A stretch of DNA of 64,000 bases, taken from positions 250,001-314,000 of IMG/VR virus record IMGVR_UViG_3300048591_000147. The stretch is one strand, 5' to 3'. This document shows positions 1 to 64,000 of this stretch, one piece after another (position 1 is the first letter of the stretch; each line of letters starts with the position of its first letter). Under the pieces are notes generated by a model, which made no database searches, was not told the origin of the DNA, and was given only the letters and a program-made list of their open reading frames with translations. A program made the translations under genes and the position numbers. The DNA is from a virus.

Positions 1-1
1 G

Positions 2-295
2 ATTCAGCGCGAAGCGTTGGATGCACATGATGCTTTACGTGAGAAGATGGACAGCGGCACAGATCCAAAATATCTGGCCCGGTTGGGCGAAGTTGATAAT
101 CAATATCTTGGCACGGCATTAAGTGCCATAGCCATGAAAGCCAAAATAAAAGCCGAGAAAGACAAGCTGGCCAATAAAAAGAATAATCCTAGTGGTCCGA
201 ATAAGATTGTAAATAATACGGTCATAATGGATAGAAACGAAATGCTTAAGAATATGATGAATGGAAACACAATAATAGACGGGGATCAATTATAA
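2..295 (+). CDS. C-terminal part of a probable terminase small subunit, cut by the window edge
   Basis: The frame is open from base 2 and has no convincing start of its own, so the gene begins upstream. Visible are about 97 residues: a helical charged stretch (YLARLGEVDNQYLGTA, then AMKAKIKAEKDKL), a Lys/Asn-rich linker, and a short tail (NNTVIMDRNEMLKNMM). T4 gp16-type small terminases end in this way, with helix, linker and a hydrophobic tail. The stop overlaps the next start (TAATG). The terminase large subunit lies 3.7 kb downstream, which fits. The assignment is inference from layout and pattern; an unrelated coiled-coil protein is possible. Confidence 0.45.
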   Translation: MQREALDAHDALREKMDSGTDPKYLARLGEVDNQYLGTALSAIAMKAKIKAEKDKLANKKNNPSGPNKIVNNTVIMDRNEMLKNMMNGNTIIDGDQL

Positions 296-1980
296 TGGCT
301 AAAAATAACGTACTTTCACAGAAAGAATTCATAAAACAATACATGACTGCGGCAAAGATTGGTTTTACCAAGGAACAATTAACAAATTACCTTGGTATCC
401 AGATCGATAGCTTACGTCGAAGAAAACTATCCGTGAAAAAGGAAACTGGTGTTGAATTACCAGAATTAAAAAGTGGAAAAGACAATGTCATTCCACAGGA
501 CAAATTGGAAAAATTCTTAGCAGTATTGGAAGTAGCCGAAGATAAGCCACCGATAACCGGGTATAAAAGATATGTCATAACATCTGCGCAAAACGCAACA
601 CCAGTTCATCAGAAGTTTTTAAACACGCTATTAAGCTATTGTAGAGTTAATAACGCTAGACTATTAGTTATTCCTTACAGATATAAGAATCCAACGTCAG
701 TATGGACGCAGAATAGCAAGGGTGATGAGTGGTGGGCGCCACAGATAAAAGAATTCATCTGTGATGACGACGTTAGACTTTGTGACTCACTAATAGTTGT
801 GGGTAAAGTTAAAATGCAACCGACAGCCACAGAGCCATTATTAGGAATGGATAGTTATACACACTTGTGCTCTGCGATATTTGGGCATCCTAAAGTGCAA
901 CTAAAGACTGTTCCGACACCTAATAAAAAACTACCAAAAATATTAACTACAACTGGTAGCGTAACCGACAAAAACTATACAGACTCTAAAGCAGGATGGA
1001 AGGGCAATTTTCATCACTCTTTTGCAGCGACCGTTATTGAATTGGAAGATGATGGCACGTTCCATCTAAGACAGATAAACGCGGATGATATTGATGGATC
1101 ATTTTATGACCTCAATAGATTTTACAACGGTGCTGCGGTATCAGAATCGACAATATCTGCGCTGGTCACTGGTGACGAGCATGCCATTTTCGCAGATGAT
1201 AAGGTAAAGCACGCGACATACTTAGATGATAACAGTATAGTAAAAATGCTCAAACCTAAGTCCATCGTAAGACATGACTCGACCGACTTCTATTCAAGAT
1301 CGCATCACCACAATTCAAATTTCTTGCTACAGTATGCAAAGCATTTATATGCTAAGGATGCCAATAACAAGAATACGGTTGCTAGAAATAATGTAGAAGC
1401 TGAATTACAGATAACGGCTGATTACATAGACGAAACCACTCCAGCATTTGCGCAAAACATAATTGTTAAGTCGAATCATGATGAGGCATTTGACAGATGG
1501 TTGAGCGAATGTAATCCAAAAGACGATCCTGAAAACGCCATGTTCTACTTTTACATGCGTTATAACCAATACAAATATGTAACGCCAACAGAGACTGGCT
1601 TTACTTCGATAGACCCATTTGAATTTTGGTGTTCGAATCCTGAGTCACAGACTGGATTAAAGTGCGTTGATCAAACTACGTTTCTAAATCGTGACCAAGA
1701 TTATATGATCGAAGGTATCGAAGTTGGTTTCCATGGTGATGTTGGTCCAAATGGTTCACGAGGAAATATAAAACAATTTAGTAAGATCGGTCCTAAAACC
1801 ATCATAGCGCACTCTCATAGTTGCGGTATCTACGAAGGATGTTTCCAAGTAGGTGTTAGCGCTAAATTGAACCTAGAATATAGAAAAGGTCCATCGTCAT
1901 GGTTGCACACTCATTGTATAATTTATCCAAATGGATCTAGAACTTTAATTAATATAATCAACGGGAAATGGAAGATATGA
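295..1980 (+). CDS. A1-like metallophosphoesterase-type protein with N-terminal HTH-like segment
   Basis: 561 residues. The C-terminal half carries a spaced set resembling calcineurin-type metallophosphoesterases: an early D/H cluster (RHDSTDFYSRSHHHNSN), then KSNHDEAFDRWL (GNHD-like), GFHGDVGPNG and IIAHSHSCGIYEG (GHSH-like). The first 60 residues (FTKEQLTNYLGIQIDSLRRRK) look like a helix-turn-helix. Phage T5 A1, a pre-early protein needed for host DNA degradation and DNA transfer, has a similar size and metallophosphatase-like character, so this may be an A1-type DNase; that link is inference from memory of the family. The gene sits between the probable small and the large terminase genes, an unusual place. 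The next gene starts inside its stop codon (ATGA). Confidence 0.5.
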   Translation: MAKNNVLSQKEFIKQYMTAAKIGFTKEQLTNYLGIQIDSLRRRKLSVKKETGVELPELKSGKDNVIPQDKLEKFLAVLEVAEDKPPITGYKRYVITSAQNATPVHQKFLNTLLSYCRVNNARLLVIPYRYKNPTSVWTQNSKGDEWWAPQIKEFICDDDVRLCDSLIVVGKVKMQPTATEPLLGMDSYTHLCSAIFGHPKVQLKTVPTPNKKLPKILTTTGSVTDKNYTDSKAGWKGNFHHSFAATVIELEDDGTFHLRQINADDIDGSFYDLNRFYNGAAVSESTISALVTGDEHAIFADDKVKHATYLDDNSIVKMLKPKSIVRHDSTDFYSRSHHHNSNFLLQYAKHLYAKDANNKNTVARNNVEAELQITADYIDETTPAFAQNIIVKSNHDEAFDRWLSECNPKDDPENAMFYFYMRYNQYKYVTPTETGFTSIDPFEFWCSNPESQTGLKCVDQTTFLNRDQDYMIEGIEVGFHGDVGPNGSRGNIKQFSKIGPKTIIAHSHSCGIYEGCFQVGVSAKLNLEYRKGPSSWLHTHCIIYPNGSRTLINIINGKWKI

Positions 1981-2639
1981 AAAATGTAAAAATGAAGGTG
2001 ACACACAATACACAAATAGAAACGGTTACATGCCATGAAATGGTGTGCGATCCTAAAGCGGTGTCGGCACAAGTAAGTTTGAGTGATATAAAAAATCTGT
2101 TTCTTGGTCAAACATATGAATTAGAATATGAGTATGACGACCTAGTAACTAAATGTTATAAAGCTAAAATCGTAAAATATCAGATCGATGATGAATTCCC
2201 AAGCAGATCATTCATCAAGTTCATATACGAATCCACCGTGGTGAGTAAGAGTAAGTTTAAGGTTTTGAAAGAAACCGTATCAACGCTATTAAATGGATCT
2301 GAGTCTAGATTAATATGTTTAAATCTTGATAGACATGCGGGCCATACGTCAACGTTATTGTGGCTCTTAAATAAAGATCCAGACGCAATTCTTTTGGTCC
2401 AAACCTTGGATCTTAAAGAACGTGCTAAACGTTTAGCACATGAACTTCAATTATATGACGTAAGGACAAGTAATATCGTAGTGGTGAATGACAAGACCGA
2501 TTTATCTTCATTATTTGAAGGTAGGAAATTTAGTAAGATACTCATAGACGATTTTTCACTGTTTACAAAAACTCGTATAGGACAAATTTTCTATAATACA
2601 AGATATGATGAATCGGTAAGATATGTCTGTTTAGGTTGA
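1977..2639 (+). CDS. Unknown protein with a degenerate P-loop-like core
   Basis: I chose the ATG at 1977, which overlaps the upstream stop (ATGA) and is preceded by a GGAAG-type ribosome site; an in-frame ATG at 1968 is also possible. About 220 residues. The C-terminal half reads like a P-loop ATPase whose phosphate loop has decayed: a hydrophobic strand, RHAGHTSTLLWLL in the Walker A position (His instead of Lys), then KILIDDFSLF in the Walker B position. The N-terminal half is unknown. It lies between the A1-like gene and the gp23-like gene in the packaging region, so a packaging or head role is possible but not shown. Confidence 0.55.
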   Translation: MKNVKMKVTHNTQIETVTCHEMVCDPKAVSAQVSLSDIKNLFLGQTYELEYEYDDLVTKCYKAKIVKYQIDDEFPSRSFIKFIYESTVVSKSKFKVLKETVSTLLNGSESRLICLNLDRHAGHTSTLLWLLNKDPDAILLVQTLDLKERAKRLAHELQLYDVRTSNIVVVNDKTDLSSLFEGRKFSKILIDDFSLFTKTRIGQIFYNTRYDESVRYVCLG

Positions 2640-2648
2640 TGACACAGC

Positions 2649-2700
2649 ATTTCTGCGGTCATATATAATCTCAAAAGGATTAAGATATGACCGCAGAAAT
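2649..2700 (+). promoter_or_regulatory. 16-bp inverted repeat with promoter -10 and RBS in the loop, start codon in the right arm
   Basis: ATTTCTGCGGTCATAT (2649-2664) is the exact reverse complement of 2685-2700. The loop holds a TATAAT element (2664-2669) and AAAGGAT as ribosome site; the ATG (2687) of the capsid-like gene lies in the right arm. Read-through RNA would fold and hide the start codon. RNA started from the internal promoter would lack the left arm and stay open. T4 regulates some late genes (e, soc, 49) in this way. Confidence 0.7.
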
Positions 2701-3670
2701 AGATATAGAAGATTATAAATCACAATACAATGAAAGAGAATGGGCGATAGCAAAACCATTGTTAAGTAACGCTTATAGAAGTGTTACTGGTACGTATACA
2801 ATATTAAACAACTACCCATCAGTTAAATTAGATACTGTATTAAGATTGACAAATGCCACGATTAAAAAACTATTATTCTTTACAAATATTGTCGGCATAC
2901 AATCAATGCAGGGTCCAGTTGGCCTTATATATCTTATGGATTATTATTCCAAACCCAATGCCATGCAATTGAAATCAAGCGCGGTCGAGGCTAAATCACG
3001 AAAAATGAGAGCGGGCTGGTATATCGAAGCAGTACAAGATGCTAAAGCTCTTCATGGACAATCAACCGAGGCGGTATTCGAAGACGCACTCGCACAAGAA
3101 ATTATCGTAGAGTATACCGATATGATCTTGGAATCACTAAGAAATGCAGCGTTTAGAACATTAGGCGCTGATATCGCACATATGTCAGTTGAAAATATAA
3201 CACGTAGAATTAAATTAGAGTCTTCGTATATTCAAAACAAAGCAAGCTTTAAGAAAGGTAACTATACAATTTTGTCCAGTAAAAATTTTAAGTTACTATT
3301 TCCAGACGTTGTATTAGCTAAATCTGATATGGGAATTTTGGATAGCGGCATGACCATCGATAATGATGATACGGATATAAAAGTTTATGTGTCGGATTTT
3401 ATGGAAGATGATGTGTTAGTTGGTTTGAATGATTCTAATGGTAATACTGATGTCGGTTTTGTTTTATGTCCATATGTATTATTGCTGTGTAATATTGTAT
3501 GTAAACCTGACACGATGGAGCCGTATATGTCTATTACTACTAGATATCGTATGGAATGTACAAAAGAACGCGCAGAAAGATATTACACGGTATTTCGATT
3601 GGGTGAAAGGGTAGTGGAGCCAATAGTTGAACGATTGTTTGAAAATGATGATATGTATAAATTGATGTAA
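2687..3670 (+). CDS. gp23-family capsid-like protein (major-capsid or vertex paralogue)
   Basis: 327 residues. Segments follow the T4 gp23 pattern: GIQSMQGPVGLIYLMDYYS (gp23 has a 'vqPMsGPtGLIFAMRs'-like line), WYIEAVQDAKALHGQSTEA (gp23 'w.leavqDlkamhGldaEa') and the end FVLCPYVLLLCNIV...MSITTRYRMEC (gp23 'f.PYvplq...ig.kTRYgl'). T4 gp23 has 521 residues, so this protein is clearly shorter, with the N-terminal and insertion regions reduced. It could be a vertex protein like gp24 or an accessory capsid paralogue; the true major capsid gene may lie outside the window. Expression is probably late and gated by the inverted repeat over its start. Confidence 0.6.
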   Translation: MTAEIDIEDYKSQYNEREWAIAKPLLSNAYRSVTGTYTILNNYPSVKLDTVLRLTNATIKKLLFFTNIVGIQSMQGPVGLIYLMDYYSKPNAMQLKSSAVEAKSRKMRAGWYIEAVQDAKALHGQSTEAVFEDALAQEIIVEYTDMILESLRNAAFRTLGADIAHMSVENITRRIKLESSYIQNKASFKKGNYTILSSKNFKLLFPDVVLAKSDMGILDSGMTIDNDDTDIKVYVSDFMEDDVLVGLNDSNGNTDVGFVLCPYVLLLCNIVCKPDTMEPYMSITTRYRMECTKERAERYYTVFRLGERVVEPIVERLFENDDMYKLM

Positions 3671-3691
3671 CAATGTAAGTGGAACACCATT

Positions 3692-3728
3692 AAAATCCCA
3701 TCATATATAATTTATATGATGGGATTTT
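3692..3728 (+). promoter_or_regulatory. 16-bp inverted repeat: terminator-like hairpin with a TATAAT in its centre
   Basis: AAAATCCCATCATATA (3692-3707) pairs with 3713-3728 around a 5-base loop and is followed by a T run, so it can end transcripts of the capsid-like gene. A TATAAT (3706-3711) sits across the loop, and the ATGs at 3716 and 3719 fall in the right arm. It can therefore act as terminator, promoter and translation gate together. No good -35 was found. Confidence 0.6.
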
Positions 3729-3976
3729 TTATGAAAAAAATAAAACAAGTTGACGACAAATTACAAAAAGAGAAAGCAGAAAAAGAGCGAATTGAGAAGT
3801 TACAGCGAGAGCATGCCGAGAAATTACAAAAAGAATATGCAGCAAAAGTAGCAGCACAAAAGAAATGGCTAGACTCTTTAGAATATCCGCACGAGATACA
3901 TAATCCGGCGTCTTCGCAGGAAGATTTTTTTGTTAGTTACTGGAAAGAAAATAACAACAGGATTATTGAGAGATGA
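3716..3976 (+). CDS. Small Lys/Glu-rich coiled-coil protein before the terminase
   Basis: Up to 86 residues; in-frame ATGs at 3716, 3719 and 3731 are all possible. The first two lie inside the hairpin arm and the third follows its T run; none has a clear Shine-Dalgarno, so the start is uncertain. Residues 6-55 form a charged heptad-like helix (KLQKEKAEKERIEKLQREHA), followed by a short tail with PHEIHNPASSQEDFF. No family recognised. The stop overlaps the terminase start by four bases, so the two are translated together, and a terminase accessory role is conceivable. Confidence 0.6.
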   Translation: MMGFFMKKIKQVDDKLQKEKAEKERIEKLQREHAEKLQKEYAAKVAAQKKWLDSLEYPHEIHNPASSQEDFFVSYWKENNNRIIER

Positions 3977-5535
3977 GTAGGAGAGTTTATGGCATTAAAA
4001 AGGCCAATGAGCCAGTTGCGTATGATGTCGATAAGGCAAGAGAACTTGCCAAGTGTGCTAGAGATCCAATATATTTCATCAAGAATTATGTAAAAACACA
4101 ACACCCTATATTGGGGTTCTTACCATTTAAGCTTTATGATTATCAGGAAGAAATGATAAGAAGTTTTATGACCAATACCAAGCTGATCGTTCGTTCTGGG
4201 CGACAAACTGGTAAGACGGTTACGGTATGTTCATACTTATTATGGTTCGCAATGTTTAATGAGCACAAGACGGTGTTATGTGTCTCTAAGGACGCGGATG
4301 CCGCTAAAGTAATTGTCAATCTTATCCAAAAAATGTATCTGGAAGTGCCAGACTTTTTAAAGTGTGGTGTCGCAGATGATGACTGGAACAAACACACTGC
4401 CAAATTCGACAATGGCTCTATGATAGTTTCATTAGCTACATCAGAAACTGCTGGTCGTGGTCGCTCAATAAGTCTGTTATATGCTGACGAAATAGCATTC
4501 GTTAGACCGGCAATCCAAGAACTATTTTGGACATCAATTCAGCCGACACTATCCACGGGCGGATCATGTATTGTGACTTCTACCCCTAATGGTGATACAG
4601 ATTTATTTTCTAAATTGTGGAGGGGCGCAGAGCTTGGAGCAAATGATTTCAAATATATCTATGTGCCATGGAATTCACCACCCGGTCGTGATGATGAATT
4701 CAAGCGCAAAGAAATAGCAAATATTGGCGAGCGCAAATGGCGTCAGGAGTATGAGTGTGAATTCATTACATCTGAAGGTACATTGGTCGATGATTTGATT
4801 ATTAAGAATTTGAAGAAAATTGTAGAAGACAAAGTACCCGTAATGGAGATTGCTGGCGAAAAGCTATGGGTGAATATAAATCCAAGAAGATCATATATTA
4901 TCGCATGTGACCCCGGTACTGGCACAGGACTGGATAATTCTGCAATTCAAGTAGTCGAATTTCCAACGATGGTCCAAGTATTAGAAAGCGCTACCAATAC
5001 ATTAGATTCTGCGACAGTCTATTCTAAGATTAAGAATATCGCAAGGTACATTACATCGTTCGGTGCGGATGTATTCTTTTGCTTTGAGCAGAACGGTGTT
5101 GGTGAAGGTATTGCCGCGTTATATACGACAGATGAACAGCCAATTGAAGCCGTATTATTAACATCACAGACTGGTAAAGACGGTAAGAAGCGATTAGGAT
5201 ATGTGACTGACATAAGGAACAAAGTGAAATTCTGTTTAAGACTGAAGAAAGTTATTGAGTCAGAGATTCTCAAAATAAACTCAGTAGACTTTTTGGTCGA
5301 ACTTCAGCGCTTCGTTAGAGATGGGCATACATATTCAGCACAGCCGGGTGCCACGGACGATAGAATCATGGCAATGATATTGGTTCTGAGAGCGGTAGAG
5401 CAAATGGCAGAATATGATGAGAACGCATACACGATATGCTATTCATTCCATAACGAACAACAAGAAGACTGGAATGGCTTTCATAATAAACCGGAAGAAG
5501 AAGACGATTTATTACCATTACCAATGTTCGGGTAA
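3973..5535 (+). CDS. terL: Terminase large subunit (gp17-like packaging ATPase/nuclease)
   Basis: 520 residues; T4 gp17 has 610. It pumps DNA into the prohead and cuts the concatemer. The ATPase half has an adenine-site Q motif near FKLYDYQ, Walker A SGRQTGKT (75-82), Walker B LLYADE (168-173, catalytic Glu 173) and the coupling motif TSTPNG (about 203-208). The nuclease half starts with the RNase-H-fold strand YIIACDPGTGTG (Asp about 309) and has later acidic residues (GATDDR) near the end. All expected catalytic elements are present, so it looks functional. Confidence 0.95.
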   Translation: MSRRVYGIKKANEPVAYDVDKARELAKCARDPIYFIKNYVKTQHPILGFLPFKLYDYQEEMIRSFMTNTKLIVRSGRQTGKTVTVCSYLLWFAMFNEHKTVLCVSKDADAAKVIVNLIQKMYLEVPDFLKCGVADDDWNKHTAKFDNGSMIVSLATSETAGRGRSISLLYADEIAFVRPAIQELFWTSIQPTLSTGGSCIVTSTPNGDTDLFSKLWRGAELGANDFKYIYVPWNSPPGRDDEFKRKEIANIGERKWRQEYECEFITSEGTLVDDLIIKNLKKIVEDKVPVMEIAGEKLWVNINPRRSYIIACDPGTGTGLDNSAIQVVEFPTMVQVLESATNTLDSATVYSKIKNIARYITSFGADVFFCFEQNGVGEGIAALYTTDEQPIEAVLLTSQTGKDGKKRLGYVTDIRNKVKFCLRLKKVIESEILKINSVDFLVELQRFVRDGHTYSAQPGATDDRIMAMILVLRAVEQMAEYDENAYTICYSFHNEQQEDWNGFHNKPEEEDDLLPLPMFG

Positions 5536-5540
5536 GAATT

Positions 5541-5548
5541 GATAAATA
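5541..5548 (+). promoter_or_regulatory. Late-promoter-like GATAAATA close to the next start codon
   Basis: GATAAATA matches the T4 late -10 TATAAATA except at base 1. It ends six bases before the ATG at 5555, which has no Shine-Dalgarno. A transcript started here would be almost or fully leaderless. Confidence 0.45.
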
Positions 5549-5554
5549 TATCTT

Positions 5555-6070
5555 ATGAATGAATTACAGATACAAGAATCCACAATACATCAGCTTAAGT
5601 CTACTGTTAATGTATTTTTCGATAACCAGCGAAATCAAAAGTCGCGACAGGTTACTGTTTCCGATATTAAATATATTGAAATAGTAAACAAGGCAGAACT
5701 GGAGGTTAAGGCGAAAACTAGAACAAATACAAACACATATGACACAACTATAATCTTTACTGGTGTAAAGTTCTTGGAGAAAGATGACAAGCGCTCTAAG
5801 ACGCAAGTGTTCGGTTCTAATGGTATGAATTACTATATGGTCCCAATAAAGAAGAACTTGTCTGAAGTGAGAGTATCTTGTTCTTGTTTGGATTTTTACT
5901 ACATGTTCTCTGTATGGAATCATAAACAGGGATCATTAGATGGTGATGCTCCGAAGCCTTACATTAAGACAACTAACAGACCAGTTCGTAACCCTCAGAA
6001 GGTTGATGGCATGTGCAAACATATAATAAGATTATCTGATGAATGCATTCGAGTTGGAATATTGCGTTGA
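5555..6070 (+). CDS. SWIM-like zinc-finger protein
   Basis: 171 residues. The C-terminal third has the CxC...CxH arrangement of SWIM zinc fingers: RVSCSCLDFYYMF (two Cys) and, about 50 residues later, GMCKHIIRL (Cys, His). SWIM domains usually bind DNA or protein. The N-terminal part is a beta-rich region of unknown fold. It follows the terminase directly and has a late-type promoter just before it, so a late DNA-associated or packaging role is plausible. No exact family recognised. Confidence 0.6.
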   Translation: MNELQIQESTIHQLKSTVNVFFDNQRNQKSRQVTVSDIKYIEIVNKAELEVKAKTRTNTNTYDTTIIFTGVKFLEKDDKRSKTQVFGSNGMNYYMVPIKKNLSEVRVSCSCLDFYYMFSVWNHKQGSLDGDAPKPYIKTTNRPVRNPQKVDGMCKHIIRLSDECIRVGILR

Positions 6071-6121
6071 GAAAATGATAAATAGATGTATGGATGTATT
6101 AAAATACATTCTATATTGAAA

Positions 6122-6150
6122 TTGACACAGTTAAAATTTCAAGTTAATAT
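6122..6150 (+). promoter_or_regulatory. Sigma70-like promoter for the gp32-like gene
   Basis: TTGACA (6122-6127), 17-base spacer, TAATAT (6145-6150; 4 of 6 to TATAAT). It lies 66 bases before the ATG of the ssDNA-binding protein. No -10 extension seen. The preceding 50 bases also hold a GATAAATA (6077-6084). Confidence 0.55.
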
Positions 6151-6215
6151 GAAACTGTAGTAGATTGAATAGATTGATTAATAAACGTTTTTATAGACTG
6201 ATAAAGGAGATTGAT

Positions 6216-7136
6216 ATGTCAAGAAAAACAATAGCTGAATTAAGAGCATACTTAAAGCAGGAAACAGAAAAAAAGACTGGCGACTTCACCCAAAATAGAG
6301 AAATATACCCATTTTGGAATATGCCTGTCGGCTCTGTCGCAAGAATACGAATTCTTCCAGACGCAAATGAAGATAATCCACGCACATTTTATGAATATAA
6401 GTATAATCATAATTTGATCATCAAAGGTAAGAAAAGAAACGTTCAGTGCCTCTCACAGTATGGTGAGAAGTGTCCTATTTGTGAATTGAGTAGAGCGTTT
6501 TACAAGGAACAGGGTAAAGAGTCAAAGGAAGGTAAGTTCTTTTACAGAAAGAAGAGTGCATTAGTTAGCATTCTAGTATTAGACGATCCACTTCCACCCG
6601 ATCCAGAAACTGGTGAAACATATAAAGGTAAGGTGACTAAGACTATTTTAGGAAACCAGCTTTTGACTAAAATGCTTTCGTCCATAACTGACGTACTAGA
6701 ACCGATGGAAAATGATCCTTGGGATTTTGATAAGGGTTATGACTTCTTCATCAAGAAAGGTCAAAGCGGTTCACACGCAACGTATGACGTCGAATCCAAG
6801 TTCGCTACTCGTAGCTCACCGATTCCGGCTGAATACAGAGAGTCGATCCAGTTAGTCGATCTTGCATCATGCTTAGCGCCAAATCCCGGTTTCGAAAAGA
6901 TTGAAGCGCTGTTGAATAACCATTTGCATGGTTCTGATATCGAAGACGAAGCAGGCATAGAAAAGGATAGCGAAGTGGAAACACCAGCACACGTTAATTC
7001 TGCGCCAGCCCAAGCAGCGGCACCAGCGGCAAAGGTTACCAAGCCAGTCGTAGATGCAGAAACACCAGCAGAACCAGCATTGTCTGAGCTAGAATTGATT
7101 GCAAACATCAAGAATAGATTTAAGAAAGCAGGTTGA
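6216..7136 (+). CDS. 32: Single-stranded DNA-binding protein (gp32-like)
   Basis: Coats ssDNA in replication, recombination and repair and recruits UvsX/UvsY-type partners. Start chosen at 6216 (AAAGGAGATTGATATG, strong ribosome site), giving 306 residues, nearly the size of T4 gp32 (301). Residues 1-25 form a basic, Lys/Arg-rich N-terminus as used for cooperative binding. The OB core follows (PFWNMPVGSVARIRILPD) with a zinc-binding cluster (QCLSQYGEKCPICELSRAF), then an Ala/Pro-rich linker from about residue 245 and a short C-terminal helix (LSELELIANIKNRF). The tail is less acidic than in T4 gp32. It lies directly upstream of uvsX with its own terminator between. Confidence 0.85.
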   Translation: MSRKTIAELRAYLKQETEKKTGDFTQNREIYPFWNMPVGSVARIRILPDANEDNPRTFYEYKYNHNLIIKGKKRNVQCLSQYGEKCPICELSRAFYKEQGKESKEGKFFYRKKSALVSILVLDDPLPPDPETGETYKGKVTKTILGNQLLTKMLSSITDVLEPMENDPWDFDKGYDFFIKKGQSGSHATYDVESKFATRSSPIPAEYRESIQLVDLASCLAPNPGFEKIEALLNNHLHGSDIEDEAGIEKDSEVETPAHVNSAPAQAAAPAAKVTKPVVDAETPAEPALSELELIANIKNRFKKAG

Positions 7137-7151
7137 TTAAACAGTTGGACC

Positions 7152-7190
7152 AAAGGCGCAATAGTTAATGCTTAGCTATTGCGCCTTTTT
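7152..7190 (+). terminator. Intrinsic terminator after the gp32-like gene
   Basis: AAAGGCGCAATAG (7152-7164) pairs fully with 7176-7188; the loop is 11 bases and five T end the right arm. It limits read-through from the highly expressed ssDNA-binding gene into uvsX. Confidence 0.85.
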
Positions 7191-7207
7191 CATTAAAGGA
7201 ATTTAAT

Positions 7208-8284
7208 ATGAGCGTATTTACAAAATACAAAAAAGATTTAGCAAAGGTGTCTGGCGTTTCTATGGGTGATGGTATTCCAAAATTCTGGATTAATACTGGA
7301 AGTTTCGTTTTAAACAAGATCATATCAGGAAAGTATGACAGAGGTATTCCTCAAGGAAGATTAACGCTATTAACAGGACCATCGGGGTCTGGAAAGTCCT
7401 TCGTTCTCGCGAACATAATAGCATCTGCACAAAAAAGTGATTGCTCCGTTCTAGTAGTAGATACAGAAAACGCATTAGACTTTGATTATCTGAGTGCAGT
7501 AGGCGTTGATGTTACTCAGGAAGACTTCTTAAGAATCACTGTGAATGAGGTTAATACATGCTTAACAGCTATTAACACCATTCTCTCAGTGTACAGAGAA
7601 GCTGAGAAAAATGGTGAGCCGATGAAGAAGCTTATTATCTTTATAGATTCATTGGACTTTCTATTTTTGACGCATGCATTAGAAGCATATGAAAAAACGG
7701 GTGAATTAAATAATGATCAGGGATTACATGCCAAGAAATTAAAGCAGTTGTTAACTACATTGATGCAGGATATTCAAGAAATGCCAGTAGCAATTGTTGC
7801 CACAAAACAGGTGTATGTCGATCAAGATCCTAAAGCATTCCCACCATTCAAATTAACGGAATCGCTGAAATTCCCATTCTCTCAGATAATTCTATTATCT
7901 AGATACTTTGAAAGAGATGCGAAAACTAGAAGCATTGACGGTATCAGAATGAAGGCGTTCGGATGGAAGGTTAGATTTACAAAACCATTCCAACAAGTCG
8001 AATTGACAGTGCCGTATGATACTGGGTTAGATCCATACGATGGTATCTTATCAGCGGCTGTATCATTGGGTATCATTACTAAGAATGGGTCGTGGTATCA
8101 GTATAAAGGAAAGAATTTCTACTCAAAGGATTTCAATACGATTCAGGAAGAAATCTTAGCAATATTGATCTCTAGAGAATCGGAGTCATTATGCGTTCAA
8201 TTAGAAGGCGTAGAAGATTTACCAGCTTCGACACCAGACGACATAAAGAGACAGAAATTAGAAGAAATCTCGCTAAGAGACTAA
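7208..8284 (+). CDS. uvsX: UvsX-like RecA recombinase
   Basis: 358 residues (T4 UvsX has 391). It forms filaments on ssDNA and drives strand exchange and recombination-dependent replication. Walker A GPSGSGKS at 57-64; VLVVDTENALDFDYL is the RecA line with the catalytic acidic residue; LIIFIDSLDFLF is Walker B; VAIVATKQVYV fits the DNA-binding loop 2 region. The start has AAAGGAATTTAAT before it. It opens a uvsX-uvsY-uvsW block with one unknown gene inside. Confidence 0.9.
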   Translation: MSVFTKYKKDLAKVSGVSMGDGIPKFWINTGSFVLNKIISGKYDRGIPQGRLTLLTGPSGSGKSFVLANIIASAQKSDCSVLVVDTENALDFDYLSAVGVDVTQEDFLRITVNEVNTCLTAINTILSVYREAEKNGEPMKKLIIFIDSLDFLFLTHALEAYEKTGELNNDQGLHAKKLKQLLTTLMQDIQEMPVAIVATKQVYVDQDPKAFPPFKLTESLKFPFSQIILLSRYFERDAKTRSIDGIRMKAFGWKVRFTKPFQQVELTVPYDTGLDPYDGILSAAVSLGIITKNGSWYQYKGKNFYSKDFNTIQEEILAILISRESESLCVQLEGVEDLPASTPDDIKRQKLEEISLRD

Positions 8285-8302
8285 TTTTTAATCTAAATAT
8301 GC

Positions 8303-8338
8303 AAGGTGAGATGGATTAAGTTCCATCTCACCTTTTTC
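8303..8338 (+). terminator. Intrinsic terminator after uvsX
   Basis: AAGGTGAGATGGA (8303-8315) pairs fully with 8322-8334 and a T run follows. The hairpin ends 14 bases before the next ATG. Confidence 0.85.
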
Positions 8339-8352
8339 TGGGGATACATTAT

Positions 8353-8979
8353 ATGAGTGTTATACTAACGTCGTCTTTACTGTATAAAAGAGATTTTGAT
8401 TATGATGAGTTTACGCAAAACGTAATTAAAATCATTGCCGACAATATGGAAGCTGCAACAAAGTTGTTCATAAAAAAGAATAGAAGCATAACAATAAAAC
8501 AGATTGATTTGAAACCAGAGGTTCTACCGGGATACGCATTCATGCAATTGGGTGTTAAACCTAATCTGGGTGATGTAGTACTGATTAACAACATTGAGAT
8601 GTTGGTAGATGAAAGTAATATAAACAATATCTCACAAAATGTGCATGCGGTTATTTCGTTAAAGGCTCTAGATAGTAACTCTTCGTTGATAATGTACAAG
8701 AATTTGTGTGACGTCAAAGTTATTTTAGAATCCTCTAAAGAGGATTCAGTGGCTAAGTTACTCCAGCTAGATTTAATAGAGATGAAGGAAACTCCAGAAC
8801 TCGTTAATAAGGTTCATGTAGAGATATTGGAGAATCCAGAATTTATAAATTTATTGGAAGTTTTGACTAATCCACCCGAACTGGATATAATGGGTTTTGA
8901 TAAATCAAAATTGACAAAGACGCAAATAGATTTGCTGAATATAAGAAAGATAATACAACAGGACACATTAATATCATGA
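8353..8979 (+). CDS. Unknown protein between uvsX and the uvsY-like gene
   Basis: 208 residues, no recognised family. The middle part is beta-rich (GYAFMQLGVKPNLGDVVLINNIEMLV) and the last 60 residues are helical and Leu-rich (PEFINLLEVLTNPPELDIM, then KLTKTQIDLLNIRKIIQ). No catalytic or metal motif is visible. It ends with an ATGA overlap into the uvsY-like gene, so the two are translationally coupled, which suggests a role in recombination or DNA metabolism. Confidence 0.7.
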   Translation: MSVILTSSLLYKRDFDYDEFTQNVIKIIADNMEAATKLFIKKNRSITIKQIDLKPEVLPGYAFMQLGVKPNLGDVVLINNIEMLVDESNINNISQNVHAVISLKALDSNSSLIMYKNLCDVKVILESSKEDSVAKLLQLDLIEMKETPELVNKVHVEILENPEFINLLEVLTNPPELDIMGFDKSKLTKTQIDLLNIRKIIQQDTLIS

Positions 8980-9440
8980 GTATCTTAGACGTCTTAAATG
9001 ACGACCTATCCAATATAAATCAGGTTTTATCCGCATATGGTGATCTTTTCACGGAAGCAAAAGCGGACATATCAATCAATAATAAAACCTTGCAACAAGC
9101 TAACATGGAACAGCCATCAAACTATGCCAGATTCGATCAGATAAGGGTTGAGTTAGAGATCATAATGGAACTAGCTGATCTAAAGGTTAGCCAAGTAAGA
9201 GCGCAGGCAATGCGTCAGATTATAAAGGATGACTCAAAGCATTATGGTGAGCGTATGTTGGACAAGATGATTGATGAGAATCCATCTTACTTAAAGTATT
9301 ATAAAATTTACTTAAGGTGTAAAGAGATGTATACGAAATCAAAGTCCATCGTGGAATCAATGTCTCAGAGAGGATATTCTCTTAACAATATAACAAAGAT
9401 TAAGGTAGCAGCATTGGAAGATACTGTACTGTATGATTAA
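8976..9440 (+). CDS. uvsY: UvsY-like recombination mediator
   Basis: 154 residues (T4 UvsY has 137). UvsY loads UvsX on gp32-coated ssDNA. The protein is all-helical and charged; the C-terminal part (YYKIYLRCKEMYTKSKSIV, then QRGYSLNNITKIKVAALE) lines up with the T4 UvsY end, where a helix is followed by 'kSRGfaIkhIqdmraFe'. Position between uvsX and uvsW supports the call. Overlaps uvsW by eight bases. The similarity is remembered, not computed. Confidence 0.65.
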   Translation: MSILDVLNDDLSNINQVLSAYGDLFTEAKADISINNKTLQQANMEQPSNYARFDQIRVELEIIMELADLKVSQVRAQAMRQIIKDDSKHYGERMLDKMIDENPSYLKYYKIYLRCKEMYTKSKSIVESMSQRGYSLNNITKIKVAALEDTVLYD

Positions 9441-10941
9441 GACTGTTACCGTAACATATTTGGATGAAGTTAGATGTTTGTTCAGTGGTATAGCGCCAGA
9501 CCACATGAAAACGCTGTGGCAGGAATATGGTATATTCGCGCCTAAGTATTTCTTTAATCCAAATTACAAACTGAAACGATGGGATGGTAAGAAGCGATTC
9601 TTTAGTGAGACTGGGATAACATTTATAACGCTATTACCAGAAATAATAGAGTTCTTACAGCAGCAGGGATATACCAGCTTTGCTGTTAGAGATAAGCGCA
9701 AGAAATTTGAAATAGAACTAGAACATATCACCGCAGATTATTTTTCACATAAACAGATAACCTTAGCAGACCATCAAGTTGCAGCCATTAATGCGCTGTT
9801 TGATAACTATGGTGGAGTATTGAGAGCGGGTACGGGTGCTGGTAAAACCATAATAACCGCCGCACTGTGTGATAAATTTAATCAAAAAAATCTCAATGCC
9901 ATTGTTATCGTACCAAACTATGATCTGGTGCTACAGACAGTTGCCGCGTTTCAGCGATGTGGTGTAGATGTCGGTGAATTTTCTGGAAAGAAAAAAGACG
10001 TCGAGCATGCCAATGTCATAAGTACTTGGCAGGCATTGCAAAACAATTCCGATGTATTGAAGTTATTCAATGTTTTGATATTGGATGAATGTCAAGGTAT
10101 TGGCGGAAACGTATTACAGAAGCTTATCACAGAAGACGGCAAACACATGCCAATTCGCATTGGTATGACTGCAACGATTCCAGACGATGAATGTAATCGC
10201 TTAACCCTTAAATGTAACATAGGCGATATCGTATATGAAGTTACCGCTGGAGAGTTGATAGAAAAGGGTTGGTTGTCTGATGTCCATATTAATTGCATAA
10301 CTCTTAAAGAGGATCTTACATATGAATATAAAAAATTCAAAAGAGACAATCCAGAAGCTGACATCTCATATGCTGAATATTTTGATGGATACTTTCCAGA
10401 CTTCGCATCTGAAATGGGATACTGTGTCAAGAGTGAGAATAGAAACTTAAAAATATCTGAGTTGGTCACTAATTGTATTGATAATACGGGCAACGTGCTA
10501 ATAATACTTAACTCCGTCAAACACGGAAAACATTTAGAACATTTAATACCCGGATCAGTATTCGTATATGGAAGCACCAAAACGAAAGATCGCACAAGGA
10601 CGTATGCTTCCTATAAGGATAATGATAACATCATTATGATTAGTACATATAAGCTGGTGCAGGCTGGACTAGATGTTCCACGAATCTATAATTTATTCCT
10701 GATAGATGCTGGAAAGAGTTTCGTCCGCACCGTTCAATCTATTGGTAGAGGATTGAGAAAGGCTGAAGACAAAGTACACATCGAAGTGTTTGATATACAC
10801 TCCAATTTTAAATATTCCACAGAGCATTTGAAAGAGCGAATCAAACATTATAAAGCTGAGAAGTTTCCATATAGTAAAGTTTCCGTAAATTTACCGCCAG
10901 TAACAAGACCAATTATAGATTCCGCTATTGACTTTGATTAA
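9433..10941 (+). CDS. uvsW: UvsW-like SF2 helicase
   Basis: 502 residues, the size of T4 UvsW. It unwinds branched DNA and R-loops, helping the switch from origin to recombination-dependent replication. Walker A RAGTGAGKT (131-139), Walker B/DEAH-type LILDECQGIGG, motif III GMTATIP, and motif VI QSIGRGLRKAEDK with the arginine finger region. The first 100 residues form the small N-terminal DNA-binding domain (KLKRWDGKKRFF is typical). Confidence 0.9.
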   Translation: MIKTVTVTYLDEVRCLFSGIAPDHMKTLWQEYGIFAPKYFFNPNYKLKRWDGKKRFFSETGITFITLLPEIIEFLQQQGYTSFAVRDKRKKFEIELEHITADYFSHKQITLADHQVAAINALFDNYGGVLRAGTGAGKTIITAALCDKFNQKNLNAIVIVPNYDLVLQTVAAFQRCGVDVGEFSGKKKDVEHANVISTWQALQNNSDVLKLFNVLILDECQGIGGNVLQKLITEDGKHMPIRIGMTATIPDDECNRLTLKCNIGDIVYEVTAGELIEKGWLSDVHINCITLKEDLTYEYKKFKRDNPEADISYAEYFDGYFPDFASEMGYCVKSENRNLKISELVTNCIDNTGNVLIILNSVKHGKHLEHLIPGSVFVYGSTKTKDRTRTYASYKDNDNIIMISTYKLVQAGLDVPRIYNLFLIDAGKSFVRTVQSIGRGLRKAEDKVHIEVFDIHSNFKYSTEHLKERIKHYKAEKFPYSKVSVNLPPVTRPIIDSAIDFD

Positions 10942-10980
10942 TTTTTTTGATATATTGATATTAAATACGGATAACAGTAA

Positions 10981-11466
10981 ATGATAATTTCAGACGATAA
11001 TTCAAAACCAATTCTTATTGACGATTTGGAAAGTCCAATACGCAGTAATTATTTTTGGACACTAAATCTAACGGATTTGGACTTCAAATTAGCAAAGATA
11101 AAAATGCTTGAATGTATTAATACTCCAGCCTTAGTGCTAGATGTTTTGGGATATGTTATAAAAGTGCCAGCAAGCTGGCACTTTCTTATCTCTTCTGAAG
11201 ACACACACGCACTAGATACTGCTTTAGTCTCGGACTTAACTAAAGGTATGTTTACAGGTCTTGTAATCAATCACAAGACAATGAATGTTAACTATATACC
11301 TATAAGATGTATAGATTATTTACCATCGGTGAACATTTATACTGTCGCATTGCATAGAAATCAAATGATATGCCATGCTCTTGGGGCTAACTATTGGGTA
11401 TGTTTGTCTGGTATAGACGTATACAATAAGTATTTGAAAAAATTAACAGTATGGGATATATTATGA
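10981..11466 (+). CDS. Unknown 161-residue protein
   Basis: No family recognised. It is a globular alpha/beta sequence with a hydrophobic core (ALVLDVLGYVIKVPASWHFLI) and a conserved-looking end (CHALGANYWVCLSGIDVYN). It follows uvsW after 39 bases and overlaps the next start (ATGA), so it belongs to a run of small middle genes. Confidence 0.65.
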   Translation: MIISDDNSKPILIDDLESPIRSNYFWTLNLTDLDFKLAKIKMLECINTPALVLDVLGYVIKVPASWHFLISSEDTHALDTALVSDLTKGMFTGLVINHKTMNVNYIPIRCIDYLPSVNIYTVALHRNQMICHALGANYWVCLSGIDVYNKYLKKLTVWDIL

Positions 11467-11774
11467 CAGTTTCAGAATTTAAAATTTGGTTAGAAGGTGT
11501 AATGGCATTTCAGGAAGCAAATTGGAAGCCAACCGCGAAACAATGGGATCTTATTTTTCAAAAGATAAAAGATCTACAAGATGGCGGTAGACCACAACAA
11601 TTTGCCCAACAACATCCAGCACCGTATCCACAACGACCACTGTTACAAGAACATCCACAATACGAGCAGGAAGTTGTGAGAATACCCGCGCCACAGATCC
11701 AGCCTTTGGATTACGACCCATCGTTGGTCCCTAAGATGGGTGAAGGTAAATACGTTTCTGAATTTGACGTATAA
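11463..11774 (+). CDS. Small protein with Pro/Gln-rich linker
   Basis: Start taken at 11463 (ATGA overlap); 103 residues. Residues 1-35 form a helical segment (FKIWLEGVMAFQEANWKPTAKQW read in two parts) seen in many phage hypothetical proteins. A Gln/Pro/His-rich linker (about 45-85) follows, then a short acidic tail. Probably an adaptor that binds a partner through one end. Function unknown. Confidence 0.65.
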   Translation: MTVSEFKIWLEGVMAFQEANWKPTAKQWDLIFQKIKDLQDGGRPQQFAQQHPAPYPQRPLLQEHPQYEQEVVRIPAPQIQPLDYDPSLVPKMGEGKYVSEFDV

Positions 11775-12335
11775 ATGTATTCTGAACTGGCTAATAGGAT
11801 CTTATGGTATGATGGTAAATCGTCAATGGATATTGACGATATAGTGCGTATGATATTGAATAATGAATCTATAGCCGATGTAAATTGTTTAGAATACGAC
11901 TACGAAGTTGAGATGTATAATAAATTGCCTAACTGTGATCTACAAGTCAAGTACGGTAATGAAGACATAAAGGCCGATTGGAACATACCAGACAAGTATA
12001 AAGAAATTAGTCTTCGTGAATATATCTTAGACAAGGCAGCGGCACACAACTTGAATAAAGATCTAGAATACATTAAGAAGAGTAACGAAAGGATAGATTA
12101 CGAATTACGCTTAATATCTGACATGAATTTGGTTGGACTATTTCAATGTATATTGTACTTAATCGATGTATTCATAGAACAAGGCATCGTGTGGGGAGTT
12201 GGGCGCGGTAGCTCATGCGCTAGTTATATATTGTATCTGATGGATCTCCATTGTGTAGATTCGATTCAATACGATATACCAGCGAACGAGTTCTATAAAG
12301 AAGTTATAAATAAGGTACACAATGAAGGCGAATAA
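11775..12335 (+). CDS. DnaE-like fragment 1 (GRGS region of a C-family polymerase)
   Basis: 186 residues. The C-terminal third reads IVWGVGRGSSCASYILYLM...CVDSIQYDIPANEFYKE. This matches the bacterial DNA polymerase III alpha line 'GvGRGSgAGSLVAYaLgItdlDPl.ydllFERFLN' that starts the palm. The following PDFDVD motif, which holds two of the catalytic aspartates, is absent because the protein ends first. The remaining N-terminal part is not recognised. A second gene at 20342 resembles the later part of the same polymerase. A non-catalytic remnant or a partner of the replisome is likely. Confidence 0.6.
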   Translation: MYSELANRILWYDGKSSMDIDDIVRMILNNESIADVNCLEYDYEVEMYNKLPNCDLQVKYGNEDIKADWNIPDKYKEISLREYILDKAAAHNLNKDLEYIKKSNERIDYELRLISDMNLVGLFQCILYLIDVFIEQGIVWGVGRGSSCASYILYLMDLHCVDSIQYDIPANEFYKEVINKVHNEGE

Positions 12336-12340
12336 GAGAT

Positions 12341-12730
12341 ATGAGTAAGAAAATTGTAAAGTCATTACGTGGTGAAGATGTGGATTTTGATATGCTGCGT
12401 ATTAAGTCTGATTTAGGCGCGATACCTGAAACCGCAGACGTAAAGTTCAGAGAGAATATTATTCAATCTAGACGTAGAAGAAAGAATTCTTCTAAGCGAA
12501 AAGTCAAAGACATGCTGGCTCAGCAACAGATTAATCAAAAGGCTGTTATGATAGGGCTAGAAAAGCAGCGCAAACAGCGTGCAGACGAAGGCGTTAAACC
12601 TGTCGATGAGTTAGCGGTTCCAGTACTTGAGCTTGACACAAGTGTGGTAGATACCGAGAGTACAGAAACAAAAGAAAACTTCAATAGAAAAATAAGGAAA
12701 AATCAATCTAATGGACCTATCAGCGATTAA
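12341..12730 (+). CDS. Basic, disordered unknown protein
   Basis: 129 residues. A strongly basic block (SRRRRKNSSKRKVKDML) and a Gln/Lys-rich helix (AQQQINQKAVMIGLEKQRKQR) suggest nucleic-acid contact; the C-terminal third is acidic and Thr/Ser-rich. No family recognised. It overlaps the GroES-like gene by 20 bases. Confidence 0.6.
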   Translation: MSKKIVKSLRGEDVDFDMLRIKSDLGAIPETADVKFRENIIQSRRRRKNSSKRKVKDMLAQQQINQKAVMIGLEKQRKQRADEGVKPVDELAVPVLELDTSVVDTESTETKENFNRKIRKNQSNGPISD

Positions 12731-13019
12731 GAATCATATATTATTTGAGTTTAGTGATCAAGTAATTAATAAAGCGTTTGCAAATGAAACAACTTGGGGC
12801 TTCACAGTTTTAGATAGAAATGAAGACGTTAAGTTGGCGAGATGGGCTAAGGTTTTGGCTTGTGGACCAGATGTCAATTCAGACATCAACGTAGGTGATT
12901 ATATTTACATAGAGCCATTAGCATGGACTACTAAAGTAGCAATCAACAAGAAGGATTACTGGATGACCAATGATACGAAGGTATTATTAGTATCCGATGA
13001 GTTACCCAAAGCACTTTAA
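12711..13019 (+). CDS. GroES-like co-chaperonin candidate (gp31-like)
   Basis: 102 residues, the size of GroES (97) and T4 gp31 (111). The run WAKVLACGPDVNSDINVGDYIYI follows the GroES core 'g.VvavGpG......vkvGD.Vlf', and LVSDELPKAL fits the final strand. gp31 lets host GroEL fold the large gp23 capsid protein. The roof beta-hairpin and mobile loop are hard to place, so the call is moderate. A terminator follows at once, ending this gene run. Confidence 0.5.
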   Translation: MDLSAIKNHILFEFSDQVINKAFANETTWGFTVLDRNEDVKLARWAKVLACGPDVNSDINVGDYIYIEPLAWTTKVAINKKDYWMTNDTKVLLVSDELPKAL

Positions 13020-13033
13020 CATTGTTTAACATA

Positions 13034-13078
13034 ATTAGCCCCCTAGATTGATAACTCTTTCTAGGGGGCTAATTTATT
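13034..13078 (+). terminator. Strong intrinsic terminator
   Basis: ATTAGCCCCCTAG (13034-13046) pairs fully with 13061-13073, with a 14-base loop and a T-rich tail. It ends the uvsX-to-GroES gene run. Confidence 0.85.
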
Positions 13079-13096
13079 GTAAAGTCCGTTTATGTA

Positions 13097-13126
13097 TTGA
13101 CATATATGTCCCGGATATTGTAAAGT
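13097..13126 (+). promoter_or_regulatory. Sigma70-like promoter for the clamp-loader genes
   Basis: TTGACA (13097-13102), 18-base spacer, TAAAGT (13121-13126). It lies just after a terminator and 29 bases before the gp44-like ATG, whose leader holds AGAGAG as ribosome site. Confidence 0.5.
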
Positions 13127-13154
13127 ACTCTCCACAATGTAGAGAGATAACTGA

Positions 13155-14105
13155 ATGAGTAAGAAAATATGGTCATTGTCATATAGACCACGCAAAATAG
13201 AAGATTATGTATTTTCATCACAACATACCAAAGATATAATCGAAGGCTTCATCAAAAACAAGAGCATCCCACACCTAATGTTTTATGGTAGTCCGGGGAC
13301 TGGTAAGACTACTTTGGCGTTCTTACTAAAAGAATATCTTGGGGTGGACGACTCAGACTTTCTTTTCCTGAATGCATCGAAAGATAATTCGGTCGATGTA
13401 ATAAGAACACGAGTAACAGACTTTATAACTACGTGCTGTATATCAGAGTCTGGATTCAAAATAGTGTTATTGGATGAAGGTGATGCACTGACTAAAGCCG
13501 CTCAAGACACATTGAGATCAATGATGGAGACTTATGAGGATAACGCTAGATTCATCCTCTGCTGTAATTATCCACACAAGATAACCGACCCACTAAAGTC
13601 AAGATTTCAGGGTATTGAATTCAACTCAATCGACAAAGAACAGATGTTCGTCAAGACGGTTGAAATCCTCCAACAGGCTGGTGTCACTATAGACGAATCT
13701 ACGTTAGACATTGTGGAAAAACAGCTAATAGCAGATTATCCAGATTTCCGAAAGTTGCTAAACAGCTTACAGAAGAACACCATTAACAATGTGTTGGTTG
13801 ACTGTGAACAGGCGGAAGACGCATCCATGATGGATAAGATAACGCTGTTTGACATCGTTACTGCGACAAGTGCCATAGACTGGTCAAACGTTAGAGATAA
13901 TGTCGTGACCAATATCAGTGACTCCGACTTCCTAGAATATTATCGATTCTTCTATGACCATCTACACGAGTCTGACAAGTTTAAGGACGTGAATAAATGG
14001 AAAGCCGGGATAGTCATCATAGCTGATCACCTATATAAGCACTCGCTTGTGGCTGATCAAGAAATAAATTTCACGGCAATGTTAGTACGAATTAACGGAG
14101 TATAA
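13155..14105 (+). CDS. 44: Clamp loader large subunit (gp44-like AAA+ ATPase)
   Basis: 316 residues (T4 gp44 has 319). It opens and loads the sliding clamp at primer ends. Opening motif SYRPRKIEDYV is typical of clamp loaders; Walker A GSPGTGKT (45-52); Walker B IVLLDEGDALT; sensor 1 and arginine-finger region ILCCNYPHKITDPLKSRF (the SRC/SRF motif). It is followed by a small zinc protein and the gp62-like gene, so the loader operon is complete here; the clamp gene itself (gp45) is not in the window. Confidence 0.92.
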   Translation: MSKKIWSLSYRPRKIEDYVFSSQHTKDIIEGFIKNKSIPHLMFYGSPGTGKTTLAFLLKEYLGVDDSDFLFLNASKDNSVDVIRTRVTDFITTCCISESGFKIVLLDEGDALTKAAQDTLRSMMETYEDNARFILCCNYPHKITDPLKSRFQGIEFNSIDKEQMFVKTVEILQQAGVTIDESTLDIVEKQLIADYPDFRKLLNSLQKNTINNVLVDCEQAEDASMMDKITLFDIVTATSAIDWSNVRDNVVTNISDSDFLEYYRFFYDHLHESDKFKDVNKWKAGIVIIADHLYKHSLVADQEINFTAMLVRINGV

Positions 14106-14106
14106 G

Positions 14107-14430
14107 ATGTCAAATTTAGAAGATACATATAAAAAAGATATAGATCCAGCCAAGCTGAAAATCATACGCTCTCATATGGAGAAGGCAGATATACTGTCAT
14201 GGCGTCGTAAGAAAGAAAAAATGGAAAAGATGATTGAAGAGGAAATTCAACCAATAGAAGACGACATCTTAGCTTTGATACTTAAAAAGCAACCGTATAT
14301 GGATGAACTACTCGGCCTTCGTTCTACCATGGTAGAAACGTGTATCCATCCAGAAGATCTTTTAGTGGAATATGATGACGGTACACTGTTTTGCAACTTT
14401 TGTAATAAGAGACTGAAAATTCATGGCTAA
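14107..14430 (+). CDS. Small protein with C-terminal zinc ribbon
   Basis: 107 residues. A charged helical N-terminal part (SWRRKKEKMEKMIEEEIQ) is followed by a C-terminal zinc-ribbon pattern: TCIHPEDLL, then FCNFCNKRLK. It starts one base after gp44 and overlaps gp62 by eight bases, so it is likely made with the clamp loader. Function unknown. Confidence 0.65.
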   Translation: MSNLEDTYKKDIDPAKLKIIRSHMEKADILSWRRKKEKMEKMIEEEIQPIEDDILALILKKQPYMDELLGLRSTMVETCIHPEDLLVEYDDGTLFCNFCNKRLKIHG

Positions 14431-14863
14431 AAAAATAGACATATTCGAAGTATTGAGAAAGATAGATGCTTGCGATATTGCTTATTTTCAGAATCTGGAT
14501 GAAGAGGAAATGAAATCTGTTCAACCATTAGTTATCATGCGATGGATGTCAGGGACGAAAGATTCAACACAGATTCAAAGGATCAATGCGCTTACTAACT
14601 CATTCGTGTTCTCTTTGCAGAAAGAGAAAATGCTGTTAATAAAGTTGTTGATGGCGTCTTCCACTTCTAAGAAAACGTACAAGTGGTATGGTAAGAAGTC
14701 TTCAGTCATTCTCCCTAAATCAAACGTGGAGATTGTCATGGACTATTACACATGTTCGAAGAAAGAGGCTGTAGAAGCTGTTAAACTGCTGAGTAAGGAT
14801 GATATACTAGCGCTAGCGATTGAGTTGGGTTACCAAAAAGAAGATATGACTGGTATAAAATGA
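14423..14863 (+). CDS. 62: Clamp loader small subunit (gp62-like)
   Basis: 146 residues (T4 gp62 has 187). The pattern IFEVLRKID...QPLVIMRWMSG...INALTNSFVFSLQKEKMLLIKLL...KTYKWYGKK matches the phage clamp-loader A subunit family: an N-terminal helix, a 'p.i..r.ls' segment, a short 'mN..f' helix and a basic KRY/KKW patch. Placement one gene after gp44 supports it. The call is by pattern; the sequence of this family varies widely. Confidence 0.65.
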   Translation: MAKKIDIFEVLRKIDACDIAYFQNLDEEEMKSVQPLVIMRWMSGTKDSTQIQRINALTNSFVFSLQKEKMLLIKLLMASSTSKKTYKWYGKKSSVILPKSNVEIVMDYYTCSKKEAVEAVKLLSKDDILALAIELGYQKEDMTGIK

Positions 14864-15531
14864 AGATAAAATGTGATTTTTGTGAGTACGTTTTTAAAAG
14901 CGAACAAGACGGTAAAGATCATTCTTGTAAATATTCCGAACGCTTCCAGAAAGTAAGGACGCTTACCGGGCTATTGGCCTTCGATTTGTATAAATCGTGG
15001 AGGCAAAAGAAGGGGTTCTTCACTGGTGACGAATCGACCTTTATCATGTCAAAATATTTTACGGTATTCTTTAATCTTGGTGAATTCATGAACAAGAAGT
15101 CCATACCACTGCGCCAGCATTACTTAGACTTCTGTATAAAAGCTACCTTACTGCCCAACAATTGGTATTCAGAAACAGTCTACATGGAATACCTAATGAC
15201 ATTCGACAATGAGGTAGACCCAGAATTACAGTACAAGATTAGTAAGAAGACGATAAACTCATTGGCTGATATGATTGATTGTCAGCCGAATCAGGTTTTA
15301 CACTACCTGAATTTTGATGAAATTGCTAAATTGGTGTATACGAAGAATCTGTCACCATGGTTTTTGCTCTTCAGTAAGGTATTCAATCATATCTATAAAA
15401 ATAAATTAACAAACGAAGAACGTATCCTGTGTGATAGATTGATAAATCGTGATGTATGGGTAGAGAAGTTAAGAGCCAACCGGGAAACTTCACAAACTAT
15501 AATCAATTTGATAAAAGAGGATTCGTTTTAA
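14860..15531 (+). CDS. Zinc-finger protein of unknown function
   Basis: 223 residues. The N-terminus has a C2HC-type finger (MKIKCDFCEYVFKSEQDGKDHSC), after which comes an all-helical body rich in aromatic residues. The start overlaps the gp62-like stop (ATGA). It could be a replication accessory factor because it ends the clamp-loader operon, but nothing in the sequence shows a specific role. Confidence 0.65.
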   Translation: MKIKCDFCEYVFKSEQDGKDHSCKYSERFQKVRTLTGLLAFDLYKSWRQKKGFFTGDESTFIMSKYFTVFFNLGEFMNKKSIPLRQHYLDFCIKATLLPNNWYSETVYMEYLMTFDNEVDPELQYKISKKTINSLADMIDCQPNQVLHYLNFDEIAKLVYTKNLSPWFLLFSKVFNHIYKNKLTNEERILCDRLINRDVWVEKLRANRETSQTIINLIKEDSF

Positions 15532-15542
15532 TCGTAACTGGA

Positions 15543-15563
15543 CATAAATACATCTGATAAATA
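15543..15563 (+). promoter_or_regulatory. Two late-promoter-like elements before the fibre genes
   Basis: CATAAATA (15543-15550) and GATAAATA (15556-15563) lie 21-42 bases before the ATG at 15585. They mark the switch from replication genes to the virion-type genes that follow. Confidence 0.5.
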
Positions 15564-15584
15564 AATAAAATTCAGGGATTTTTA

Positions 15585-17411
15585 ATGGCCAGTTGCAATG
15601 ACAATACATATGTGGTTAGATTTACGGACCCAATCAGAGGCACTATATCAGTTGGTAAGAATGCACTAATCACTGATGAAGCTGACGTTGCGTTTCCGGG
15701 GAAATCTAGATTGGAGTATGGTGAAATTTTCAATGAGAATGTTTTACACATGCTCGAAAATTTCGCATGTTCAGAAGATGAAGCCAACCCCGGTAATCCA
15801 GATTTAGATGTAGCGTATGGTGCATTATTACAACTGCCAGTGTATGGCCAGTTCTGGTTAAATACAACACAAGGTAGATTATATTTTTGGGATGATACTA
15901 ATTGGGTGCCATTTGGATTGTCAGATGACATCTATGGTAACGCTGGTGTTATCTTTAATGGTGAATTCATCCCAGTTCCAGTAAGCCCGGTAACAGGATT
16001 GCCTTTTGACACAGCAGAATGTATGTTCGTTGTTTCACCGTTTTACACACCAGAAGAAACAGATTATATAGAATGCACTGTAAATCGTCTAACTGGACAA
16101 GTGTCATCGCATTATAGACTGGCAAGCGGTGGTGGATTAGTAGATGCTTGTGCAAACTATTTAGTGTTAGCTATCAGAGGTAACGTAAATCTAGGTACGG
16201 ATGCTTGTAGTGTATTAGCAGTTCCAACTGCCACACCGACACCGACACCGACCATAACACCATCTGTGACCACTACAGTAACTCCTACGATCACCCCTAC
16301 GTTGACACCAACAATCACAACAACTGTGACTCCTACAGTTACTCCGACTATTACAATATCTCCATCACCGGGGTCATCGCCAACACCAACACCAACTATT
16401 ACTCCAACTGTGACGCCAACTATATCTGTGACGCCTACTCTTGGATTAACTCCAACTGTGACGCCAACTATATCTGTGACGCCAACTATATCTGTGACGC
16501 CAACTATATCTGTGACGCCAACTATATCGGCGCCAGCAGCGTCACCACCAGCATTAGGACCATTTGGCGCCTCTGCCGGTGGCGGTCTAATATCACCAAG
16601 TTGTGGCGTATATTATCCTTCTACTAGCACACCAATCGGATCTGGTAGTTTGGTTTATAATAGTATTTCGCATATATTAACTGGTAGAGGTTCAGGTGCT
16701 ATAGCAGGTGGAGTAGGTTGCCCTACAACATCTACATATAGTGGTGGTATAACATTTACTGCGTCTGGCGGCACCCGTGTCGGTCCAACTGGGCCGTTCT
16801 ACTCTTGGACATTAACAGGGGTGGCTAGTGGCTCAGCGGCGATTAATGTTACAAAACTTGTTTACGGTGTAAACAATAATAAATGTGGTATCAATGTCAG
16901 TTCGTCTGGACCAGACGGATCATTCGGATCATGGCAAGGTACATTAACATTGGAAGCTAGATCAGCGTTGCATTTGCCGCCTACGCATACATTAGATATA
17001 GATATAGATATAGTTATTAATCACACTGGGGCTACGGCCCTGATAGTGTCTCCATCCATTACAAACACCGATTCTGCTTGTGGGCCAGCACCTGTTTCAG
17101 GTTGGAGACACAGTTTTAGTGGTTCCTTGGGCGGTACAATAACAGGCGGTATTTATCGTGAGATAATAGCTCAATCATTAACAACCTCTCCGGGCTACAC
17201 AATCAATTCTGGGTGGACTGCATCACTAATTGGTAATAATATTGTGAGCCCCGGTTTTACTGGTTATGGACCAACTAATAATTCAGGCGCGTGTGGTGAC
17301 ACCGGAACGATTACGATCTATGTAACGTTCTCGGTGACCGCTACTGATGGATTAGGCAACACAGCAACCAATACACGTCAAGTTCCTATAATATTGCAGA
17401 ACACCCCATAA
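15585..17411 (+). CDS. Fibre/virion surface protein A, Thr/Pro-repeat linker
   Basis: 608 residues. The N-terminal domain (1-210) is shared with the two downstream paralogues: LFG/PGKSRLEYGE, NENVLHMLENFACSEDEANPG, a GQFWLNTTQG line, DDTNWVPFG, and ANYLVLAIRGN. A low-complexity Thr/Pro linker spans about residues 213-315 (TPTPTPTITPSVTTT-type). The C-terminal part (316-608) is a Gly/Ser/Thr-rich beta domain with Cys residues, typical of exposed virion domains. Only this copy has that large C-terminal domain. Probably a displayed fibre or decoration protein; the receptor role is inference. Confidence 0.65.
   Translation: MASCNDNTYVVRFTDPIRGTISVGKNALITDEADVAFPGKSRLEYGEIFNENVLHMLENFACSEDEANPGNPDLDVAYGALLQLPVYGQFWLNTTQGRLYFWDDTNWVPFGLSDDIYGNAGVIFNGEFIPVPVSPVTGLPFDTAECMFVVSPFYTPEETDYIECTVNRLTGQVSSHYRLASGGGLVDACANYLVLAIRGNVNLGTDACSVLAVPTATPTPTPTITPSVTTTVTPTITPTLTPTITTTVTPTVTPTITISPSPGSSPTPTPTITPTVTPTISVTPTLGLTPTVTPTISVTPTISVTPTISVTPTISAPAASPPALGPFGASAGGGLISPSCGVYYPSTSTPIGSGSLVYNSISHILTGRGSGAIAGGVGCPTTSTYSGGITFTASGGTRVGPTGPFYSWTLTGVASGSAAINVTKLVYGVNNNKCGINVSSSGPDGSFGSWQGTLTLEARSALHLPPTHTLDIDIDIVINHTGATALIVSPSITNTDSACGPAPVSGWRHSFSGSLGGTITGGIYREIIAQSLTTSPGYTINSGWTASLIGNNIVSPGFTGYGPTNNSGACGDTGTITIYVTFSVTATDGLGNTATNTRQVPIILQNTP
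16410..16529 (+). repeat. 18-bp tandem repeats coding for the Thr/Pro linker
   Basis: The unit GTGACGCCAACTATATCT occurs at 16410-16427 and four times in a row at 16458-16529 (last base of the last copy differs). Each copy codes V-T-P-T-I-S. Identical in-frame units suggest recent expansion by slippage or recombination, so linker length may vary between isolates. Confidence 0.85.
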
Positions 17412-17431
17412 TTGAGAATGAAGAGAATTAA

Positions 17432-18190
17432 ATGGCATATAATGTAAAATATACAAATAATAACAAACCAGATATAGTGGTGCAAAGCGAGTCTGAATTA
17501 TCAGAATCGCTAAGTGTTAATTTGTTCGGTAGAGCATTTCTAGAATATGGGGAACAATTAAACGAGAGTTTATTAAAACTGTTGGAGAATTGCGCATGCC
17601 CAGAGTTCACTGATAACCCCGGAAGACCCGATTTGGGCAAGGGTCCACGTTTAATAAATCCGGTTGAAGGGCAATTATGGTACAATACAACGCAACAATT
17701 ATTCTTTTATTGGAATGCTTTTGAATGGGTGCCGCTATCAATTCGCTCCGATGTTGCGGCGAATTGGGGTCAAATAGCTCATGGTGAAGTATTACCACGC
17801 CCTGTTAATCTTACTAATAATTATGAGTTTCCATATTCTCAATGTATCTGGATGGTTTCGCCACAAGAAATCCCAACCAGATTCAATTATTATGTGTGCA
17901 CCACAGATAGTGAAGCGGTAGTAACTATGTTATATCGCACAGTTGGTGATGCAGTTCCAACACCGGGAACTGCAAACTATCTAATTATCGGTATTAAGAA
18001 TAACGGTAATACTGGTATTATAGATTGTACGTATGATGTTATTACACCATTGACACCGACCCCAACAGTTACTCCAACCCCTACTTCAACACCAGCGCCA
18101 ACTCCGGGTGAAGGATTCTTCATAATGCTAGAGACTGATGTAGATATCTTATTATTAGAAACTGATGGCGGACTGTTGAAGGAAATATAA
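17432..18190 (+). CDS. Fibre/virion surface protein B, paralogue of A
   Basis: 252 residues. Shares the A-type N-terminal domain: LFGRAFLEYGEQLNESLLK, LENCACPEFTDNPG, GQLWYNTTQQ, FEWVPLS, IAHGEVLPRPV, ANYLIIGIKNN. It ends in a short TPTPTVTPTPTSTP stretch and a 30-residue tail (GEGFFIMLETDVDILLLETD) instead of a large C-terminal domain. Probably an alternative tip or an adaptor form. It arose by tandem duplication. Confidence 0.65.
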   Translation: MAYNVKYTNNNKPDIVVQSESELSESLSVNLFGRAFLEYGEQLNESLLKLLENCACPEFTDNPGRPDLGKGPRLINPVEGQLWYNTTQQLFFYWNAFEWVPLSIRSDVAANWGQIAHGEVLPRPVNLTNNYEFPYSQCIWMVSPQEIPTRFNYYVCTTDSEAVVTMLYRTVGDAVPTPGTANYLIIGIKNNGNTGIIDCTYDVITPLTPTPTVTPTPTSTPAPTPGEGFFIMLETDVDILLLETDGGLLKEI

Positions 18191-18198
18191 GGATAATT

Positions 18199-18369
18199 AT
18201 GTATATAATGGTTAGGGTGACAGACAATATGATCATAGGAAGTGCAAACAATCCTATAAATAAAAAGACTGCCATGGATAGGGGCTACTTGGTATATGAA
18301 CTTAGTAGTTCGGAATATTCCGAAGATTTAATTGGCCAAATATTAGAGAGCTTTGAAGAAAAACAATGA
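18199..18369 (+). CDS. Small 56-residue protein inside the fibre operon
   Basis: Starts MYIMVRVTDNMIIGSANN after a good ribosome site (AAGGATAATT) and ends with an ATGA overlap into the next paralogue, which argues that it is real. The sequence has a beta-hairpin-like start and an acidic helix at the end (SEYSEDLIGQILESFEE). Function unknown. Confidence 0.65.
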   Translation: MYIMVRVTDNMIIGSANNPINKKTAMDRGYLVYELSSSEYSEDLIGQILESFEEKQ

Positions 18370-19148
18370 CAGACTATAATGTGAAATTCACCAATATTGA
18401 TGTACCATCTATATTGCTTGAACCTAAAGACATCAATAAAGATTATGGCGTAACGCTGTTTGGTAGAACTAGGTTACAATATGGTAGGGACATGAATGAA
18501 AATATCCTACACTTGCTTGAGCATTTTGCTTGTAGGGAGGACGCAGACAATCCCGGAAATCCAGATCTAGCATTAGCACTAGATGATGATACGACAGTGA
18601 ACGATTTTCTAGGCAACCCAGTAGAAGGCCAGATATGGTTGAATTCTACTACTGATTCACCATTTTTTTGGGATGGTAGTAGATGGGTTCCATTTGGCAT
18701 GGCCGACGATTACGCCGCTAATTCCGGTAGAATCGCACATGGTGAGCAGATACCGTTACCAGTGAGCGTAACCGGATACGGATTTTCACCACAAGAATGC
18801 GTCTGGATTGTTAGTCCTTCTAATCTGCCAGCAGTTGTAGACTATTTTATTTGTAGAACAGATTCTGAAGCAATAGTAAATATGCAATATAGTCTGACTA
18901 CTAGCGGAGCGCTTATTGATGGTTGCGCGAATTATTTAATTTTTGGATTAAAGCATAATACTAATAATGGCGAATTGCCACCTGATATAACTCCAACTCC
19001 AACACCTTCAGTCACTCCAAATCCTGTTGTTACGCCTTCGGTTACACCCGGCGCAGAATTTATTATATCTGAAGACGAAGATTATTACTTCATTGTGCAG
19101 GAATATACTGCATATGATAGTCAGAACGAATACATAGTACAAGAATAA
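18366..19148 (+). CDS. Fibre/virion surface protein C, paralogue of A and B
   Basis: 260 residues. Same N-terminal domain as A and B: LFGRTRLQYGRDMNENILHL, FACREDADNPG, GQIWLNSTTD, SRWVPFG, IAHGEQIPLPV, ANYLIFGLKHN. A brief TPTPTPSVTPN stretch leads to a tail ISEDEDYYFIVQEY with a repeat (YTAYDSQNEYIVQE). B and C end in different short tails, so the tails may be the variable, partner-binding parts. Confidence 0.65.
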   Translation: MTDYNVKFTNIDVPSILLEPKDINKDYGVTLFGRTRLQYGRDMNENILHLLEHFACREDADNPGNPDLALALDDDTTVNDFLGNPVEGQIWLNSTTDSPFFWDGSRWVPFGMADDYAANSGRIAHGEQIPLPVSVTGYGFSPQECVWIVSPSNLPAVVDYFICRTDSEAIVNMQYSLTTSGALIDGCANYLIFGLKHNTNNGELPPDITPTPTPSVTPNPVVTPSVTPGAEFIISEDEDYYFIVQEYTAYDSQNEYIVQE

Positions 19149-19170
19149 ATAGACATTAAAGGAATATAAA

Positions 19171-19713
19171 ATGCCAAATTTAAGAATCAGTGAATTTACC
19201 TTGAATACCACCTTAAACGGTAGTGAGATAGTTTTAGGGGTGCAATCTGGAAATACAGTCAAAATCAGTATGGATGCAATAAAAACATTCGTCCTTGATG
19301 TAGATGCTTCCAGTATTGGTGATGTTGTAATAGCCGATGTTTTGTTAACAGATGTTAACTCGACAGTTTTGAACATAGCTGTTAATAGTTCTACGATGTA
19401 TCAAATTGATGCGATGCTGTTTATAGAAAACCCAAATACTGACGGGTTAATATTTGATATAGGTGTATATGATTTAACGACAGATATATTTAATATTGGG
19501 TATGTGGGTGGTGCTAGTTTTGGTGTCATGGAGATAGCTGTTCAGGAGGTCATTTCGGATGCTACTGGAATCCCGTTCATCAGAATGAGTGGGATAATAT
19601 CAGTGACTGGAACTGGCGGTACGATGACAGTGACTGCGAGAGTAGATAATAACGTTATAGGCACTACAAGCATTCTCAAGGGTAGCTATATCGTCGCTAC
19701 AAAAATTCAATAA
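19171..19713 (+). CDS. Virion-type beta protein
   Basis: 180 residues, Thr/Val/Ile/Gly-rich with alternating strands (NTVKISMDAIKTFVLDVD, then GIISVTGTGGTMTVTAR). The opening MPNLRISEF...GSEIVLGVQSGNTVKIS resembles the start of many phage head or tail decoration proteins. It follows the three fibre paralogues on the same strand with AAAGGAATAT as ribosome site. The specific role is unknown. Confidence 0.6.
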   Translation: MPNLRISEFTLNTTLNGSEIVLGVQSGNTVKISMDAIKTFVLDVDASSIGDVVIADVLLTDVNSTVLNIAVNSSTMYQIDAMLFIENPNTDGLIFDIGVYDLTTDIFNIGYVGGASFGVMEIAVQEVISDATGIPFIRMSGIISVTGTGGTMTVTARVDNNVIGTTSILKGSYIVATKIQ

Positions 19714-19721
19714 TTTATAAC

Positions 19722-20381
19722 ATGCATATAACAAATCTAGTCGTCAAAACAACCCCATTTAATGAAAATAAAAAATGGGGTGACGCTTTATCTCTGAAAA
19801 TAAGATTATTACAAAATTCTGATTGGGTCTTATTACCAGACTCTTCTGTTTACAATCTGGAAGAATGGGTATTGTGGCGTCAGAAAGTAAAGCAAGTATC
19901 AAGAGAATCATCAGAGTCTCCAGAACAGGCTAAGCAATTACTTACCAAGTTAATGGAGTCTACACCACAGGTTATCAAGCTGGATACTGGTAGTATAGAA
20001 TCATTTAGATTTGAGCTGATAGCTAAAGTAAAATATTACTACAATCGTAAAATAGAGACGCAGTGTATCGATAGTGATCTAATTCCATTATTAGTGAATG
20101 AGCGGTATGAAGAGGCGATAGCATATAAAACAAAATCAAAAATACAGGATTTTGTTTTGATTCTTAATGAAGTGACATCAACTGGAAAAACCGTCAAAGA
20201 AGTGATATCATCCTTTAAAGACGATAAGTTACGCATGAAGTTAATAATAGCGACTAACTACAATGCAATGGTGCGGATGATCGCCTCTATTGAAGGGGCT
20301 AATTTCGAGGAACTTACGTCCATTTATGATAGAGTACGCACATGGATATTGATATCGACATTAAACCAGTTAGTAATCTAA
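19722..20381 (+). CDS. Possible tail/fibre assembly protein
   Basis: 219 residues. Residues 28-55 read LLQNSDWVLLPDSSVYNLEE with W..WR after it, the 'sDW..lpD......W..yRq' signature common in phage tail assembly chaperones. The rest is helical. Placement after fibre-type genes fits assembly. No closer family recognised. Confidence 0.5.
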   Translation: MHITNLVVKTTPFNENKKWGDALSLKIRLLQNSDWVLLPDSSVYNLEEWVLWRQKVKQVSRESSESPEQAKQLLTKLMESTPQVIKLDTGSIESFRFELIAKVKYYYNRKIETQCIDSDLIPLLVNERYEEAIAYKTKSKIQDFVLILNEVTSTGKTVKEVISSFKDDKLRMKLIIATNYNAMVRMIASIEGANFEELTSIYDRVRTWILISTLNQLVI

Positions 20382-20911
20382 CTGACAGGCTATACGGCAC
20401 CAGAGCTTCAACAATAGAAAACAAAGAACTAAAGCCCCACTTAGTAGGATGGTATTTTCAAACCATTCCGGTAGATCATATCACCGGGCTGGCAGCAATA
20501 CCATACAATAAAGCCGAAGAATTAGACTTCAAAAAAATAGACATATTGAACTTGAACTTGTTGAAGTTGTTCGATTCTAGGGCAGAGTTGAAAGCCGTGC
20601 TGGACATAAAACCTAACTGGAAAATGTTAGAACATGAATCCGTAGTTACTAGATTATTTCATATCAAAAATCATTTTGACATCGTGATACGATGTAAGCC
20701 GAAGTCGGTAGAAGACATTGCAGATATATTAGCATTGATTCGTCCGGGCAAAAAAGAACTTTTAGATAAATATTTAAAAGACAAATCGGCTGTAAGACCG
20801 TTGTTGTATGATAAACACCTAGATAGCGATCTACGTAAATCGCATGCGGTGGCATATGCAATGAACATTGTAGTCCAGATGAATCTTATTCAACTAGGAA
20901 TAGATATATGA
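20342..20911 (+). CDS. DnaE-like fragment 2 (C-family polymerase palm/finger region)
   Basis: 189 residues. Three segments follow bacterial DnaE in order: EELDFKKIDILNLNLLKL ('lvKfDFLGLrtLt', third catalytic Asp kept), TRLFHIKNHFDIVIRCKP...IADILALIRPGK ('tavFQLES.gm..l...kP..feDliAl.aLyRPGP') and LRKSHAVAYAMNIVVQMN ('fnKSHsaAYalvsYqtawlK'). The stretch between RPG and KSH is much shorter than in DnaE. With the fragment at 11775 this looks like a split, reduced polymerase III alpha. The two PDxD aspartates are in neither part, so polymerase activity is unlikely. Confidence 0.65.
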   Translation: MDIDIDIKPVSNLTDRLYGTRASTIENKELKPHLVGWYFQTIPVDHITGLAAIPYNKAEELDFKKIDILNLNLLKLFDSRAELKAVLDIKPNWKMLEHESVVTRLFHIKNHFDIVIRCKPKSVEDIADILALIRPGKKELLDKYLKDKSAVRPLLYDKHLDSDLRKSHAVAYAMNIVVQMNLIQLGIDI

Positions 20912-21222
20912 AATTTTTAAATTGGTTAATGGAGAAACAAGAGAATGATAAAGCATTGTCGTTGTATCAGTCCCTTGCACTCTTGATAATAAACTCTAGT
21001 CCTAGTACGGAGTTAGCCACAGAACTTATCAATAAAAACTTGAAACTCATTAATGCCGTGAACTTCCTGAAAGGGACTAGATTGATTTCATATAATCCTA
21101 GTGGATATAAGTGCACCCCGCATGGAATTCAGCAGTTAAAATATAATGGGTTTGTCAACGACAATGGATCATTAACCGATAAGGGTAAAAAATTAATCAA
21201 CACCAGAAGCGAATACTTATAA
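20908..21222 (+). CDS. Winged-helix-like small protein
   Basis: 104 residues, start overlaps the preceding stop (ATGA). SPSTELATELINKNLKLINA, then FLKGTRLISYNPSGYKCTPH and GSLTDKGKKL fit a winged-helix arrangement with a beta-wing. No specific family recognised. It converges on the minus-strand gene ending at 21217 with a 6-base overlap. Confidence 0.55.
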   Translation: MKFLNWLMEKQENDKALSLYQSLALLIINSSPSTELATELINKNLKLINAVNFLKGTRLISYNPSGYKCTPHGIQQLKYNGFVNDNGSLTDKGKKLINTRSEYL

Positions 21223-21666
21223 TATTTGCTCGGAATTCTCTTTAATTCTACCAGAGTAGATAATTTCTATAGAGTCTGGAATATCTTTCTTTCTCTTTCT
21301 CTTTATCTTAATAGGGTTTCCCATATTGAACACAAATAATGGCCCTAATATTCTTGACACGTAGTCAACCGGGAAACATTTTATTATAGTGCTATACTCT
21401 GTTACATTGTTTCTTGATAAGAATACAGAGAATGGGATCAGGTGTGAGTAATCTTCATACCATCTCTTACCGTAAGACACTATCTCATTTTCATTCAGAC
21501 TAGCCGGTTGACATTCATCTAATACATACGCATGAATAATATCATTAATAATATTATCTACGATTGTTATCTGCGGCTTGTCCATATATTTAATCAATGA
21601 TATGAAACGGTATCCATTGTAATTTTCTGGATATTCTTCTGGAACTAATTTTGAATATTTTTTCAT
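21217..21666 (-). CDS. Unknown minus-strand protein
   Basis: 149 residues, no family recognised. It has a Lys-rich start, a globular core with aromatic residues (GYRFISLIKYMDKPQITIVD) and a basic patch (IKIKRKRKKDIPD) near the end. It overlaps the gene upstream of it on the same strand by four bases (ATGA), so both form a two-gene minus-strand operon. Confidence 0.6.
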   Translation of the reverse strand: MKKYSKLVPEEYPENYNGYRFISLIKYMDKPQITIVDNIINDIIHAYVLDECQPASLNENEIVSYGKRWYEDYSHLIPFSVFLSRNNVTEYSTIIKCFPVDYVSRILGPLFVFNMGNPIKIKRKRKKDIPDSIEIIYSGRIKENSEQIL

Positions 21667-21938
21667 AGTAATATCAACACCTTAATCTCGTCTATGGTTG
21701 TTACAGTTATTTCTATTGTATTTAGATCTACTATTTTAATTTTATCCGGGATTATGGGCGAGTTGTTATCATCAAATACGAAACATAGCACTGCATTTGT
21801 GCTTGCATTGTGCTGTAATGTATACACGGTATTTCCAGACAATGTTATTACGCCAGACGAGTCATTGTTGTCATTATCGAAAATGACTTTCTCACCTGTG
21901 TTCAAGTCTAGGTATTGTTGGTAGTATCTTTTTGTCAT
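21663..21938 (-). CDS. Small beta-rich minus-strand protein
   Basis: 91 residues from the ATG at 21938; an upstream ATG at 21944 overlaps the late promoter and cannot be in its transcript. No family recognised. Short strands throughout (VITLSGNTVYTLQHNAS, KIVDLNTIEITVTTIDE) suggest a small beta protein of virion type. No Shine-Dalgarno is visible and the promoter -10 ends five bases away, so the transcript may be leaderless. Confidence 0.55.
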   Translation of the reverse strand: MTKRYYQQYLDLNTGEKVIFDNDNNDSSGVITLSGNTVYTLQHNASTNAVLCFVFDDNNSPIIPDKIKIVDLNTIEITVTTIDEIKVLILL

Positions 21939-21943
21939 TATCA

Positions 21944-21951
21944 TATTTATG
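21944..21951 (-). promoter_or_regulatory. Late-promoter-like CATAAATA
   Basis: Reads CATAAATA on the minus strand, just before the 21938 start. A plus-strand AATAAATA (21963-21970) faces the other way, so the gap between the two divergent genes may hold back-to-back late promoters. Confidence 0.45.
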
Positions 21952-21992
21952 AAATTGGTTTTAATAAATATACAAAACAGGCAATATACTAC

Positions 21993-22643
21993 ATGGGCAT
22001 CATAAAAGAATACAAACTATATAAAATGCAAGAACTCGAAAGTAATGAGTTGGAATCAGATGAAGCTGAAGGTGAAAATCCAGACTTGGATATACTAGGC
22101 GATGATGGTATGGAAGCATCAGTCGATGATGGGATGCCAGATTTTGATATGTCAGATCTAGATGATGACGAAGCCGCTTCTATGGGTGATGAAGAAATTG
22201 ATGGTCTGGATGATAACCTAGACGGCGAGTCCGACTTAGATATGACAGATTTAGAGGGTGAAGACTCTGACGAATTATCTGATGATGAAGACATGGATAT
22301 GGATGACCTAGATTTAGATGATGAAGACCTAGATTTCGATATGGAAGACGGTGAAACTGAGGGCGATGAGAACAGCGAGGATTCAGACTTTCAGGGTGAC
22401 ATAAGAAGCGTTACTGGAGCGTGCCTGATATACAAGCGCGTTGCTGAAGATTCCACGTATGAAGAGTTGTGGGTGTATAATGTGGGCAAGGACATCAACA
22501 CTGAAGTAAAAATCAGAAGAGCTATCCTAGATGGTACTGACATTAAACCACAATTGGGTAGATCAGAAGATGGCCAACAAACCGTCAAGGTATGGTCATT
22601 AGGCAATGTACAGTATTTGAATATATTTGGATTACCAAATTGA
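21993..22643 (+). CDS. Highly acidic protein with C-terminal globular domain
   Basis: Start taken at 21993; 216 residues. Residues 15-130 are an Asp/Glu/Met/Leu repeat-like stretch (DDGMPDFDMSDLDDDEAASM; MDMDDLDLDDEDLDFDM). The last 85 residues form a normal globular domain (SVTGACLIYKRVAEDSTYEE ... VQYLNIFGLPN). Such acidic tails occur in scaffolding, DNA-mimic and nucleic-acid chaperone proteins. A second acidic protein lies at 45243-45611. Function not known. Confidence 0.6.
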   Translation: MGIIKEYKLYKMQELESNELESDEAEGENPDLDILGDDGMEASVDDGMPDFDMSDLDDDEAASMGDEEIDGLDDNLDGESDLDMTDLEGEDSDELSDDEDMDMDDLDLDDEDLDFDMEDGETEGDENSEDSDFQGDIRSVTGACLIYKRVAEDSTYEELWVYNVGKDINTEVKIRRAILDGTDIKPQLGRSEDGQQTVKVWSLGNVQYLNIFGLPN

Positions 22644-22650
22644 CAATATG

Positions 22651-22689
22651 ATTTCCATAATGTAGGATATAATACACAACAATGGAAAT
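22651..22689 (+). promoter_or_regulatory. Inverted repeat enclosing a TATAAT, start codon in right arm
   Basis: ATTTCCAT (22651-22658) is the exact reverse complement of ATGGAAAT (22682-22689). The loop contains TATAAT (22668-22673). The ATG at 22682 is the first base set of the right arm and lies eight bases after the -10, so the promoter transcript would begin at or very near it. Confidence 0.6.
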
Positions 22690-22990
22690 CATCATGCAGG
22701 AACTAAAATACAACCCAACAACAGAAGAAGTGGAAGCGGTTCCACAGAGAACCGCTATTACTGATTTTCTAACCGATCTACAGAATCTAAAATTAGTCCA
22801 AAAGGACGCTAGTGCTTCTTCTTTGAAGAAGGACTTAGCTAAGAAAAAGTACGCAAAACTCATAGCAAAATTATCTAGAGGGATCGTTCCAGATAGGTCT
22901 AAACAATATAGAATAGCCGACCAACCGATTAGCCCAGAGCTTCAAGCTGCACTAGATGAGGACATGAGAGAGGTAATGGGTAATGGCTGA
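22682..22990 (+). CDS. Unknown Lys-rich small protein
   Basis: 102 residues from ATG 22682, or 98 from ATG 22694, which has a weak GGA site before it. The first start is the one marked by the palindromic promoter. Helical, with QRTAITDFLTDLQNLKLVQ and a basic middle (KKDLAKKKYAKLIAKLSRG). No family recognised. Overlaps the next gene by eight bases. Confidence 0.6.
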   Translation: MEIIMQELKYNPTTEEVEAVPQRTAITDFLTDLQNLKLVQKDASASSLKKDLAKKKYAKLIAKLSRGIVPDRSKQYRIADQPISPELQAALDEDMREVMGNG

Positions 22991-23576
22991 TATAATAACT
23001 ATTTCTGCGGCTCAGGGACAAGGTAAGAGCACCTTCATACGAGATATAATGGCAAATTCTAAACACGCCAATGACATTGATGTGTACAAAAGCAAAACGG
23101 CAAGAAGTGTACTGGCAGAAATGCAAGTACCTCTCGAAGAGATATTCAAAGACGCTGCGCTATTAAAAGACTTTCAAGGCAAAGTCCTAGAAAAACATTT
23201 CGACATATTCTCATTTCAGGTGGAATCATCTAAGAAATTTGTTCTGGTTGAAAGAGGATTTATTGATATCGCTGTATTTTCAATCATGAATTTGGGTAGA
23301 CTGAATGAGTACTCCGATTGGCTTGATGATTTTGTTGGGACGTGTATAAAGAATCAACAGTCATTTGTGAAACACGCACTCTATATACCAATGCGCATAA
23401 TAGATATCAAGAAAGATGCGGTTAGACCGTTTAACATGAACTACAACTTTGCCTACGACTCAGTACTAGCGAACTATATGGAATTTGCTGGAGTGTCAAT
23501 CGGATGCATTACGCAGAAAGACAGATTAGACCGGGTCACACAATTCGACACCTTAATGGATAAAATTCATGAATGA
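22983..23576 (+). CDS. P-loop kinase-like ATPase (AAA_28 type)
   Basis: 197 residues. Walker A AAQGQGKST at 9-17; a central VLVERGFIDIAVFS (the E-R-G-x-x-D line of AAA_28 and nucleotide kinases); a lid-like segment with Lys/Arg (DIKKDAVRPFNMNY). The fold matches small kinases such as NadR-type and dNMP kinases. The substrate cannot be read from sequence; a nucleoside or nucleotide is likely. Confidence 0.6.
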   Translation: MADIITISAAQGQGKSTFIRDIMANSKHANDIDVYKSKTARSVLAEMQVPLEEIFKDAALLKDFQGKVLEKHFDIFSFQVESSKKFVLVERGFIDIAVFSIMNLGRLNEYSDWLDDFVGTCIKNQQSFVKHALYIPMRIIDIKKDAVRPFNMNYNFAYDSVLANYMEFAGVSIGCITQKDRLDRVTQFDTLMDKIHE

Positions 23577-24147
23577 TATGTATGTAATTTCAATAGATAC
23601 GAACGGGCTTCCGGTCAATGGCGATTTTTCCAAAGTCGATATGGTAAGCTTTTCGATAGTGCAGGTTAATTTTCATGACATGTCTCAGGTAAGAGAGCCC
23701 TTATCGGTCTTGATTAAAGTAGACAATCTACATGGTACTGAAAAGTACCATGGATGGACGAAAGAAATTATAGACGAGATTGGAATAAGTTTGGACGATG
23801 CGATTGCAGAGTTTCTGTCATATTTACTTATTGGCCATGATAATAGTCTAACCTCAAAGCTCAATAATATACAACTTATCGGAGTGAACATATATAATTA
23901 TGTATTACCGATACTAAAGAAATACCTAGATGCATATGAAGTTAATCTACCGTTTTCTAAGAATCACATCGATCTATCAGGTGCCTGTAAAATATTATTG
24001 AATACCGATTACTTTGATGACACATTAGACGTGCTGGGCTTGCAGATGAATAGAGTTAGACATTCAGGTGTAAAGATGGACGGTATGATAGCAGTTGTAA
24101 ATACGTTACGAAACCTTGTCATGGACCCCTTACTACATGGAAAATAA
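23569..24147 (+). CDS. DnaQ-like 3'-5' exonuclease fold with altered active site
   Basis: 192 residues. Exo I region YVISIDTNGLPVNGDF has D-T-N in place of D-x-E; Exo II IQLIGVNIYNYVLPILKKYL keeps the 'vgHN...D...L' shape but lacks the usual Asp and His; HIDLSGACKIL and RHSGVKMDGMIAVVNTL resemble the later strands and Exo III (H-x-A-x-x-D). Several metal ligands are missing or changed, so it may bind rather than cut nucleic acid. The family call is by pattern. Confidence 0.5.
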   Translation: MNDMYVISIDTNGLPVNGDFSKVDMVSFSIVQVNFHDMSQVREPLSVLIKVDNLHGTEKYHGWTKEIIDEIGISLDDAIAEFLSYLLIGHDNSLTSKLNNIQLIGVNIYNYVLPILKKYLDAYEVNLPFSKNHIDLSGACKILLNTDYFDDTLDVLGLQMNRVRHSGVKMDGMIAVVNTLRNLVMDPLLHGK

Positions 24148-24430
24148 ATTTATCGAATGGTTTAAAAAAGCAAAACCATGGTTTGATTCTTTGAAAGAAC
24201 AAATCGAAAGTAATCAAAAGCTTTTGAAAGAGATAAACAAAACGCTCAAAGAGCAAGAGAAGATTATAAACGATCTGATCAAAAAAGAAAAAAAAGCAGG
24301 TATCGACAGTTCTCAGAAATTCAAAAAAGTCAGACACGAATTAGATATGATAAAAAATGACGTGGGTAATATTTCCACGGCAATAAATAGCATTAATAAA
24401 AGTAGGATAGTAACAAATGGAAGAAAATAG
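24137..24430 (+). CDS. Coiled-coil protein in the lysis cassette
   Basis: Start taken at ATG 24137 inside the end of the previous gene; 97 residues. Opens with an amphipathic helix (KFIEWFKKAKPWFDSLKEQ), then a long heptad coil (NKTLKEQEKIINDLIKKEKK). No membrane segment or signal. It overlaps the i-spanin gene by 14 bases, so it is likely part of the lysis operon, but it is not a normal holin. Confidence 0.6.
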   Translation: MENKFIEWFKKAKPWFDSLKEQIESNQKLLKEINKTLKEQEKIINDLIKKEKKAGIDSSQKFKKVRHELDMIKNDVGNISTAINSINKSRIVTNGRK

Positions 24431-24860
24431 TCCACAGGGGTTTTTCATGCCGACCCCAGTATCTGGAATGTCATTGTTCTTTAAATTCTTATTCAATTTC
24501 AAGACCATCAGTTTTATAGTTGTGGCAGCATTAGCGCTGACAATATACATACAGCAGAATAAGATTGATTCTTATAAGTTCCAACTTGAGAGCCAAGTAG
24601 CAAAAGCTGCATTGATTGAAAACGATTTGACATATTGTCGAGCTAATTTCCAAGAACTCAAATTATCAGTAGAGAATGCGGCAGTAGAGAGTAAGAAGTT
24701 GAACGAAGAATTTTTTGACCTAAAGACAGAAATTGAAAGATTCAACAACATCAATAGAAACAATTCAAAGCAGATTGACGATATACGAAATAGTGCATTG
24801 GCCAATACCTGTGATGACGCTATTAAAGAATTGGTTGAAGCCATTGAAGGTGACAAATGA
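24417..24860 (+). CDS. Inner-membrane spanin (Rz-like)
   Basis: 147 residues. One membrane segment at about 33-49 (TISFIVVAALALTIYIQ) is followed by a long periplasmic coiled coil (KIDSYKFQLESQVAKAALI through the NRNNSKQIDDIR end). This is the i-spanin layout. The next gene is an o-spanin lipoprotein overlapping by four bases. Together they link inner and outer membranes and fuse them at the end of lysis. Confidence 0.75.
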   Translation: MEENSPQGFFMPTPVSGMSLFFKFLFNFKTISFIVVAALALTIYIQQNKIDSYKFQLESQVAKAALIENDLTYCRANFQELKLSVENAAVESKKLNEEFFDLKTEIERFNNINRNNSKQIDDIRNSALANTCDDAIKELVEAIEGDK

Positions 24861-25324
24861 AGAAACTAATCCTAGCGCTGGGAATATTAATGATTTCAGC
24901 GTGTGCTACGACAGAACCAAAAGAGACTATCATCTATGTCGATAAGCCAGTGCCATTTTATATAGTACCATATCCAAGTGATATTGCGAAACCTGATTTT
25001 GAAATAGACAAGATAGACAAAAATAATTACGCACCCGGTCAAATTGCTAAAGCATATAGAATAACAATTCAACAATATAAACAATATACTAATCTATTAG
25101 TCGAGGTTATTGATAAATATAGAGAATTGGCAGAAAAAAGTAAACAGAAGTTGACAGATTTAGAGACTTCAGTGGATGGCATGCAATCAGCAGGAAATCC
25201 AATGGTGCCTAAAGAGTCGTTTGTTGAGAGTAATCTACAACATATGTTAGAACTTTATTCTACCGAAGAAGAGTTTAAAGAGTTAGAAAAGAAATCACAA
25301 ACACAAAAGGTTGATATTGAATGA
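24857..25324 (+). CDS. Outer-membrane lipoprotein spanin (Rz1-like)
   Basis: 155 residues. Signal peptide MKKLILALGILMISAC with lipobox ISAC; Cys 16 is the lipidated residue and TTE follows, so the mature protein goes to the outer membrane. The mature part is rich in Pro near its start (KPVPFYIVPYPSDIAKP) and helical later. Longer than lambda Rz1 (60 residues), as in many large phages with unnested spanins. Confidence 0.75.
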   Translation: MKKLILALGILMISACATTEPKETIIYVDKPVPFYIVPYPSDIAKPDFEIDKIDKNNYAPGQIAKAYRITIQQYKQYTNLLVEVIDKYRELAEKSKQKLTDLETSVDGMQSAGNPMVPKESFVESNLQHMLELYSTEEEFKELEKKSQTQKVDIE

Positions 25325-25638
25325 GGCACTTGAGAGATATTTTAAACGAGGGTAGACCACCTAAAGCTAAGGGTATATTTGTGTCTGATGATACGAATGA
25401 ACCGTATCCAAAGGACACGATGGTCTACATCCAAAAAGATATCAACAAGCGAAGTAAAGATAAGGAAATGGATTGGAACAGTCCTATTGAATTGGTTGAC
25501 TCATCATTAGACGAACTAAATGTGCCGAAACCGTTAGCCTATATGAGAGAAAGGTGGAAGCAGTATCAGGAAATGATAGCGTATGCTGTTAGAAATTTGG
25601 CCGATTCTAGAGGTTTAAATGGCAAATGGAACCGTTAA
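25321..25638 (+). CDS. Unknown 105-residue protein
   Basis: Starts inside the o-spanin stop (ATGA). Opening RHLRDILNEGRPPKAKG, then a charged middle and a helical end (YMRERWKQYQEMIAYAVRN). No family recognised; the position suggests late expression with the spanins. Confidence 0.6.
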   Translation: MRHLRDILNEGRPPKAKGIFVSDDTNEPYPKDTMVYIQKDINKRSKDKEMDWNSPIELVDSSLDELNVPKPLAYMRERWKQYQEMIAYAVRNLADSRGLNGKWNR

Positions 25639-25640
25639 AT

Positions 25641-25648
25641 CATAAATA
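25641..25648 (+). promoter_or_regulatory. Late-promoter-like CATAAATA
   Basis: Lies 18 bases before the ATG at 25667, with AAAAGGG as ribosome site between. Confidence 0.5.
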
Positions 25649-25666
25649 TATTAAAAGGGCGTCATA

Positions 25667-26575
25667 ATGAATAATTTACAAGAACTACAGAAGTTGGCGG
25701 GTATTGATATAACAGAATCATTACGTAGGACTTCGGAAAAAATCAAGGGGTTAGATGGCCCGTTTAATACCAATAAGCGTAGAGGGTTGTACTTCGATCC
25801 AAAAGAAAATCGTTTCTATGATAGAAATAGCGACCATTACGTTGACTTGGTTGATGGCGAGGACGATCCACGTAAGGCACAAGTTAAAACAATAACAGAT
25901 GCTAAGAATATTGACGAGGAAGTAGAAGTCAAAGAAGCTGTAGATGCGCCTAGATTCGACCACGCAGCATATAAGGCAAAGGTTCGTACTATGTCAGATG
26001 ATGCATTGCGATTCACTATGAAAGATGCACATGAAGCTATTAAGGCAAATCCAGATAGTGAGAAGGCCAAATCAGGGTATTATGCTGATGAGATTAATTA
26101 TTGTTCAGATGAACTACATAGACGTAAGACGACCAACGAATCAACAACACCAGAAAAGGTAGGCTTACTATTTGATCCCAATGACTTTGTCAAGCAGATG
26201 GAGAAGACCTTTAGGGATAGTGTGGAGTCAATATCTTATCATCACACAGATGCTGATGCTGACCGCGCAGATAAGTACAAGTTACCTAAAGATGTCAAAA
26301 AGGCATGTACTGAAAGAATAGCAGAGCTTAAAGCGGCTATTGACGTTGAAGATGATAAAGGTTATAATGATAAGAGCATTAAAGAGCAGGCAATTGAATG
26401 TATAGAACAGATTCTTCAGAATCTTTCTTCTAATGACGCAGAAGGCTTCAAACAGTCCGTCATATATTTGGACACCTTAATGTCTATATTGGTAGATTTG
26501 ATGCCTGCGCAGTTACTAAAATATTTGAGAGTAGGTAGAAATTATGGCAAAGATCCTTCCACCGAACCCGTGTGA
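25667..26575 (+). CDS. Unknown charged protein, possible head-core type
   Basis: 302 residues, almost half charged. N-terminus MNNLQELQKLAGIDITES is of a type often seen in head or prohead-core proteins of large phages. An acidic middle (DAKNIDEEVEVKEAVDAP), then a helical part (KFRD...KKACTERIAELKAAIDVED). No enzyme motif. Preceded by a late-type promoter and followed by a strong terminator, so it ends the late block. Confidence 0.55.
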   Translation: MNNLQELQKLAGIDITESLRRTSEKIKGLDGPFNTNKRRGLYFDPKENRFYDRNSDHYVDLVDGEDDPRKAQVKTITDAKNIDEEVEVKEAVDAPRFDHAAYKAKVRTMSDDALRFTMKDAHEAIKANPDSEKAKSGYYADEINYCSDELHRRKTTNESTTPEKVGLLFDPNDFVKQMEKTFRDSVESISYHHTDADADRADKYKLPKDVKKACTERIAELKAAIDVEDDKGYNDKSIKEQAIECIEQILQNLSSNDAEGFKQSVIYLDTLMSILVDLMPAQLLKYLRVGRNYGKDPSTEPV

Positions 26576-26635
26576 TCACACATGATAATATGCGTCTGTG
26601 AGGGTTTATCCTCAGACCAGATAGTAAAAATCATA

Positions 26636-26666
26636 AAAACCTCGTCTTCTATAGACGAGGTTTTTT
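26636..26666 (+). terminator. Intrinsic terminator ending the late block
   Basis: AAAACCTCGTCT (26636-26647) pairs fully with 26653-26664, loop five bases, T run. A weaker hairpin lies before it (about 26592-26617). The 177-base gap 26576-26752 holds only these and the promoter that follows. Confidence 0.9.
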
Positions 26667-26691
26667 GCTCTGGGGCTGGCACATGGTGTGG

Positions 26692-26721
26692 TTGCTGTAG
26701 AGGCACGATCCATGCTATGAT
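26692..26721 (+). promoter_or_regulatory. Sigma70-like promoter for the accessory region
   Basis: TTGCTG (26692-26697), 18-base spacer, TATGAT (26716-26721). It lies after a terminator and 31 bases before the RNA ligase ATG. Confidence 0.5.
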
Positions 26722-26752
26722 TGAGGATCACAATAAAGATTTGAGTTAAATT

Positions 26753-27373
26753 ATGATAGAATACCCTTCGATTAGAAACACTGGAAAGTATAAAAGAATT
26801 CCAGTTATGTTGTTTGATAAAGTGGATGGGTCTAACATCCGCGCAAAGTGGACTCGTAAAGGTGGGTTCAAAACGTTTGGAACGCGAACACAGTTAGTCA
26901 ATGAAGACACTCCGTTTTGGGGTGACGTGATCACGCTCTTTAATGAAAGTTTAGCTGATAAATTGAACACCTATTTTAGTAAACTGAAGGCAGATAAACT
27001 GATAGTTTTTGGAGAGTTCTATGGCCATAACTCATTTGCTGGAAGACACGTCGATGAGGCGCATAGTATTGTACCATTTGACGTATATGACGAAAAAATA
27101 AAAGCGTTTATGCCTCCAGAGAAGTTCTACAACGAATTAGGCTCTATAGTTACCATTCCTAAAGTATGGGAGACTAATGTAGAGTTAAATGCTGAACTGA
27201 TTCAAAGTGTTAGATGCGGCTACTATGGGGTATTTGAGGGTGTCATCTGTAAGGGTTTACACCGTGATGGTTCCTTCTCTGGTGGTGTACCAATGTATAA
27301 AATTAAAACAACATCTTACCTTCAGAAATTAAAAGAAACATTCAAACATGACTGGGAGCGATACGCAGAATGA
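26753..27373 (+). CDS. RNA ligase (nucleotidyltransferase superfamily) 1
   Basis: 206 residues. Lysine nucleotidylation motif I FDKVDGSNIRAKW; motif III LIVFGEFYGHNSF; motif IV FEGVICKG; motif V MYKIKT. This is the RNA_ligase core without an added C-terminal domain, shorter than T4 Rnl2 (334). Likely seals RNA breaks, for example tRNAs cut by host anticodon nucleases. It is the first gene after the promoter of this accessory region. Confidence 0.75.
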   Translation: MIEYPSIRNTGKYKRIPVMLFDKVDGSNIRAKWTRKGGFKTFGTRTQLVNEDTPFWGDVITLFNESLADKLNTYFSKLKADKLIVFGEFYGHNSFAGRHVDEAHSIVPFDVYDEKIKAFMPPEKFYNELGSIVTIPKVWETNVELNAELIQSVRCGYYGVFEGVICKGLHRDGSFSGGVPMYKIKTTSYLQKLKETFKHDWERYAE

Positions 27374-27540
27374 AAACATACGCAGAGTATACATTTAGAA
27401 TATTACTGTTGGCAGTTTGGATTGCTGGAATTGTATTGGCCAAGGGTTTCTGGTCAACATTTTTTGCAATATTTTTTGCACCATATTCATGGTATCTTGT
27501 GATGGAGAGGGTGCTGACCATGAACGGGATCATTACTTGA
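27370..27540 (+). CDS. Small membrane protein
   Basis: 56 residues; the ATG overlaps the ligase stop (ATGA). Two hydrophobic stretches, FRILLLAVWIAGIVLA and FFAIFFAPYSWYLV, indicate one or two membrane segments. A longer frame across the same bases has no ribosome site, while this one is coupled. Function unknown; short membrane proteins in this position can act on superinfection or lysis control, but nothing shows it. Confidence 0.55.
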   Translation: MKTYAEYTFRILLLAVWIAGIVLAKGFWSTFFAIFFAPYSWYLVMERVLTMNGIIT

Positions 27541-27593
27541 CGATCACGCGAAATCGTGGGATCATATGTCATCAAATTAAAGGTTATACGAAC

Positions 27594-27848
27594 ATGACTG
27601 ACGCAGAACAGATGGAAAAGGTCTTAGTGGAGATGAGTAAGGGCTGGAAAAAATTTCTAGAGTCCTTCAATTCTTTTAAAAATCAAGAAATTTCAGAGGC
27701 TGCATTTCTGCTACAAGCATCATGCATAATTATGAACAATACCTATCTCTTCACTGATACGAGTGATGAGCCAACGGATATTATAGATCATCTTCCACCA
27801 GCACTTGAGATGGAAGTTAGTGATATGTTGGATGACGGAGCACTCTAA
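27594..27848 (+). CDS. Unknown acidic helical protein
   Basis: 84 residues, start chosen at 27594 (AAAGG nine bases before). The sequence is helical (MEKVLVEMSKGWKKFLESF) and the end acidic (EMEVSDMLDDGAL). No family recognised. The stop overlaps the PDEase-like start by one base. Confidence 0.55.
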   Translation: MTDAEQMEKVLVEMSKGWKKFLESFNSFKNQEISEAAFLLQASCIIMNNTYLFTDTSDEPTDIIDHLPPALEMEVSDMLDDGAL

Positions 27849-28486
27849 TGGCTAATCTACCTGAAATCATTCGCAATGTTGATGGGTTATATGAAGGTGA
27901 TTTAAGACATTATTTTAAAGTGGTTCTAGAGTGTGCAAAAAACCTTAAGAATCCATACCATAATTTCCGTCACATGTTTCATGTAACGTGGTTGTGTTAT
28001 GATGCGTGTATCCATTATAACGAAGTCTTATCACCTAAACAAATGCGTAGATTGCTGATAGCCGCTATGTTCCATGACTTCGATCATGCTGGTAGAAGTG
28101 GAAATGACGATCTGAATATAGAAATCGCGATCAGAGGATTGAGAAAATACGCTCATCCTCAAGATGCCGATGATCTTGATGAGATTGAAAAATTGATTAG
28201 AACTACACAATTTCCGCATATCATCGCGGCGGATAAATTGAGTCTTTTGGGTGCTATCCTACGAGATGCCGACCTCAGTCAGGGCCTAAGTCCTGTGTGG
28301 GTGCAGGAAATCATCTTTGGGCTTTCGTCTGAAATGTGCGTTGATCCAATCGATGTATTCAAGATGCAGGCTGGATTCTTTTCGAATTTGAAGTTCCTGA
28401 CCGATTGGGCGCAACTCAAATTTCCAGAGTCCTTGGTGAAAGACAAGATTAAAGAAGCTCAGGATTATTTGGAGATTATCGGATGA
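27848..28486 (+). CDS. HD-domain protein with cyclic-nucleotide phosphodiesterase (PDEase I) signature
   Basis: 212 residues. Residues 37-42 read YHNFRH and 74-85 MFHDFDHAGRSG. Class I cyclic nucleotide phosphodiesterases carry exactly this order: H-N-x-x-H, then H-D-x-D-H-x-G. A later Asp (ILRDADLSQG) fits the last metal ligand. The family cleaves 3',5'-cyclic nucleotides. In a phage this could remove cyclic mono- or oligonucleotide signals of Pycsar or CBASS defence, but activity and substrate are inference. It lies in the region that also holds the NAD+ salvage pair. Confidence 0.7.
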   Translation: MANLPEIIRNVDGLYEGDLRHYFKVVLECAKNLKNPYHNFRHMFHVTWLCYDACIHYNEVLSPKQMRRLLIAAMFHDFDHAGRSGNDDLNIEIAIRGLRKYAHPQDADDLDEIEKLIRTTQFPHIIAADKLSLLGAILRDADLSQGLSPVWVQEIIFGLSSEMCVDPIDVFKMQAGFFSNLKFLTDWAQLKFPESLVKDKIKEAQDYLEIIG

Positions 28487-28887
28487 ATGACGCATCAAAC
28501 ATGATTGGAAATTATGTAGCAGTTGTACACACTGCGAAACAATTGTTCAAATATAAGTTATATGAATGTGTGAGGATAGATCTGCTGGGGGATAAAAAGG
28601 AATCTTTGTACGTAATGCATGTGGCTCAACCAGAGTCAGATGCCTATGTATCAGTTCGCATATCGAGATATACAGGATATGTGAGTCCAGATACCAATAA
28701 GTTAGAAACAACACTGTATCCACATCTTGTGGCGCTCTTATCTCCATCTGAGATGTTAGGCGCGTATGATGAATACGGTTTCTCTAAAGAGGAAATACCA
28801 TTGATACTACAGCAGTTGACTGATACCGCATCCAGACAGATAGCCAAAACAGAGATTTTAGAAACTGAAGGCATTGTGTATATATGA
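28483..28887 (+). CDS. Unknown protein following the PDEase-like gene
   Basis: 134 residues, start overlaps the PDEase-like stop (ATGA). Beta-rich first half (SLYVMHVAQPESDAYVSVR) and helical end (EEIPLILQQLTDTASRQIA). No family recognised. The coupling suggests shared expression. Confidence 0.6.
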   Translation: MNDASNMIGNYVAVVHTAKQLFKYKLYECVRIDLLGDKKESLYVMHVAQPESDAYVSVRISRYTGYVSPDTNKLETTLYPHLVALLSPSEMLGAYDEYGFSKEEIPLILQQLTDTASRQIAKTEILETEGIVYI

Positions 28888-29306
28888 AGCACACAACTTA
28901 TAACGTAATTTTGAAAGAAGCTGGCGTAAAGGATAGATTCGGAAGAATGTACCCACTTGACGAGTTGCAGAAGCTGTGCGATCATATAAACGAGAATACA
29001 CCGTTTGGCAAGATAGGCGCTGATGACGCAGGGGCGGCAGGAATAGAGTTAGAGAAAGTATCGCATTCGATAACAAACGCAATCATAAAAGATAACAAAT
29101 TGATGGTAACACTGAAAGTGCTACCCACACCACAGGGTGAGATTTTGTTAGATAAATTGAACAATTATGAAGAACGATCTGGTAATGGTGGACTTCTTGA
29201 TCGTGATCATGTTATGATGAATGGTGTTGGACATGTAGATGGTGATGGTACGGTAAAAAACTATTCATTACTTTCAATAAATGTAAAAGCTGATTTAGAA
29301 TCATAA
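28884..29306 (+). CDS. Prohead-protease-fold-like protein (tentative)
   Basis: 140 residues. RFGRMYPLDELQKLCDHIN, then LEKVSHSITNAIIKDNKLMV and VLPTPQGEILLDKL follow the outline of T4 gp21/S80-type peptidases ('N.r.YP...l........VSH.i........g...iL.TP.G..l'). The usual 'GeldHP' His before VSH is absent, so proteolysis is doubtful. It may be a capsid-maturation paralogue or a distinct family. Confidence 0.4.
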   Translation: MKHTTYNVILKEAGVKDRFGRMYPLDELQKLCDHINENTPFGKIGADDAGAAGIELEKVSHSITNAIIKDNKLMVTLKVLPTPQGEILLDKLNNYEERSGNGGLLDRDHVMMNGVGHVDGDGTVKNYSLLSINVKADLES

Positions 29307-29309
29307 ATA
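29302..29309 (+). promoter_or_regulatory. Late-promoter-like CATAAATA before natV
   Basis: CATAAATA overlaps the previous stop codon and lies 28 bases before the natV ATG. With it the NAD+ genes could also be transcribed late. Confidence 0.4.
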
Positions 29310-29316
29310 GATGTAC

Positions 29317-29340
29317 TGACCGATAGGAGTTATCGTCATG
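29317..29340 (+). promoter_or_regulatory. Leader hairpin of natV: Shine-Dalgarno in the loop
   Basis: TGAC, one unpaired C, GATA, loop GGAGT, TATC, GTCA, with the start codon sharing the final A. The GGAG ribosome site is exposed in the loop and the ATG sits at the foot of the stem. The same element, with CATA/TATG in place of GATA/TATC, precedes two other genes in this region (30421, 32557). Confidence 0.7.
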
Positions 29341-30411
29341 AGTAAAAATAATCAATACAATTACGCAGTATATATTGGAAGGTTTCAACCCTTTCACTTA
29401 GGTCACCTGAACACCATCAAGTCTGCACTGGAAATAAGTAAAAAGCTTATTGTAGTTCTCGGTTCAGCAAATTCCCCACGTACAATCAAATCACCATTCA
29501 CGGTCAACGAAAGAATCGAAATGATTCAGGCATGTCTGACTGGCGAAGAGTGTGATAAAATCACCTTCACTTCCGTAGAAGATCAGCTTTACAACAATGC
29601 TAATTGGGCTGCTTCGGTTTTAAAGACCGTTGGAGAGATCACAAATGGCGATACCTCAATCACATTACTTGGCGCGAAGAAAGATCAGAAGACAGAATCC
29701 TATATAAATTTCTTTAAGCAATGGGACTATACGGAAACAGCAATTCTGAATTCTGCTGGTGGGAAAAATATCGATGCAACAAAAGTTAGAGAATTGTATT
29801 TCTGCGGACACTTACAGTTTGTCAAATCTGCCGTGCCAGATGGAGTATATAATTTCTTAGAAAAGTTCCAAACTAAAGCAGAGTTCCACCCATTGTGCGC
29901 ACAGTACGATGATGCGGTAAACTACGATAAGAAGTTTGCGTCTTTTCCAAAAGAGTATTCATTGAATTTCGTCACCGTTGATGCGATTGTCGTTCAATCT
30001 GGGCATATTCTATTAATCAAGAGAAAGAAGAATCCGGGTAAAGACCTCTGGGCAGTGGTTGGCGGGCATGTTAATCCAGATGAAACACTGGAAGACGCTA
30101 TGATCAGAGAACTTAGAGAAGAGACTGGAATTAAAGTTCCAGAAAAAGTGTTAAGAGGATCGATTGTAGATCGTAAGATATTTGATCATCCTGATCGTTC
30201 ATTGCGTGGAAGGGTATTCATCAAAAACGGTAGAACTATTACTAGTTCTTATTGTATTAAATTAGATGATAACAATGACCTCCCCCGTGTTAGTGGATTG
30301 GACGATGCCGCTGATGCACATTGGTTCACTTTCTCTGAAGTAAGAAATATGAGAAATAAGTTGTTTGAGGATCACTACGATCAAATCTTGTACTTCCTCA
30401 ATCGGTTGTAA
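29338..30411 (+). CDS. natV: Bifunctional NMN adenylyltransferase / Nudix hydrolase
   Basis: 357 residues. The N-terminal half is an NMNAT: GRFQPFHLGH (14-23, nucleotidyltransferase HxGH) and an LGSANSPRT line. It joins NMN and ATP to give NAD+. The C-terminal half (about 205-357) is a Nudix hydrolase with GGHVNPDE...RELREETG, the full Nudix box, probably an ADP-ribose pyrophosphatase. The same fusion exists in phage KVP40 (NatV) and in bacterial NadM-Nudix proteins. With nadV it forms the two-step nicotinamide to NAD+ route (NARP2 type), used by phages against NAD+-depleting defences. A hairpin with the ribosome site in its loop precedes it. Confidence 0.9.
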   Translation: MSKNNQYNYAVYIGRFQPFHLGHLNTIKSALEISKKLIVVLGSANSPRTIKSPFTVNERIEMIQACLTGEECDKITFTSVEDQLYNNANWAASVLKTVGEITNGDTSITLLGAKKDQKTESYINFFKQWDYTETAILNSAGGKNIDATKVRELYFCGHLQFVKSAVPDGVYNFLEKFQTKAEFHPLCAQYDDAVNYDKKFASFPKEYSLNFVTVDAIVVQSGHILLIKRKKNPGKDLWAVVGGHVNPDETLEDAMIRELREETGIKVPEKVLRGSIVDRKIFDHPDRSLRGRVFIKNGRTITSSYCIKLDDNNDLPRVSGLDDAADAHWFTFSEVRNMRNKLFEDHYDQILYFLNRL

Positions 30412-30420
30412 AATAAAGTC

Positions 30421-30444
30421 TGACACATAGGAGTTATGGTCATG
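30421..30444 (+). promoter_or_regulatory. Leader hairpin shared with natV and nadV
   Basis: TGAC, bulged A, CATA, loop GGAGT, TATG, GTCA; start codon shares the last A. Identical over 24 bases to the nadV leader. Confidence 0.7.
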
Positions 30445-30789
30445 AAAACATTGCAAGAAATTAAAGAAACTGTTAGTCAAATCCAATTTTCTAATTGGGA
30501 ATTCATCGTAAAAGAAAAGAACGATGTGCCGTATCTACAAATACAGTTCATGGGCGCCTGTAATAACACAGGGGACGTCGAGAGACAGTATTGTAGGAAG
30601 TGGCAACTGTCTTACTACATGGTAACCTCAGAGATCGTTAGAACAGCGTACAAGGCGGTTCTAGCCGCTGTCGAGCATGAGGCTAGTGAGAACTTTTATT
30701 ACAAGAGTGCTAGAATATTCGATCCGCATGTAGATGTTGAAGCGCTTGTGGAAGTTTCAAAGTCTGGTAGAATAGAAACTAGAAACTAA
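30442..30789 (+). CDS. Unknown protein sharing the NAD-gene leader
   Basis: 115 residues, start at 30442 placed by the leader hairpin (GGAG eight bases away); an ATG at 30436 lies too near the ribosome site. An alpha/beta sequence with PYLQIQFMGACNNTGDVERQ and a conserved-looking YCRKWQLSYYMVTSEIVRTA. No family recognised. The shared leader and position next to natV suggest coordinated expression with NAD+ salvage. The next gene is an inserted endonuclease. Confidence 0.6.
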   Translation: MKTLQEIKETVSQIQFSNWEFIVKEKNDVPYLQIQFMGACNNTGDVERQYCRKWQLSYYMVTSEIVRTAYKAVLAAVEHEASENFYYKSARIFDPHVDVEALVEVSKSGRIETRN

Positions 30790-30829
30790 ACAATTAACAA
30801 CAATGCACAAACTATTGTCTAGAGAACAA

Positions 30830-31354
30830 TCATTTCACGATGAGCGGATGATCATCTTCTGTACATCCACCGTGTAATGTCTTTGCTTGATGACAATTGG
30901 CGCATAACAACTGTAGGTTGTCTGGGAAATTATTTTTAAACGCCCATGGATAAATGGAGCCTTTTCTATGATTATTATTAAATAATTCTTTTCGGTGCTG
31001 TGCACCATCGTTATCTACATGATCCAACTGCAAATATTTATGATTGTTTTGCCCGCAACAGGCACACTTATTACCATAACCATTTAGGCATGCTTGTCTC
31101 AAATTTTGATAATTTTGTTTTTGTTTTTTACCGTGTTTATACAAGCATGAGGCGCACATGGACTTTGTGTCTTCTTTAGGATTTATTAAACAATACCTAC
31201 AAATACCATTGGCGATAGCTTTATTTTTGGATTTTTCTTGATATGCTAAATGTGCTTTATGACAAGTACTACATCTGGTCTTTCCGATATCCCTTTCATT
31301 ACCACATCTAACACATTTCCCCAATTCTTTATATTTTTTATATAATTTATCCAT
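30830..31354 (-). CDS. HNH homing endonuclease with zinc fingers
   Basis: 174 residues; start at 31354 after GGGAG. Four pairs of CxxC-type motifs (CVRCGNERD, CSTCH, CRYCLINP, CASCLYKHG) precede the HNH module CACCGQNNHKYLQLDHVDND ... LQLLCANCHQAK, with the catalytic His in LDHVDND. Placed on the opposite strand between NAD-region genes, it is most likely a mobile endonuclease that targets a nearby allele lacking it. A late-type promoter (GATAAATA) lies 19 bases upstream. Confidence 0.75.
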   Translation of the reverse strand: MDKLYKKYKELGKCVRCGNERDIGKTRCSTCHKAHLAYQEKSKNKAIANGICRYCLINPKEDTKSMCASCLYKHGKKQKQNYQNLRQACLNGYGNKCACCGQNNHKYLQLDHVDNDGAQHRKELFNNNHRKGSIYPWAFKNNFPDNLQLLCANCHQAKTLHGGCTEDDHPLIVK

Positions 31355-31372
31355 AATATTTCTCCCATACAT

Positions 31373-31380
31373 TATTTATC
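31373..31380 (-). promoter_or_regulatory. Late promoter for the HNH endonuclease
   Basis: Reads GATAAATA on the minus strand, 18 bases before the start codon. The same late-type element precedes the other two minus-strand endonucleases. Confidence 0.5.
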
Positions 31381-31405
31381 ATGTGGTGAAAAATATTTGA
31401 AACAG

Positions 31406-31432
31406 TTGATATGATGTGATATGATGTATCAT
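31406..31432 (+). promoter_or_regulatory. Sigma70-like promoter for RNA ligase 2
   Basis: TTGATA (31406-31411), 15-base spacer, TATCAT (31427-31432). The region repeats GATATGATGT. Spacing is short, so strength is uncertain. Confidence 0.4.
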
Positions 31433-31454
31433 CATATTTAATTAGGTTCTTATT

Positions 31455-32087
31455 ATGAACAACGAATATAAAAAATATCCTCGAACTTTTCACCTACCTT
31501 GGAGTGAAGGTGCAACTAATGATGATAAAATATTAAAAAACGCTGCGCATTTCGAACAGAAGCGAATTATAGTATCTGTCAAGTATGACGGTGAAAATTT
31601 TTCTGGATATTATGATTACATGCATGCGCGTAGTATAGATTCTAAGCATCACCCTAGTAGGGATTGGATCAAAAAGTTTTGGTCAGAGAGGCAAAAAGAT
31701 CTTCCTATTGGATTTCGACTGTGCGGAGAGAATTTGTTTGCAAAGCATTCAATCGAATATAACGATTTGGAATCGTATTTTTATGGTTTCTCCATGTGGG
31801 ATGAGAGTAATACTTGTCTTTCTTGGGACGAGACTGTAGAATGGTTTCAGTTGCTCGGCGTCACCCCGGTGAAAGTTCTGTATGATGGTATCTATGATGA
31901 AAAACTTATCAAACAGTTGTTCGTGAATGACGGGACGATGGAAGGCTACGTGGTAAGACTGGCAGATGCTTTTCGCTATGAAGATTTTGCACAATCTGTA
32001 GCAAAATTCGTTCGTAAGGACCATGTAACTACGGGTACACACTGGATGCACGAAGAAATGGTGTCTAATAAACTAATGCGAGCATAA
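31455..32087 (+). CDS. RNA ligase (nucleotidyltransferase superfamily) 2
   Basis: 210 residues. Motif I SVKYDGENFSGYY, motif III RLCGENLFAKHSI, then YFYGFSMWD, motif IV EGYVVRL and motif V KFVRKDH. It is not close to the ligase at 26753 in sequence, so the phage carries two different RNA-ligase lines. Likely role is nick sealing or tRNA repair. Its stop lies within the downstream terminator stem. Confidence 0.75.
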   Translation: MNNEYKKYPRTFHLPWSEGATNDDKILKNAAHFEQKRIIVSVKYDGENFSGYYDYMHARSIDSKHHPSRDWIKKFWSERQKDLPIGFRLCGENLFAKHSIEYNDLESYFYGFSMWDESNTCLSWDETVEWFQLLGVTPVKVLYDGIYDEKLIKQLFVNDGTMEGYVVRLADAFRYEDFAQSVAKFVRKDHVTTGTHWMHEEMVSNKLMRA

Positions 32088-32105
32088 TATTATGCTCGCA
32101 TTTTT
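32075..32105 (+). terminator. Intrinsic terminator after RNA ligase 2
   Basis: AATGCGAGCATA (32075-32086) pairs fully with 32091-32102, loop four bases, T run. The stop codon of the ligase gene lies in the left arm and loop. Confidence 0.9.
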
Positions 32106-32155
32106 CCTAAAGATATTTAAAAGTAATATCACAACAATCCAAAAAGGTATCATTC

Positions 32156-32497
32156 ATGTCTAACAAAAAAACGAAACTAAAGCGCCCAGTATACGAATAC
32201 AAGATCGAGCATTGGTGTCGGAGAAACCAACATTCGGATGCCATTATGAATGAAAGATACCGCCTTTGTGTTAAAAGTAAGTTAGGCGCATTCAATGGTT
32301 ATTTTAACCGATGGGTATTTGTGGACTCTTGGGGAGCAACTTATGAAGGGGATTCTAAAAAAGAGGGGTTCATTTTTGGTTCCTTGGCTCTTGCTGAAGA
32401 TGCTTTAAGAAAGTTTGAAGACATTGAAAAGACCCGGTTCAATAGTTTAGATTACACTGTCGTATACATGGCAAACGCCGGTACGTTGCGCATCTAA
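32156..32497 (+). CDS. Unknown 113-residue protein
   Basis: Basic N-terminus (SNKKTKLKRPVYEYKIEHW), then a beta/alpha core (RWVFVDSWGATYEG; FGSLALAEDALRKFEDIE). No family recognised. It lies between RNA ligase 2 and nadV. Confidence 0.6.
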   Translation: MSNKKTKLKRPVYEYKIEHWCRRNQHSDAIMNERYRLCVKSKLGAFNGYFNRWVFVDSWGATYEGDSKKEGFIFGSLALAEDALRKFEDIEKTRFNSLDYTVVYMANAGTLRI

Positions 32498-32517
32498 AAA
32501 ACGCTTTGAAGATCATG

Positions 32518-32546
32518 TTGACAACCAACCACATAAATAGTATAGT
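32518..32546 (+). promoter_or_regulatory. Strong sigma70-like promoter for nadV
   Basis: TTGACA (32518-32523), 17-base spacer, TATAGT (32541-32546). It is the best sigma70 match in the window. A late-type CATAAATA (32532-32539) overlaps the spacer, so the gene may be used both early and late. Confidence 0.75.
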
Positions 32547-32556
32547 ACAAACACAC

Positions 32557-32580
32557 TGACACATAGGAGTTATGGTCATG
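32557..32580 (+). promoter_or_regulatory. Leader hairpin of nadV: Shine-Dalgarno in the loop
   Basis: Same as the 30421 element: TGAC, bulged A, CATA, loop GGAGT, TATG, GTCA. It sits within the predicted 5' leader from the promoter at 32518. Confidence 0.7.
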
Positions 32581-33984
32581 ACAAATCTAAGAAACAATCT
32601 TATCCTCAATCTCGTGGATAGTTACAAAACCAGCCACTTTGGCTTTATGGAAACTGGCACCACAGAAATCTTCTCTTACATTGAGAGTCGCGCTGGTAGC
32701 GAGTACAAAGAAACATTATTCTTCGGTCTTCAGTATTTCTTAAAGGAATATATGCAGACTCCAATCACCATGGAAATGGTGGATCAGGCAGAAAAATTCC
32801 TAACAGCACATGGCGAACCGTTCAATAGAACGGGTTGGGAATATATCGTTAACAACCTTAAGGGTAAAATCCCACTTCAAGTCCGCGCAGTGCCAGAAGG
32901 CACCATTGTAACTGAAGGCAACGTATTAGTTACCTTTGTGAACACTGATCCCAATTGTGCGTGGGTTACCGGATATTTCGAAACAGCGTTTCTTCGCGCG
33001 GTGTGGTATCCGTCCACCGTTGCTACTCGTTCGTTTAATATTAAGCGAACCATTAGCAGTTATCTACAGCGCACCGGTTCTATTGAATCTCTACCATTCA
33101 AGATGATTGACTTTGGTGCACGAGGCGTTTCCAGCCTTGAATCAAGCATGCTAGGTGGTGCTGCGCATTTAGTTAATTTCTTAGGTACTGATAATATTTC
33201 GGGCATCATTTGTTCGATGGATTATTATTATTCCAAGGAAGTTACAGGATTTTCTATCCCTGCGAGTGAGCACAGTGTTACAACAGCATGGGGCAAGAAT
33301 CGGGAAGCAGATTTCTTTTCAAATGCCATTGACGTATATGGTGGTCCCGGAAAACTAATCTCATTGGTTGCAGACTCTTATAGTTTGGAAAACGCCATTA
33401 AAATTATTGGTACAACCTTAAAACAGAAGATTATTGATAATGGGTGCACTATCGTTGTTCGCCCTGATTCTGGTGATCCTGCCAGTATGGTGCTGGTTAC
33501 TGTTAGATTGTTGGACCAGTATTTTGGCTGTAATAAGAATGCTGCTGGATATAACGTGCTGCACAACTCGGTCAGAGTTATTCAAGGTGACGGAATCACC
33601 ATTGAATCCATTAAGGAAATTTTAGATCTTCTGGAAAAGAATGGATACAGTGCCGATAACGTTACTTTCGGATGTGGTGGCTATTTGCTCCAGCAATTGA
33701 ATCGTGATACACAACGATTTGCCATGAAAGCATCCTCAGTCGTAGTTGGTGGTGATCGCAGAAATATTTGTAAGACGCCTAAGACTGATATGTCCAAGCA
33801 GTCTAAATCTGGTCGCTTGGCATATGTCAAATTTATCGGTCAAGATATTAAGCGTACCATTACTGTCGAACAGTTTGATCCAACCATCCACGAAGATTTG
33901 ATGGAAACTGTTTACAGAGATGGTGAGATTTTGAAAGTGTATACGTTTGACGAAGTTAGGGCGAATGCAACCAAGAGTTTATAA
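32578..33984 (+). CDS. nadV: Nicotinamide phosphoribosyltransferase
   Basis: 468 residues; start at 32578 set by the leader hairpin. It makes NMN from nicotinamide and PRPP, the first step of the two-step route to NAD+. Segments typical of NAMPT/NadV: LVDSYKTSHFGFM at the start, MIDFGARGVSSLESS, then VVRPDSGDPASMVLV and VIQGDGITIES, with the active-site His in SEHSV. Length equals that of KVP40 NadV and animal NAMPT (about 490). NatV at 29338 completes the pathway. Confidence 0.95.
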   Translation: MTNLRNNLILNLVDSYKTSHFGFMETGTTEIFSYIESRAGSEYKETLFFGLQYFLKEYMQTPITMEMVDQAEKFLTAHGEPFNRTGWEYIVNNLKGKIPLQVRAVPEGTIVTEGNVLVTFVNTDPNCAWVTGYFETAFLRAVWYPSTVATRSFNIKRTISSYLQRTGSIESLPFKMIDFGARGVSSLESSMLGGAAHLVNFLGTDNISGIICSMDYYYSKEVTGFSIPASEHSVTTAWGKNREADFFSNAIDVYGGPGKLISLVADSYSLENAIKIIGTTLKQKIIDNGCTIVVRPDSGDPASMVLVTVRLLDQYFGCNKNAAGYNVLHNSVRVIQGDGITIESIKEILDLLEKNGYSADNVTFGCGGYLLQQLNRDTQRFAMKASSVVVGGDRRNICKTPKTDMSKQSKSGRLAYVKFIGQDIKRTITVEQFDPTIHEDLMETVYRDGEILKVYTFDEVRANATKSL

Positions 33985-34249
33985 TCTATCTGACGATAGT
34001 AGACCAGACGATTGTGTGTACATTGGAAGGGGTTCCCTATATGGGAACCCCTTTTTGCGTGGTGAGCACGGTACACGAAGCGAAGTTATTAAAAAATATA
34101 TTGAATACGTAGAGAGCGATCCAGTGTTAAAAGGTGAAGTCATTAAAAACCTAAAAGGAAAAAATCTAGTGTGTTTCTGCAAGCCCAAAGCATGTCACGG
34201 TGACTATCTGATACAAATTTGTAATATCATTGAAGAAATAGAATTCTAG
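33965..34249 (+). CDS. DUF4326-type protein
   Basis: 94 residues from ATG 33965 (ribosome site TTAGGG); overlaps the nadV stop. The family signatures are both present: IGRGSLYGNPFLRG near residue 20 and LVCFCKPKACHGDYL near 75. Biochemical role of this domain is not known to me. Position right behind nadV suggests a link to NAD+ or ADP-ribose metabolism, which is inference. A perfect terminator hairpin lies inside its coding sequence. Confidence 0.7.
   Translation: MQPRVYNLSDDSRPDDCVYIGRGSLYGNPFLRGEHGTRSEVIKKYIEYVESDPVLKGEVIKNLKGKNLVCFCKPKACHGDYLIQICNIIEEIEF
34027..34056 (+). terminator. Terminator hairpin inside the DUF4326 coding sequence
   Basis: AAGGGGTTCCC (34027-34037) pairs fully with 34043-34053, loop TATAT, then a T run (34052-34056). 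It is as strong as the intergenic terminators, yet codes for the conserved GRGSLYGNPF segment. It may end most nadV transcripts early. Confidence 0.7.
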
Positions 34250-34264
34250 GTTATATTGTTGAAC

Positions 34265-34284
34265 TTATCATAAATATATGATAA
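34265..34284 (+). promoter_or_regulatory. Late promoter within a 7-bp inverted repeat
   Basis: TTATCAT (34265-34271) pairs with ATGATAA (34278-34284); CATAAATA (34269-34276) covers the loop. The next ATG begins at 34285. Confidence 0.5.
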
Positions 34285-34509
34285 ATGGGGATTAGTGTGG
34301 TTTATTCATTATTAAACACTTTAGATACAACTAAAATCAAAAGAAAAGAAAGCTTTGTCGAGTATGTTTTACATATTGATAAGGAAGATCATTCATTTCT
34401 AGTTCAAGAATCTTTTGCGGCGGATTTTGAGAAAGCATTCACAGAAAGTGACGTGCAGTCGTTTGAGAAGTTCATGGACCTTTTTGGTTCGACCATAATC
34501 CAGAAATAA
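34285..34509 (+). CDS. Unknown 74-residue protein
   Basis: Starts eight bases after the late-type -10, so it may be leaderless; a GTG at 34297 with GGGGA before it is an alternative. Helical, charged (RKESFVEYVLHIDKEDHSF; FEKAFTESDVQSFEKFMDL). No family recognised. It opens the structural block. Confidence 0.5.
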   Translation: MGISVVYSLLNTLDTTKIKRKESFVEYVLHIDKEDHSFLVQESFAADFEKAFTESDVQSFEKFMDLFGSTIIQK

Positions 34510-34527
34510 TATAACTAGGAAAATAAA

Positions 34528-36222
34528 ATGACAATCGCAACCGATTTTGAAATACAAAATGATGGTGACATTAGATATATTGGCGCAGCCCACGGTGCAT
34601 CTGGTGCTGGCTATTATACTGTATTAGAACTACACAGGTGGTTACAGTCTTTAGCGGCAGATTCAAGCGCAAGCGGCGATGATTTCATGGATATTACCAG
34701 AAATACACCATCTGATAAATCATTCGATACTATCATAACGCTTATCAATGGATATAATATCGATGCTACCGCTGCTGAGCATCTATATGGCGGTTCCATT
34801 ATTCAATCTTCTGGTGGTGAGATCTATGACGGTGTGCAGGTTATCGCAAACATTGGATGTCACGTAGAAATTGTTCAAAACGGTGCAGTCATTGCAAGCG
34901 ATTTTTGGAATTCAATTCCATTTGGTGAAACTGAAAAAGGTTTGAATGCTGACGCTGCAAACGGTATATCTCACAGATTCATAGTTAGAGTTAGAACTGG
35001 TGCCGCTGATATTGATGCTAGAAAATTATTATTCCAGACTAGAGAATGGGGGAAGACCTTCTCAGAGTTTAAAATTAATGGTACAGGTCGTGGTGTCAAC
35101 GTTGTGCCATTGACGTACTCTGATGACTTAAACAACGCTACAGCGAGCCTTACAGTGGCTGGTTGGACTACAATCACTAATGTCACCGAAGGCTACAATG
35201 GTATCGATGTTAACAACGATTCCGTACTAGAATATTATTACAGCGAATGGGATAAAGATATCTATTCAATTAACCAATTCTATGAATACATGAAATATGT
35301 TTCCAGAAGAGGTACGGCAGAGACAATTTATGGTCTAAACGGTGAATTGTTTAGAGGCATAACACACGAAATAACAACAGATACACCTACCGGCACATTT
35401 GATCCGTTTGAGCCTGTTTCTTGGTCCGGTGGTACTGGTCAGATGTTGGCTATTAATTCACCAACAGCACCAACTAAAATGTGGATTCAACTGTTAACTG
35501 GCGTTGCTCCAACCAATAATCAAGTAATTACTGGTGGTACTAGTACCGCTACGTGTCAAGTGAATATCACTGTAGTGGAGCGCAGCTTAAGCTTTCCATT
35601 CTGCGGTGTATCAACTGGTTCAGCATTAATCGGCGCATTTGGATTTGGTGTGGAAGCTTCTGATCTAACAAACAATGACAAAGTATTCGATTTAACAAAC
35701 ACCTTGTATCAGGCACCAAACTATGTTACATTTACGGTTAATGGTCTTGTTATAGGTGAAGACACAGTCTTAGTAACTCCTAACGATACTGGCGCGATAG
35801 ATGTCAACCAGTTTACATTAGATGGTGCCCTAACAGGTGCCGCAGTTACAAGCGTTGTAGTTAATGAAGCTATACCCACTGACACGCCAGCAACTGGTAC
35901 GATACGAATCCAGAGAACTAGTGGTGGATATTCTAAACACGTATATAGCGCTTATAATGCTGGAACAAAAACTTTCACCATCGCTTCGTATGATTTTAGC
36001 GGAGTTGGTGCAGCAGATAATGCAAATACATATTTGTCATATATTGATAAAGTAGCTACTGCCACAAGCGAAAGTTTTACGGCTGTATATGCTGGTTCAG
36101 ATAGAAGTCTATATATACGAGTAAGAGATGGTGGAGTAACTCCTATTAAAACATTTGAATCAACTGGTACATTGGGTGCCGCTGGTGGCTCTGCTACAGC
36201 AGTTAGAACGTCGGATGCATAA
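34528..36222 (+). CDS. Virion structural protein, tail/baseplate type
   Basis: 564 residues, Thr/Gly/Asn-rich with repeating beta segments (FTVNGLVIGEDTVLV, IRIQRTSGGYSKHVY). The opening TIATDFEIQNDGDIRYIG and GYYTVLELHRWLQ is of a kind I associate with large-phage tail proteins. No enzyme motif. It begins a run of five structural genes up to 41292. Confidence 0.6.
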   Translation: MTIATDFEIQNDGDIRYIGAAHGASGAGYYTVLELHRWLQSLAADSSASGDDFMDITRNTPSDKSFDTIITLINGYNIDATAAEHLYGGSIIQSSGGEIYDGVQVIANIGCHVEIVQNGAVIASDFWNSIPFGETEKGLNADAANGISHRFIVRVRTGAADIDARKLLFQTREWGKTFSEFKINGTGRGVNVVPLTYSDDLNNATASLTVAGWTTITNVTEGYNGIDVNNDSVLEYYYSEWDKDIYSINQFYEYMKYVSRRGTAETIYGLNGELFRGITHEITTDTPTGTFDPFEPVSWSGGTGQMLAINSPTAPTKMWIQLLTGVAPTNNQVITGGTSTATCQVNITVVERSLSFPFCGVSTGSALIGAFGFGVEASDLTNNDKVFDLTNTLYQAPNYVTFTVNGLVIGEDTVLVTPNDTGAIDVNQFTLDGALTGAAVTSVVVNEAIPTDTPATGTIRIQRTSGGYSKHVYSAYNAGTKTFTIASYDFSGVGAADNANTYLSYIDKVATATSESFTAVYAGSDRSLYIRVRDGGVTPIKTFESTGTLGAAGGSATAVRTSDA

Positions 36223-36224
36223 TT

Positions 36225-36386
36225 ATGAATCTACAAGAATTGATTGGCGAACTATTAACATTATCACAAGCATATCCACCAGAAACCATTGTTGCAATAC
36301 AAACTGTGGATTTTAAACATAACATATCCGCTGTAGAGGTAGAAAGCTTACCAACTGGGGTGGAAATTACACTGAGAGTACAGTAA
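36225..36386 (+). CDS. Small 53-residue protein between structural genes
   Basis: MNLQELIGELLTLSQAYPPE opens it; a beta strand pair follows (ISAVEVESLPTGVEITLRVQ). It fits exactly in the gap of its neighbours, which supports coding. No clear ribosome site, so it may depend on coupling. Function unknown. Confidence 0.5.
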   Translation: MNLQELIGELLTLSQAYPPETIVAIQTVDFKHNISAVEVESLPTGVEITLRVQ

Positions 36387-36389
36387 AAA

Positions 36390-39300
36390 ATGGCAACAAT
36401 TACATCAAATACATTTTTAGACGATGGTGTTGCCAGAACAGCAGGTGAAGCTATGGCTATCGGTAATGGTGCAATATTTACCATTAGAACTGATTCTCGC
36501 ATCCACGCTAATGCGCCAGCTTCATTTACTGGGAGTTTAGGTAGCCCTACATTTACCGGTATTGGTGGCGAATTTGTTATAGACGCCACTAATGTGAGAT
36601 GGCTTGCCTATAATTCAGGAACCGGAGTAGTGCCCCCTATTGGCACTTCGATTGTTGGAAATACCTCTGGTGCTACTGGATATTTGTTAGGGGTATGGGC
36701 ACCAGAATCTGGGACATATCCGACTACTACATGGCCCACCGTAGTACGTGCGGTAGGTGCCGCTATGCCAACTTCTGGATTTATTAAATTACGAGAAGTT
36801 AGCGGTGGACCGTATAACGCATCAGAAACTCTGACTGGTATCGGGGCATCTACAACTGCCGCAGATGTTACTGGTTGGATTGAAGTCGCATTCGACGCGG
36901 GTACTAACTTTGTGGTTGGTCGAGTTGGTAAATTTAAGACCCGTGGTGACTGGTTTTATCTTGAAAATACACAGGACGGACAAGACATACAGGTGCCTTC
37001 ATCTATTGCCGCCGGTGCCGCTCATTCATCGTATCCATTAGGAGCATGGGTGGAAACTAGTCCGGGTACGGATGAATATGAGTTTTGGCCCTGCTTACAT
37101 TCCGGGTTAATTAATATGAGTAATTTTGGTGATCTATGGGGTGAGTTCGAAGTGGACCGAAATCCTAGAGCTAAATTTTTAACTCCTAATGGCGCAGGCA
37201 CATTTGGATTCGGAGCATCCACTTATTCAGATGCTCCAACATATACGTCAGTGGCTGCTCAAGTTGGCACATACGCTGGTATTGCTATAGCTGGCACATA
37301 TACATGGGCGGCAGACGTTGTAACGGTAAACACTGCTGCAACAGCACACCTTTTGGAGGACGGGCAGACGATAGGATTAGATTTCACGTCTGGAAGTGGG
37401 GTGGACGCAGCAACATTTGTGGTAAATGTTATAGACGCATTTAATTTTTCGTGTGCGTATGTTGGCTCTGGTACTGGTGGTAACGTAACAGTGCGTCCGG
37501 GAGTAACAATAACATTTACTGCGCACGGATTAAACCAAGGTGAAGATGTTTATTGTGATTTTACTTCTGGTACAGGAGTAGATGGTACATATCAGGTATA
37601 TTCTGTAGGTTCTGCGAACGCTTATAGCGTGTCATACCCCCACACTGCCGCCCTGACAGGCGGTAATGTATCATGTATTCATTCCATTGATATAACATAT
37701 ACATCACATGGGTTAGCACAAGGTCGTCGTATTAGCATTCGATCTCCAATTACTGGCGCAATTACTGGCGGTCACTATGTTGTTAAATCCGCACCAACAG
37801 CTAACACATTGAGAATAAACCACCCAAGTTCCACCATAATATCTGGAACTTGTAGGGTCGGAAATACACTTACCTATCAACCACCGGCAGGATGTAAGGT
37901 GAGAGTACCTAACATATTTTTACAGGAGTGTGCCACTGCTACTCGTGCAGTAAATTCACAACCCAATGGTACTGTAACATCGCGCCCCGAATTCACCACC
38001 ACAACCGCTGGTGCTATTGACATTGAATATCTGTACTCTTTTTCATTACGTTCTGTTTTTGCCCAACCATATTCCGTGCGTATTCATCATTCTTGTTTAC
38101 AAGAATCATTAGATATATCAGAATGTGCTACGGCAATTGACATTAACGATGTTGGTATAGGTCATTGGTCATCACAAGACGTTAGATCATTACAACTTAC
38201 TTCAAATTTTGCTGGTGGCACTATTAGTAATGTAGTAGCACCACGAGTATCTTTAGGAACAACTGACCATGCAACAGAAATAATTTACTGTAAAGACTTA
38301 GTTATAGAGAACTTAAACACGGGTATCACAGGTTATATCCGTTCTACTGGAATACCTCTTAATATTCAGACTTGTTCTAATCTTACTATAGATGGTGTTA
38401 AAGTATTTAATGGTAATATATCTATTGCTACTAGCAATGGTGTCTATATTTCAAATATAGATTATAATGATAGATATGCTGGTTACACTTCTATCACCAC
38501 CCCACTAAATGCTGTTGTAATAGGTGCTGGATGTAATGATATTATTATTGACGGTATGACATTTGGTTTAGGTGGCACAGTTCCAAACTGTCAACCATAT
38601 ACTGGGTTAGTTTCAATTACGGGTGCGTCTAATGTAAAAATTAGAAATTTAGGAACATCTTCTAATTATCTATCGACTGGTGAATGGGCTCCAAATTTAG
38701 TTGCTACTGGTGTTGTACACACTTCAGGGGGTAACAATTCGAATATATCTATACAAAAAGTGTTTGTAAATAAAATGAGAACCGGGTTAGTTTCCACAAT
38801 TAACTCAGATAAAAATGTATTATATGAACAGATTTTATCTAGTGATCCATGCCTTCACAGCGCTAAGGCGGCGTATATTTCGCTCGTTGCTTCTCTGGAT
38901 ACTGATATTAAGGGTATGACAACTGGTGGGTATCCAGTTACAGCCCAAGTTTCCGTATACGGAACACATTGGTATGATATGTTCTTGGGAACTGCATATG
39001 GTGCTTTGATATTGGCTATGAATGAGCCAACGACAGATACATCACCATATTACACCAATAATGCTGGTATCGTGAAATTTAATTCATCCGGTGGCGTTGA
39101 AATGCGTGCTATAGGTGCAACCAGTACTTGGGAAACTCCATATTATATACAAGGGCACACGGGATTCCAAAACGTGTCACCAGTGATGTCAGGTGGTACT
39201 ATAGGTAACTATAGATTTAAATATCAGATAGATTTAAATGACGGTAATAGTTGGTCTACATTATCAGCCCAATTAACTGCCGCACAATTAGCAACCGCGT

Positions 39301-39749
39301 TAAACGGTGAGATTGTCGATCCTGTTGATGGCTTTAAACTTCGTATCCAAATTGAAACCACTACGGGTAATGCAACAGCAATAACATTCCTAAGAATTTA
39401 TACCACAACTAGTACAGCAGCACAAAATGCTATTAACTATCCCCTTGATATTGTTCCAATTACTGTTACTGTTAAAGATGTTAACACTGGTGATCCTATA
39501 GAAAATGCTAGAGTTTTCATAGAAGCTGCTGCCGGTGGTCCAGCTACATTAGGGACTGATATATTAACCGGCTTAACGAATGCTAGTGGAATACTAACTG
39601 GTACAACAGAATATGTAGATCAACCTATATCTGGTCGTGTTAGACGTGCAAGTGTTGCGTATGGTACTCTATATAAGAGTGCAACTATAAGTTCTACAAT
39701 CGAATCAGATGGATTGAATTTGACTGTTCTTATGATACCGGACGAATGA
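36390..39749 (+). CDS. Large fibre or tailspike-like protein
   Basis: 1119 residues. Middle part (about 560-800) looks like a right-handed beta-helix with short strand repeats (NLTIDGVKVFNGNISIATSN, VYISNIDYND, DIIIDGMTFGLGG, SNVKIRNLGTSS), as in tailspikes that bind or cut polysaccharide. Two earlier sections repeat a V-x-F-T-x-HGL pattern (ITFTAHGLNQGEDVY; ITYTSHGLAQGRRIS). The C-terminus (1000-1119) is an Ig/transthyretin-like domain (TVTVKDVNTGDPIENARVF). Likely a host-contact protein; catalytic residues are not visible. Confidence 0.6.
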   Translation: MATITSNTFLDDGVARTAGEAMAIGNGAIFTIRTDSRIHANAPASFTGSLGSPTFTGIGGEFVIDATNVRWLAYNSGTGVVPPIGTSIVGNTSGATGYLLGVWAPESGTYPTTTWPTVVRAVGAAMPTSGFIKLREVSGGPYNASETLTGIGASTTAADVTGWIEVAFDAGTNFVVGRVGKFKTRGDWFYLENTQDGQDIQVPSSIAAGAAHSSYPLGAWVETSPGTDEYEFWPCLHSGLINMSNFGDLWGEFEVDRNPRAKFLTPNGAGTFGFGASTYSDAPTYTSVAAQVGTYAGIAIAGTYTWAADVVTVNTAATAHLLEDGQTIGLDFTSGSGVDAATFVVNVIDAFNFSCAYVGSGTGGNVTVRPGVTITFTAHGLNQGEDVYCDFTSGTGVDGTYQVYSVGSANAYSVSYPHTAALTGGNVSCIHSIDITYTSHGLAQGRRISIRSPITGAITGGHYVVKSAPTANTLRINHPSSTIISGTCRVGNTLTYQPPAGCKVRVPNIFLQECATATRAVNSQPNGTVTSRPEFTTTTAGAIDIEYLYSFSLRSVFAQPYSVRIHHSCLQESLDISECATAIDINDVGIGHWSSQDVRSLQLTSNFAGGTISNVVAPRVSLGTTDHATEIIYCKDLVIENLNTGITGYIRSTGIPLNIQTCSNLTIDGVKVFNGNISIATSNGVYISNIDYNDRYAGYTSITTPLNAVVIGAGCNDIIIDGMTFGLGGTVPNCQPYTGLVSITGASNVKIRNLGTSSNYLSTGEWAPNLVATGVVHTSGGNNSNISIQKVFVNKMRTGLVSTINSDKNVLYEQILSSDPCLHSAKAAYISLVASLDTDIKGMTTGGYPVTAQVSVYGTHWYDMFLGTAYGALILAMNEPTTDTSPYYTNNAGIVKFNSSGGVEMRAIGATSTWETPYYIQGHTGFQNVSPVMSGGTIGNYRFKYQIDLNDGNSWSTLSAQLTAAQLATALNGEIVDPVDGFKLRIQIETTTGNATAITFLRIYTTTSTAAQNAINYPLDIVPITVTVKDVNTGDPIENARVFIEAAAGGPATLGTDILTGLTNASGILTGTTEYVDQPISGRVRRASVAYGTLYKSATISSTIESDGLNLTVLMIPDE

Positions 39750-39753
39750 CCCT

Positions 39754-40530
39754 ATGGCGATTACAATTGATTGGAACACAAAAATAATTTCGGTTCCCCA
39801 ATCGGATTTGACATTGATTTCTCCAAATATTTATGAATTGGATGTCGATTGGTTTAGATTGCAACTTAAATCTATTGAGGATAGTGAAGAGGGTATAGTA
39901 TTCCCTAGCACTCACGAGCATGTACAGGAATCTGTATTATCGGGTGTTACATATGCTAGACAGGTTAAAATTATAAATGGGTATACAGTTACATTTGAGG
40001 ATGGGCCTTATACTATCCGTTGTGTTGGTGCAAACCATAATCTTGGTGATGTTAAAAACGTGAATCAAGTATCATTGATCATCGGTAACTCTGGTGGTCT
40101 TATCGTCACTTCATCGTCTGGTGGTTCTTCTGGACCAACGGCAGCACAGATAGCAACCGAAGTTTGGGAAAGATTATTAGCATCACACACAAACCCATTA
40201 ACTATGGGTGGTATGATCAATCTACTTAATACAAGAACACAAAATATCGTTAATTACTGTGTCGGTTTGGATCTTAAAGCTGATCTGAATTTAGGCAAGA
40301 CTGATGATGTATTAGTTGACACAGCATCTTTAATCAATAGTCTACAATCGGCCATAGATTTGGTTAATGAAATCTTGAAATATAGTTCTAATAGAACTAA
40401 GATAGATCGAAATGCGAAAACACTTACCATCTATGATGATAATGGCACAACACCATTAAGGGTTTTTGACTTGAAAGATTTCAATGGTGTTGCTTCCATA
40501 TCTGAGATCGCTGAAAGAGCGCCGCGATAA
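39754..40530 (+). CDS. Virion structural protein
   Basis: 258 residues. Beta-rich N-terminal half (KIISVPQSDLTLISPNIYEL, then YTVTFEDGPYTIRCVGANH), a Gly/Ser hinge (SSSGGSSGP) and a helical part (AAQIATEVWERLLAS). The end (TLTIYDDNGTTPLRVFDLKD) is a common closing motif of phage virion proteins of this layout. Confidence 0.6.
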   Translation: MAITIDWNTKIISVPQSDLTLISPNIYELDVDWFRLQLKSIEDSEEGIVFPSTHEHVQESVLSGVTYARQVKIINGYTVTFEDGPYTIRCVGANHNLGDVKNVNQVSLIIGNSGGLIVTSSSGGSSGPTAAQIATEVWERLLASHTNPLTMGGMINLLNTRTQNIVNYCVGLDLKADLNLGKTDDVLVDTASLINSLQSAIDLVNEILKYSSNRTKIDRNAKTLTIYDDNGTTPLRVFDLKDFNGVASISEIAERAPR

Positions 40531-40877
40531 TGGATTCATTAGGTGGCATATTAACTGGTGGACTACTCGGTAATCCCATACTAGGATATTTTAACTTAAG
40601 CCTCTTCAATATTATTGAAATTCAAGTTGAGAGAGTCATAGGACATTCGGTTGGTTACACTGATTACGTAGAAGACGAACCGGGTAAATTAACATTTAAA
40701 ATAAATATGTTTAAGAATAGTTACATTAAAACATTCACTATTTCCAATAATAAAATAAATATAATGATGAGGCTGATTAAAACTTTTAAGAAGCTTAAGA
40801 AACGAATTCTGAACGTAACGATGAACAAACAAATCAAGATTGATAACATAAAGGTCAAAATCAATGCAAAAAATTAA
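40530..40877 (+). CDS. Small protein with hydrophobic start and basic end
   Basis: 115 residues. Residues 1-30 are Gly/Leu-rich and hydrophobic (SLGGILTGGLLGNPILGYF), residues 76-115 strongly basic (KTFKKLKKRILNVTMNKQ). Could contact membrane or nucleic acid. No family recognised. Confidence 0.55.
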   Translation: MDSLGGILTGGLLGNPILGYFNLSLFNIIEIQVERVIGHSVGYTDYVEDEPGKLTFKINMFKNSYIKTFTISNNKINIMMRLIKTFKKLKKRILNVTMNKQIKIDNIKVKINAKN

Positions 40878-41292
40878 CATAGAACAAGAATCGTCTTTCG
40901 AGCTTGAAATGGAAATTCACGGTGACGTGCCATCCGGTACGAAAAGTAATTTATTCTTTACGATAATCTCAGAAAAAATGCGACTATCGTTTGAAGGTGA
41001 GAAGCTTGACAACGGTGTGTATAAGATAGATATTCCAGTGTTGAAGAATATATTGGAAGCTGGTAAATATGAATTTGAGGTTAATGTATTAATCGATGGT
41101 AAATATTTCTCACCAATAACAGAATCAATAGAATTGATTGAAGAGATCAAGCCTGTCGTAAAGATGAAAGAGGCAGAGAAGACCAACGGCGGCATTTCTG
41201 TAAAAATAAATGAGACAACTAAAGTTGCGCCTGCGGTGAAAGATGTACCTAAGAAGGTCGTACTAGAGAGAGTTGGAACGGTAGAAAGATAA
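40864..41292 (+). CDS. Beta-sandwich structural-type protein
   Basis: 142 residues. The first 90 residues alternate strands (FELEMEIHGDVPSGTKSNLF; KYEFEVNVLIDGKYFSP), an Ig-like outline; the end is Lys/Val-rich and probably flexible. It closes the structural block and is followed by a terminator/promoter hairpin. Confidence 0.55.
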   Translation: MQKINIEQESSFELEMEIHGDVPSGTKSNLFFTIISEKMRLSFEGEKLDNGVYKIDIPVLKNILEAGKYEFEVNVLIDGKYFSPITESIELIEEIKPVVKMKEAEKTNGGISVKINETTKVAPAVKDVPKKVVLERVGTVER

Positions 41293-41305
41293 AGTTATCC
41301 AATGT

Positions 41306-41350
41306 TTGACTCGAAACCAGTGGCTATGTTATAGTAGCCACTGGTTTTTT
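41306..41350 (+). promoter_or_regulatory. Terminator hairpin with a promoter in its loop
   Basis: AAACCAGTGGCTA (41314-41326) pairs fully with 41335-41347 and a T run follows. TTGACT (41306-41311), 18-base spacer and TATAGT (41330-41335) form a sigma70-like promoter whose -10 lies in the loop. So upstream structural transcripts end where the accessory transcript starts. Confidence 0.65.
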
Positions 41351-41363
41351 TATTGGAGATTTT

Positions 41364-41894
41364 ATGCATAATTTTAAACAAAAAGTTCCCGGTCATTTTG
41401 AGAATGATCAGTATGTTTTCTTTTGGGCTGGTCCGTTTTCAAATTGGCACCCTTGTAAATATCGTTTTAATGATCTAGAGTTCAATTGTTCAGAGCAACA
41501 GTTTATTGCTCATAAAGCAATTCTGTTTGATGATAAAGCAGCGTTTAATGCAGTCATGAATTCTGACGATCCAGCGGTACAAAAACGTGCTGGTAGATTG
41601 ATTGAAAATTTTGATCAGACAGTCTGGGATCAAAATAAAGTCGAATTAATGCAACTAGCGGTATACCTAAAATTCAGTCAGAATGAAGATCTTAAGAAAA
41701 TCCTTCTGGACACTGGAGACAAAATTTTGGTAGAAGCTAGCCCATACGATAAGATATGGGGCATAGGAATGGGCGCTGATCATAAGGACATTTTGGATGA
41801 ATCAAAGTGGAATGGCGAAAACCTATTGGGTAAGGTACTGATGGAGGTTCGTGATTTGATTAGGGAAGATATCGTTCAAGATTTGGAATCGTAA
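41364..41894 (+). CDS. NADAR-family protein
   Basis: 176 residues. NADAR signatures: FSNWHPC, FNCSEQQFIAHKA and KIWGIGMGADHKD, all close to YbiA-type proteins. The family acts on N-glycosidic bonds; members remove ADP-ribose from guanine in nucleic acid or process related metabolites. In phage it could undo DarT-type DNA ADP-ribosylation or other NAD+-using defence. GGAGATTTT gives a good ribosome site. It opens a metabolic gene run. Confidence 0.85.
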   Translation: MHNFKQKVPGHFENDQYVFFWAGPFSNWHPCKYRFNDLEFNCSEQQFIAHKAILFDDKAAFNAVMNSDDPAVQKRAGRLIENFDQTVWDQNKVELMQLAVYLKFSQNEDLKKILLDTGDKILVEASPYDKIWGIGMGADHKDILDESKWNGENLLGKVLMEVRDLIREDIVQDLES

Positions 41895-42361
41895 TGTTCG
41901 AAGATGAATGGAACAAAAGATTCTTAAGAATGGCACTGTACGTGCAGACATGGTCTAAGGACGATTCCACCAAAGTTGCGGCAATCATAGTTGACTCTAA
42001 TAAGATTGTTAGAGCAACTGGTTACAATGGCATTCCAAGGTTGTTGGATGACAACAACCGACTCAGACATGAGCGACCAGAAAAGTACAAATGGTTCAGT
42101 CATGCCGAAGAGAATTTGTTCTGCAATTGTGCTAGACTAGGTGTCTCTACAAATGATTGTACTATTTTTATAACAGCATGCCCTTGCAACACATGTACCA
42201 GAATGATCATACAGTCTGGAATTACAAACGTAGTATTTTTAGAAAATAAAGAATTTGAAACACGATGGGCTGACGCTATCAAGACGACTAAAGAGATGTT
42301 AGAAGAAGCGTCTATTCCAATCACTAAATACGAATATGAGCAATTATATGAAAATCAATGA
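41894..42361 (+). CDS. Deoxycytidylate deaminase
   Basis: 155 residues. Zinc-binding motif HAE (70-72) and PCNTC (97-101), with SKDDSTKVAA at the start of the fold, as in T4 dCMP deaminase (gene cd). It makes dUMP from dCMP, feeding dTMP synthesis. A thymidylate synthase is not in the window; a DHFR lies at 47379. Confidence 0.85.
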   Translation: MFEDEWNKRFLRMALYVQTWSKDDSTKVAAIIVDSNKIVRATGYNGIPRLLDDNNRLRHERPEKYKWFSHAEENLFCNCARLGVSTNDCTIFITACPCNTCTRMIIQSGITNVVFLENKEFETRWADAIKTTKEMLEEASIPITKYEYEQLYENQ

Positions 42362-42848
42362 ATTACAAAATAAACAGCAGCCGGTCATCTATGTGTTGGT
42401 TGGCGCTCCATGCAGCGGAAAGAGCACATGGACTAAGAAATTGCTTGCAACAGACTCGTCGTTTGTAGTAATATCAACTGATGATCTATTAGACGAATAC
42501 GCAGAAGCCGAAGGCTTGACTTATGGTGAAGCTTGGAATAAATACTTCGGTAGGGCTAATTCAGCAGCGAAGCAGAAGTTTGCATCTGCTGTCACTAATA
42601 AGTCAAACATGGTTTACGATCAGACGAACATGAGTGCTAAGAAACGTAGGGGCATCTTGTCAAACGTTCCTGATCACTTCAAGGTCGCAGTTGTATTCGA
42701 TGTTGATACAAAAGAATTGTTTCGTAGAAACAAGGAACGTGCGGAAAAAACGGGGAAGAACATTCCAGAACATATCATTAAAAAGATGCTAGGGGATTAT
42801 CATCCTGTAACTAAGGAAGAGGGCTTCAATAAAATCATAAGGGTGTAG
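42348..42848 (+). CDS. Polynucleotide-kinase-like P-loop kinase
   Basis: 166 residues from ATG 42348 (GAG eight bases before); an ATG at 42336 is possible. Walker A GAPCSGKSTW, then STDDLL (the phosphate-acceptor binding D), VYDQTNMSAKKRR and a lid with Arg (FRRNKERAEKTGKNIPE). This is the kinase half of T4 PseT without its phosphatase domain. It may add 5' phosphate to RNA or DNA ends and work with the RNA ligases. Confidence 0.75.
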   Translation: MKINELQNKQQPVIYVLVGAPCSGKSTWTKKLLATDSSFVVISTDDLLDEYAEAEGLTYGEAWNKYFGRANSAAKQKFASAVTNKSNMVYDQTNMSAKKRRGILSNVPDHFKVAVVFDVDTKELFRRNKERAEKTGKNIPEHIIKKMLGDYHPVTKEEGFNKIIRV

Positions 42849-42853
42849 GTGTC

Positions 42854-43465
42854 ATGTTACAGAAAACAAATAAAGTAAAAACAGCATTACCAAAAATTCT
42901 TGCCTTGAACAAGAACGGCGAAGCATTGAAATGGATCGATTATCAGGACTGTTGCACACATTATGCAAAGGGTAATATTTTATGGTCACTAGGTGAACAT
43001 AAAGTAAACTTGCGTGGTGGTACTAACGCAAAGACTGGTTTACCAACTGTCATGGTCATGGATACCATTATTGCTATCGATAATGGCGTGTCACCATCGA
43101 AATATCGTAAGATGAATCCGGTGTTGACAAACAAGACTCTATTTGAACGTGACAGAAACCTTTGCGCGTACTGTGGTGCCGTATTCAAGAAAGCGGATTT
43201 GACTAGAGATCACGTAATACCATCTTCAAAGGGTGGTAAGGATACATGGGAAAACTGTGTAACAGCGTGCTATCACTGTAACCAATGGAAGGCTGACAGA
43301 ACACCAGAGGAAGCAGAGATGAAGTTGTTATATGTTGCATACGTGCCATCTTTCAATGAGCATTTGATTTTGCAGAATAGAAACTTATTGGCAGATCAGA
43401 TGGAGTTCTTGCTTTCTGGTGTATCGCCACATTCAAGACTACGCACAGAGAATCTATTAAATTAG
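42854..43465 (+). CDS. HNH endonuclease
   Basis: 203 residues. Core LCAYCGAVFKKADLTRDHVI...CVTACYHCNQWKADRTPEEA: two CxxC pairs and the catalytic DH, the common phage HNH type. Plus strand and in register with its neighbours, with no sign of interrupting a gene, unlike the three minus-strand endonucleases. May be a DNA-processing enzyme or a free-standing homing gene. Confidence 0.8.
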   Translation: MLQKTNKVKTALPKILALNKNGEALKWIDYQDCCTHYAKGNILWSLGEHKVNLRGGTNAKTGLPTVMVMDTIIAIDNGVSPSKYRKMNPVLTNKTLFERDRNLCAYCGAVFKKADLTRDHVIPSSKGGKDTWENCVTACYHCNQWKADRTPEEAEMKLLYVAYVPSFNEHLILQNRNLLADQMEFLLSGVSPHSRLRTENLLN

Positions 43466-43474
43466 ATTGATTAC

Positions 43475-43509
43475 AAAAATCCGCCAGAGTAACATCTGGC
43501 GGATTTTTT
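43475..43509 (+). terminator. Intrinsic terminator after the HNH gene
   Basis: AAATCCGCCAGA (43477-43488) pairs fully with 43495-43506, loop six bases, T run. Confidence 0.9.
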
Positions 43510-43557
43510 CGTACAGATTCAAATAGCGTCACTATATACCTAAAAAGGAAATAATTT

Positions 43558-43725
43558 ATGTCAGACAAAATTGTTTATCGGCTAATTGCTGGTAATAGAA
43601 TCATTAAAGAATCACTTAACGAAGATGAAGTCTTTCAGGCGCAGCAGCGTTTATCAGAGGCAGAAAGGTTGACATCTCGCATCATACCAATAACCGAAAG
43701 CGGTTCGCAGTTTTTACTAGGATAA
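43558..43725 (+). CDS. Small 55-residue protein
   Basis: AAAAAGGAAATAATTT before the ATG is a good ribosome site. Sequence starts MSDKIVYRLIAGNRIIKESL and ends TESGSQFLLG; a helix lies between (EVFQAQQRLSEAERL). No family recognised. Confidence 0.6.
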   Translation: MSDKIVYRLIAGNRIIKESLNEDEVFQAQQRLSEAERLTSRIIPITESGSQFLLG

Positions 43726-43730
43726 TAATA

Positions 43731-43913
43731 ATGAGCGATGATATTTTACAAAATTTGGCACAAAAGTTTATAGAATTAAAACAGATGTTGATGGATGAAT
43801 ATGATATTGATTTACGGGATTATGACCCACAAGACTACGAAGATAATGATGATCTTATAGATGTATTAGAATCTTTGTTCTTCACCAACCAGATTTTGGA
43901 ACGACACGAATGA
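43731..43913 (+). CDS. Small acidic protein
   Basis: 60 residues, strongly acidic in the middle (DEYDIDLRDYDPQDYEDNDD) between two helices. Overlaps the next gene by four bases (ATGA). Function unknown. Confidence 0.6.
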   Translation: MSDDILQNLAQKFIELKQMLMDEYDIDLRDYDPQDYEDNDDLIDVLESLFFTNQILERHE

Positions 43914-44278
43914 GATACTCGGCATTAGTACTAACACAACAAAGTAGAAACCATCTGAAATCGATATTTCCTCCGAAGTATCCTGATTTTATTGGGCACC
44001 ACGTTACTTTAAAATTCGGTGTAGATCGAAAAGAATTACCAGCACCATTACCAGACAGAGTATCTGTTGTTGGTTATGTGGACGATGGTGAAGGTCTGGA
44101 AGCATTATTAGTCGCATTAAATGGTAATACGGATAGACCAGATGGTAGCAAATACCATATCACATGGTCGTTGGATAGATCGCTAGGCAAAAAGCCAGTG
44201 GATTCTAATGCCATTATAGGCAATGCTAAAAAGACGGTTGATGTAAAGGTTGATGTGACATCTGAGATACTAGGATAA
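43910..44278 (+). CDS. 2H phosphoesterase-like protein 1
   Basis: 122 residues with two H-x-T motifs: HHVTLKFG (His 31, Thr 33) and KYHITWSLD (His 83, Thr 85). Two such motifs about 50 residues apart define the 2H superfamily (LigT, cyclic phosphodiesterase, Acb1). The protein is small, near the minimum for the fold. Role could be RNA 2',3'-cyclic phosphate opening or cutting signal nucleotides. A different 2H protein lies at 54135. Confidence 0.6.
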   Translation: MRYSALVLTQQSRNHLKSIFPPKYPDFIGHHVTLKFGVDRKELPAPLPDRVSVVGYVDDGEGLEALLVALNGNTDRPDGSKYHITWSLDRSLGKKPVDSNAIIGNAKKTVDVKVDVTSEILG

Positions 44279-44281
44279 TGT

Positions 44282-44548
44282 ATGGACTGGATAATAAAAC
44301 CCACTCTAGCATTTGAGCAGATAGAGACAATTAGAGATGATGGATCGGTTTGTTGGCAGGGTGGAGAGCATATGTGGTGGCCCGCAGCAATCAGATTCGA
44401 CACGATTGACGAGTTGGTTGAATTTTTGGCAAAAGACCAAACAGAGTTTCTAGGCTTCCAATTCGAGAATGTCCACGTTTCCAAAATAGTACATAATGAA
44501 AAAATGTATGATGTTACGTTTACATTTGATCACGCTAGAATATTATAA
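44282..44548 (+). CDS. Unknown 88-residue protein
   Basis: Trp-rich start (DWIIKPTLAFEQIETIRDDG; CWQGGEHMWWPAAI) and a helical middle (FDTIDELVEFLAKDQTEF). No family recognised. Follows the 2H gene by three bases. Confidence 0.55.
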   Translation: MDWIIKPTLAFEQIETIRDDGSVCWQGGEHMWWPAAIRFDTIDELVEFLAKDQTEFLGFQFENVHVSKIVHNEKMYDVTFTFDHARIL

Positions 44549-44565
44549 CAATAGGATAAATAATT

Positions 44566-44832
44566 ATGATTGATTTAGGAAAGGCTATTAAAAACACAGA
44601 ACGTAAGTTTGGATCGGCTGATACATACTTCTTCTCACCAGTAAAGTTATCTACTGGTGAATTAGTCTATGGTCTGTTCACTGAACACGAAGTTACAACA
44701 GCAATTAAACGTGCTGAAGGTAATTTAGAAGATATCTCAGCGATTCTCATAGAAGACGAAATACAGGAAAGCCGATTCGGTAGATTTACCCGCTGGCTGT
44801 CTGGTTTCTTCGGATCAACTACCAGAGAGTAA
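44566..44832 (+). CDS. Unknown 88-residue protein
   Basis: Ribosome site AGGA, with GATAAATA (44555-44562) overlapping it. Contains FFSPVKLSTGELVYGLFTE and an amphipathic C-terminal helix (RFTRWLSGFFGS). It converges on the lysozyme gene with an 18-base overlap of the 3' ends. Function unknown. Confidence 0.55.
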   Translation: MIDLGKAIKNTERKFGSADTYFFSPVKLSTGELVYGLFTEHEVTTAIKRAEGNLEDISAILIEDEIQESRFGRFTRWLSGFFGSTTRE

Positions 44833-45243
44833 TCTGGCGGTTCGTCTAGCTCTATTTGGTACTTGGGTAGCCCATTTACTATTTAACGCCTCTCTTGACG
44901 CTTCCTGAAATTTACCTTCATTAAGTAATTGGATGGTTTTAGAAAATTGTCTAAAACCATTTTCACCTAGATTGAAAACCATATCAAGAATGCCCAACTG
45001 CGTATTAGCAGGAAACTTATAAAAGTTTGGGAATAACTTCACACACGATCTCGTCGCAATGTCTAAGTCTGCTTCTAACATTGCATATGCTTGGTTTCTA
45101 GTGACTATTTGCAACCCCATTTCATGCGGCAACAGTTTATGCCCAATACCAATGGTTGCGAATTGCTCTGTATCTAGATATCGGCTTAATACTAAACCTT
45201 CTTCAGCGACAAAATGGTCAACAACATGTTTTGGATATTTCAT
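44815..45243 (-). CDS. T4-type lysozyme (GH24 endolysin)
   Basis: 142 residues (T4 lysozyme has 164). Catalytic set with T4 spacing: Glu 15 in EEGLVLSRYLD, Asp 24, Thr 30 in ATIGIGHKLLP. A later RRTAR region matches the GH24 end (W..q.pnRa.r). It cuts peptidoglycan for host lysis. No signal peptide, so a holin outside the window is expected. It starts inside the stop of the acidic gene and shares its late promoter. Confidence 0.9.
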   Translation of the reverse strand: MKYPKHVVDHFVAEEGLVLSRYLDTEQFATIGIGHKLLPHEMGLQIVTRNQAYAMLEADLDIATRSCVKLFPNFYKFPANTQLGILDMVFNLGENGFRQFSKTIQLLNEGKFQEASREALNSKWATQVPNRARRTARLLSGS

Positions 45244-45611
45244 TATGAGAAGTCCGGGAATATGAAAATAGGTTTTCTAACAGCGGCTGGATCTTGCTCT
45301 TCACCATCTGGTGGTAATTCACCTTCACCATCGCCTTCGATATCATCAAAATTCAAATCTTCTTCGCCGTCTAATGCAGCGTCTGGATCAAGAGTATCAA
45401 GCCCTGCTTCGTCATCAAATTCTCCAGATTCAGCATCTATAGCCTCTTCATCAGAGAATTCATCAAAACCGTCCTCATCATCCATTCCGTCTAAGTCAGC
45501 AATAGAATTAATGTCAGCTTCTGGCTCGACGTCTTCATCATCATAATAATCATTTAAATCGTCATCAATGCCCGTGTCGATATTAAAATTGAACGAAAAT
45601 TCTTTATCCAT
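45243..45611 (-). CDS. Highly acidic small protein co-transcribed with lysozyme
   Basis: 122 residues, about half Asp/Glu (DDDLNDYYDDEDVEPEADIN; DGMDDEDGFDEFSDEEAIDA), ending in a hydrophobic tail (RKPIFIFPDFS). No family recognised; a DNA mimic, scaffold or toxin-binding role is possible. The ribosome site is AAGGGAAAAATT. Compare the acidic protein at 21993. Confidence 0.6.
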   Translation of the reverse strand: MDKEFSFNFNIDTGIDDDLNDYYDDEDVEPEADINSIADLDGMDDEDGFDEFSDEEAIDAESGEFDDEAGLDTLDPDAALDGEEDLNFDDIEGDGEGELPPDGEEQDPAAVRKPIFIFPDFS

Positions 45612-45628
45612 AATTTTTCCCTTTTGTA

Positions 45629-45636
45629 TATTTATG
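45629..45636 (-). promoter_or_regulatory. Late promoter for the acidic protein and lysozyme genes
   Basis: Reads CATAAATA on the minus strand, 17 bases before the ATG at 45611. Late timing fits a lysis gene. Confidence 0.55.
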
Positions 45637-45664
45637 TTGACTTACTAGTAAAATGTGGTATTAT
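45637..45664 (+). promoter_or_regulatory. Plus-strand sigma70-like promoter facing an inserted gene
   Basis: TTGACT (45637-45642), 16-base spacer, TATTAT (45659-45664). It points into the antisense side of the LAGLIDADG gene; the next plus-strand gene is 1 kb away (46671). Confidence 0.35.
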
Positions 45665-45669
45665 TGCAT

Positions 45670-46599
45670 TTAATATATAATCTTGTCCCATTTTCTATTT
45701 AATATCGGTAGACTATTTTGTATCGTAAAATCCAGTAATCCGCTCAAAATCATTTTAGAACCAATTCGCATTCTAGGAAATTTAATGTGAGATAACAATA
45801 CTGTATTTTTTTTAACTACATTGAAGTAATCGTGTAAAAAATTATTAATATAGTTTAAATTTTCTTCCCATGCGCTGTGAGTCGTTATTGCTATGGAATA
45901 TCCGCTTTTAGTTTTTTGTATACATCCGTCACCATCTATAAATCCTATTATTATAGATAATATTTGTTCTTTTGTAAATTTATATTCTAAAAATTTTGGT
46001 GGGTTATAAGTTTTGTTATAATTTATCATAAATTTATTCATTATTTGTGGTACTATGTTCTCATTTGCCAAACTCACTCTGCAATAAGGTGCGTTATTCT
46101 TATACCCTGTTTTCGTAACACCACTTGTTATTTTTTGAGTTTCTATGAAATTTGCAAATTTTTCTAAATGTGCGTTATCATTAGCACTAAGTGCTAATAT
46201 TAAATAATTTCCACTGAAACACCCGTCAGCCAGTATGAAACCCATCCAATAAAATGCTTCTAAATCATCGTTTAATAACTTTTCAATTTTATTATCATAT
46301 TCAGTTTTTCTTAATCCTAAGTTACCAGCCTTCCAATGAATGCTATCATTACTTCTACATAGTTTTTTGCATAAAAAATTAATATCTTGTGAATCATAAT
46401 TGAGTTTTAAATATTCAATCTCTTCATCTTCCCATTTTTTAGATTTAAATCCTCTTAACAGACCTAATGATACTGCTTTACCTTTAACTGTGTTATAATT
46501 TATTTGCAGCATAGATGCGAGTTCTTTAGTAGTGTATTTTGAAAAATTGTCTATTAAAAAATTAATACTAGATGTAGACCAGCAGTTGGGATTGCGCAT
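45670..46599 (-). CDS. LAGLIDADG homing endonuclease
   Basis: 309 residues. Two LAGLIDADG motifs: MGFILADGCF (about 119-128) and IIGFIDGDGCI (about 215-225), the single-chain form. The N-terminal 90 residues hold helix-turn-helix-like repeats (TKELASMLQINYNTVKGKA). Start after AGGAGA. It sits on the opposite strand of an otherwise plus-strand accessory run and has its own late promoter. It is a free-standing mobile gene. Confidence 0.85.
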   Translation of the reverse strand: MRNPNCWSTSSINFLIDNFSKYTTKELASMLQINYNTVKGKAVSLGLLRGFKSKKWEDEEIEYLKLNYDSQDINFLCKKLCRSNDSIHWKAGNLGLRKTEYDNKIEKLLNDDLEAFYWMGFILADGCFSGNYLILALSANDNAHLEKFANFIETQKITSGVTKTGYKNNAPYCRVSLANENIVPQIMNKFMINYNKTYNPPKFLEYKFTKEQILSIIIGFIDGDGCIQKTKSGYSIAITTHSAWEENLNYINNFLHDYFNVVKKNTVLLSHIKFPRMRIGSKMILSGLLDFTIQNSLPILNRKWDKIIY

Positions 46600-46635
46600 G
46601 TATATTCTCCTATGATATGATATAGCATATAACAG

Positions 46636-46643
46636 TATTTATA
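46636..46643 (-). promoter_or_regulatory. Exact T4-type late promoter for the LAGLIDADG gene
   Basis: TATAAATA on the minus strand, 36 bases before the start codon at 46599. Confidence 0.6.
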
Positions 46644-46670
46644 TACCGTGCAGACTTTATTAGGAAAATT

Positions 46671-47366
46671 ATGAGAATAGTAGCTACTAGTGACACCCAC
46701 TTTCCGGTGAAACCCGGAATGATCCCCTTCGGTGACGTTTTTTTGCATTGCGGTGATCTTATGCAGAATGGGTATCCGTCAGAATGGCCAGATTGTTTAG
46801 ACTGGTTAAATGAATTACCACATAAGGTAAAAATAATTACATTTGGAAATCATGATTTCCATCCATTCCTATATCCCGGACCATCGTTACAAGATTTAAG
46901 AAAGATTGGAGTAACCGTATTAGGATATCCGGGCAATTCACATTATTATGCAATGACATTACCCAATAACATGGTGGTTGCAGCTTGCCCCTATGTTAAT
47001 AATTTACCAAGATGGGCATTTAATGCCAGTCGAGAGCAAGTAGTATATCATTTAGAACAGCTAACACGACTACAGATTGTGGATATAATGATGACTCATA
47101 TGCCAATATACGGAGTATTGGATACAGTGAATAATCGTCATACTGGTTCATTGGAATATCAAAGCTTTCTCATACGCCAACAACCTCCTATAAAATATTG
47201 GTTTTGCGGACATATTCACGAAGGCTACGGACATTACATTGATGATGAGCCATATGAGAAAAAGTTTCATAATCCATTTGGTCGCACTGGTTGCAATATC
47301 TACAATGTCGCCATGTGTAATAGATTACAACAGCATGTTAATAAGCCAGTAGTTATAGACGTTTAA
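46671..47366 (+). CDS. Metallophosphoesterase
   Basis: 231 residues. Full calcineurin-like set: SDTHFP (DxH), HCGDLMQ (GD), FGNHDFH (GNHD), MTHMPIYG (H) and FCGHIHEGYGH (GHxH). It has the outline of small bacterial and eukaryotic 'Ser/Thr phosphatase-like' proteins. The substrate cannot be stated; cyclic or nucleotide phosphodiesters are possible. Confidence 0.8.
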   Translation: MRIVATSDTHFPVKPGMIPFGDVFLHCGDLMQNGYPSEWPDCLDWLNELPHKVKIITFGNHDFHPFLYPGPSLQDLRKIGVTVLGYPGNSHYYAMTLPNNMVVAACPYVNNLPRWAFNASREQVVYHLEQLTRLQIVDIMMTHMPIYGVLDTVNNRHTGSLEYQSFLIRQQPPIKYWFCGHIHEGYGHYIDDEPYEKKFHNPFGRTGCNIYNVAMCNRLQQHVNKPVVIDV

Positions 47367-47378
47367 TAGGAATTAGTC

Positions 47379-47909
47379 ATGACATCATATTCAGCAATAG
47401 TAGCTTTAACTTTAGAAAATGGAATGGGCATGAATGGAAAGATCCCATGGAGGGTGCCAGAGGACTTTAAATACTTTAAGTCGTTCACCATGGGCAAGAC
47501 CTGTGTGATGGGTAGAAAGACATATGAGGATATTCTAACATATGCAAAGGACAAAGATAATCCATTACCCGGAAGACAATTAGTAGTACTATCAACTACT
47601 TATACTGAGATTGATGATCCGTCTTGGGGCGCAAGACCCATCGTGCCTAAAATCGTTAGAAGGATTAATGGCATGCATCAGTTGTCTGGAACGGCTGGCC
47701 CGATATGTTTTATTGGCGGCGCAGCGATATACAAAGAGGCTGCTGATAGATTCAGTAATATAATATTATCAGTTACTAGACTTCATTTTCCAACTGTAGT
47801 AGAGTGTGATACGTTCTTCGTCCCTGAAGAGTCTGGATTCAAGCGAATTCATAGATTTTTCTTAGGTGAGACACCACACGTTATTGAAACCTACATGAAT
47901 TGGAGGTAA
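47379..47909 (+). CDS. frd: Dihydrofolate reductase
   Basis: 176 residues. IVALTLENGMGMNGKIPWRV (NADPH-binding start), EDFKYFKSFTMGKTCVMGRKT, RQLVVLSTTY and ICFIGGAAIYKEA (the GG motif). It regenerates tetrahydrofolate for dTMP synthesis, matching the dCMP deaminase. T4 calls this gene frd. Its leader (47363-47379) has AGGA between TAAT and ATTA, flanked by GAC and GTC, a weaker version of the NAD-gene hairpin. Confidence 0.9.
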   Translation: MTSYSAIVALTLENGMGMNGKIPWRVPEDFKYFKSFTMGKTCVMGRKTYEDILTYAKDKDNPLPGRQLVVLSTTYTEIDDPSWGARPIVPKIVRRINGMHQLSGTAGPICFIGGAAIYKEAADRFSNIILSVTRLHFPTVVECDTFFVPEESGFKRIHRFFLGETPHVIETYMNWR

Positions 47910-47911
47910 GT

Positions 47912-48118
47912 ATGAACGCAAAATATAGAGTCGCTTTTTACGAGCATGAAAGTGGTTGGGGTAGTAGATTGGATAGTGAAGAGTTCTTCGAAACATACGA
48001 AGAGGCTTCGAAAAGGGTTGAAGAATTCAACGCACATAATAATAAGAAACCAGTACCAGATTGGTATATGACAGCATCAGAACCACAATTAGTAGACTTA
48101 GATAGGATTAAGAAATGA
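47912..48118 (+). CDS. Unknown 68-residue protein
   Basis: Start 47912 with a perfect GGAGGT site. YRVAFYEHESGWGSRLDSEE and FETYEEASKRVEEFNAHN suggest a small alpha/beta fold seen in many phage hypothetical proteins. Coupled to the next gene by a four-base overlap. Confidence 0.6.
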   Translation: MNAKYRVAFYEHESGWGSRLDSEEFFETYEEASKRVEEFNAHNNKKPVPDWYMTASEPQLVDLDRIKK

Positions 48119-48537
48119 CAGACAATAAAATTTATACAACAGAACTAAGACTTTATAGTTTTGTAAACTATTACTTATCAGATTTGCAAAGAGGTTTGCA
48201 GACCGCACACCTAGTTGCAGAGTTGTATAAGAAGTATACAGTCGGTAAACATAAAAAAGTGTTAGTTGAATGGGCTACAGATCACAAAACAATAATCATC
48301 TTGAATGGTGGGAATTGTAGTGGATTAGCGGACGTATCTTCTAATCTTAAGTATTACTCAGAACGATTGGAACTTCCAGTAGCGTCATTTTCAGAAGATA
48401 TGCAATCATTGGGTGGCGCGTTAACAGTCACTGGTATCATAGTAGATGTAAATGCATTAAGAACCTCACCGTTCGGATTTGCGAATACGGATATCCAAGA
48501 ATTATTGACGTACCTGTCACAATTTAGATTAGCGTAA
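48115..48537 (+). CDS. Peptidyl-tRNA hydrolase 2-fold-like protein (tentative)
   Basis: 140 residues. LQRGLQTAHLVAELYKKYT, then VLVEWATDHKTIIILNGGN and SLGGALTVTGIIVDVN follow the Pth2 outline (q..Ha....y; w...g..kivl; d.g.....g..T.lgi). The catalytic His of Pth2 matches TAHL. If active it would recycle peptidyl-tRNA, fitting the tmRNA. The similarity is weak. Confidence 0.4.
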   Translation: MTDNKIYTTELRLYSFVNYYLSDLQRGLQTAHLVAELYKKYTVGKHKKVLVEWATDHKTIIILNGGNCSGLADVSSNLKYYSERLELPVASFSEDMQSLGGALTVTGIIVDVNALRTSPFGFANTDIQELLTYLSQFRLA

Positions 48538-48546
48538 GGATAGTAA

Positions 48547-49602
48547 ATGAGACTGGAATTACAGGAACAACTAGATTTCTCAGATGTTTTGATTTTACCA
48601 AAACGATCCACACTAAAGTCTAGGAAAGATGTTGATATTACTAGAACGTTTGCATTTAGACATACTGGTAAAACGTGGACCGGGACACCAATTATTGCAT
48701 CAAATATGCTCACTGGCACGTTTGCTATGGCAAACGCGCTATCGAAATACAATATGATGACAGCGCTGCATAAACATTATTCTATCCACGAGTTGATAAA
48801 GTTTTTTAAACACACCGATCAGTCAGTCATTAACAATGTATGGTATTCCATGGGCATAACTGATACAGATTTTCAAAAATTTTCTGATGTATATCAGGTG
48901 TGCGACAATTCAATAGAAAAAATTCTTTGTGAAGTAGCTAATGGCTATACAGATCAGTATGTACAATCGATTAAAAAATTAAGAGATGCATACCCAGATT
49001 TAATCATAATGGCAGGTAATGTCGTTACTGGAGAAATGGCGGCAGAATTGATTCTGGCTGGGGCAGACTGCGTAAGAGCAGGAATTGGCTCGGGACAAAT
49101 GTGTAAAACTCGAACCGTAGCCGGTATAGGTAGGCCACAATTGTCAACAGTAATTGACACCGCTGATGCCGTCCATGGATTGAAAGGTTTGTTATGTAGT
49201 GACGGTGGGTGCACACAGTCAGCAGATGTTAATATAGCATTATGTGCGTCAGCGGATTTCGTTATGCTGGGATCGATGTTGTCAGGTACTGATGAGTGCG
49301 TTGGTGATATTGTAGAAATTGATGGAAAGCAATTCAAGAAGTTCTACGGAATGTCGTCCAATAGCGCCATGGAAGCGTTTTATGGTGGCAGGGCATCGTA
49401 TAGAGCGTCTGAGGGCAGAACGACTATGGTGCCTTACAGAGGTTCTGTAGAGGCTATTGCAGAAGAGTTGTGCGGAGCAATCAGAAGTATGTGCACATAT
49501 GTTGGCGCAGAGAAGTTGAAAGAAGCTACAAAACGCGCTACACTTATCAAAGTCAATAATAGACTTAACACAACTTATGAAAAATATACGATTGGAAACT
49601 GA
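48547..49602 (+). CDS. guaC: GMP reductase
   Basis: 351 residues, no CBS domains. IMPDH/GMPR barrel: FSDVLILPKRSTL at the start, IIMAGNVVTGEMA (phosphate site), GIGSGQMCKTRTVAGIGRPQ (catalytic Cys loop) and LLCSDGGCTQSADVNIAL, VMLGSMLSGTDE. GMP reductase converts GMP to IMP with NADPH, directing purines to adenine nucleotides, needed for NAD+ and dATP in an AT-rich phage; the purpose is inference. Confidence 0.85.
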   Translation: MRLELQEQLDFSDVLILPKRSTLKSRKDVDITRTFAFRHTGKTWTGTPIIASNMLTGTFAMANALSKYNMMTALHKHYSIHELIKFFKHTDQSVINNVWYSMGITDTDFQKFSDVYQVCDNSIEKILCEVANGYTDQYVQSIKKLRDAYPDLIIMAGNVVTGEMAAELILAGADCVRAGIGSGQMCKTRTVAGIGRPQLSTVIDTADAVHGLKGLLCSDGGCTQSADVNIALCASADFVMLGSMLSGTDECVGDIVEIDGKQFKKFYGMSSNSAMEAFYGGRASYRASEGRTTMVPYRGSVEAIAEELCGAIRSMCTYVGAEKLKEATKRATLIKVNNRLNTTYEKYTIGN

Positions 49603-49888
49603 TGAAGAACTTGTAATCCCACGATTCGCATTCTTCCATGAAGAATCCCAGATGTGGTTTGGACTAGAGTTTAGAATTAATGATTATAATAGATGGTATA
49701 TCAGAACATCTAGTTTTTGGAATCTGTCAACCGAAATTCAGTTGGTGATTGAGCAGGCATTATACGAAGCAGAATCAAGTTATCAACACGTATTATACAA
49801 AGGTACAATACAAACTGTGGTTATATATTGTGGTAATAATATTAATAGTAGAATATTATTACAAATAAGAGCATTTAGGTTTCAATAA
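49577..49888 (+). CDS. Unknown 103-residue protein
   Basis: Overlaps the guaC end by 26 bases. Beta-rich (FGLEFRINDYNRWYIRTSSF; TVVIYCGNNINSRILLQIR). No family recognised. Confidence 0.55.
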   Translation: MKNIRLETDEELVIPRFAFFHEESQMWFGLEFRINDYNRWYIRTSSFWNLSTEIQLVIEQALYEAESSYQHVLYKGTIQTVVIYCGNNINSRILLQIRAFRFQ

Positions 49889-49899
49889 AAGGATTAAAT

Positions 49900-50604
49900 A
49901 TGAAGTACGATGATTTTGGCAACAGAATGAAAAAATATGAAGCGGTAAGCCAATCGGTCTTGACCACAAGAACGCCAGTTATTATGCGTCTTGATGGCTG
50001 CGCATTCCACACATTTACTAAAGGGTTGAACAGACCGTTTGATTCAGTTTTAAGTGATGCTATGGCAGCGACTACCGAACACTTGTGTAGTAAGATCCAA
50101 GGTGCTGTCTTTGGTTATATGCAATCAGATGAAATATCGATCTTGATTCAAGACTGGAAAAATCTGAATACTGATAATTGGTTTGGAAACAATGTCCAGA
50201 AGATGGTGAGTGTTTCCGCGAGCATTGCAACAGCATTCTTTAATAAGACTTATAAGCACCCCTCCAAGGATGCTTTGGCACTATTTGATTCAAGAGTGTT
50301 TAACATTCCCAAAGAGGAAGTCGCTAACTATTTCGTATGGCGCCAGAAAGATTGTACTAGAAATAGTATTAACTCTTTAGGGCAGGCGCACTTTTCAGCT
50401 AAACAGTTACACGGAAAGAATGTTTCACAGGTTCAAGATATGTTGATGGAAACACATAATGTCAACTGGAATGATATCCAAACGCGCTATAAGCGTGGGA
50501 CGTGTGTTGTCAATGGCGTGATTGACTTGGAATGCCCGATCTTTACGCAGGATAGGGGTTACATCGAAAAAACATATGAATTTTCTGAAAGTGTGGTTGT
50601 ATAA
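49900..50604 (+). CDS. thg1: tRNA(His) guanylyltransferase-like protein (Thg1/TLP)
   Basis: 234 residues. Reverse 3'-5' polymerase fold: MRLDGCAFHTFTKGL (RLDG, Asp 32) and GYMQSDEISIL (SDE 76-78) give the metal aspartates; VWRQKDCTRNSIN and QAHFSAKQLHG are family motifs. Thg1 adds G-1 to tRNA(His); bacterial and phage relatives (TLPs) repair 5'-truncated tRNAs. With two RNA ligases and a kinase nearby, tRNA repair is the likely role. Confidence 0.85.
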   Translation: MKYDDFGNRMKKYEAVSQSVLTTRTPVIMRLDGCAFHTFTKGLNRPFDSVLSDAMAATTEHLCSKIQGAVFGYMQSDEISILIQDWKNLNTDNWFGNNVQKMVSVSASIATAFFNKTYKHPSKDALALFDSRVFNIPKEEVANYFVWRQKDCTRNSINSLGQAHFSAKQLHGKNVSQVQDMLMETHNVNWNDIQTRYKRGTCVVNGVIDLECPIFTQDRGYIEKTYEFSESVVV

Positions 50605-50621
50605 CGAGAGCAGACATCAAT

Positions 50622-50873
50622 ATGGATTACGAACGAATAAAAAAACACTTCCAGTATGTTGGATATTTACATGATTTAACTATGGTTTTAAACATGGCCA
50701 AGTTAATTTCGGAAGATCTTGAACATGTGGATTATTCACAAGATTATCGCGACAGGATACATTTCGTACATGATGATTTAGACGCAAGAATTTCGTTATA
50801 TGAAGCTGATGACGAAAATAAAGACCCTCTGCGCGAAAATTTTGTGATTCGTAATAGAGCTGGAATGACTTGA
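50622..50873 (+). CDS. Unknown 83-residue protein
   Basis: Helical and charged (MDYERIKKHFQYVGYLHDLT; DLEHVDYSQDYRDRIHF). No family recognised. It follows thg1. Confidence 0.5.
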   Translation: MDYERIKKHFQYVGYLHDLTMVLNMAKLISEDLEHVDYSQDYRDRIHFVHDDLDARISLYEADDENKDPLRENFVIRNRAGMT

Positions 50874-50995
50874 TAGTAACAAGACAATGCTGTTATGAGA
50901 GAGGTAAAGAAGAGTTTTTCGATTTTGCAGATATGCGTGAAGAGTTATTTAATATATGCAATATATTGATTGACAAGTTCCACAAACAAAAATAA
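50870..50995 (+). CDS. Possible 41-residue protein with TTG start
   Basis: A frame from TTG 50870 overlaps the preceding stop and ends just before the next ribosome site; it reads MIVTRQCCYERGKEEFF and continues with a helical end (REELFNICNILIDKF). The size, position and coupling suggest a real gene, but the start is weak. Confidence 0.35.
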   Translation: MIVTRQCCYERGKEEFFDFADMREELFNICNILIDKFHKQK

Positions 50996-51010
50996 CAAAA
51001 GGAAGTAAAA

Positions 51011-51589
51011 ATGGATTTATATGAATTTCAAAATTTGGCTCTCCGTACAGAGAGTATCATTGGAGATGTAGTGGTAAATAAAGAAGAGCTTCTATGTTTA
51101 ATAGAAGCATATGCGATTTTAGGAGACATGCTTGACTGTTACAAAAAGAAGATTTTCTATAAGAAAGATAAGAAGTATGATGAGACATTTTTATCATCGC
51201 TACGTAAGATCCAAAATCTAACATTCAACATTAGTTATAGACATGATAATGATGTGGAATTGGTAGAACATTTGTCTGGTGAGTCTAGTAGAATCTTACA
51301 CGGCATGTTAGGTATATGTACCGAGAGTGCCGAACTCGCACAAATTCTTCATAAGTTTGTAGATGATGGTGGCTTAGATACAATCAATCTAATGGAAGAG
51401 ATGGCAGACGGTGCTGGAGGCACCAACTCATGGTATGGAGCAATTCTGTGTGACGTATTAAACATCGACCCTTATGATCCCATGGACAAAGTCATTAGAA
51501 AACTAAAGGCTAGATTTCCAGATAAGTATTGCGATGAAAAGGCAGATAATAGAGATATTGCTGCCGAAAGAGCAGAGTTAGAATCGTGA
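51011..51589 (+). CDS. MazG-like nucleotide pyrophosphohydrolase
   Basis: 192 residues. The C-terminal half has GICTESAELAQILHKFV and LMEEMADGAGGTNSW, the 'E..EL....eE..D' metal-binding lines of MazG-like enzymes. The N-terminal half is helical and unknown. Such enzymes cleave NTPs or dNTPs or alarmones. It overlaps the nucleotidase gene by four bases, a sensible pair: pyrophosphohydrolase, then monophosphatase. Confidence 0.65.
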   Translation: MDLYEFQNLALRTESIIGDVVVNKEELLCLIEAYAILGDMLDCYKKKIFYKKDKKYDETFLSSLRKIQNLTFNISYRHDNDVELVEHLSGESSRILHGMLGICTESAELAQILHKFVDDGGLDTINLMEEMADGAGGTNSWYGAILCDVLNIDPYDPMDKVIRKLKARFPDKYCDEKADNRDIAAERAELES

Positions 51590-52146
51590 GAAAGATAGCT
51601 TGTCTGGATTTGGACGACACAGTTGCGAATCTGCGCGACAGTTTAATGCATGCCCTCAATGGATATACTGGAAAGGATATCCATTGGAATGATTGGGATT
51701 GTTATGATCTGAATAAAATTTATGATCTTGACACCCCATCGGTCGTAGACTGTATCCAAAGCAATAAGCTATTACAAAATGTAGAACTCATGGACGGATC
51801 GCTGGATTTCCTGAACTTACTCAAAAGTAAAGGATATTTAATACATTTTGTAACTGCGCGAGCATGGCATGAAAAGGGCTATGAGTTGACCAAGGAATGG
51901 TTGCAGAGTAGAAATGTCCCATACGATGCATTGAATGTGACCAGCCATCAAGTGGCCAAAATAGATGCCGTCAGATGCTATTACAATAAGGTGGATTTGG
52001 CGATTGATGATTGCTATAGTCATATAGCTGATTACAAGAAAAGTGGCATAGTCACCCATGCGGTGCTATTCCACCATCCTTGGAATAGAAATCAACCATA
52101 TGACAAGATCATAAATCATATCTCAGAAGCTGAATTGTACATTTAA
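51586..52146 (+). CDS. 5'(3')-deoxyribonucleotidase
   Basis: 186 residues, HAD superfamily. Motif I CLDLDDTVANL (DxDxT), motif II FVTARAWHE (T), motif IV LAIDDCYSHIADY (DD). The same layout as mitochondrial and bacterial NT5C deoxynucleotidases. It dephosphorylates dNMPs and balances the pool with the dCMP deaminase and MazG-like protein. Confidence 0.8.
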   Translation: MRKIACLDLDDTVANLRDSLMHALNGYTGKDIHWNDWDCYDLNKIYDLDTPSVVDCIQSNKLLQNVELMDGSLDFLNLLKSKGYLIHFVTARAWHEKGYELTKEWLQSRNVPYDALNVTSHQVAKIDAVRCYYNKVDLAIDDCYSHIADYKKSGIVTHAVLFHHPWNRNQPYDKIINHISEAELYI

Positions 52147-52170
52147 TAAAACACTAAATAGCTTGCATAT

Positions 52171-52205
52171 GACAACCAGTGATGATAGTATCGTCACTGG
52201 TTGTT
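52171..52205 (+). promoter_or_regulatory. Terminator-type hairpin with -10-like centre
   Basis: ACAACCAGTGA (52172-52182) pairs with 52194-52204, extended by four further pairs; the apex holds ATAGTA, part of a -10-like GATAGT (52184-52189). The ribosome site GGAGAG follows outside the hairpin. Only two T residues follow, so termination is weak. Confidence 0.5.
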
Positions 52206-52224
52206 ATTAATTTGGAGAGATACC

Positions 52225-52509
52225 GTGAAGAAAGTTAGCAAGCAAAAAGCATTAGACCTAATCACTAAGGGTGCGCTCTTGGTTGATTTGCGTAGTCCCG
52301 TGGCGTTTCGTGATGGAACCATCAAAGGTGCCGTCAATCTACCATTTAAAAACTTCTTGAATAAACTGTTGGCTATTAAGGCTACGGAGAAGGTCATTAT
52401 CTTTTCTGACAAGTACACTGATACCGACATCAGAGATGTTCTGACTTATGCCGATCAGCTAAGAAAAATCGATAATATCTTTGTATCTACTTATAGCGAT
52501 CTTCTATGA
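52225..52509 (+). CDS. Rhodanese-like protein lacking the active-site Cys
   Basis: 94 residues from GTG 52225, which has GGAGAG six bases before. LLVDLRSPVAFRDGTIKGAV and LPFKNF follow the rhodanese fold. The active-site loop reads IIFSDKYTDTDI with Ser where Cys is needed, so sulfur transfer is not expected. It probably binds a partner. It overlaps the next gene by four bases. Confidence 0.65.
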   Translation: MKKVSKQKALDLITKGALLVDLRSPVAFRDGTIKGAVNLPFKNFLNKLLAIKATEKVIIFSDKYTDTDIRDVLTYADQLRKIDNIFVSTYSDLL

Positions 52510-52730
52510 ATGTATTGCTATATGGTAGTGAAGTGAGGCGTGCAAATCTATTATCACTAGATGATAGAATCGTTATAGTAGATGAGACTCGCATGCATGT
52601 GCTTTGTGATATATCCGAAAATTGTTATTACATGTTAAGAGATCGTGGTTATATTGTCGAAATCCACGAATTAAAGAATATCGATAATAACTTATATAAC
52701 ATCATCTCTAGGATGACTGGACTGTCATAA
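52506..52730 (+). CDS. Unknown 74-residue protein
   Basis: Coupled to the rhodanese-like gene (ATGA). RIVIVDETRMHVLCDISENC and YNIISRMTGL; alpha/beta. No family recognised. Ends at a two-way terminator. Confidence 0.6.
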   Translation: MNVLLYGSEVRRANLLSLDDRIVIVDETRMHVLCDISENCYYMLRDRGYIVEIHELKNIDNNLYNIISRMTGLS

Positions 52731-52731
52731 G

Positions 52732-52761
52732 AAAAAAGGGTCGCAATAGCGACCCTTTTTC
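52732..52761. terminator. Bidirectional terminator between convergent genes
   Basis: AAAAAGGGTCGC (52733-52744) pairs fully with 52749-52760, loop AATA. A runs and T runs on both sides serve both strands, ending the rhodanese operon and the phoH gene. Confidence 0.9.
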
Positions 52762-52769
52762 GTTATACA

Positions 52770-53561
52770 TTATGCTGCTTTCAGCGAAACGACATTAGCG
52801 TCATCGTCTTCTACGGCACAAATCCACTTCTTAACAAATCCACTTCTAACAATATCATCTCTAGTGAATATAATTTCGTCGAACACATTGGATCGTCTTG
52901 CAACATTCAGGAACTTCGGCATTCCGGTAAGTTCATTCTTCTTGTTGAATAGATCATTCTGTGCAACGTCACCACAAGCGATAATTCTGGAGTTTTCACC
53001 TGTTCTGGTTACCACTGAATTTATTTCATGGAAATTCATATTTTGAATTTCATCAATGAAAATAATAGCGTTGTCCCAAGTTAATCCTCTCACGAATGAT
53101 GTTGGAATGAATTCAATACAGCCAAGTGACTTCATTGTATCGTATGCGTCATACTTACCCATTAGATGATTTACTATATCTTTATATGGTAGCTCATAAA
53201 CCGCCAACTTCTCTTCGATTGAGCCGGGAAGGTGCCCAATTTCACGATTTTGCACTGCGCTTCTTACGATGATTATTTTAAACACGCCATTTTGCTTATT
53301 AAGCATTTCGGCTAATGCTAGATACAATGCCACGAAGCTTTTCCCAGTTCCAGCAGAGCCGTGGGCAATGATGTTATTACCTTGGAAAAATGATTCGAAC
53401 ATGGTTTCTTGTATGTGATTTAACGGTTTGACTGTTTTCAAGTCGTGCGGGGAGAAATGCTTTTTTCTTGGTCCTTCCATAGTTGCTTTAGCATTCGTGC
53501 TAATCATAGTTGATAGTTCTTCAATTTGTTTATCTTTTTTTGTGCGACTTTTTTGCGCCAT
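52770..53561 (-). CDS. phoH: PhoH-like ATPase
   Basis: 263 residues. Walker A GSAGTGKS (68-75), Walker B AIIFIDEIQNMNF, and a VTRTGENSRIIACGD line typical of the family. N-terminal part (1-45) is Lys-rich. PhoH proteins are common in large phages; predicted RNA-linked ATPase or helicase, role not settled. It stands alone on the minus strand with CAGGAG as ribosome site. Confidence 0.85.
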   Translation of the reverse strand: MAQKSRTKKDKQIEELSTMISTNAKATMEGPRKKHFSPHDLKTVKPLNHIQETMFESFFQGNNIIAHGSAGTGKSFVALYLALAEMLNKQNGVFKIIIVRSAVQNREIGHLPGSIEEKLAVYELPYKDIVNHLMGKYDAYDTMKSLGCIEFIPTSFVRGLTWDNAIIFIDEIQNMNFHEINSVVTRTGENSRIIACGDVAQNDLFNKKNELTGMPKFLNVARRSNVFDEIIFTRDDIVRSGFVKKWICAVEDDDANVVSLKAA

Positions 53562-53623
53562 AGTTTTGAAGCTCCTGAGTTATATAAAGATTACTGATTT
53601 CGTCACACGATATAATTTCCTCC

Positions 53624-53631
53624 TATAAATA
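53624..53631 (+). promoter_or_regulatory. Exact T4-type late promoter TATAAATA
   Basis: Perfect TATAAATA, 21 bases before the ATG at 53653. Confidence 0.6.
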
Positions 53632-53652
53632 TTACCATGCTTAATATTATTT

Positions 53653-53889
53653 ATGGAAATCAAAATGAAAACCTATGTGTATAAAGAAAAGGAATGGCTA
53701 CCAACGGGTAGACAAGCAATTAGAAGTAACAAAAGAGATAGAAACAAAGACGATTCATTAATGGAATTGAAGCCGGTGGAGATCGTTGACAAAGACGATA
53801 ATTCGTTTAACATATGGGTCAGATTCGAAGACCTGTATCATGTCAAAGACGTAGGCACTTTAGGGGATAACAATGAAGACCAGAACTAA
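53653..53889 (+). CDS. Unknown basic protein
   Basis: 78 residues from 53653 or 74 from ATG 53665, which has GGAAAT before it. TGRQAIRSNKRDRNKDDSLM is basic and probably flexible; the end is beta-like (DDNSFNIWVRFEDLYHV). No family recognised. Overlaps the next gene by 17 bases. Confidence 0.55.
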   Translation: MEIKMKTYVYKEKEWLPTGRQAIRSNKRDRNKDDSLMELKPVEIVDKDDNSFNIWVRFEDLYHVKDVGTLGDNNEDQN

Positions 53890-54148
53890 AAATATTCTAA
53901 ATATTTTCAAGAGTCTATCGAAGAGACTAGGAGAAGATTTGGTTTATTCCATTGCATATGATAATGGAAAATTATTAATATGCATTTCAGTACATAAGTC
54001 AAAGCGACTTACATATGGCACTGATTCACAAACAAGAACGGTTGAAATAAATGGCACGGCATTAGACCGTCAAATAAATGACGTATTGGCAGAAGTTGTA
54101 GATTATTTTAAAACTCACCTAAAGGAAAGGGAAAATGAAATTGAATGA
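53873..54148 (+). CDS. Unknown 91-residue protein
   Basis: Basic N-terminus (KTRTKNILNIFKSLSKRLG), a beta core (LVYSIAYDNGKLLICISVHK) and a charged C-terminal helix. No family recognised. Overlaps the 2H gene. Confidence 0.55.
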   Translation: MKTRTKNILNIFKSLSKRLGEDLVYSIAYDNGKLLICISVHKSKRLTYGTDSQTRTVEINGTALDRQINDVLAEVVDYFKTHLKERENEIE

Positions 54149-54644
54149 GATCACACAACCGGCAAATCCTCCCAAGGGAACCTTTGTTGGTGTAAAATTA
54201 GACGCAGAATCTAAGCAAAAAATTCTGGATTTAATAGGTAAGTTAAAATTGGAGGAACCAATTCCTGAAGACAAGTTACACTCCACGCTAGTGTACTCCG
54301 ACAAGAAATCTTTGGATGGGTTTAAATCTAATACTAGTTTCGGTGAGAGTGGCTTTCCAAAGGTTAAGCCGGTCAACTTTAATGTCTTTCCAAATTCACA
54401 AAACCCCGGTACTGGATGTCTGGTCATGGAGTTGGATTCGGATTACTTACATACTAGACATGATGAAATTGTTTCGAAATATGATGTTCAAGAAAAATTT
54501 CCGACGTATCGCCCACATATAACACTTTCATACAATTATGCTGGTGAACCACCAGACAGTAAATATTTACAAGACCTTGGTGAATTGAATATTGAATCAG
54601 AGTATGATGAGCCCATAAACGATAACTTTGCTAAATCTTTATGA
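54135..54644 (+). CDS. 2H phosphoesterase, Acb1-like candidate
   Basis: 169 residues with KLHSTLVYS (His 49, Thr 51) and YRPHITLSYN (His 128, Thr 130), the two H-x-T motifs of the 2H fold at the spacing seen in T4 Acb1 (His 44 and His 113). FVGVKL near the start and GCLVMELDSDYLH in the middle also fit. Acb1 degrades cyclic di- and trinucleotides made by CBASS. The alternative is an RNA 2',3'-cyclic phosphodiesterase. Overlaps the LpxH-like gene by four bases. Confidence 0.7.
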   Translation: MKLNEITQPANPPKGTFVGVKLDAESKQKILDLIGKLKLEEPIPEDKLHSTLVYSDKKSLDGFKSNTSFGESGFPKVKPVNFNVFPNSQNPGTGCLVMELDSDYLHTRHDEIVSKYDVQEKFPTYRPHITLSYNYAGEPPDSKYLQDLGELNIESEYDEPINDNFAKSL

Positions 54645-55381
54645 AATCAATTTTTATGTCGGACTTGCACCTTGGCAACCCTCATTGCCAAGCCGATAAG
54701 CTTTACAATTTTTTAAAGTCGTTAGAGATGGAAGATGGTAATTATTGTATAGAGAATCTGTTCTTGGTCGGTGACATCATCGATATGACCGGGTTCAACA
54801 ATAAGGTATTCTGGTCCCATCATAGAAAAGTAATAAAGAAATTTCTTAGAATGGCTGATCGTGGTGTGAAGCTCTATTATGTTATTGGTAATCACGACTA
54901 CCATTTAGAAAATGAAATACTGAATAGTTATGAGGACGTACAGTCATTCAATAATATTACATTTTGTAGAGAGTACGTCTACAATAATATTTTACTGATC
55001 CATGGTGATCAGTTTGACGGAGTAGTTAAGGCATACCCGATTCTTTATACTATTGGTGATTTTGGGTATCATTTATTGATACATATCAATCACTTACAGA
55101 ATAAAGTAAGGAGATTATTCGGTATGAAGGAATGGAGCTTCTCACTCTGGGTAAAGACTAAAGTTAAGAAGGCTATCCAGTTTATTAATCACTTTGAAGA
55201 AGCGGTGTGTAGGTACGCAAAAGAAAAAAACGTCACAACCGTTATAGCTGGTCACATTCATAAAGCCGAAGATACGATGTTTGATGGTATCAGGTATCTT
55301 AACACTGGCACCTATGTAGAATTCTGTTCTTATGTGGTAGAGTATAAGGATGGAACTTTGGAGCTAAAATTTTATGAGTAA
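54641..55381 (+). CDS. LpxH-like metallophosphoesterase
   Basis: 246 residues. SDLHLGNPHC (DxH), FLVGDIIDM (GD), IGNHDYHLE (GNHD), LLIHGDQFDG (HGD) and IAGHIHKAED (GHxH): the full set of UDP-2,3-diacylglucosamine diphosphatase-type enzymes. Bacteria often place such a gene next to a glycosyltransferase like the one that follows here. A role in altering host lipid A or other glycolipids is inference. Confidence 0.7.
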   Translation: MKSIFMSDLHLGNPHCQADKLYNFLKSLEMEDGNYCIENLFLVGDIIDMTGFNNKVFWSHHRKVIKKFLRMADRGVKLYYVIGNHDYHLENEILNSYEDVQSFNNITFCREYVYNNILLIHGDQFDGVVKAYPILYTIGDFGYHLLIHINHLQNKVRRLFGMKEWSFSLWVKTKVKKAIQFINHFEEAVCRYAKEKNVTTVIAGHIHKAEDTMFDGIRYLNTGTYVEFCSYVVEYKDGTLELKFYE

Positions 55382-56417
55382 CGAAAAAGTATTAATAATT
55401 TGTGAAGCTAGACCACCACAGGTCAATGGCGTTGTTACAACCTTTAGAAATGTTCAAAGAGAATTAGAAGAGATGGGGTATACAGTAGATATAATTGGTC
55501 CTGATTGGGAGCAATTTAAAACGATGTCCCTTCCCTTTTATAAAGAGATTCAGATTGTATTGAACCCTTGGAAGATAAGAAACCTTATTAACTCTGGATA
55601 TTATGATTTTATTCATATCGCTACTGAAGGGCCATTGGGATATTATGCGGCCAAATATTGTGAAAAGAAGAAGATAAAATTCACAACGTCATATCACACC
55701 AAGATGCCAGAGTATGTGAATGCTAAGTTTCCGTTGATCCCCACAAACTTAGTATACAGATATATGAGAAGACTGCACAAGCGCTCTAGTAACATTCTAG
55801 TTACTAGCGAATCTATGCGCAATGAATTAATTGCTAAGGGCTTCAATAATAGTTTTATAGTATGGGCCAGAGGCGTAGATGAAACTGTTTTTAATTCTTC
55901 CACCAAACAGAAATTGGCTAAACCATACTTATTATATGTGGGTAGAGTTTCTGTAGAAAAGAACATCGATGCGTTCATGAAGTTGGACTTTCCAGACCAT
56001 ATTAAAGTTATAGTTGGTGATGGTCCAGATTTGGCACGATTGAAGAGTGAGAATGAACACAGACAAGATATACTTTTTGTTGGCGTCAAGTTCGGTAAAG
56101 ACCTAGCAGCGTGGTATGCCGGTGCCGATTGTTTCGTTTTCCCTTCAAAAACAGATACTTACGGTATTGTCATGATCGAATCACTGTGTTGTGGCACCCC
56201 CGTAGCCGGATATGATGTTACTGGGCCAGTAGATATCATTACTCGTCCAGAATTTGGAGAAGCGTATCCACATTTACAGACAGCAGTAGAAATAGTATTA
56301 GATGAATTCAAACATGACCCTGATAGAAGACAGCAATGTGAGGATTTAAGTAGACAGATGTTTACGTGGTATAATTGCGCCAGCATCTTTGCAAAATCAT
56401 TGGTCGCTAAGTCATGA
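55374..56417 (+). CDS. GT4-family glycosyltransferase
   Basis: 347 residues, GT-B fold. ARPPQVNGVVTTFRNVQREL (acceptor-side Gly-rich start), IATEGPLGYYAAKYC, LYVGRVSVEKNIDAFM (donor domain start), VGDGPDLARL, and the E-x7-E signature in DTYGIVMIESLCCGTPVAGYD. Resembles mannosyl or sulfoquinovosyl-type transferases. Acts on lipid or polysaccharide acceptors; acceptor unknown. Overlaps both neighbours, so the two genes beside it share expression. Confidence 0.8.
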   Translation: MSNEKVLIICEARPPQVNGVVTTFRNVQRELEEMGYTVDIIGPDWEQFKTMSLPFYKEIQIVLNPWKIRNLINSGYYDFIHIATEGPLGYYAAKYCEKKKIKFTTSYHTKMPEYVNAKFPLIPTNLVYRYMRRLHKRSSNILVTSESMRNELIAKGFNNSFIVWARGVDETVFNSSTKQKLAKPYLLYVGRVSVEKNIDAFMKLDFPDHIKVIVGDGPDLARLKSENEHRQDILFVGVKFGKDLAAWYAGADCFVFPSKTDTYGIVMIESLCCGTPVAGYDVTGPVDIITRPEFGEAYPHLQTAVEIVLDEFKHDPDRRQQCEDLSRQMFTWYNCASIFAKSLVAKS

Positions 56418-57049
56418 TCATATTACCAGTAATACATTATTCTACATTATCAGTAGCATTAGAAAATGCTGAAATAGCTTTTCAGAATGGGTGCGATGGC
56501 GTTTTCGTCATCAATATGGACTATACACCAGAAACTGATCTGGAAATTCCAGCAGTGTGCGCCCATATCAAGAAGCTGTTTCCTAATAAGAAAGTTGGTG
56601 CTAATTTCCTATATGCTGATTTCATAACAATGTTTGTAAATGCTGTTGACAGCATAGATATGATTTGGACAGACGACTTAATTCCCGAAGAGCATGATGA
56701 GGTCATCCGGCTACAGGGATTTGTCAAAGACATAGATATCTTCGAATCATTCGCGTTCAAATATAAAAAAGCCGATCCAGATTTCGTTAACACCGGAAAC
56801 AATATCTTAGCTAAGGGTAGGATTCCAACTACATCAGGAAGTGGTACTGGTCATGCAGCACCATTAGAAAAACTCATTCAATTATCTGAGCTTCCCAGAC
56901 TAGCATTAGCCAGTGGACTGACACCGGATAATGTATCCATGTTTAAGCCATATATTACACATGCGCTAGTCGCTACTGGAATCTCTGATTCATTCTATAC
57001 ATTCGATCCAACCAAGGTTAAAGACTTCGTACAAGCCGTTAGAGGTTGA
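56414..57049 (+). CDS. TIM-barrel protein, BtpA-like
   Basis: 211 residues. Beta/alpha repeats throughout: VIHYSTLSVALENAEIAFQN, GCDGVFVINMD, KKVGANFLYADF, then TTSGSGTG (phosphate-loop-like) and ALASGLTPDNVSMFK with ALVATGIS (standard last phosphate site). BtpA and PRA-isomerase-type barrels look like this. The reaction is unknown. It starts inside the glycosyltransferase stop. Confidence 0.55.
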   Translation: MIILPVIHYSTLSVALENAEIAFQNGCDGVFVINMDYTPETDLEIPAVCAHIKKLFPNKKVGANFLYADFITMFVNAVDSIDMIWTDDLIPEEHDEVIRLQGFVKDIDIFESFAFKYKKADPDFVNTGNNILAKGRIPTTSGSGTGHAAPLEKLIQLSELPRLALASGLTPDNVSMFKPYITHALVATGISDSFYTFDPTKVKDFVQAVRG

Positions 57050-57074
57050 GTTTTAGACGGAAGTCTGATACGAT
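57046..57074 (+). promoter_or_regulatory. Sigma70-like promoter for the DNA ligase
   Basis: TTGAGT (57046-57051), 17-base spacer, TACGAT (57069-57074), 24 bases before the ligA ATG. The -35 overlaps the end of the previous gene. Confidence 0.5.
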
Positions 57075-57097
57075 TAACAAAAATCATAGGACGTACA

Positions 57098-64000: not shown

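What the first reader, a model, noticed from the sequence alone, without database searches (positions are those of the whole stretch)
11775..20911. Split, reduced DnaE-like polymerase in two distant genes
One gene ends with the GRGSS palm line; another, 8 kb away, has the third-Asp line (KIDIL), a VFQLES/RPG-like line and a KSHAVAY line in DnaE order. The PDxD aspartates fall between the two and are missing from both. This looks like a C-family polymerase broken in two and kept for a non-catalytic role, perhaps DNA or clamp binding.
Basis: partly seen in the sequence, partly recalled or inferred. Interest (0 to 1): 0.7.

Follow-up and report, generated by a model that had tools for sequence, protein, structure and literature searches.

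The report
Two-gene minimal phage DNA polymerase III
A giant T4-like virus of bacteria carries, in two separate genes, the stripped-down core of a bacterial-type DNA polymerase with all its catalytic residues still in place; this split enzyme was already described in related giant phages in 2021, but nobody has shown what it does.

Summary
The two genes are real pieces of a C-family (Pol III alpha) polymerase. Gene A (11775-12335) matches E. coli DnaE residues 276-398; gene B (20342-20911) matches 401-783 in sequence motifs and predicted fold. Together they tile the palm and part of the fingers without overlap.

The PDxD aspartates are present: B begins M-D-I-D-I-D. Both aspartates, the third aspartate (D67), the lysine beside it (K65) and B's His33 are invariant in 87 B proteins. 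GRGSS is conserved in the A proteins, though those were collected partly by that motif. So a dead, non-catalytic relic is unlikely.

What is missing is the PHP domain, the thumb, the clamp-binding C-terminus and the fingers' LRRAMGKK segment, so activity is inferred, not shown. All 19 phage records over 140 kb that I checked carry both halves, once each, on one strand. All 12 of those tested for it also carry a family-B polymerase, and this phage's own is intact.

Iyer et al. 2021 (PMC7824862) already described this split minimal Pol III and proposed that the halves reassemble. This is a new member of that known kind.

The parts
11775..12335 (+). Gene A: N-terminal half, 186 aa. Residues 67-181 match the start of the DnaE palm (E. 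coli 276-398); residues 1-66 are a phage-specific N-terminal segment with no known match
   Evidence: PF07733 1.3e-12; phrog_11127 'DNA polymerase' 1.9e-38; model pLDDT 93.4, VIA Z 11.5 to 2hnh and 12.9 to 5lew; hhalign to E. coli DnaE 272-396, E 1.9e-9
12201..12215 (+). GRGSS, residues 143-147 of A; R144 corresponds to E. coli R362
   Evidence: invariant in 64 A proteins, though the collection pattern included GRGSS; also invariant in the 8; DNA read
20342..20911 (+). Gene B: C-terminal half, 189 aa. Second part of the palm plus reduced fingers, matching E. coli 401-783 with two large deletions
   Evidence: PF17657 1.1e-6; phrog_11778 'DNA polymerase' 1.9e-58; model pLDDT 93.7, VIA Z 10.8 over 180 residues of 2hnh
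20345..20359 (+). DIDID: the PDxD catalytic aspartates (D2, D4 correspond to E. coli D401, D403) at the N-terminus of B
   Evidence: DNA; invariant D2, D4, D6 in 87 B proteins; aligned with PDFDVDF
20438..20440 (+). His33, the H of the DnaE KHAGG line
   Evidence: invariant; aligned
20534..20542 (+). K65-I-D67: lysine and third catalytic aspartate (E. coli K553, D555)
   Evidence: invariant K65, D67; aligned
20741..20746 (+). R134-P135 of the fingers RPG line (E. coli 639-640)
   Evidence: invariant; hhalign
20837..20857 (+). KSHAVAY line
   Evidence: H168 and Y172 invariant; the pattern that collected these sequences included this line
9433..10941 (+). UvsW-like helicase, a replication-cluster neighbour
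13155..14105 (+). T4 gp44-like clamp loader, 0.8 kb after A
   Evidence: phrog_168 2.8e-72
14423..14863 (+). T4 gp62-like clamp-loader small subunit
   Evidence: phrog_225 1.4e-7

Best explanation
A and B are the two subunits of a minimal C-family polymerase core that assembles in trans. A supplies the first part of the palm with the GRGSS nucleotide-binding turn. B supplies DxD, the K-x-D third aspartate and a shortened fingers region. The split lies in the loop just before PDxD. The complex probably performs metal-dependent nucleotidyl transfer as an accessory (repair, gap-filling or second-strand) enzyme beside the phage's intact T4-type family-B replicase. Shown: homology, complementary halves, intact catalytic residues, co-occurrence, intact PolB. 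Inferred: that A and B bind each other, that the complex is active, and its role.
For: Profile matches. Fold matches that tile DnaE as 276-398 and 401-783. D2, D4, D67, K65 and H33 invariant in 87 B proteins at mostly 37-51% identity to B, although the collection pattern (the KSHA line) did not select for them. R144 invariant in A. All 19 virus records over 140 kb checked have one A and one B on the same strand, about 6 to 224 kb apart where both positions were read, and 8 kb in the window: the window's, the 10 named phages and contig G003, and G016-G022. PolB is found in all 12 of these that were searched for it, and the window phage's own PolB has intact DVNSLYPS, KLNSTYG and GDTDS motifs. 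A lies in the UvsX-UvsY-UvsW-gp44-gp62 cluster. Iyer et al. 2021 reached the same conclusion independently.
Against: B lacks the thumb and the fingers' LRRAMGKK segment (E. coli R709/R710), which I recall as contacting the incoming nucleotide in DnaE. No clamp-binding or PHP domain was seen in A or B. No biochemistry was found in the literature searched. The A-B complex could not be modelled here.
Confidence: 0.62

Rival explanations
1. A and B reassemble into a nucleotidyltransferase that is not a templated DNA polymerase, for example a primer-making, end-adding or nucleotide-sensing enzyme. The catalytic core is kept, but the thumb and the fingers' arginines are lost.
For: Catalytic and GRGSS residues are invariant while the thumb and LRRAMGKK are absent from the aligned B proteins.
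Against: B keeps the fingers RPG and KSHA lines, and DnaG-like primases are annotated in many relatives, so a new primase is not required.
Confidence: 0.2
2. A non-catalytic relic used for DNA or clamp binding.
For: The protein is strongly reduced; a complete PolB replicase is present.
Against: PDxD is not missing; all three aspartates and the lysine are invariant in 87 sequences; the clamp-binding C-terminus of DnaE is absent.
Confidence: 0.1
3. A gene recently broken by an insertion, assembly error or decay.
For: The same phage has a DNA ligase that looks split in two, so gene fracture does occur here.
Against: The same split is found in phages of many hosts with very different spacing and either gene order, with intact reading frames in all but one of the long records read (G020's B shows one in-frame TGA).
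Confidence: 0.02
4. The halves are joined after translation (split intein) or after transcription (trans-splicing).
For: Split DnaE joined by an intein is known in cyanobacteria (general knowledge).
Against: A ends within about a dozen residues of its DnaE match and B starts at DxD; neither carries extra intein-sized sequence.
Confidence: 0.03

Closest known systems
Split minimal DNA polymerase III alpha of group 2.2 jumbo phages (Iyer et al. 2021, PMC7824862); PHROGs 11127 and 11778
   Same: Two small proteins from distant genes, the same two halves, in phages with a family-B replicase; direct PHROG matches for both
   Different: Nothing essential; this phage is an additional member, 51-52% identical to Xanthomonas phage XacN1 in B
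Bacterial DnaE (E. coli Pol III alpha)
   Same: Palm fold, GRGS, PDxD, KxD, RPG and KSHA lines
   Different: No PHP domain, thumb, LRRAMGKK segment or beta-binding and C-terminal domains; split before PDxD
Compact single-chain phage Pol III alpha (about 567 aa, L096 and relatives)
   Same: Catalytic C-family core without a PHP domain, about 5 kb from a B gene in some marine phage contigs
   Different: One chain, with the region between DxD and the third Asp, and MYRRAFAKK, retained
Cyanobacterial split DnaE
   Same: DnaE in two genes (general knowledge)
   Different: That one is full-length, joined by a split intein and cut at another place (general knowledge)

Membership tests
Split minimal Pol III alpha of jumbo phages (Iyer et al. 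2021) | N-terminal half (GRGS part) as a stand-alone small protein | tested here: met
   A, 186 aa, phrog_11127 E 1.9e-38
Split minimal Pol III alpha of jumbo phages (Iyer et al. 2021) | C-terminal half (Mg- and template-binding part) as a stand-alone small protein in a distant gene | tested here: met
   B, 189 aa, phrog_11778 E 1.9e-58, 8 kb away
Split minimal Pol III alpha of jumbo phages (Iyer et al. 2021) | Genome over 200 kb that also encodes a T4-type family-B polymerase | tested here: met
   315 kb record with an 880-aa PolB
Split minimal Pol III alpha of jumbo phages (Iyer et al. 2021) | Halves reconstitute an active enzyme | not testable with these tools
   complex prediction and assays not available
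C-family DNA polymerase (DnaE/PolC) | Three catalytic aspartates on a Pol-beta-like palm | tested here: met
   D2, D4, D67 invariant; fold match
C-family DNA polymerase (DnaE/PolC) | Thumb domain and fingers LRRAMGKK segment | tested here: not met
   absent from the aligned B proteins
C-family DNA polymerase (DnaE/PolC) | PHP domain and beta-binding/C-terminal domains | tested here: inconclusive
   not in A or B; a stand-alone gene elsewhere in the genome was not searched for
C-family DNA polymerase (DnaE/PolC) | DNA polymerase activity | not testable with these tools
   no assay; no published assay found

The most novel reading that the evidence does not exclude
A thumb-less C-family core of about 300 residues, assembled from two separately encoded proteins, works as a second, specialised DNA polymerase or nucleotidyltransferase beside a T4-type replicase. 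It would be an exceptionally small active Pol III alpha core and would show that the thumb and fingers arginines are dispensable.
Probability: 0.4. Interest if true: 0.65.

Novelty: new member of a known kind. Interest (0 to 1): 0.3.

Why it matters
C-family polymerases are known mainly as large, single-chain replicases of bacteria. A minimal, two-gene version kept with an invariant active site in many phages that already own a family-B replicase poses a directly testable question: what is the smallest functional Pol III core, and what second DNA-synthesis task do these phages need? The discovery itself was published in 2021; what this case adds is the residue-level evidence against a non-catalytic role and the list of catalytic-region segments that are lost.

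Tried and rejected
Single-sequence search of viral contigs with A found nothing; alignments made from named phages then found hundreds of contigs, of which 80 per half were kept. Profile search of PDB sequences with B alone was weak (E 0.29 at best), as was hhalign of B against one DnaE sequence, so B's membership rests on Pfam, PHROG and fold matches. The idea that marine phages had replaced A by the compact single-chain Pol III was weakened: close relatives of those contigs with about 10 kb of downstream sequence lack the compact gene, so it looks like a sporadic extra gene; whether A lies elsewhere in those fragmentary genomes (at most 91 kb) is not known. A heterodimer prediction could not be run, since a joined chain is not a sequence of the window.

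Full report
Observation. The window is bases 250001-314000 of a 314,956-base virus record. Gene A is 11775-12335 and gene B is 20342-20911, both on the + strand. Pfam places A in the Pol III alpha NTPase (palm) domain (1.3e-12) and B in the Pol III alpha finger domain (1.1e-6). PHROGs gives two families, 11127 and 11778, both already called 'DNA polymerase', at 1.9e-38 and 1.9e-58.

The catalytic motif is not missing. B begins ATG GAT ATT GAT ATC GAC, that is M-D-I-D-I-D. In relatives the same place reads PDIDIDF (Agrobacterium phage Atu_ph07), TDIDIDF (GAP32, 121Q, Phosso) or MPDVDIDF (marine contigs). It aligns with PDFDVDF of E. coli DnaE, where I checked D401, D403, K553, D555, R362, R709 and R710 in the K-12 sequence. 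In 87 B proteins, mostly 37-51% identical to the window's B, the invariant residues include D2, D4, D6, H33, K65, D67, R134, P135, H168 and Y172. Those sequences were collected mainly with a pattern on the KSHA line, so the invariance of the aspartates is not a selection effect; that of H168 and Y172 partly is. In 64 A proteins GRGSS, R106 and E110 are invariant; the GRGSS result is partly a selection effect, because the pattern included it, but it also holds in the smaller set.

Structure. AlphaFold models of A and B are confident (mean pLDDT 93.4 and 93.7). Aligned to solved structures, A residues 67-181 match E. coli DnaE 276-398 (Z 11.5), with the best match at Z 12.9 to 5lew; B residues 1-189 match E. 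coli DnaE 401-783 (Z 10.8, 180 residues aligned, 3.8 A), well above the first unrelated hit at Z 3.5. The two halves therefore tile the polymerase core and are cut in the loop just before PDxD. The first 66 residues of A had no match and were not tested alone.

What is lost. Between DxD and the third Asp B has about 62 residues against about 150 in E. coli, so the thumb is gone. Between the RPG and KSHA lines the LRRAMGKK segment (R709/R710) is also gone; the compact single-chain phage enzyme in L096 keeps MYRRAFAKK there. From general knowledge of DnaE and PolC structures, that segment helps hold the incoming nucleotide, so catalysis by A+B is plausible but not assured.

Distribution. Ten named phages (XacN1, Phosso, PA5oct, Atu_ph07, 121Q, Vibrio 2.275.O, Slickus01, RAS14, GAP32, RaK2) and contig G003 each have one A and one B on the same strand. 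Seven more contigs of 183-462 kb, reached through one half, also carry the other. With the window's own genome that makes 19 of 19 records over 140 kb. Spacing runs from about 6 kb (G003) to 224 kb (Phosso), and either gene can come first. A family-B polymerase is present in all ten named phages, in G003 and in the window phage; G016-G022 were not searched for it. The window phage's own PolB is 880 aa with DVNSLYPS, KLNSTYG and GDTDS motifs.

Surroundings. A sits in a T4-like replication and recombination cluster: gp32-like SSB, UvsX, UvsY-like, UvsW, A, a GroES-like gene, gp44 and gp62. In RaK2-type and marine relatives B lies between UvsW and the primase-helicase genes and is followed by a small gene on the opposite strand; in the window an opposite-strand gene also follows B closely.

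Prior knowledge. Iyer et al. [quoted passage not shown] The phage CBB paper had noted the A protein as a truncated Pol III alpha (PMC5259590). No experimental study was found in the library searched.

Conclusion. The best reading is a two-subunit minimal C-family core with a complete set of metal-binding residues, probably catalytic, of unproven role. It is a new member of a family described in 2021.

Noticed in passing
57098-58213 (+), 58169-59011 (-), 59042-59854 (+): A bacterial-type NAD-dependent DNA ligase appears split in two: adenylation and OB domains in one gene, a BRCT-containing part in the next, with an opposite-strand DUF723 gene between them that may be a homing-type nuclease.
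   Followed up: partly
L072, L079, L084, L093, L096, L120, L125, L213-L290: Some marine phage contigs carry B and, about 5 kb downstream, a compact single-chain Pol III alpha of about 567 aa with no PHP domain; close relatives lack it. No A gene was found in contigs up to 91 kb.
   Followed up: partly
49900-50604 (+): Thg1-like (tRNA-His guanylyltransferase) gene, Pfam 7.3e-31.
   Followed up: no
29338-30411 and 32572-33984 (+): Probable NAD-salvage pair judged by reading the sequence only: a nucleotidyltransferase-Nudix fusion and a nicotinamide phosphoribosyltransferase-like gene.
   Followed up: no
26753-27373 and 31455-32087 (+): Two separate RNA-ligase-family genes.
   Followed up: no
45670-46599 (-): LAGLIDADG homing endonuclease gene.
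   Followed up: no
PA5oct, Atu_ph07, Slickus01, contig G004: The family-B polymerase match falls in two different open frames in these records, so the main replicase may also be split there.
   Followed up: no
contig G020, bases 170779-171345: The B gene of this contig reads through one in-frame TGA, in contrast to the other copies in the long records read.
   Followed up: no
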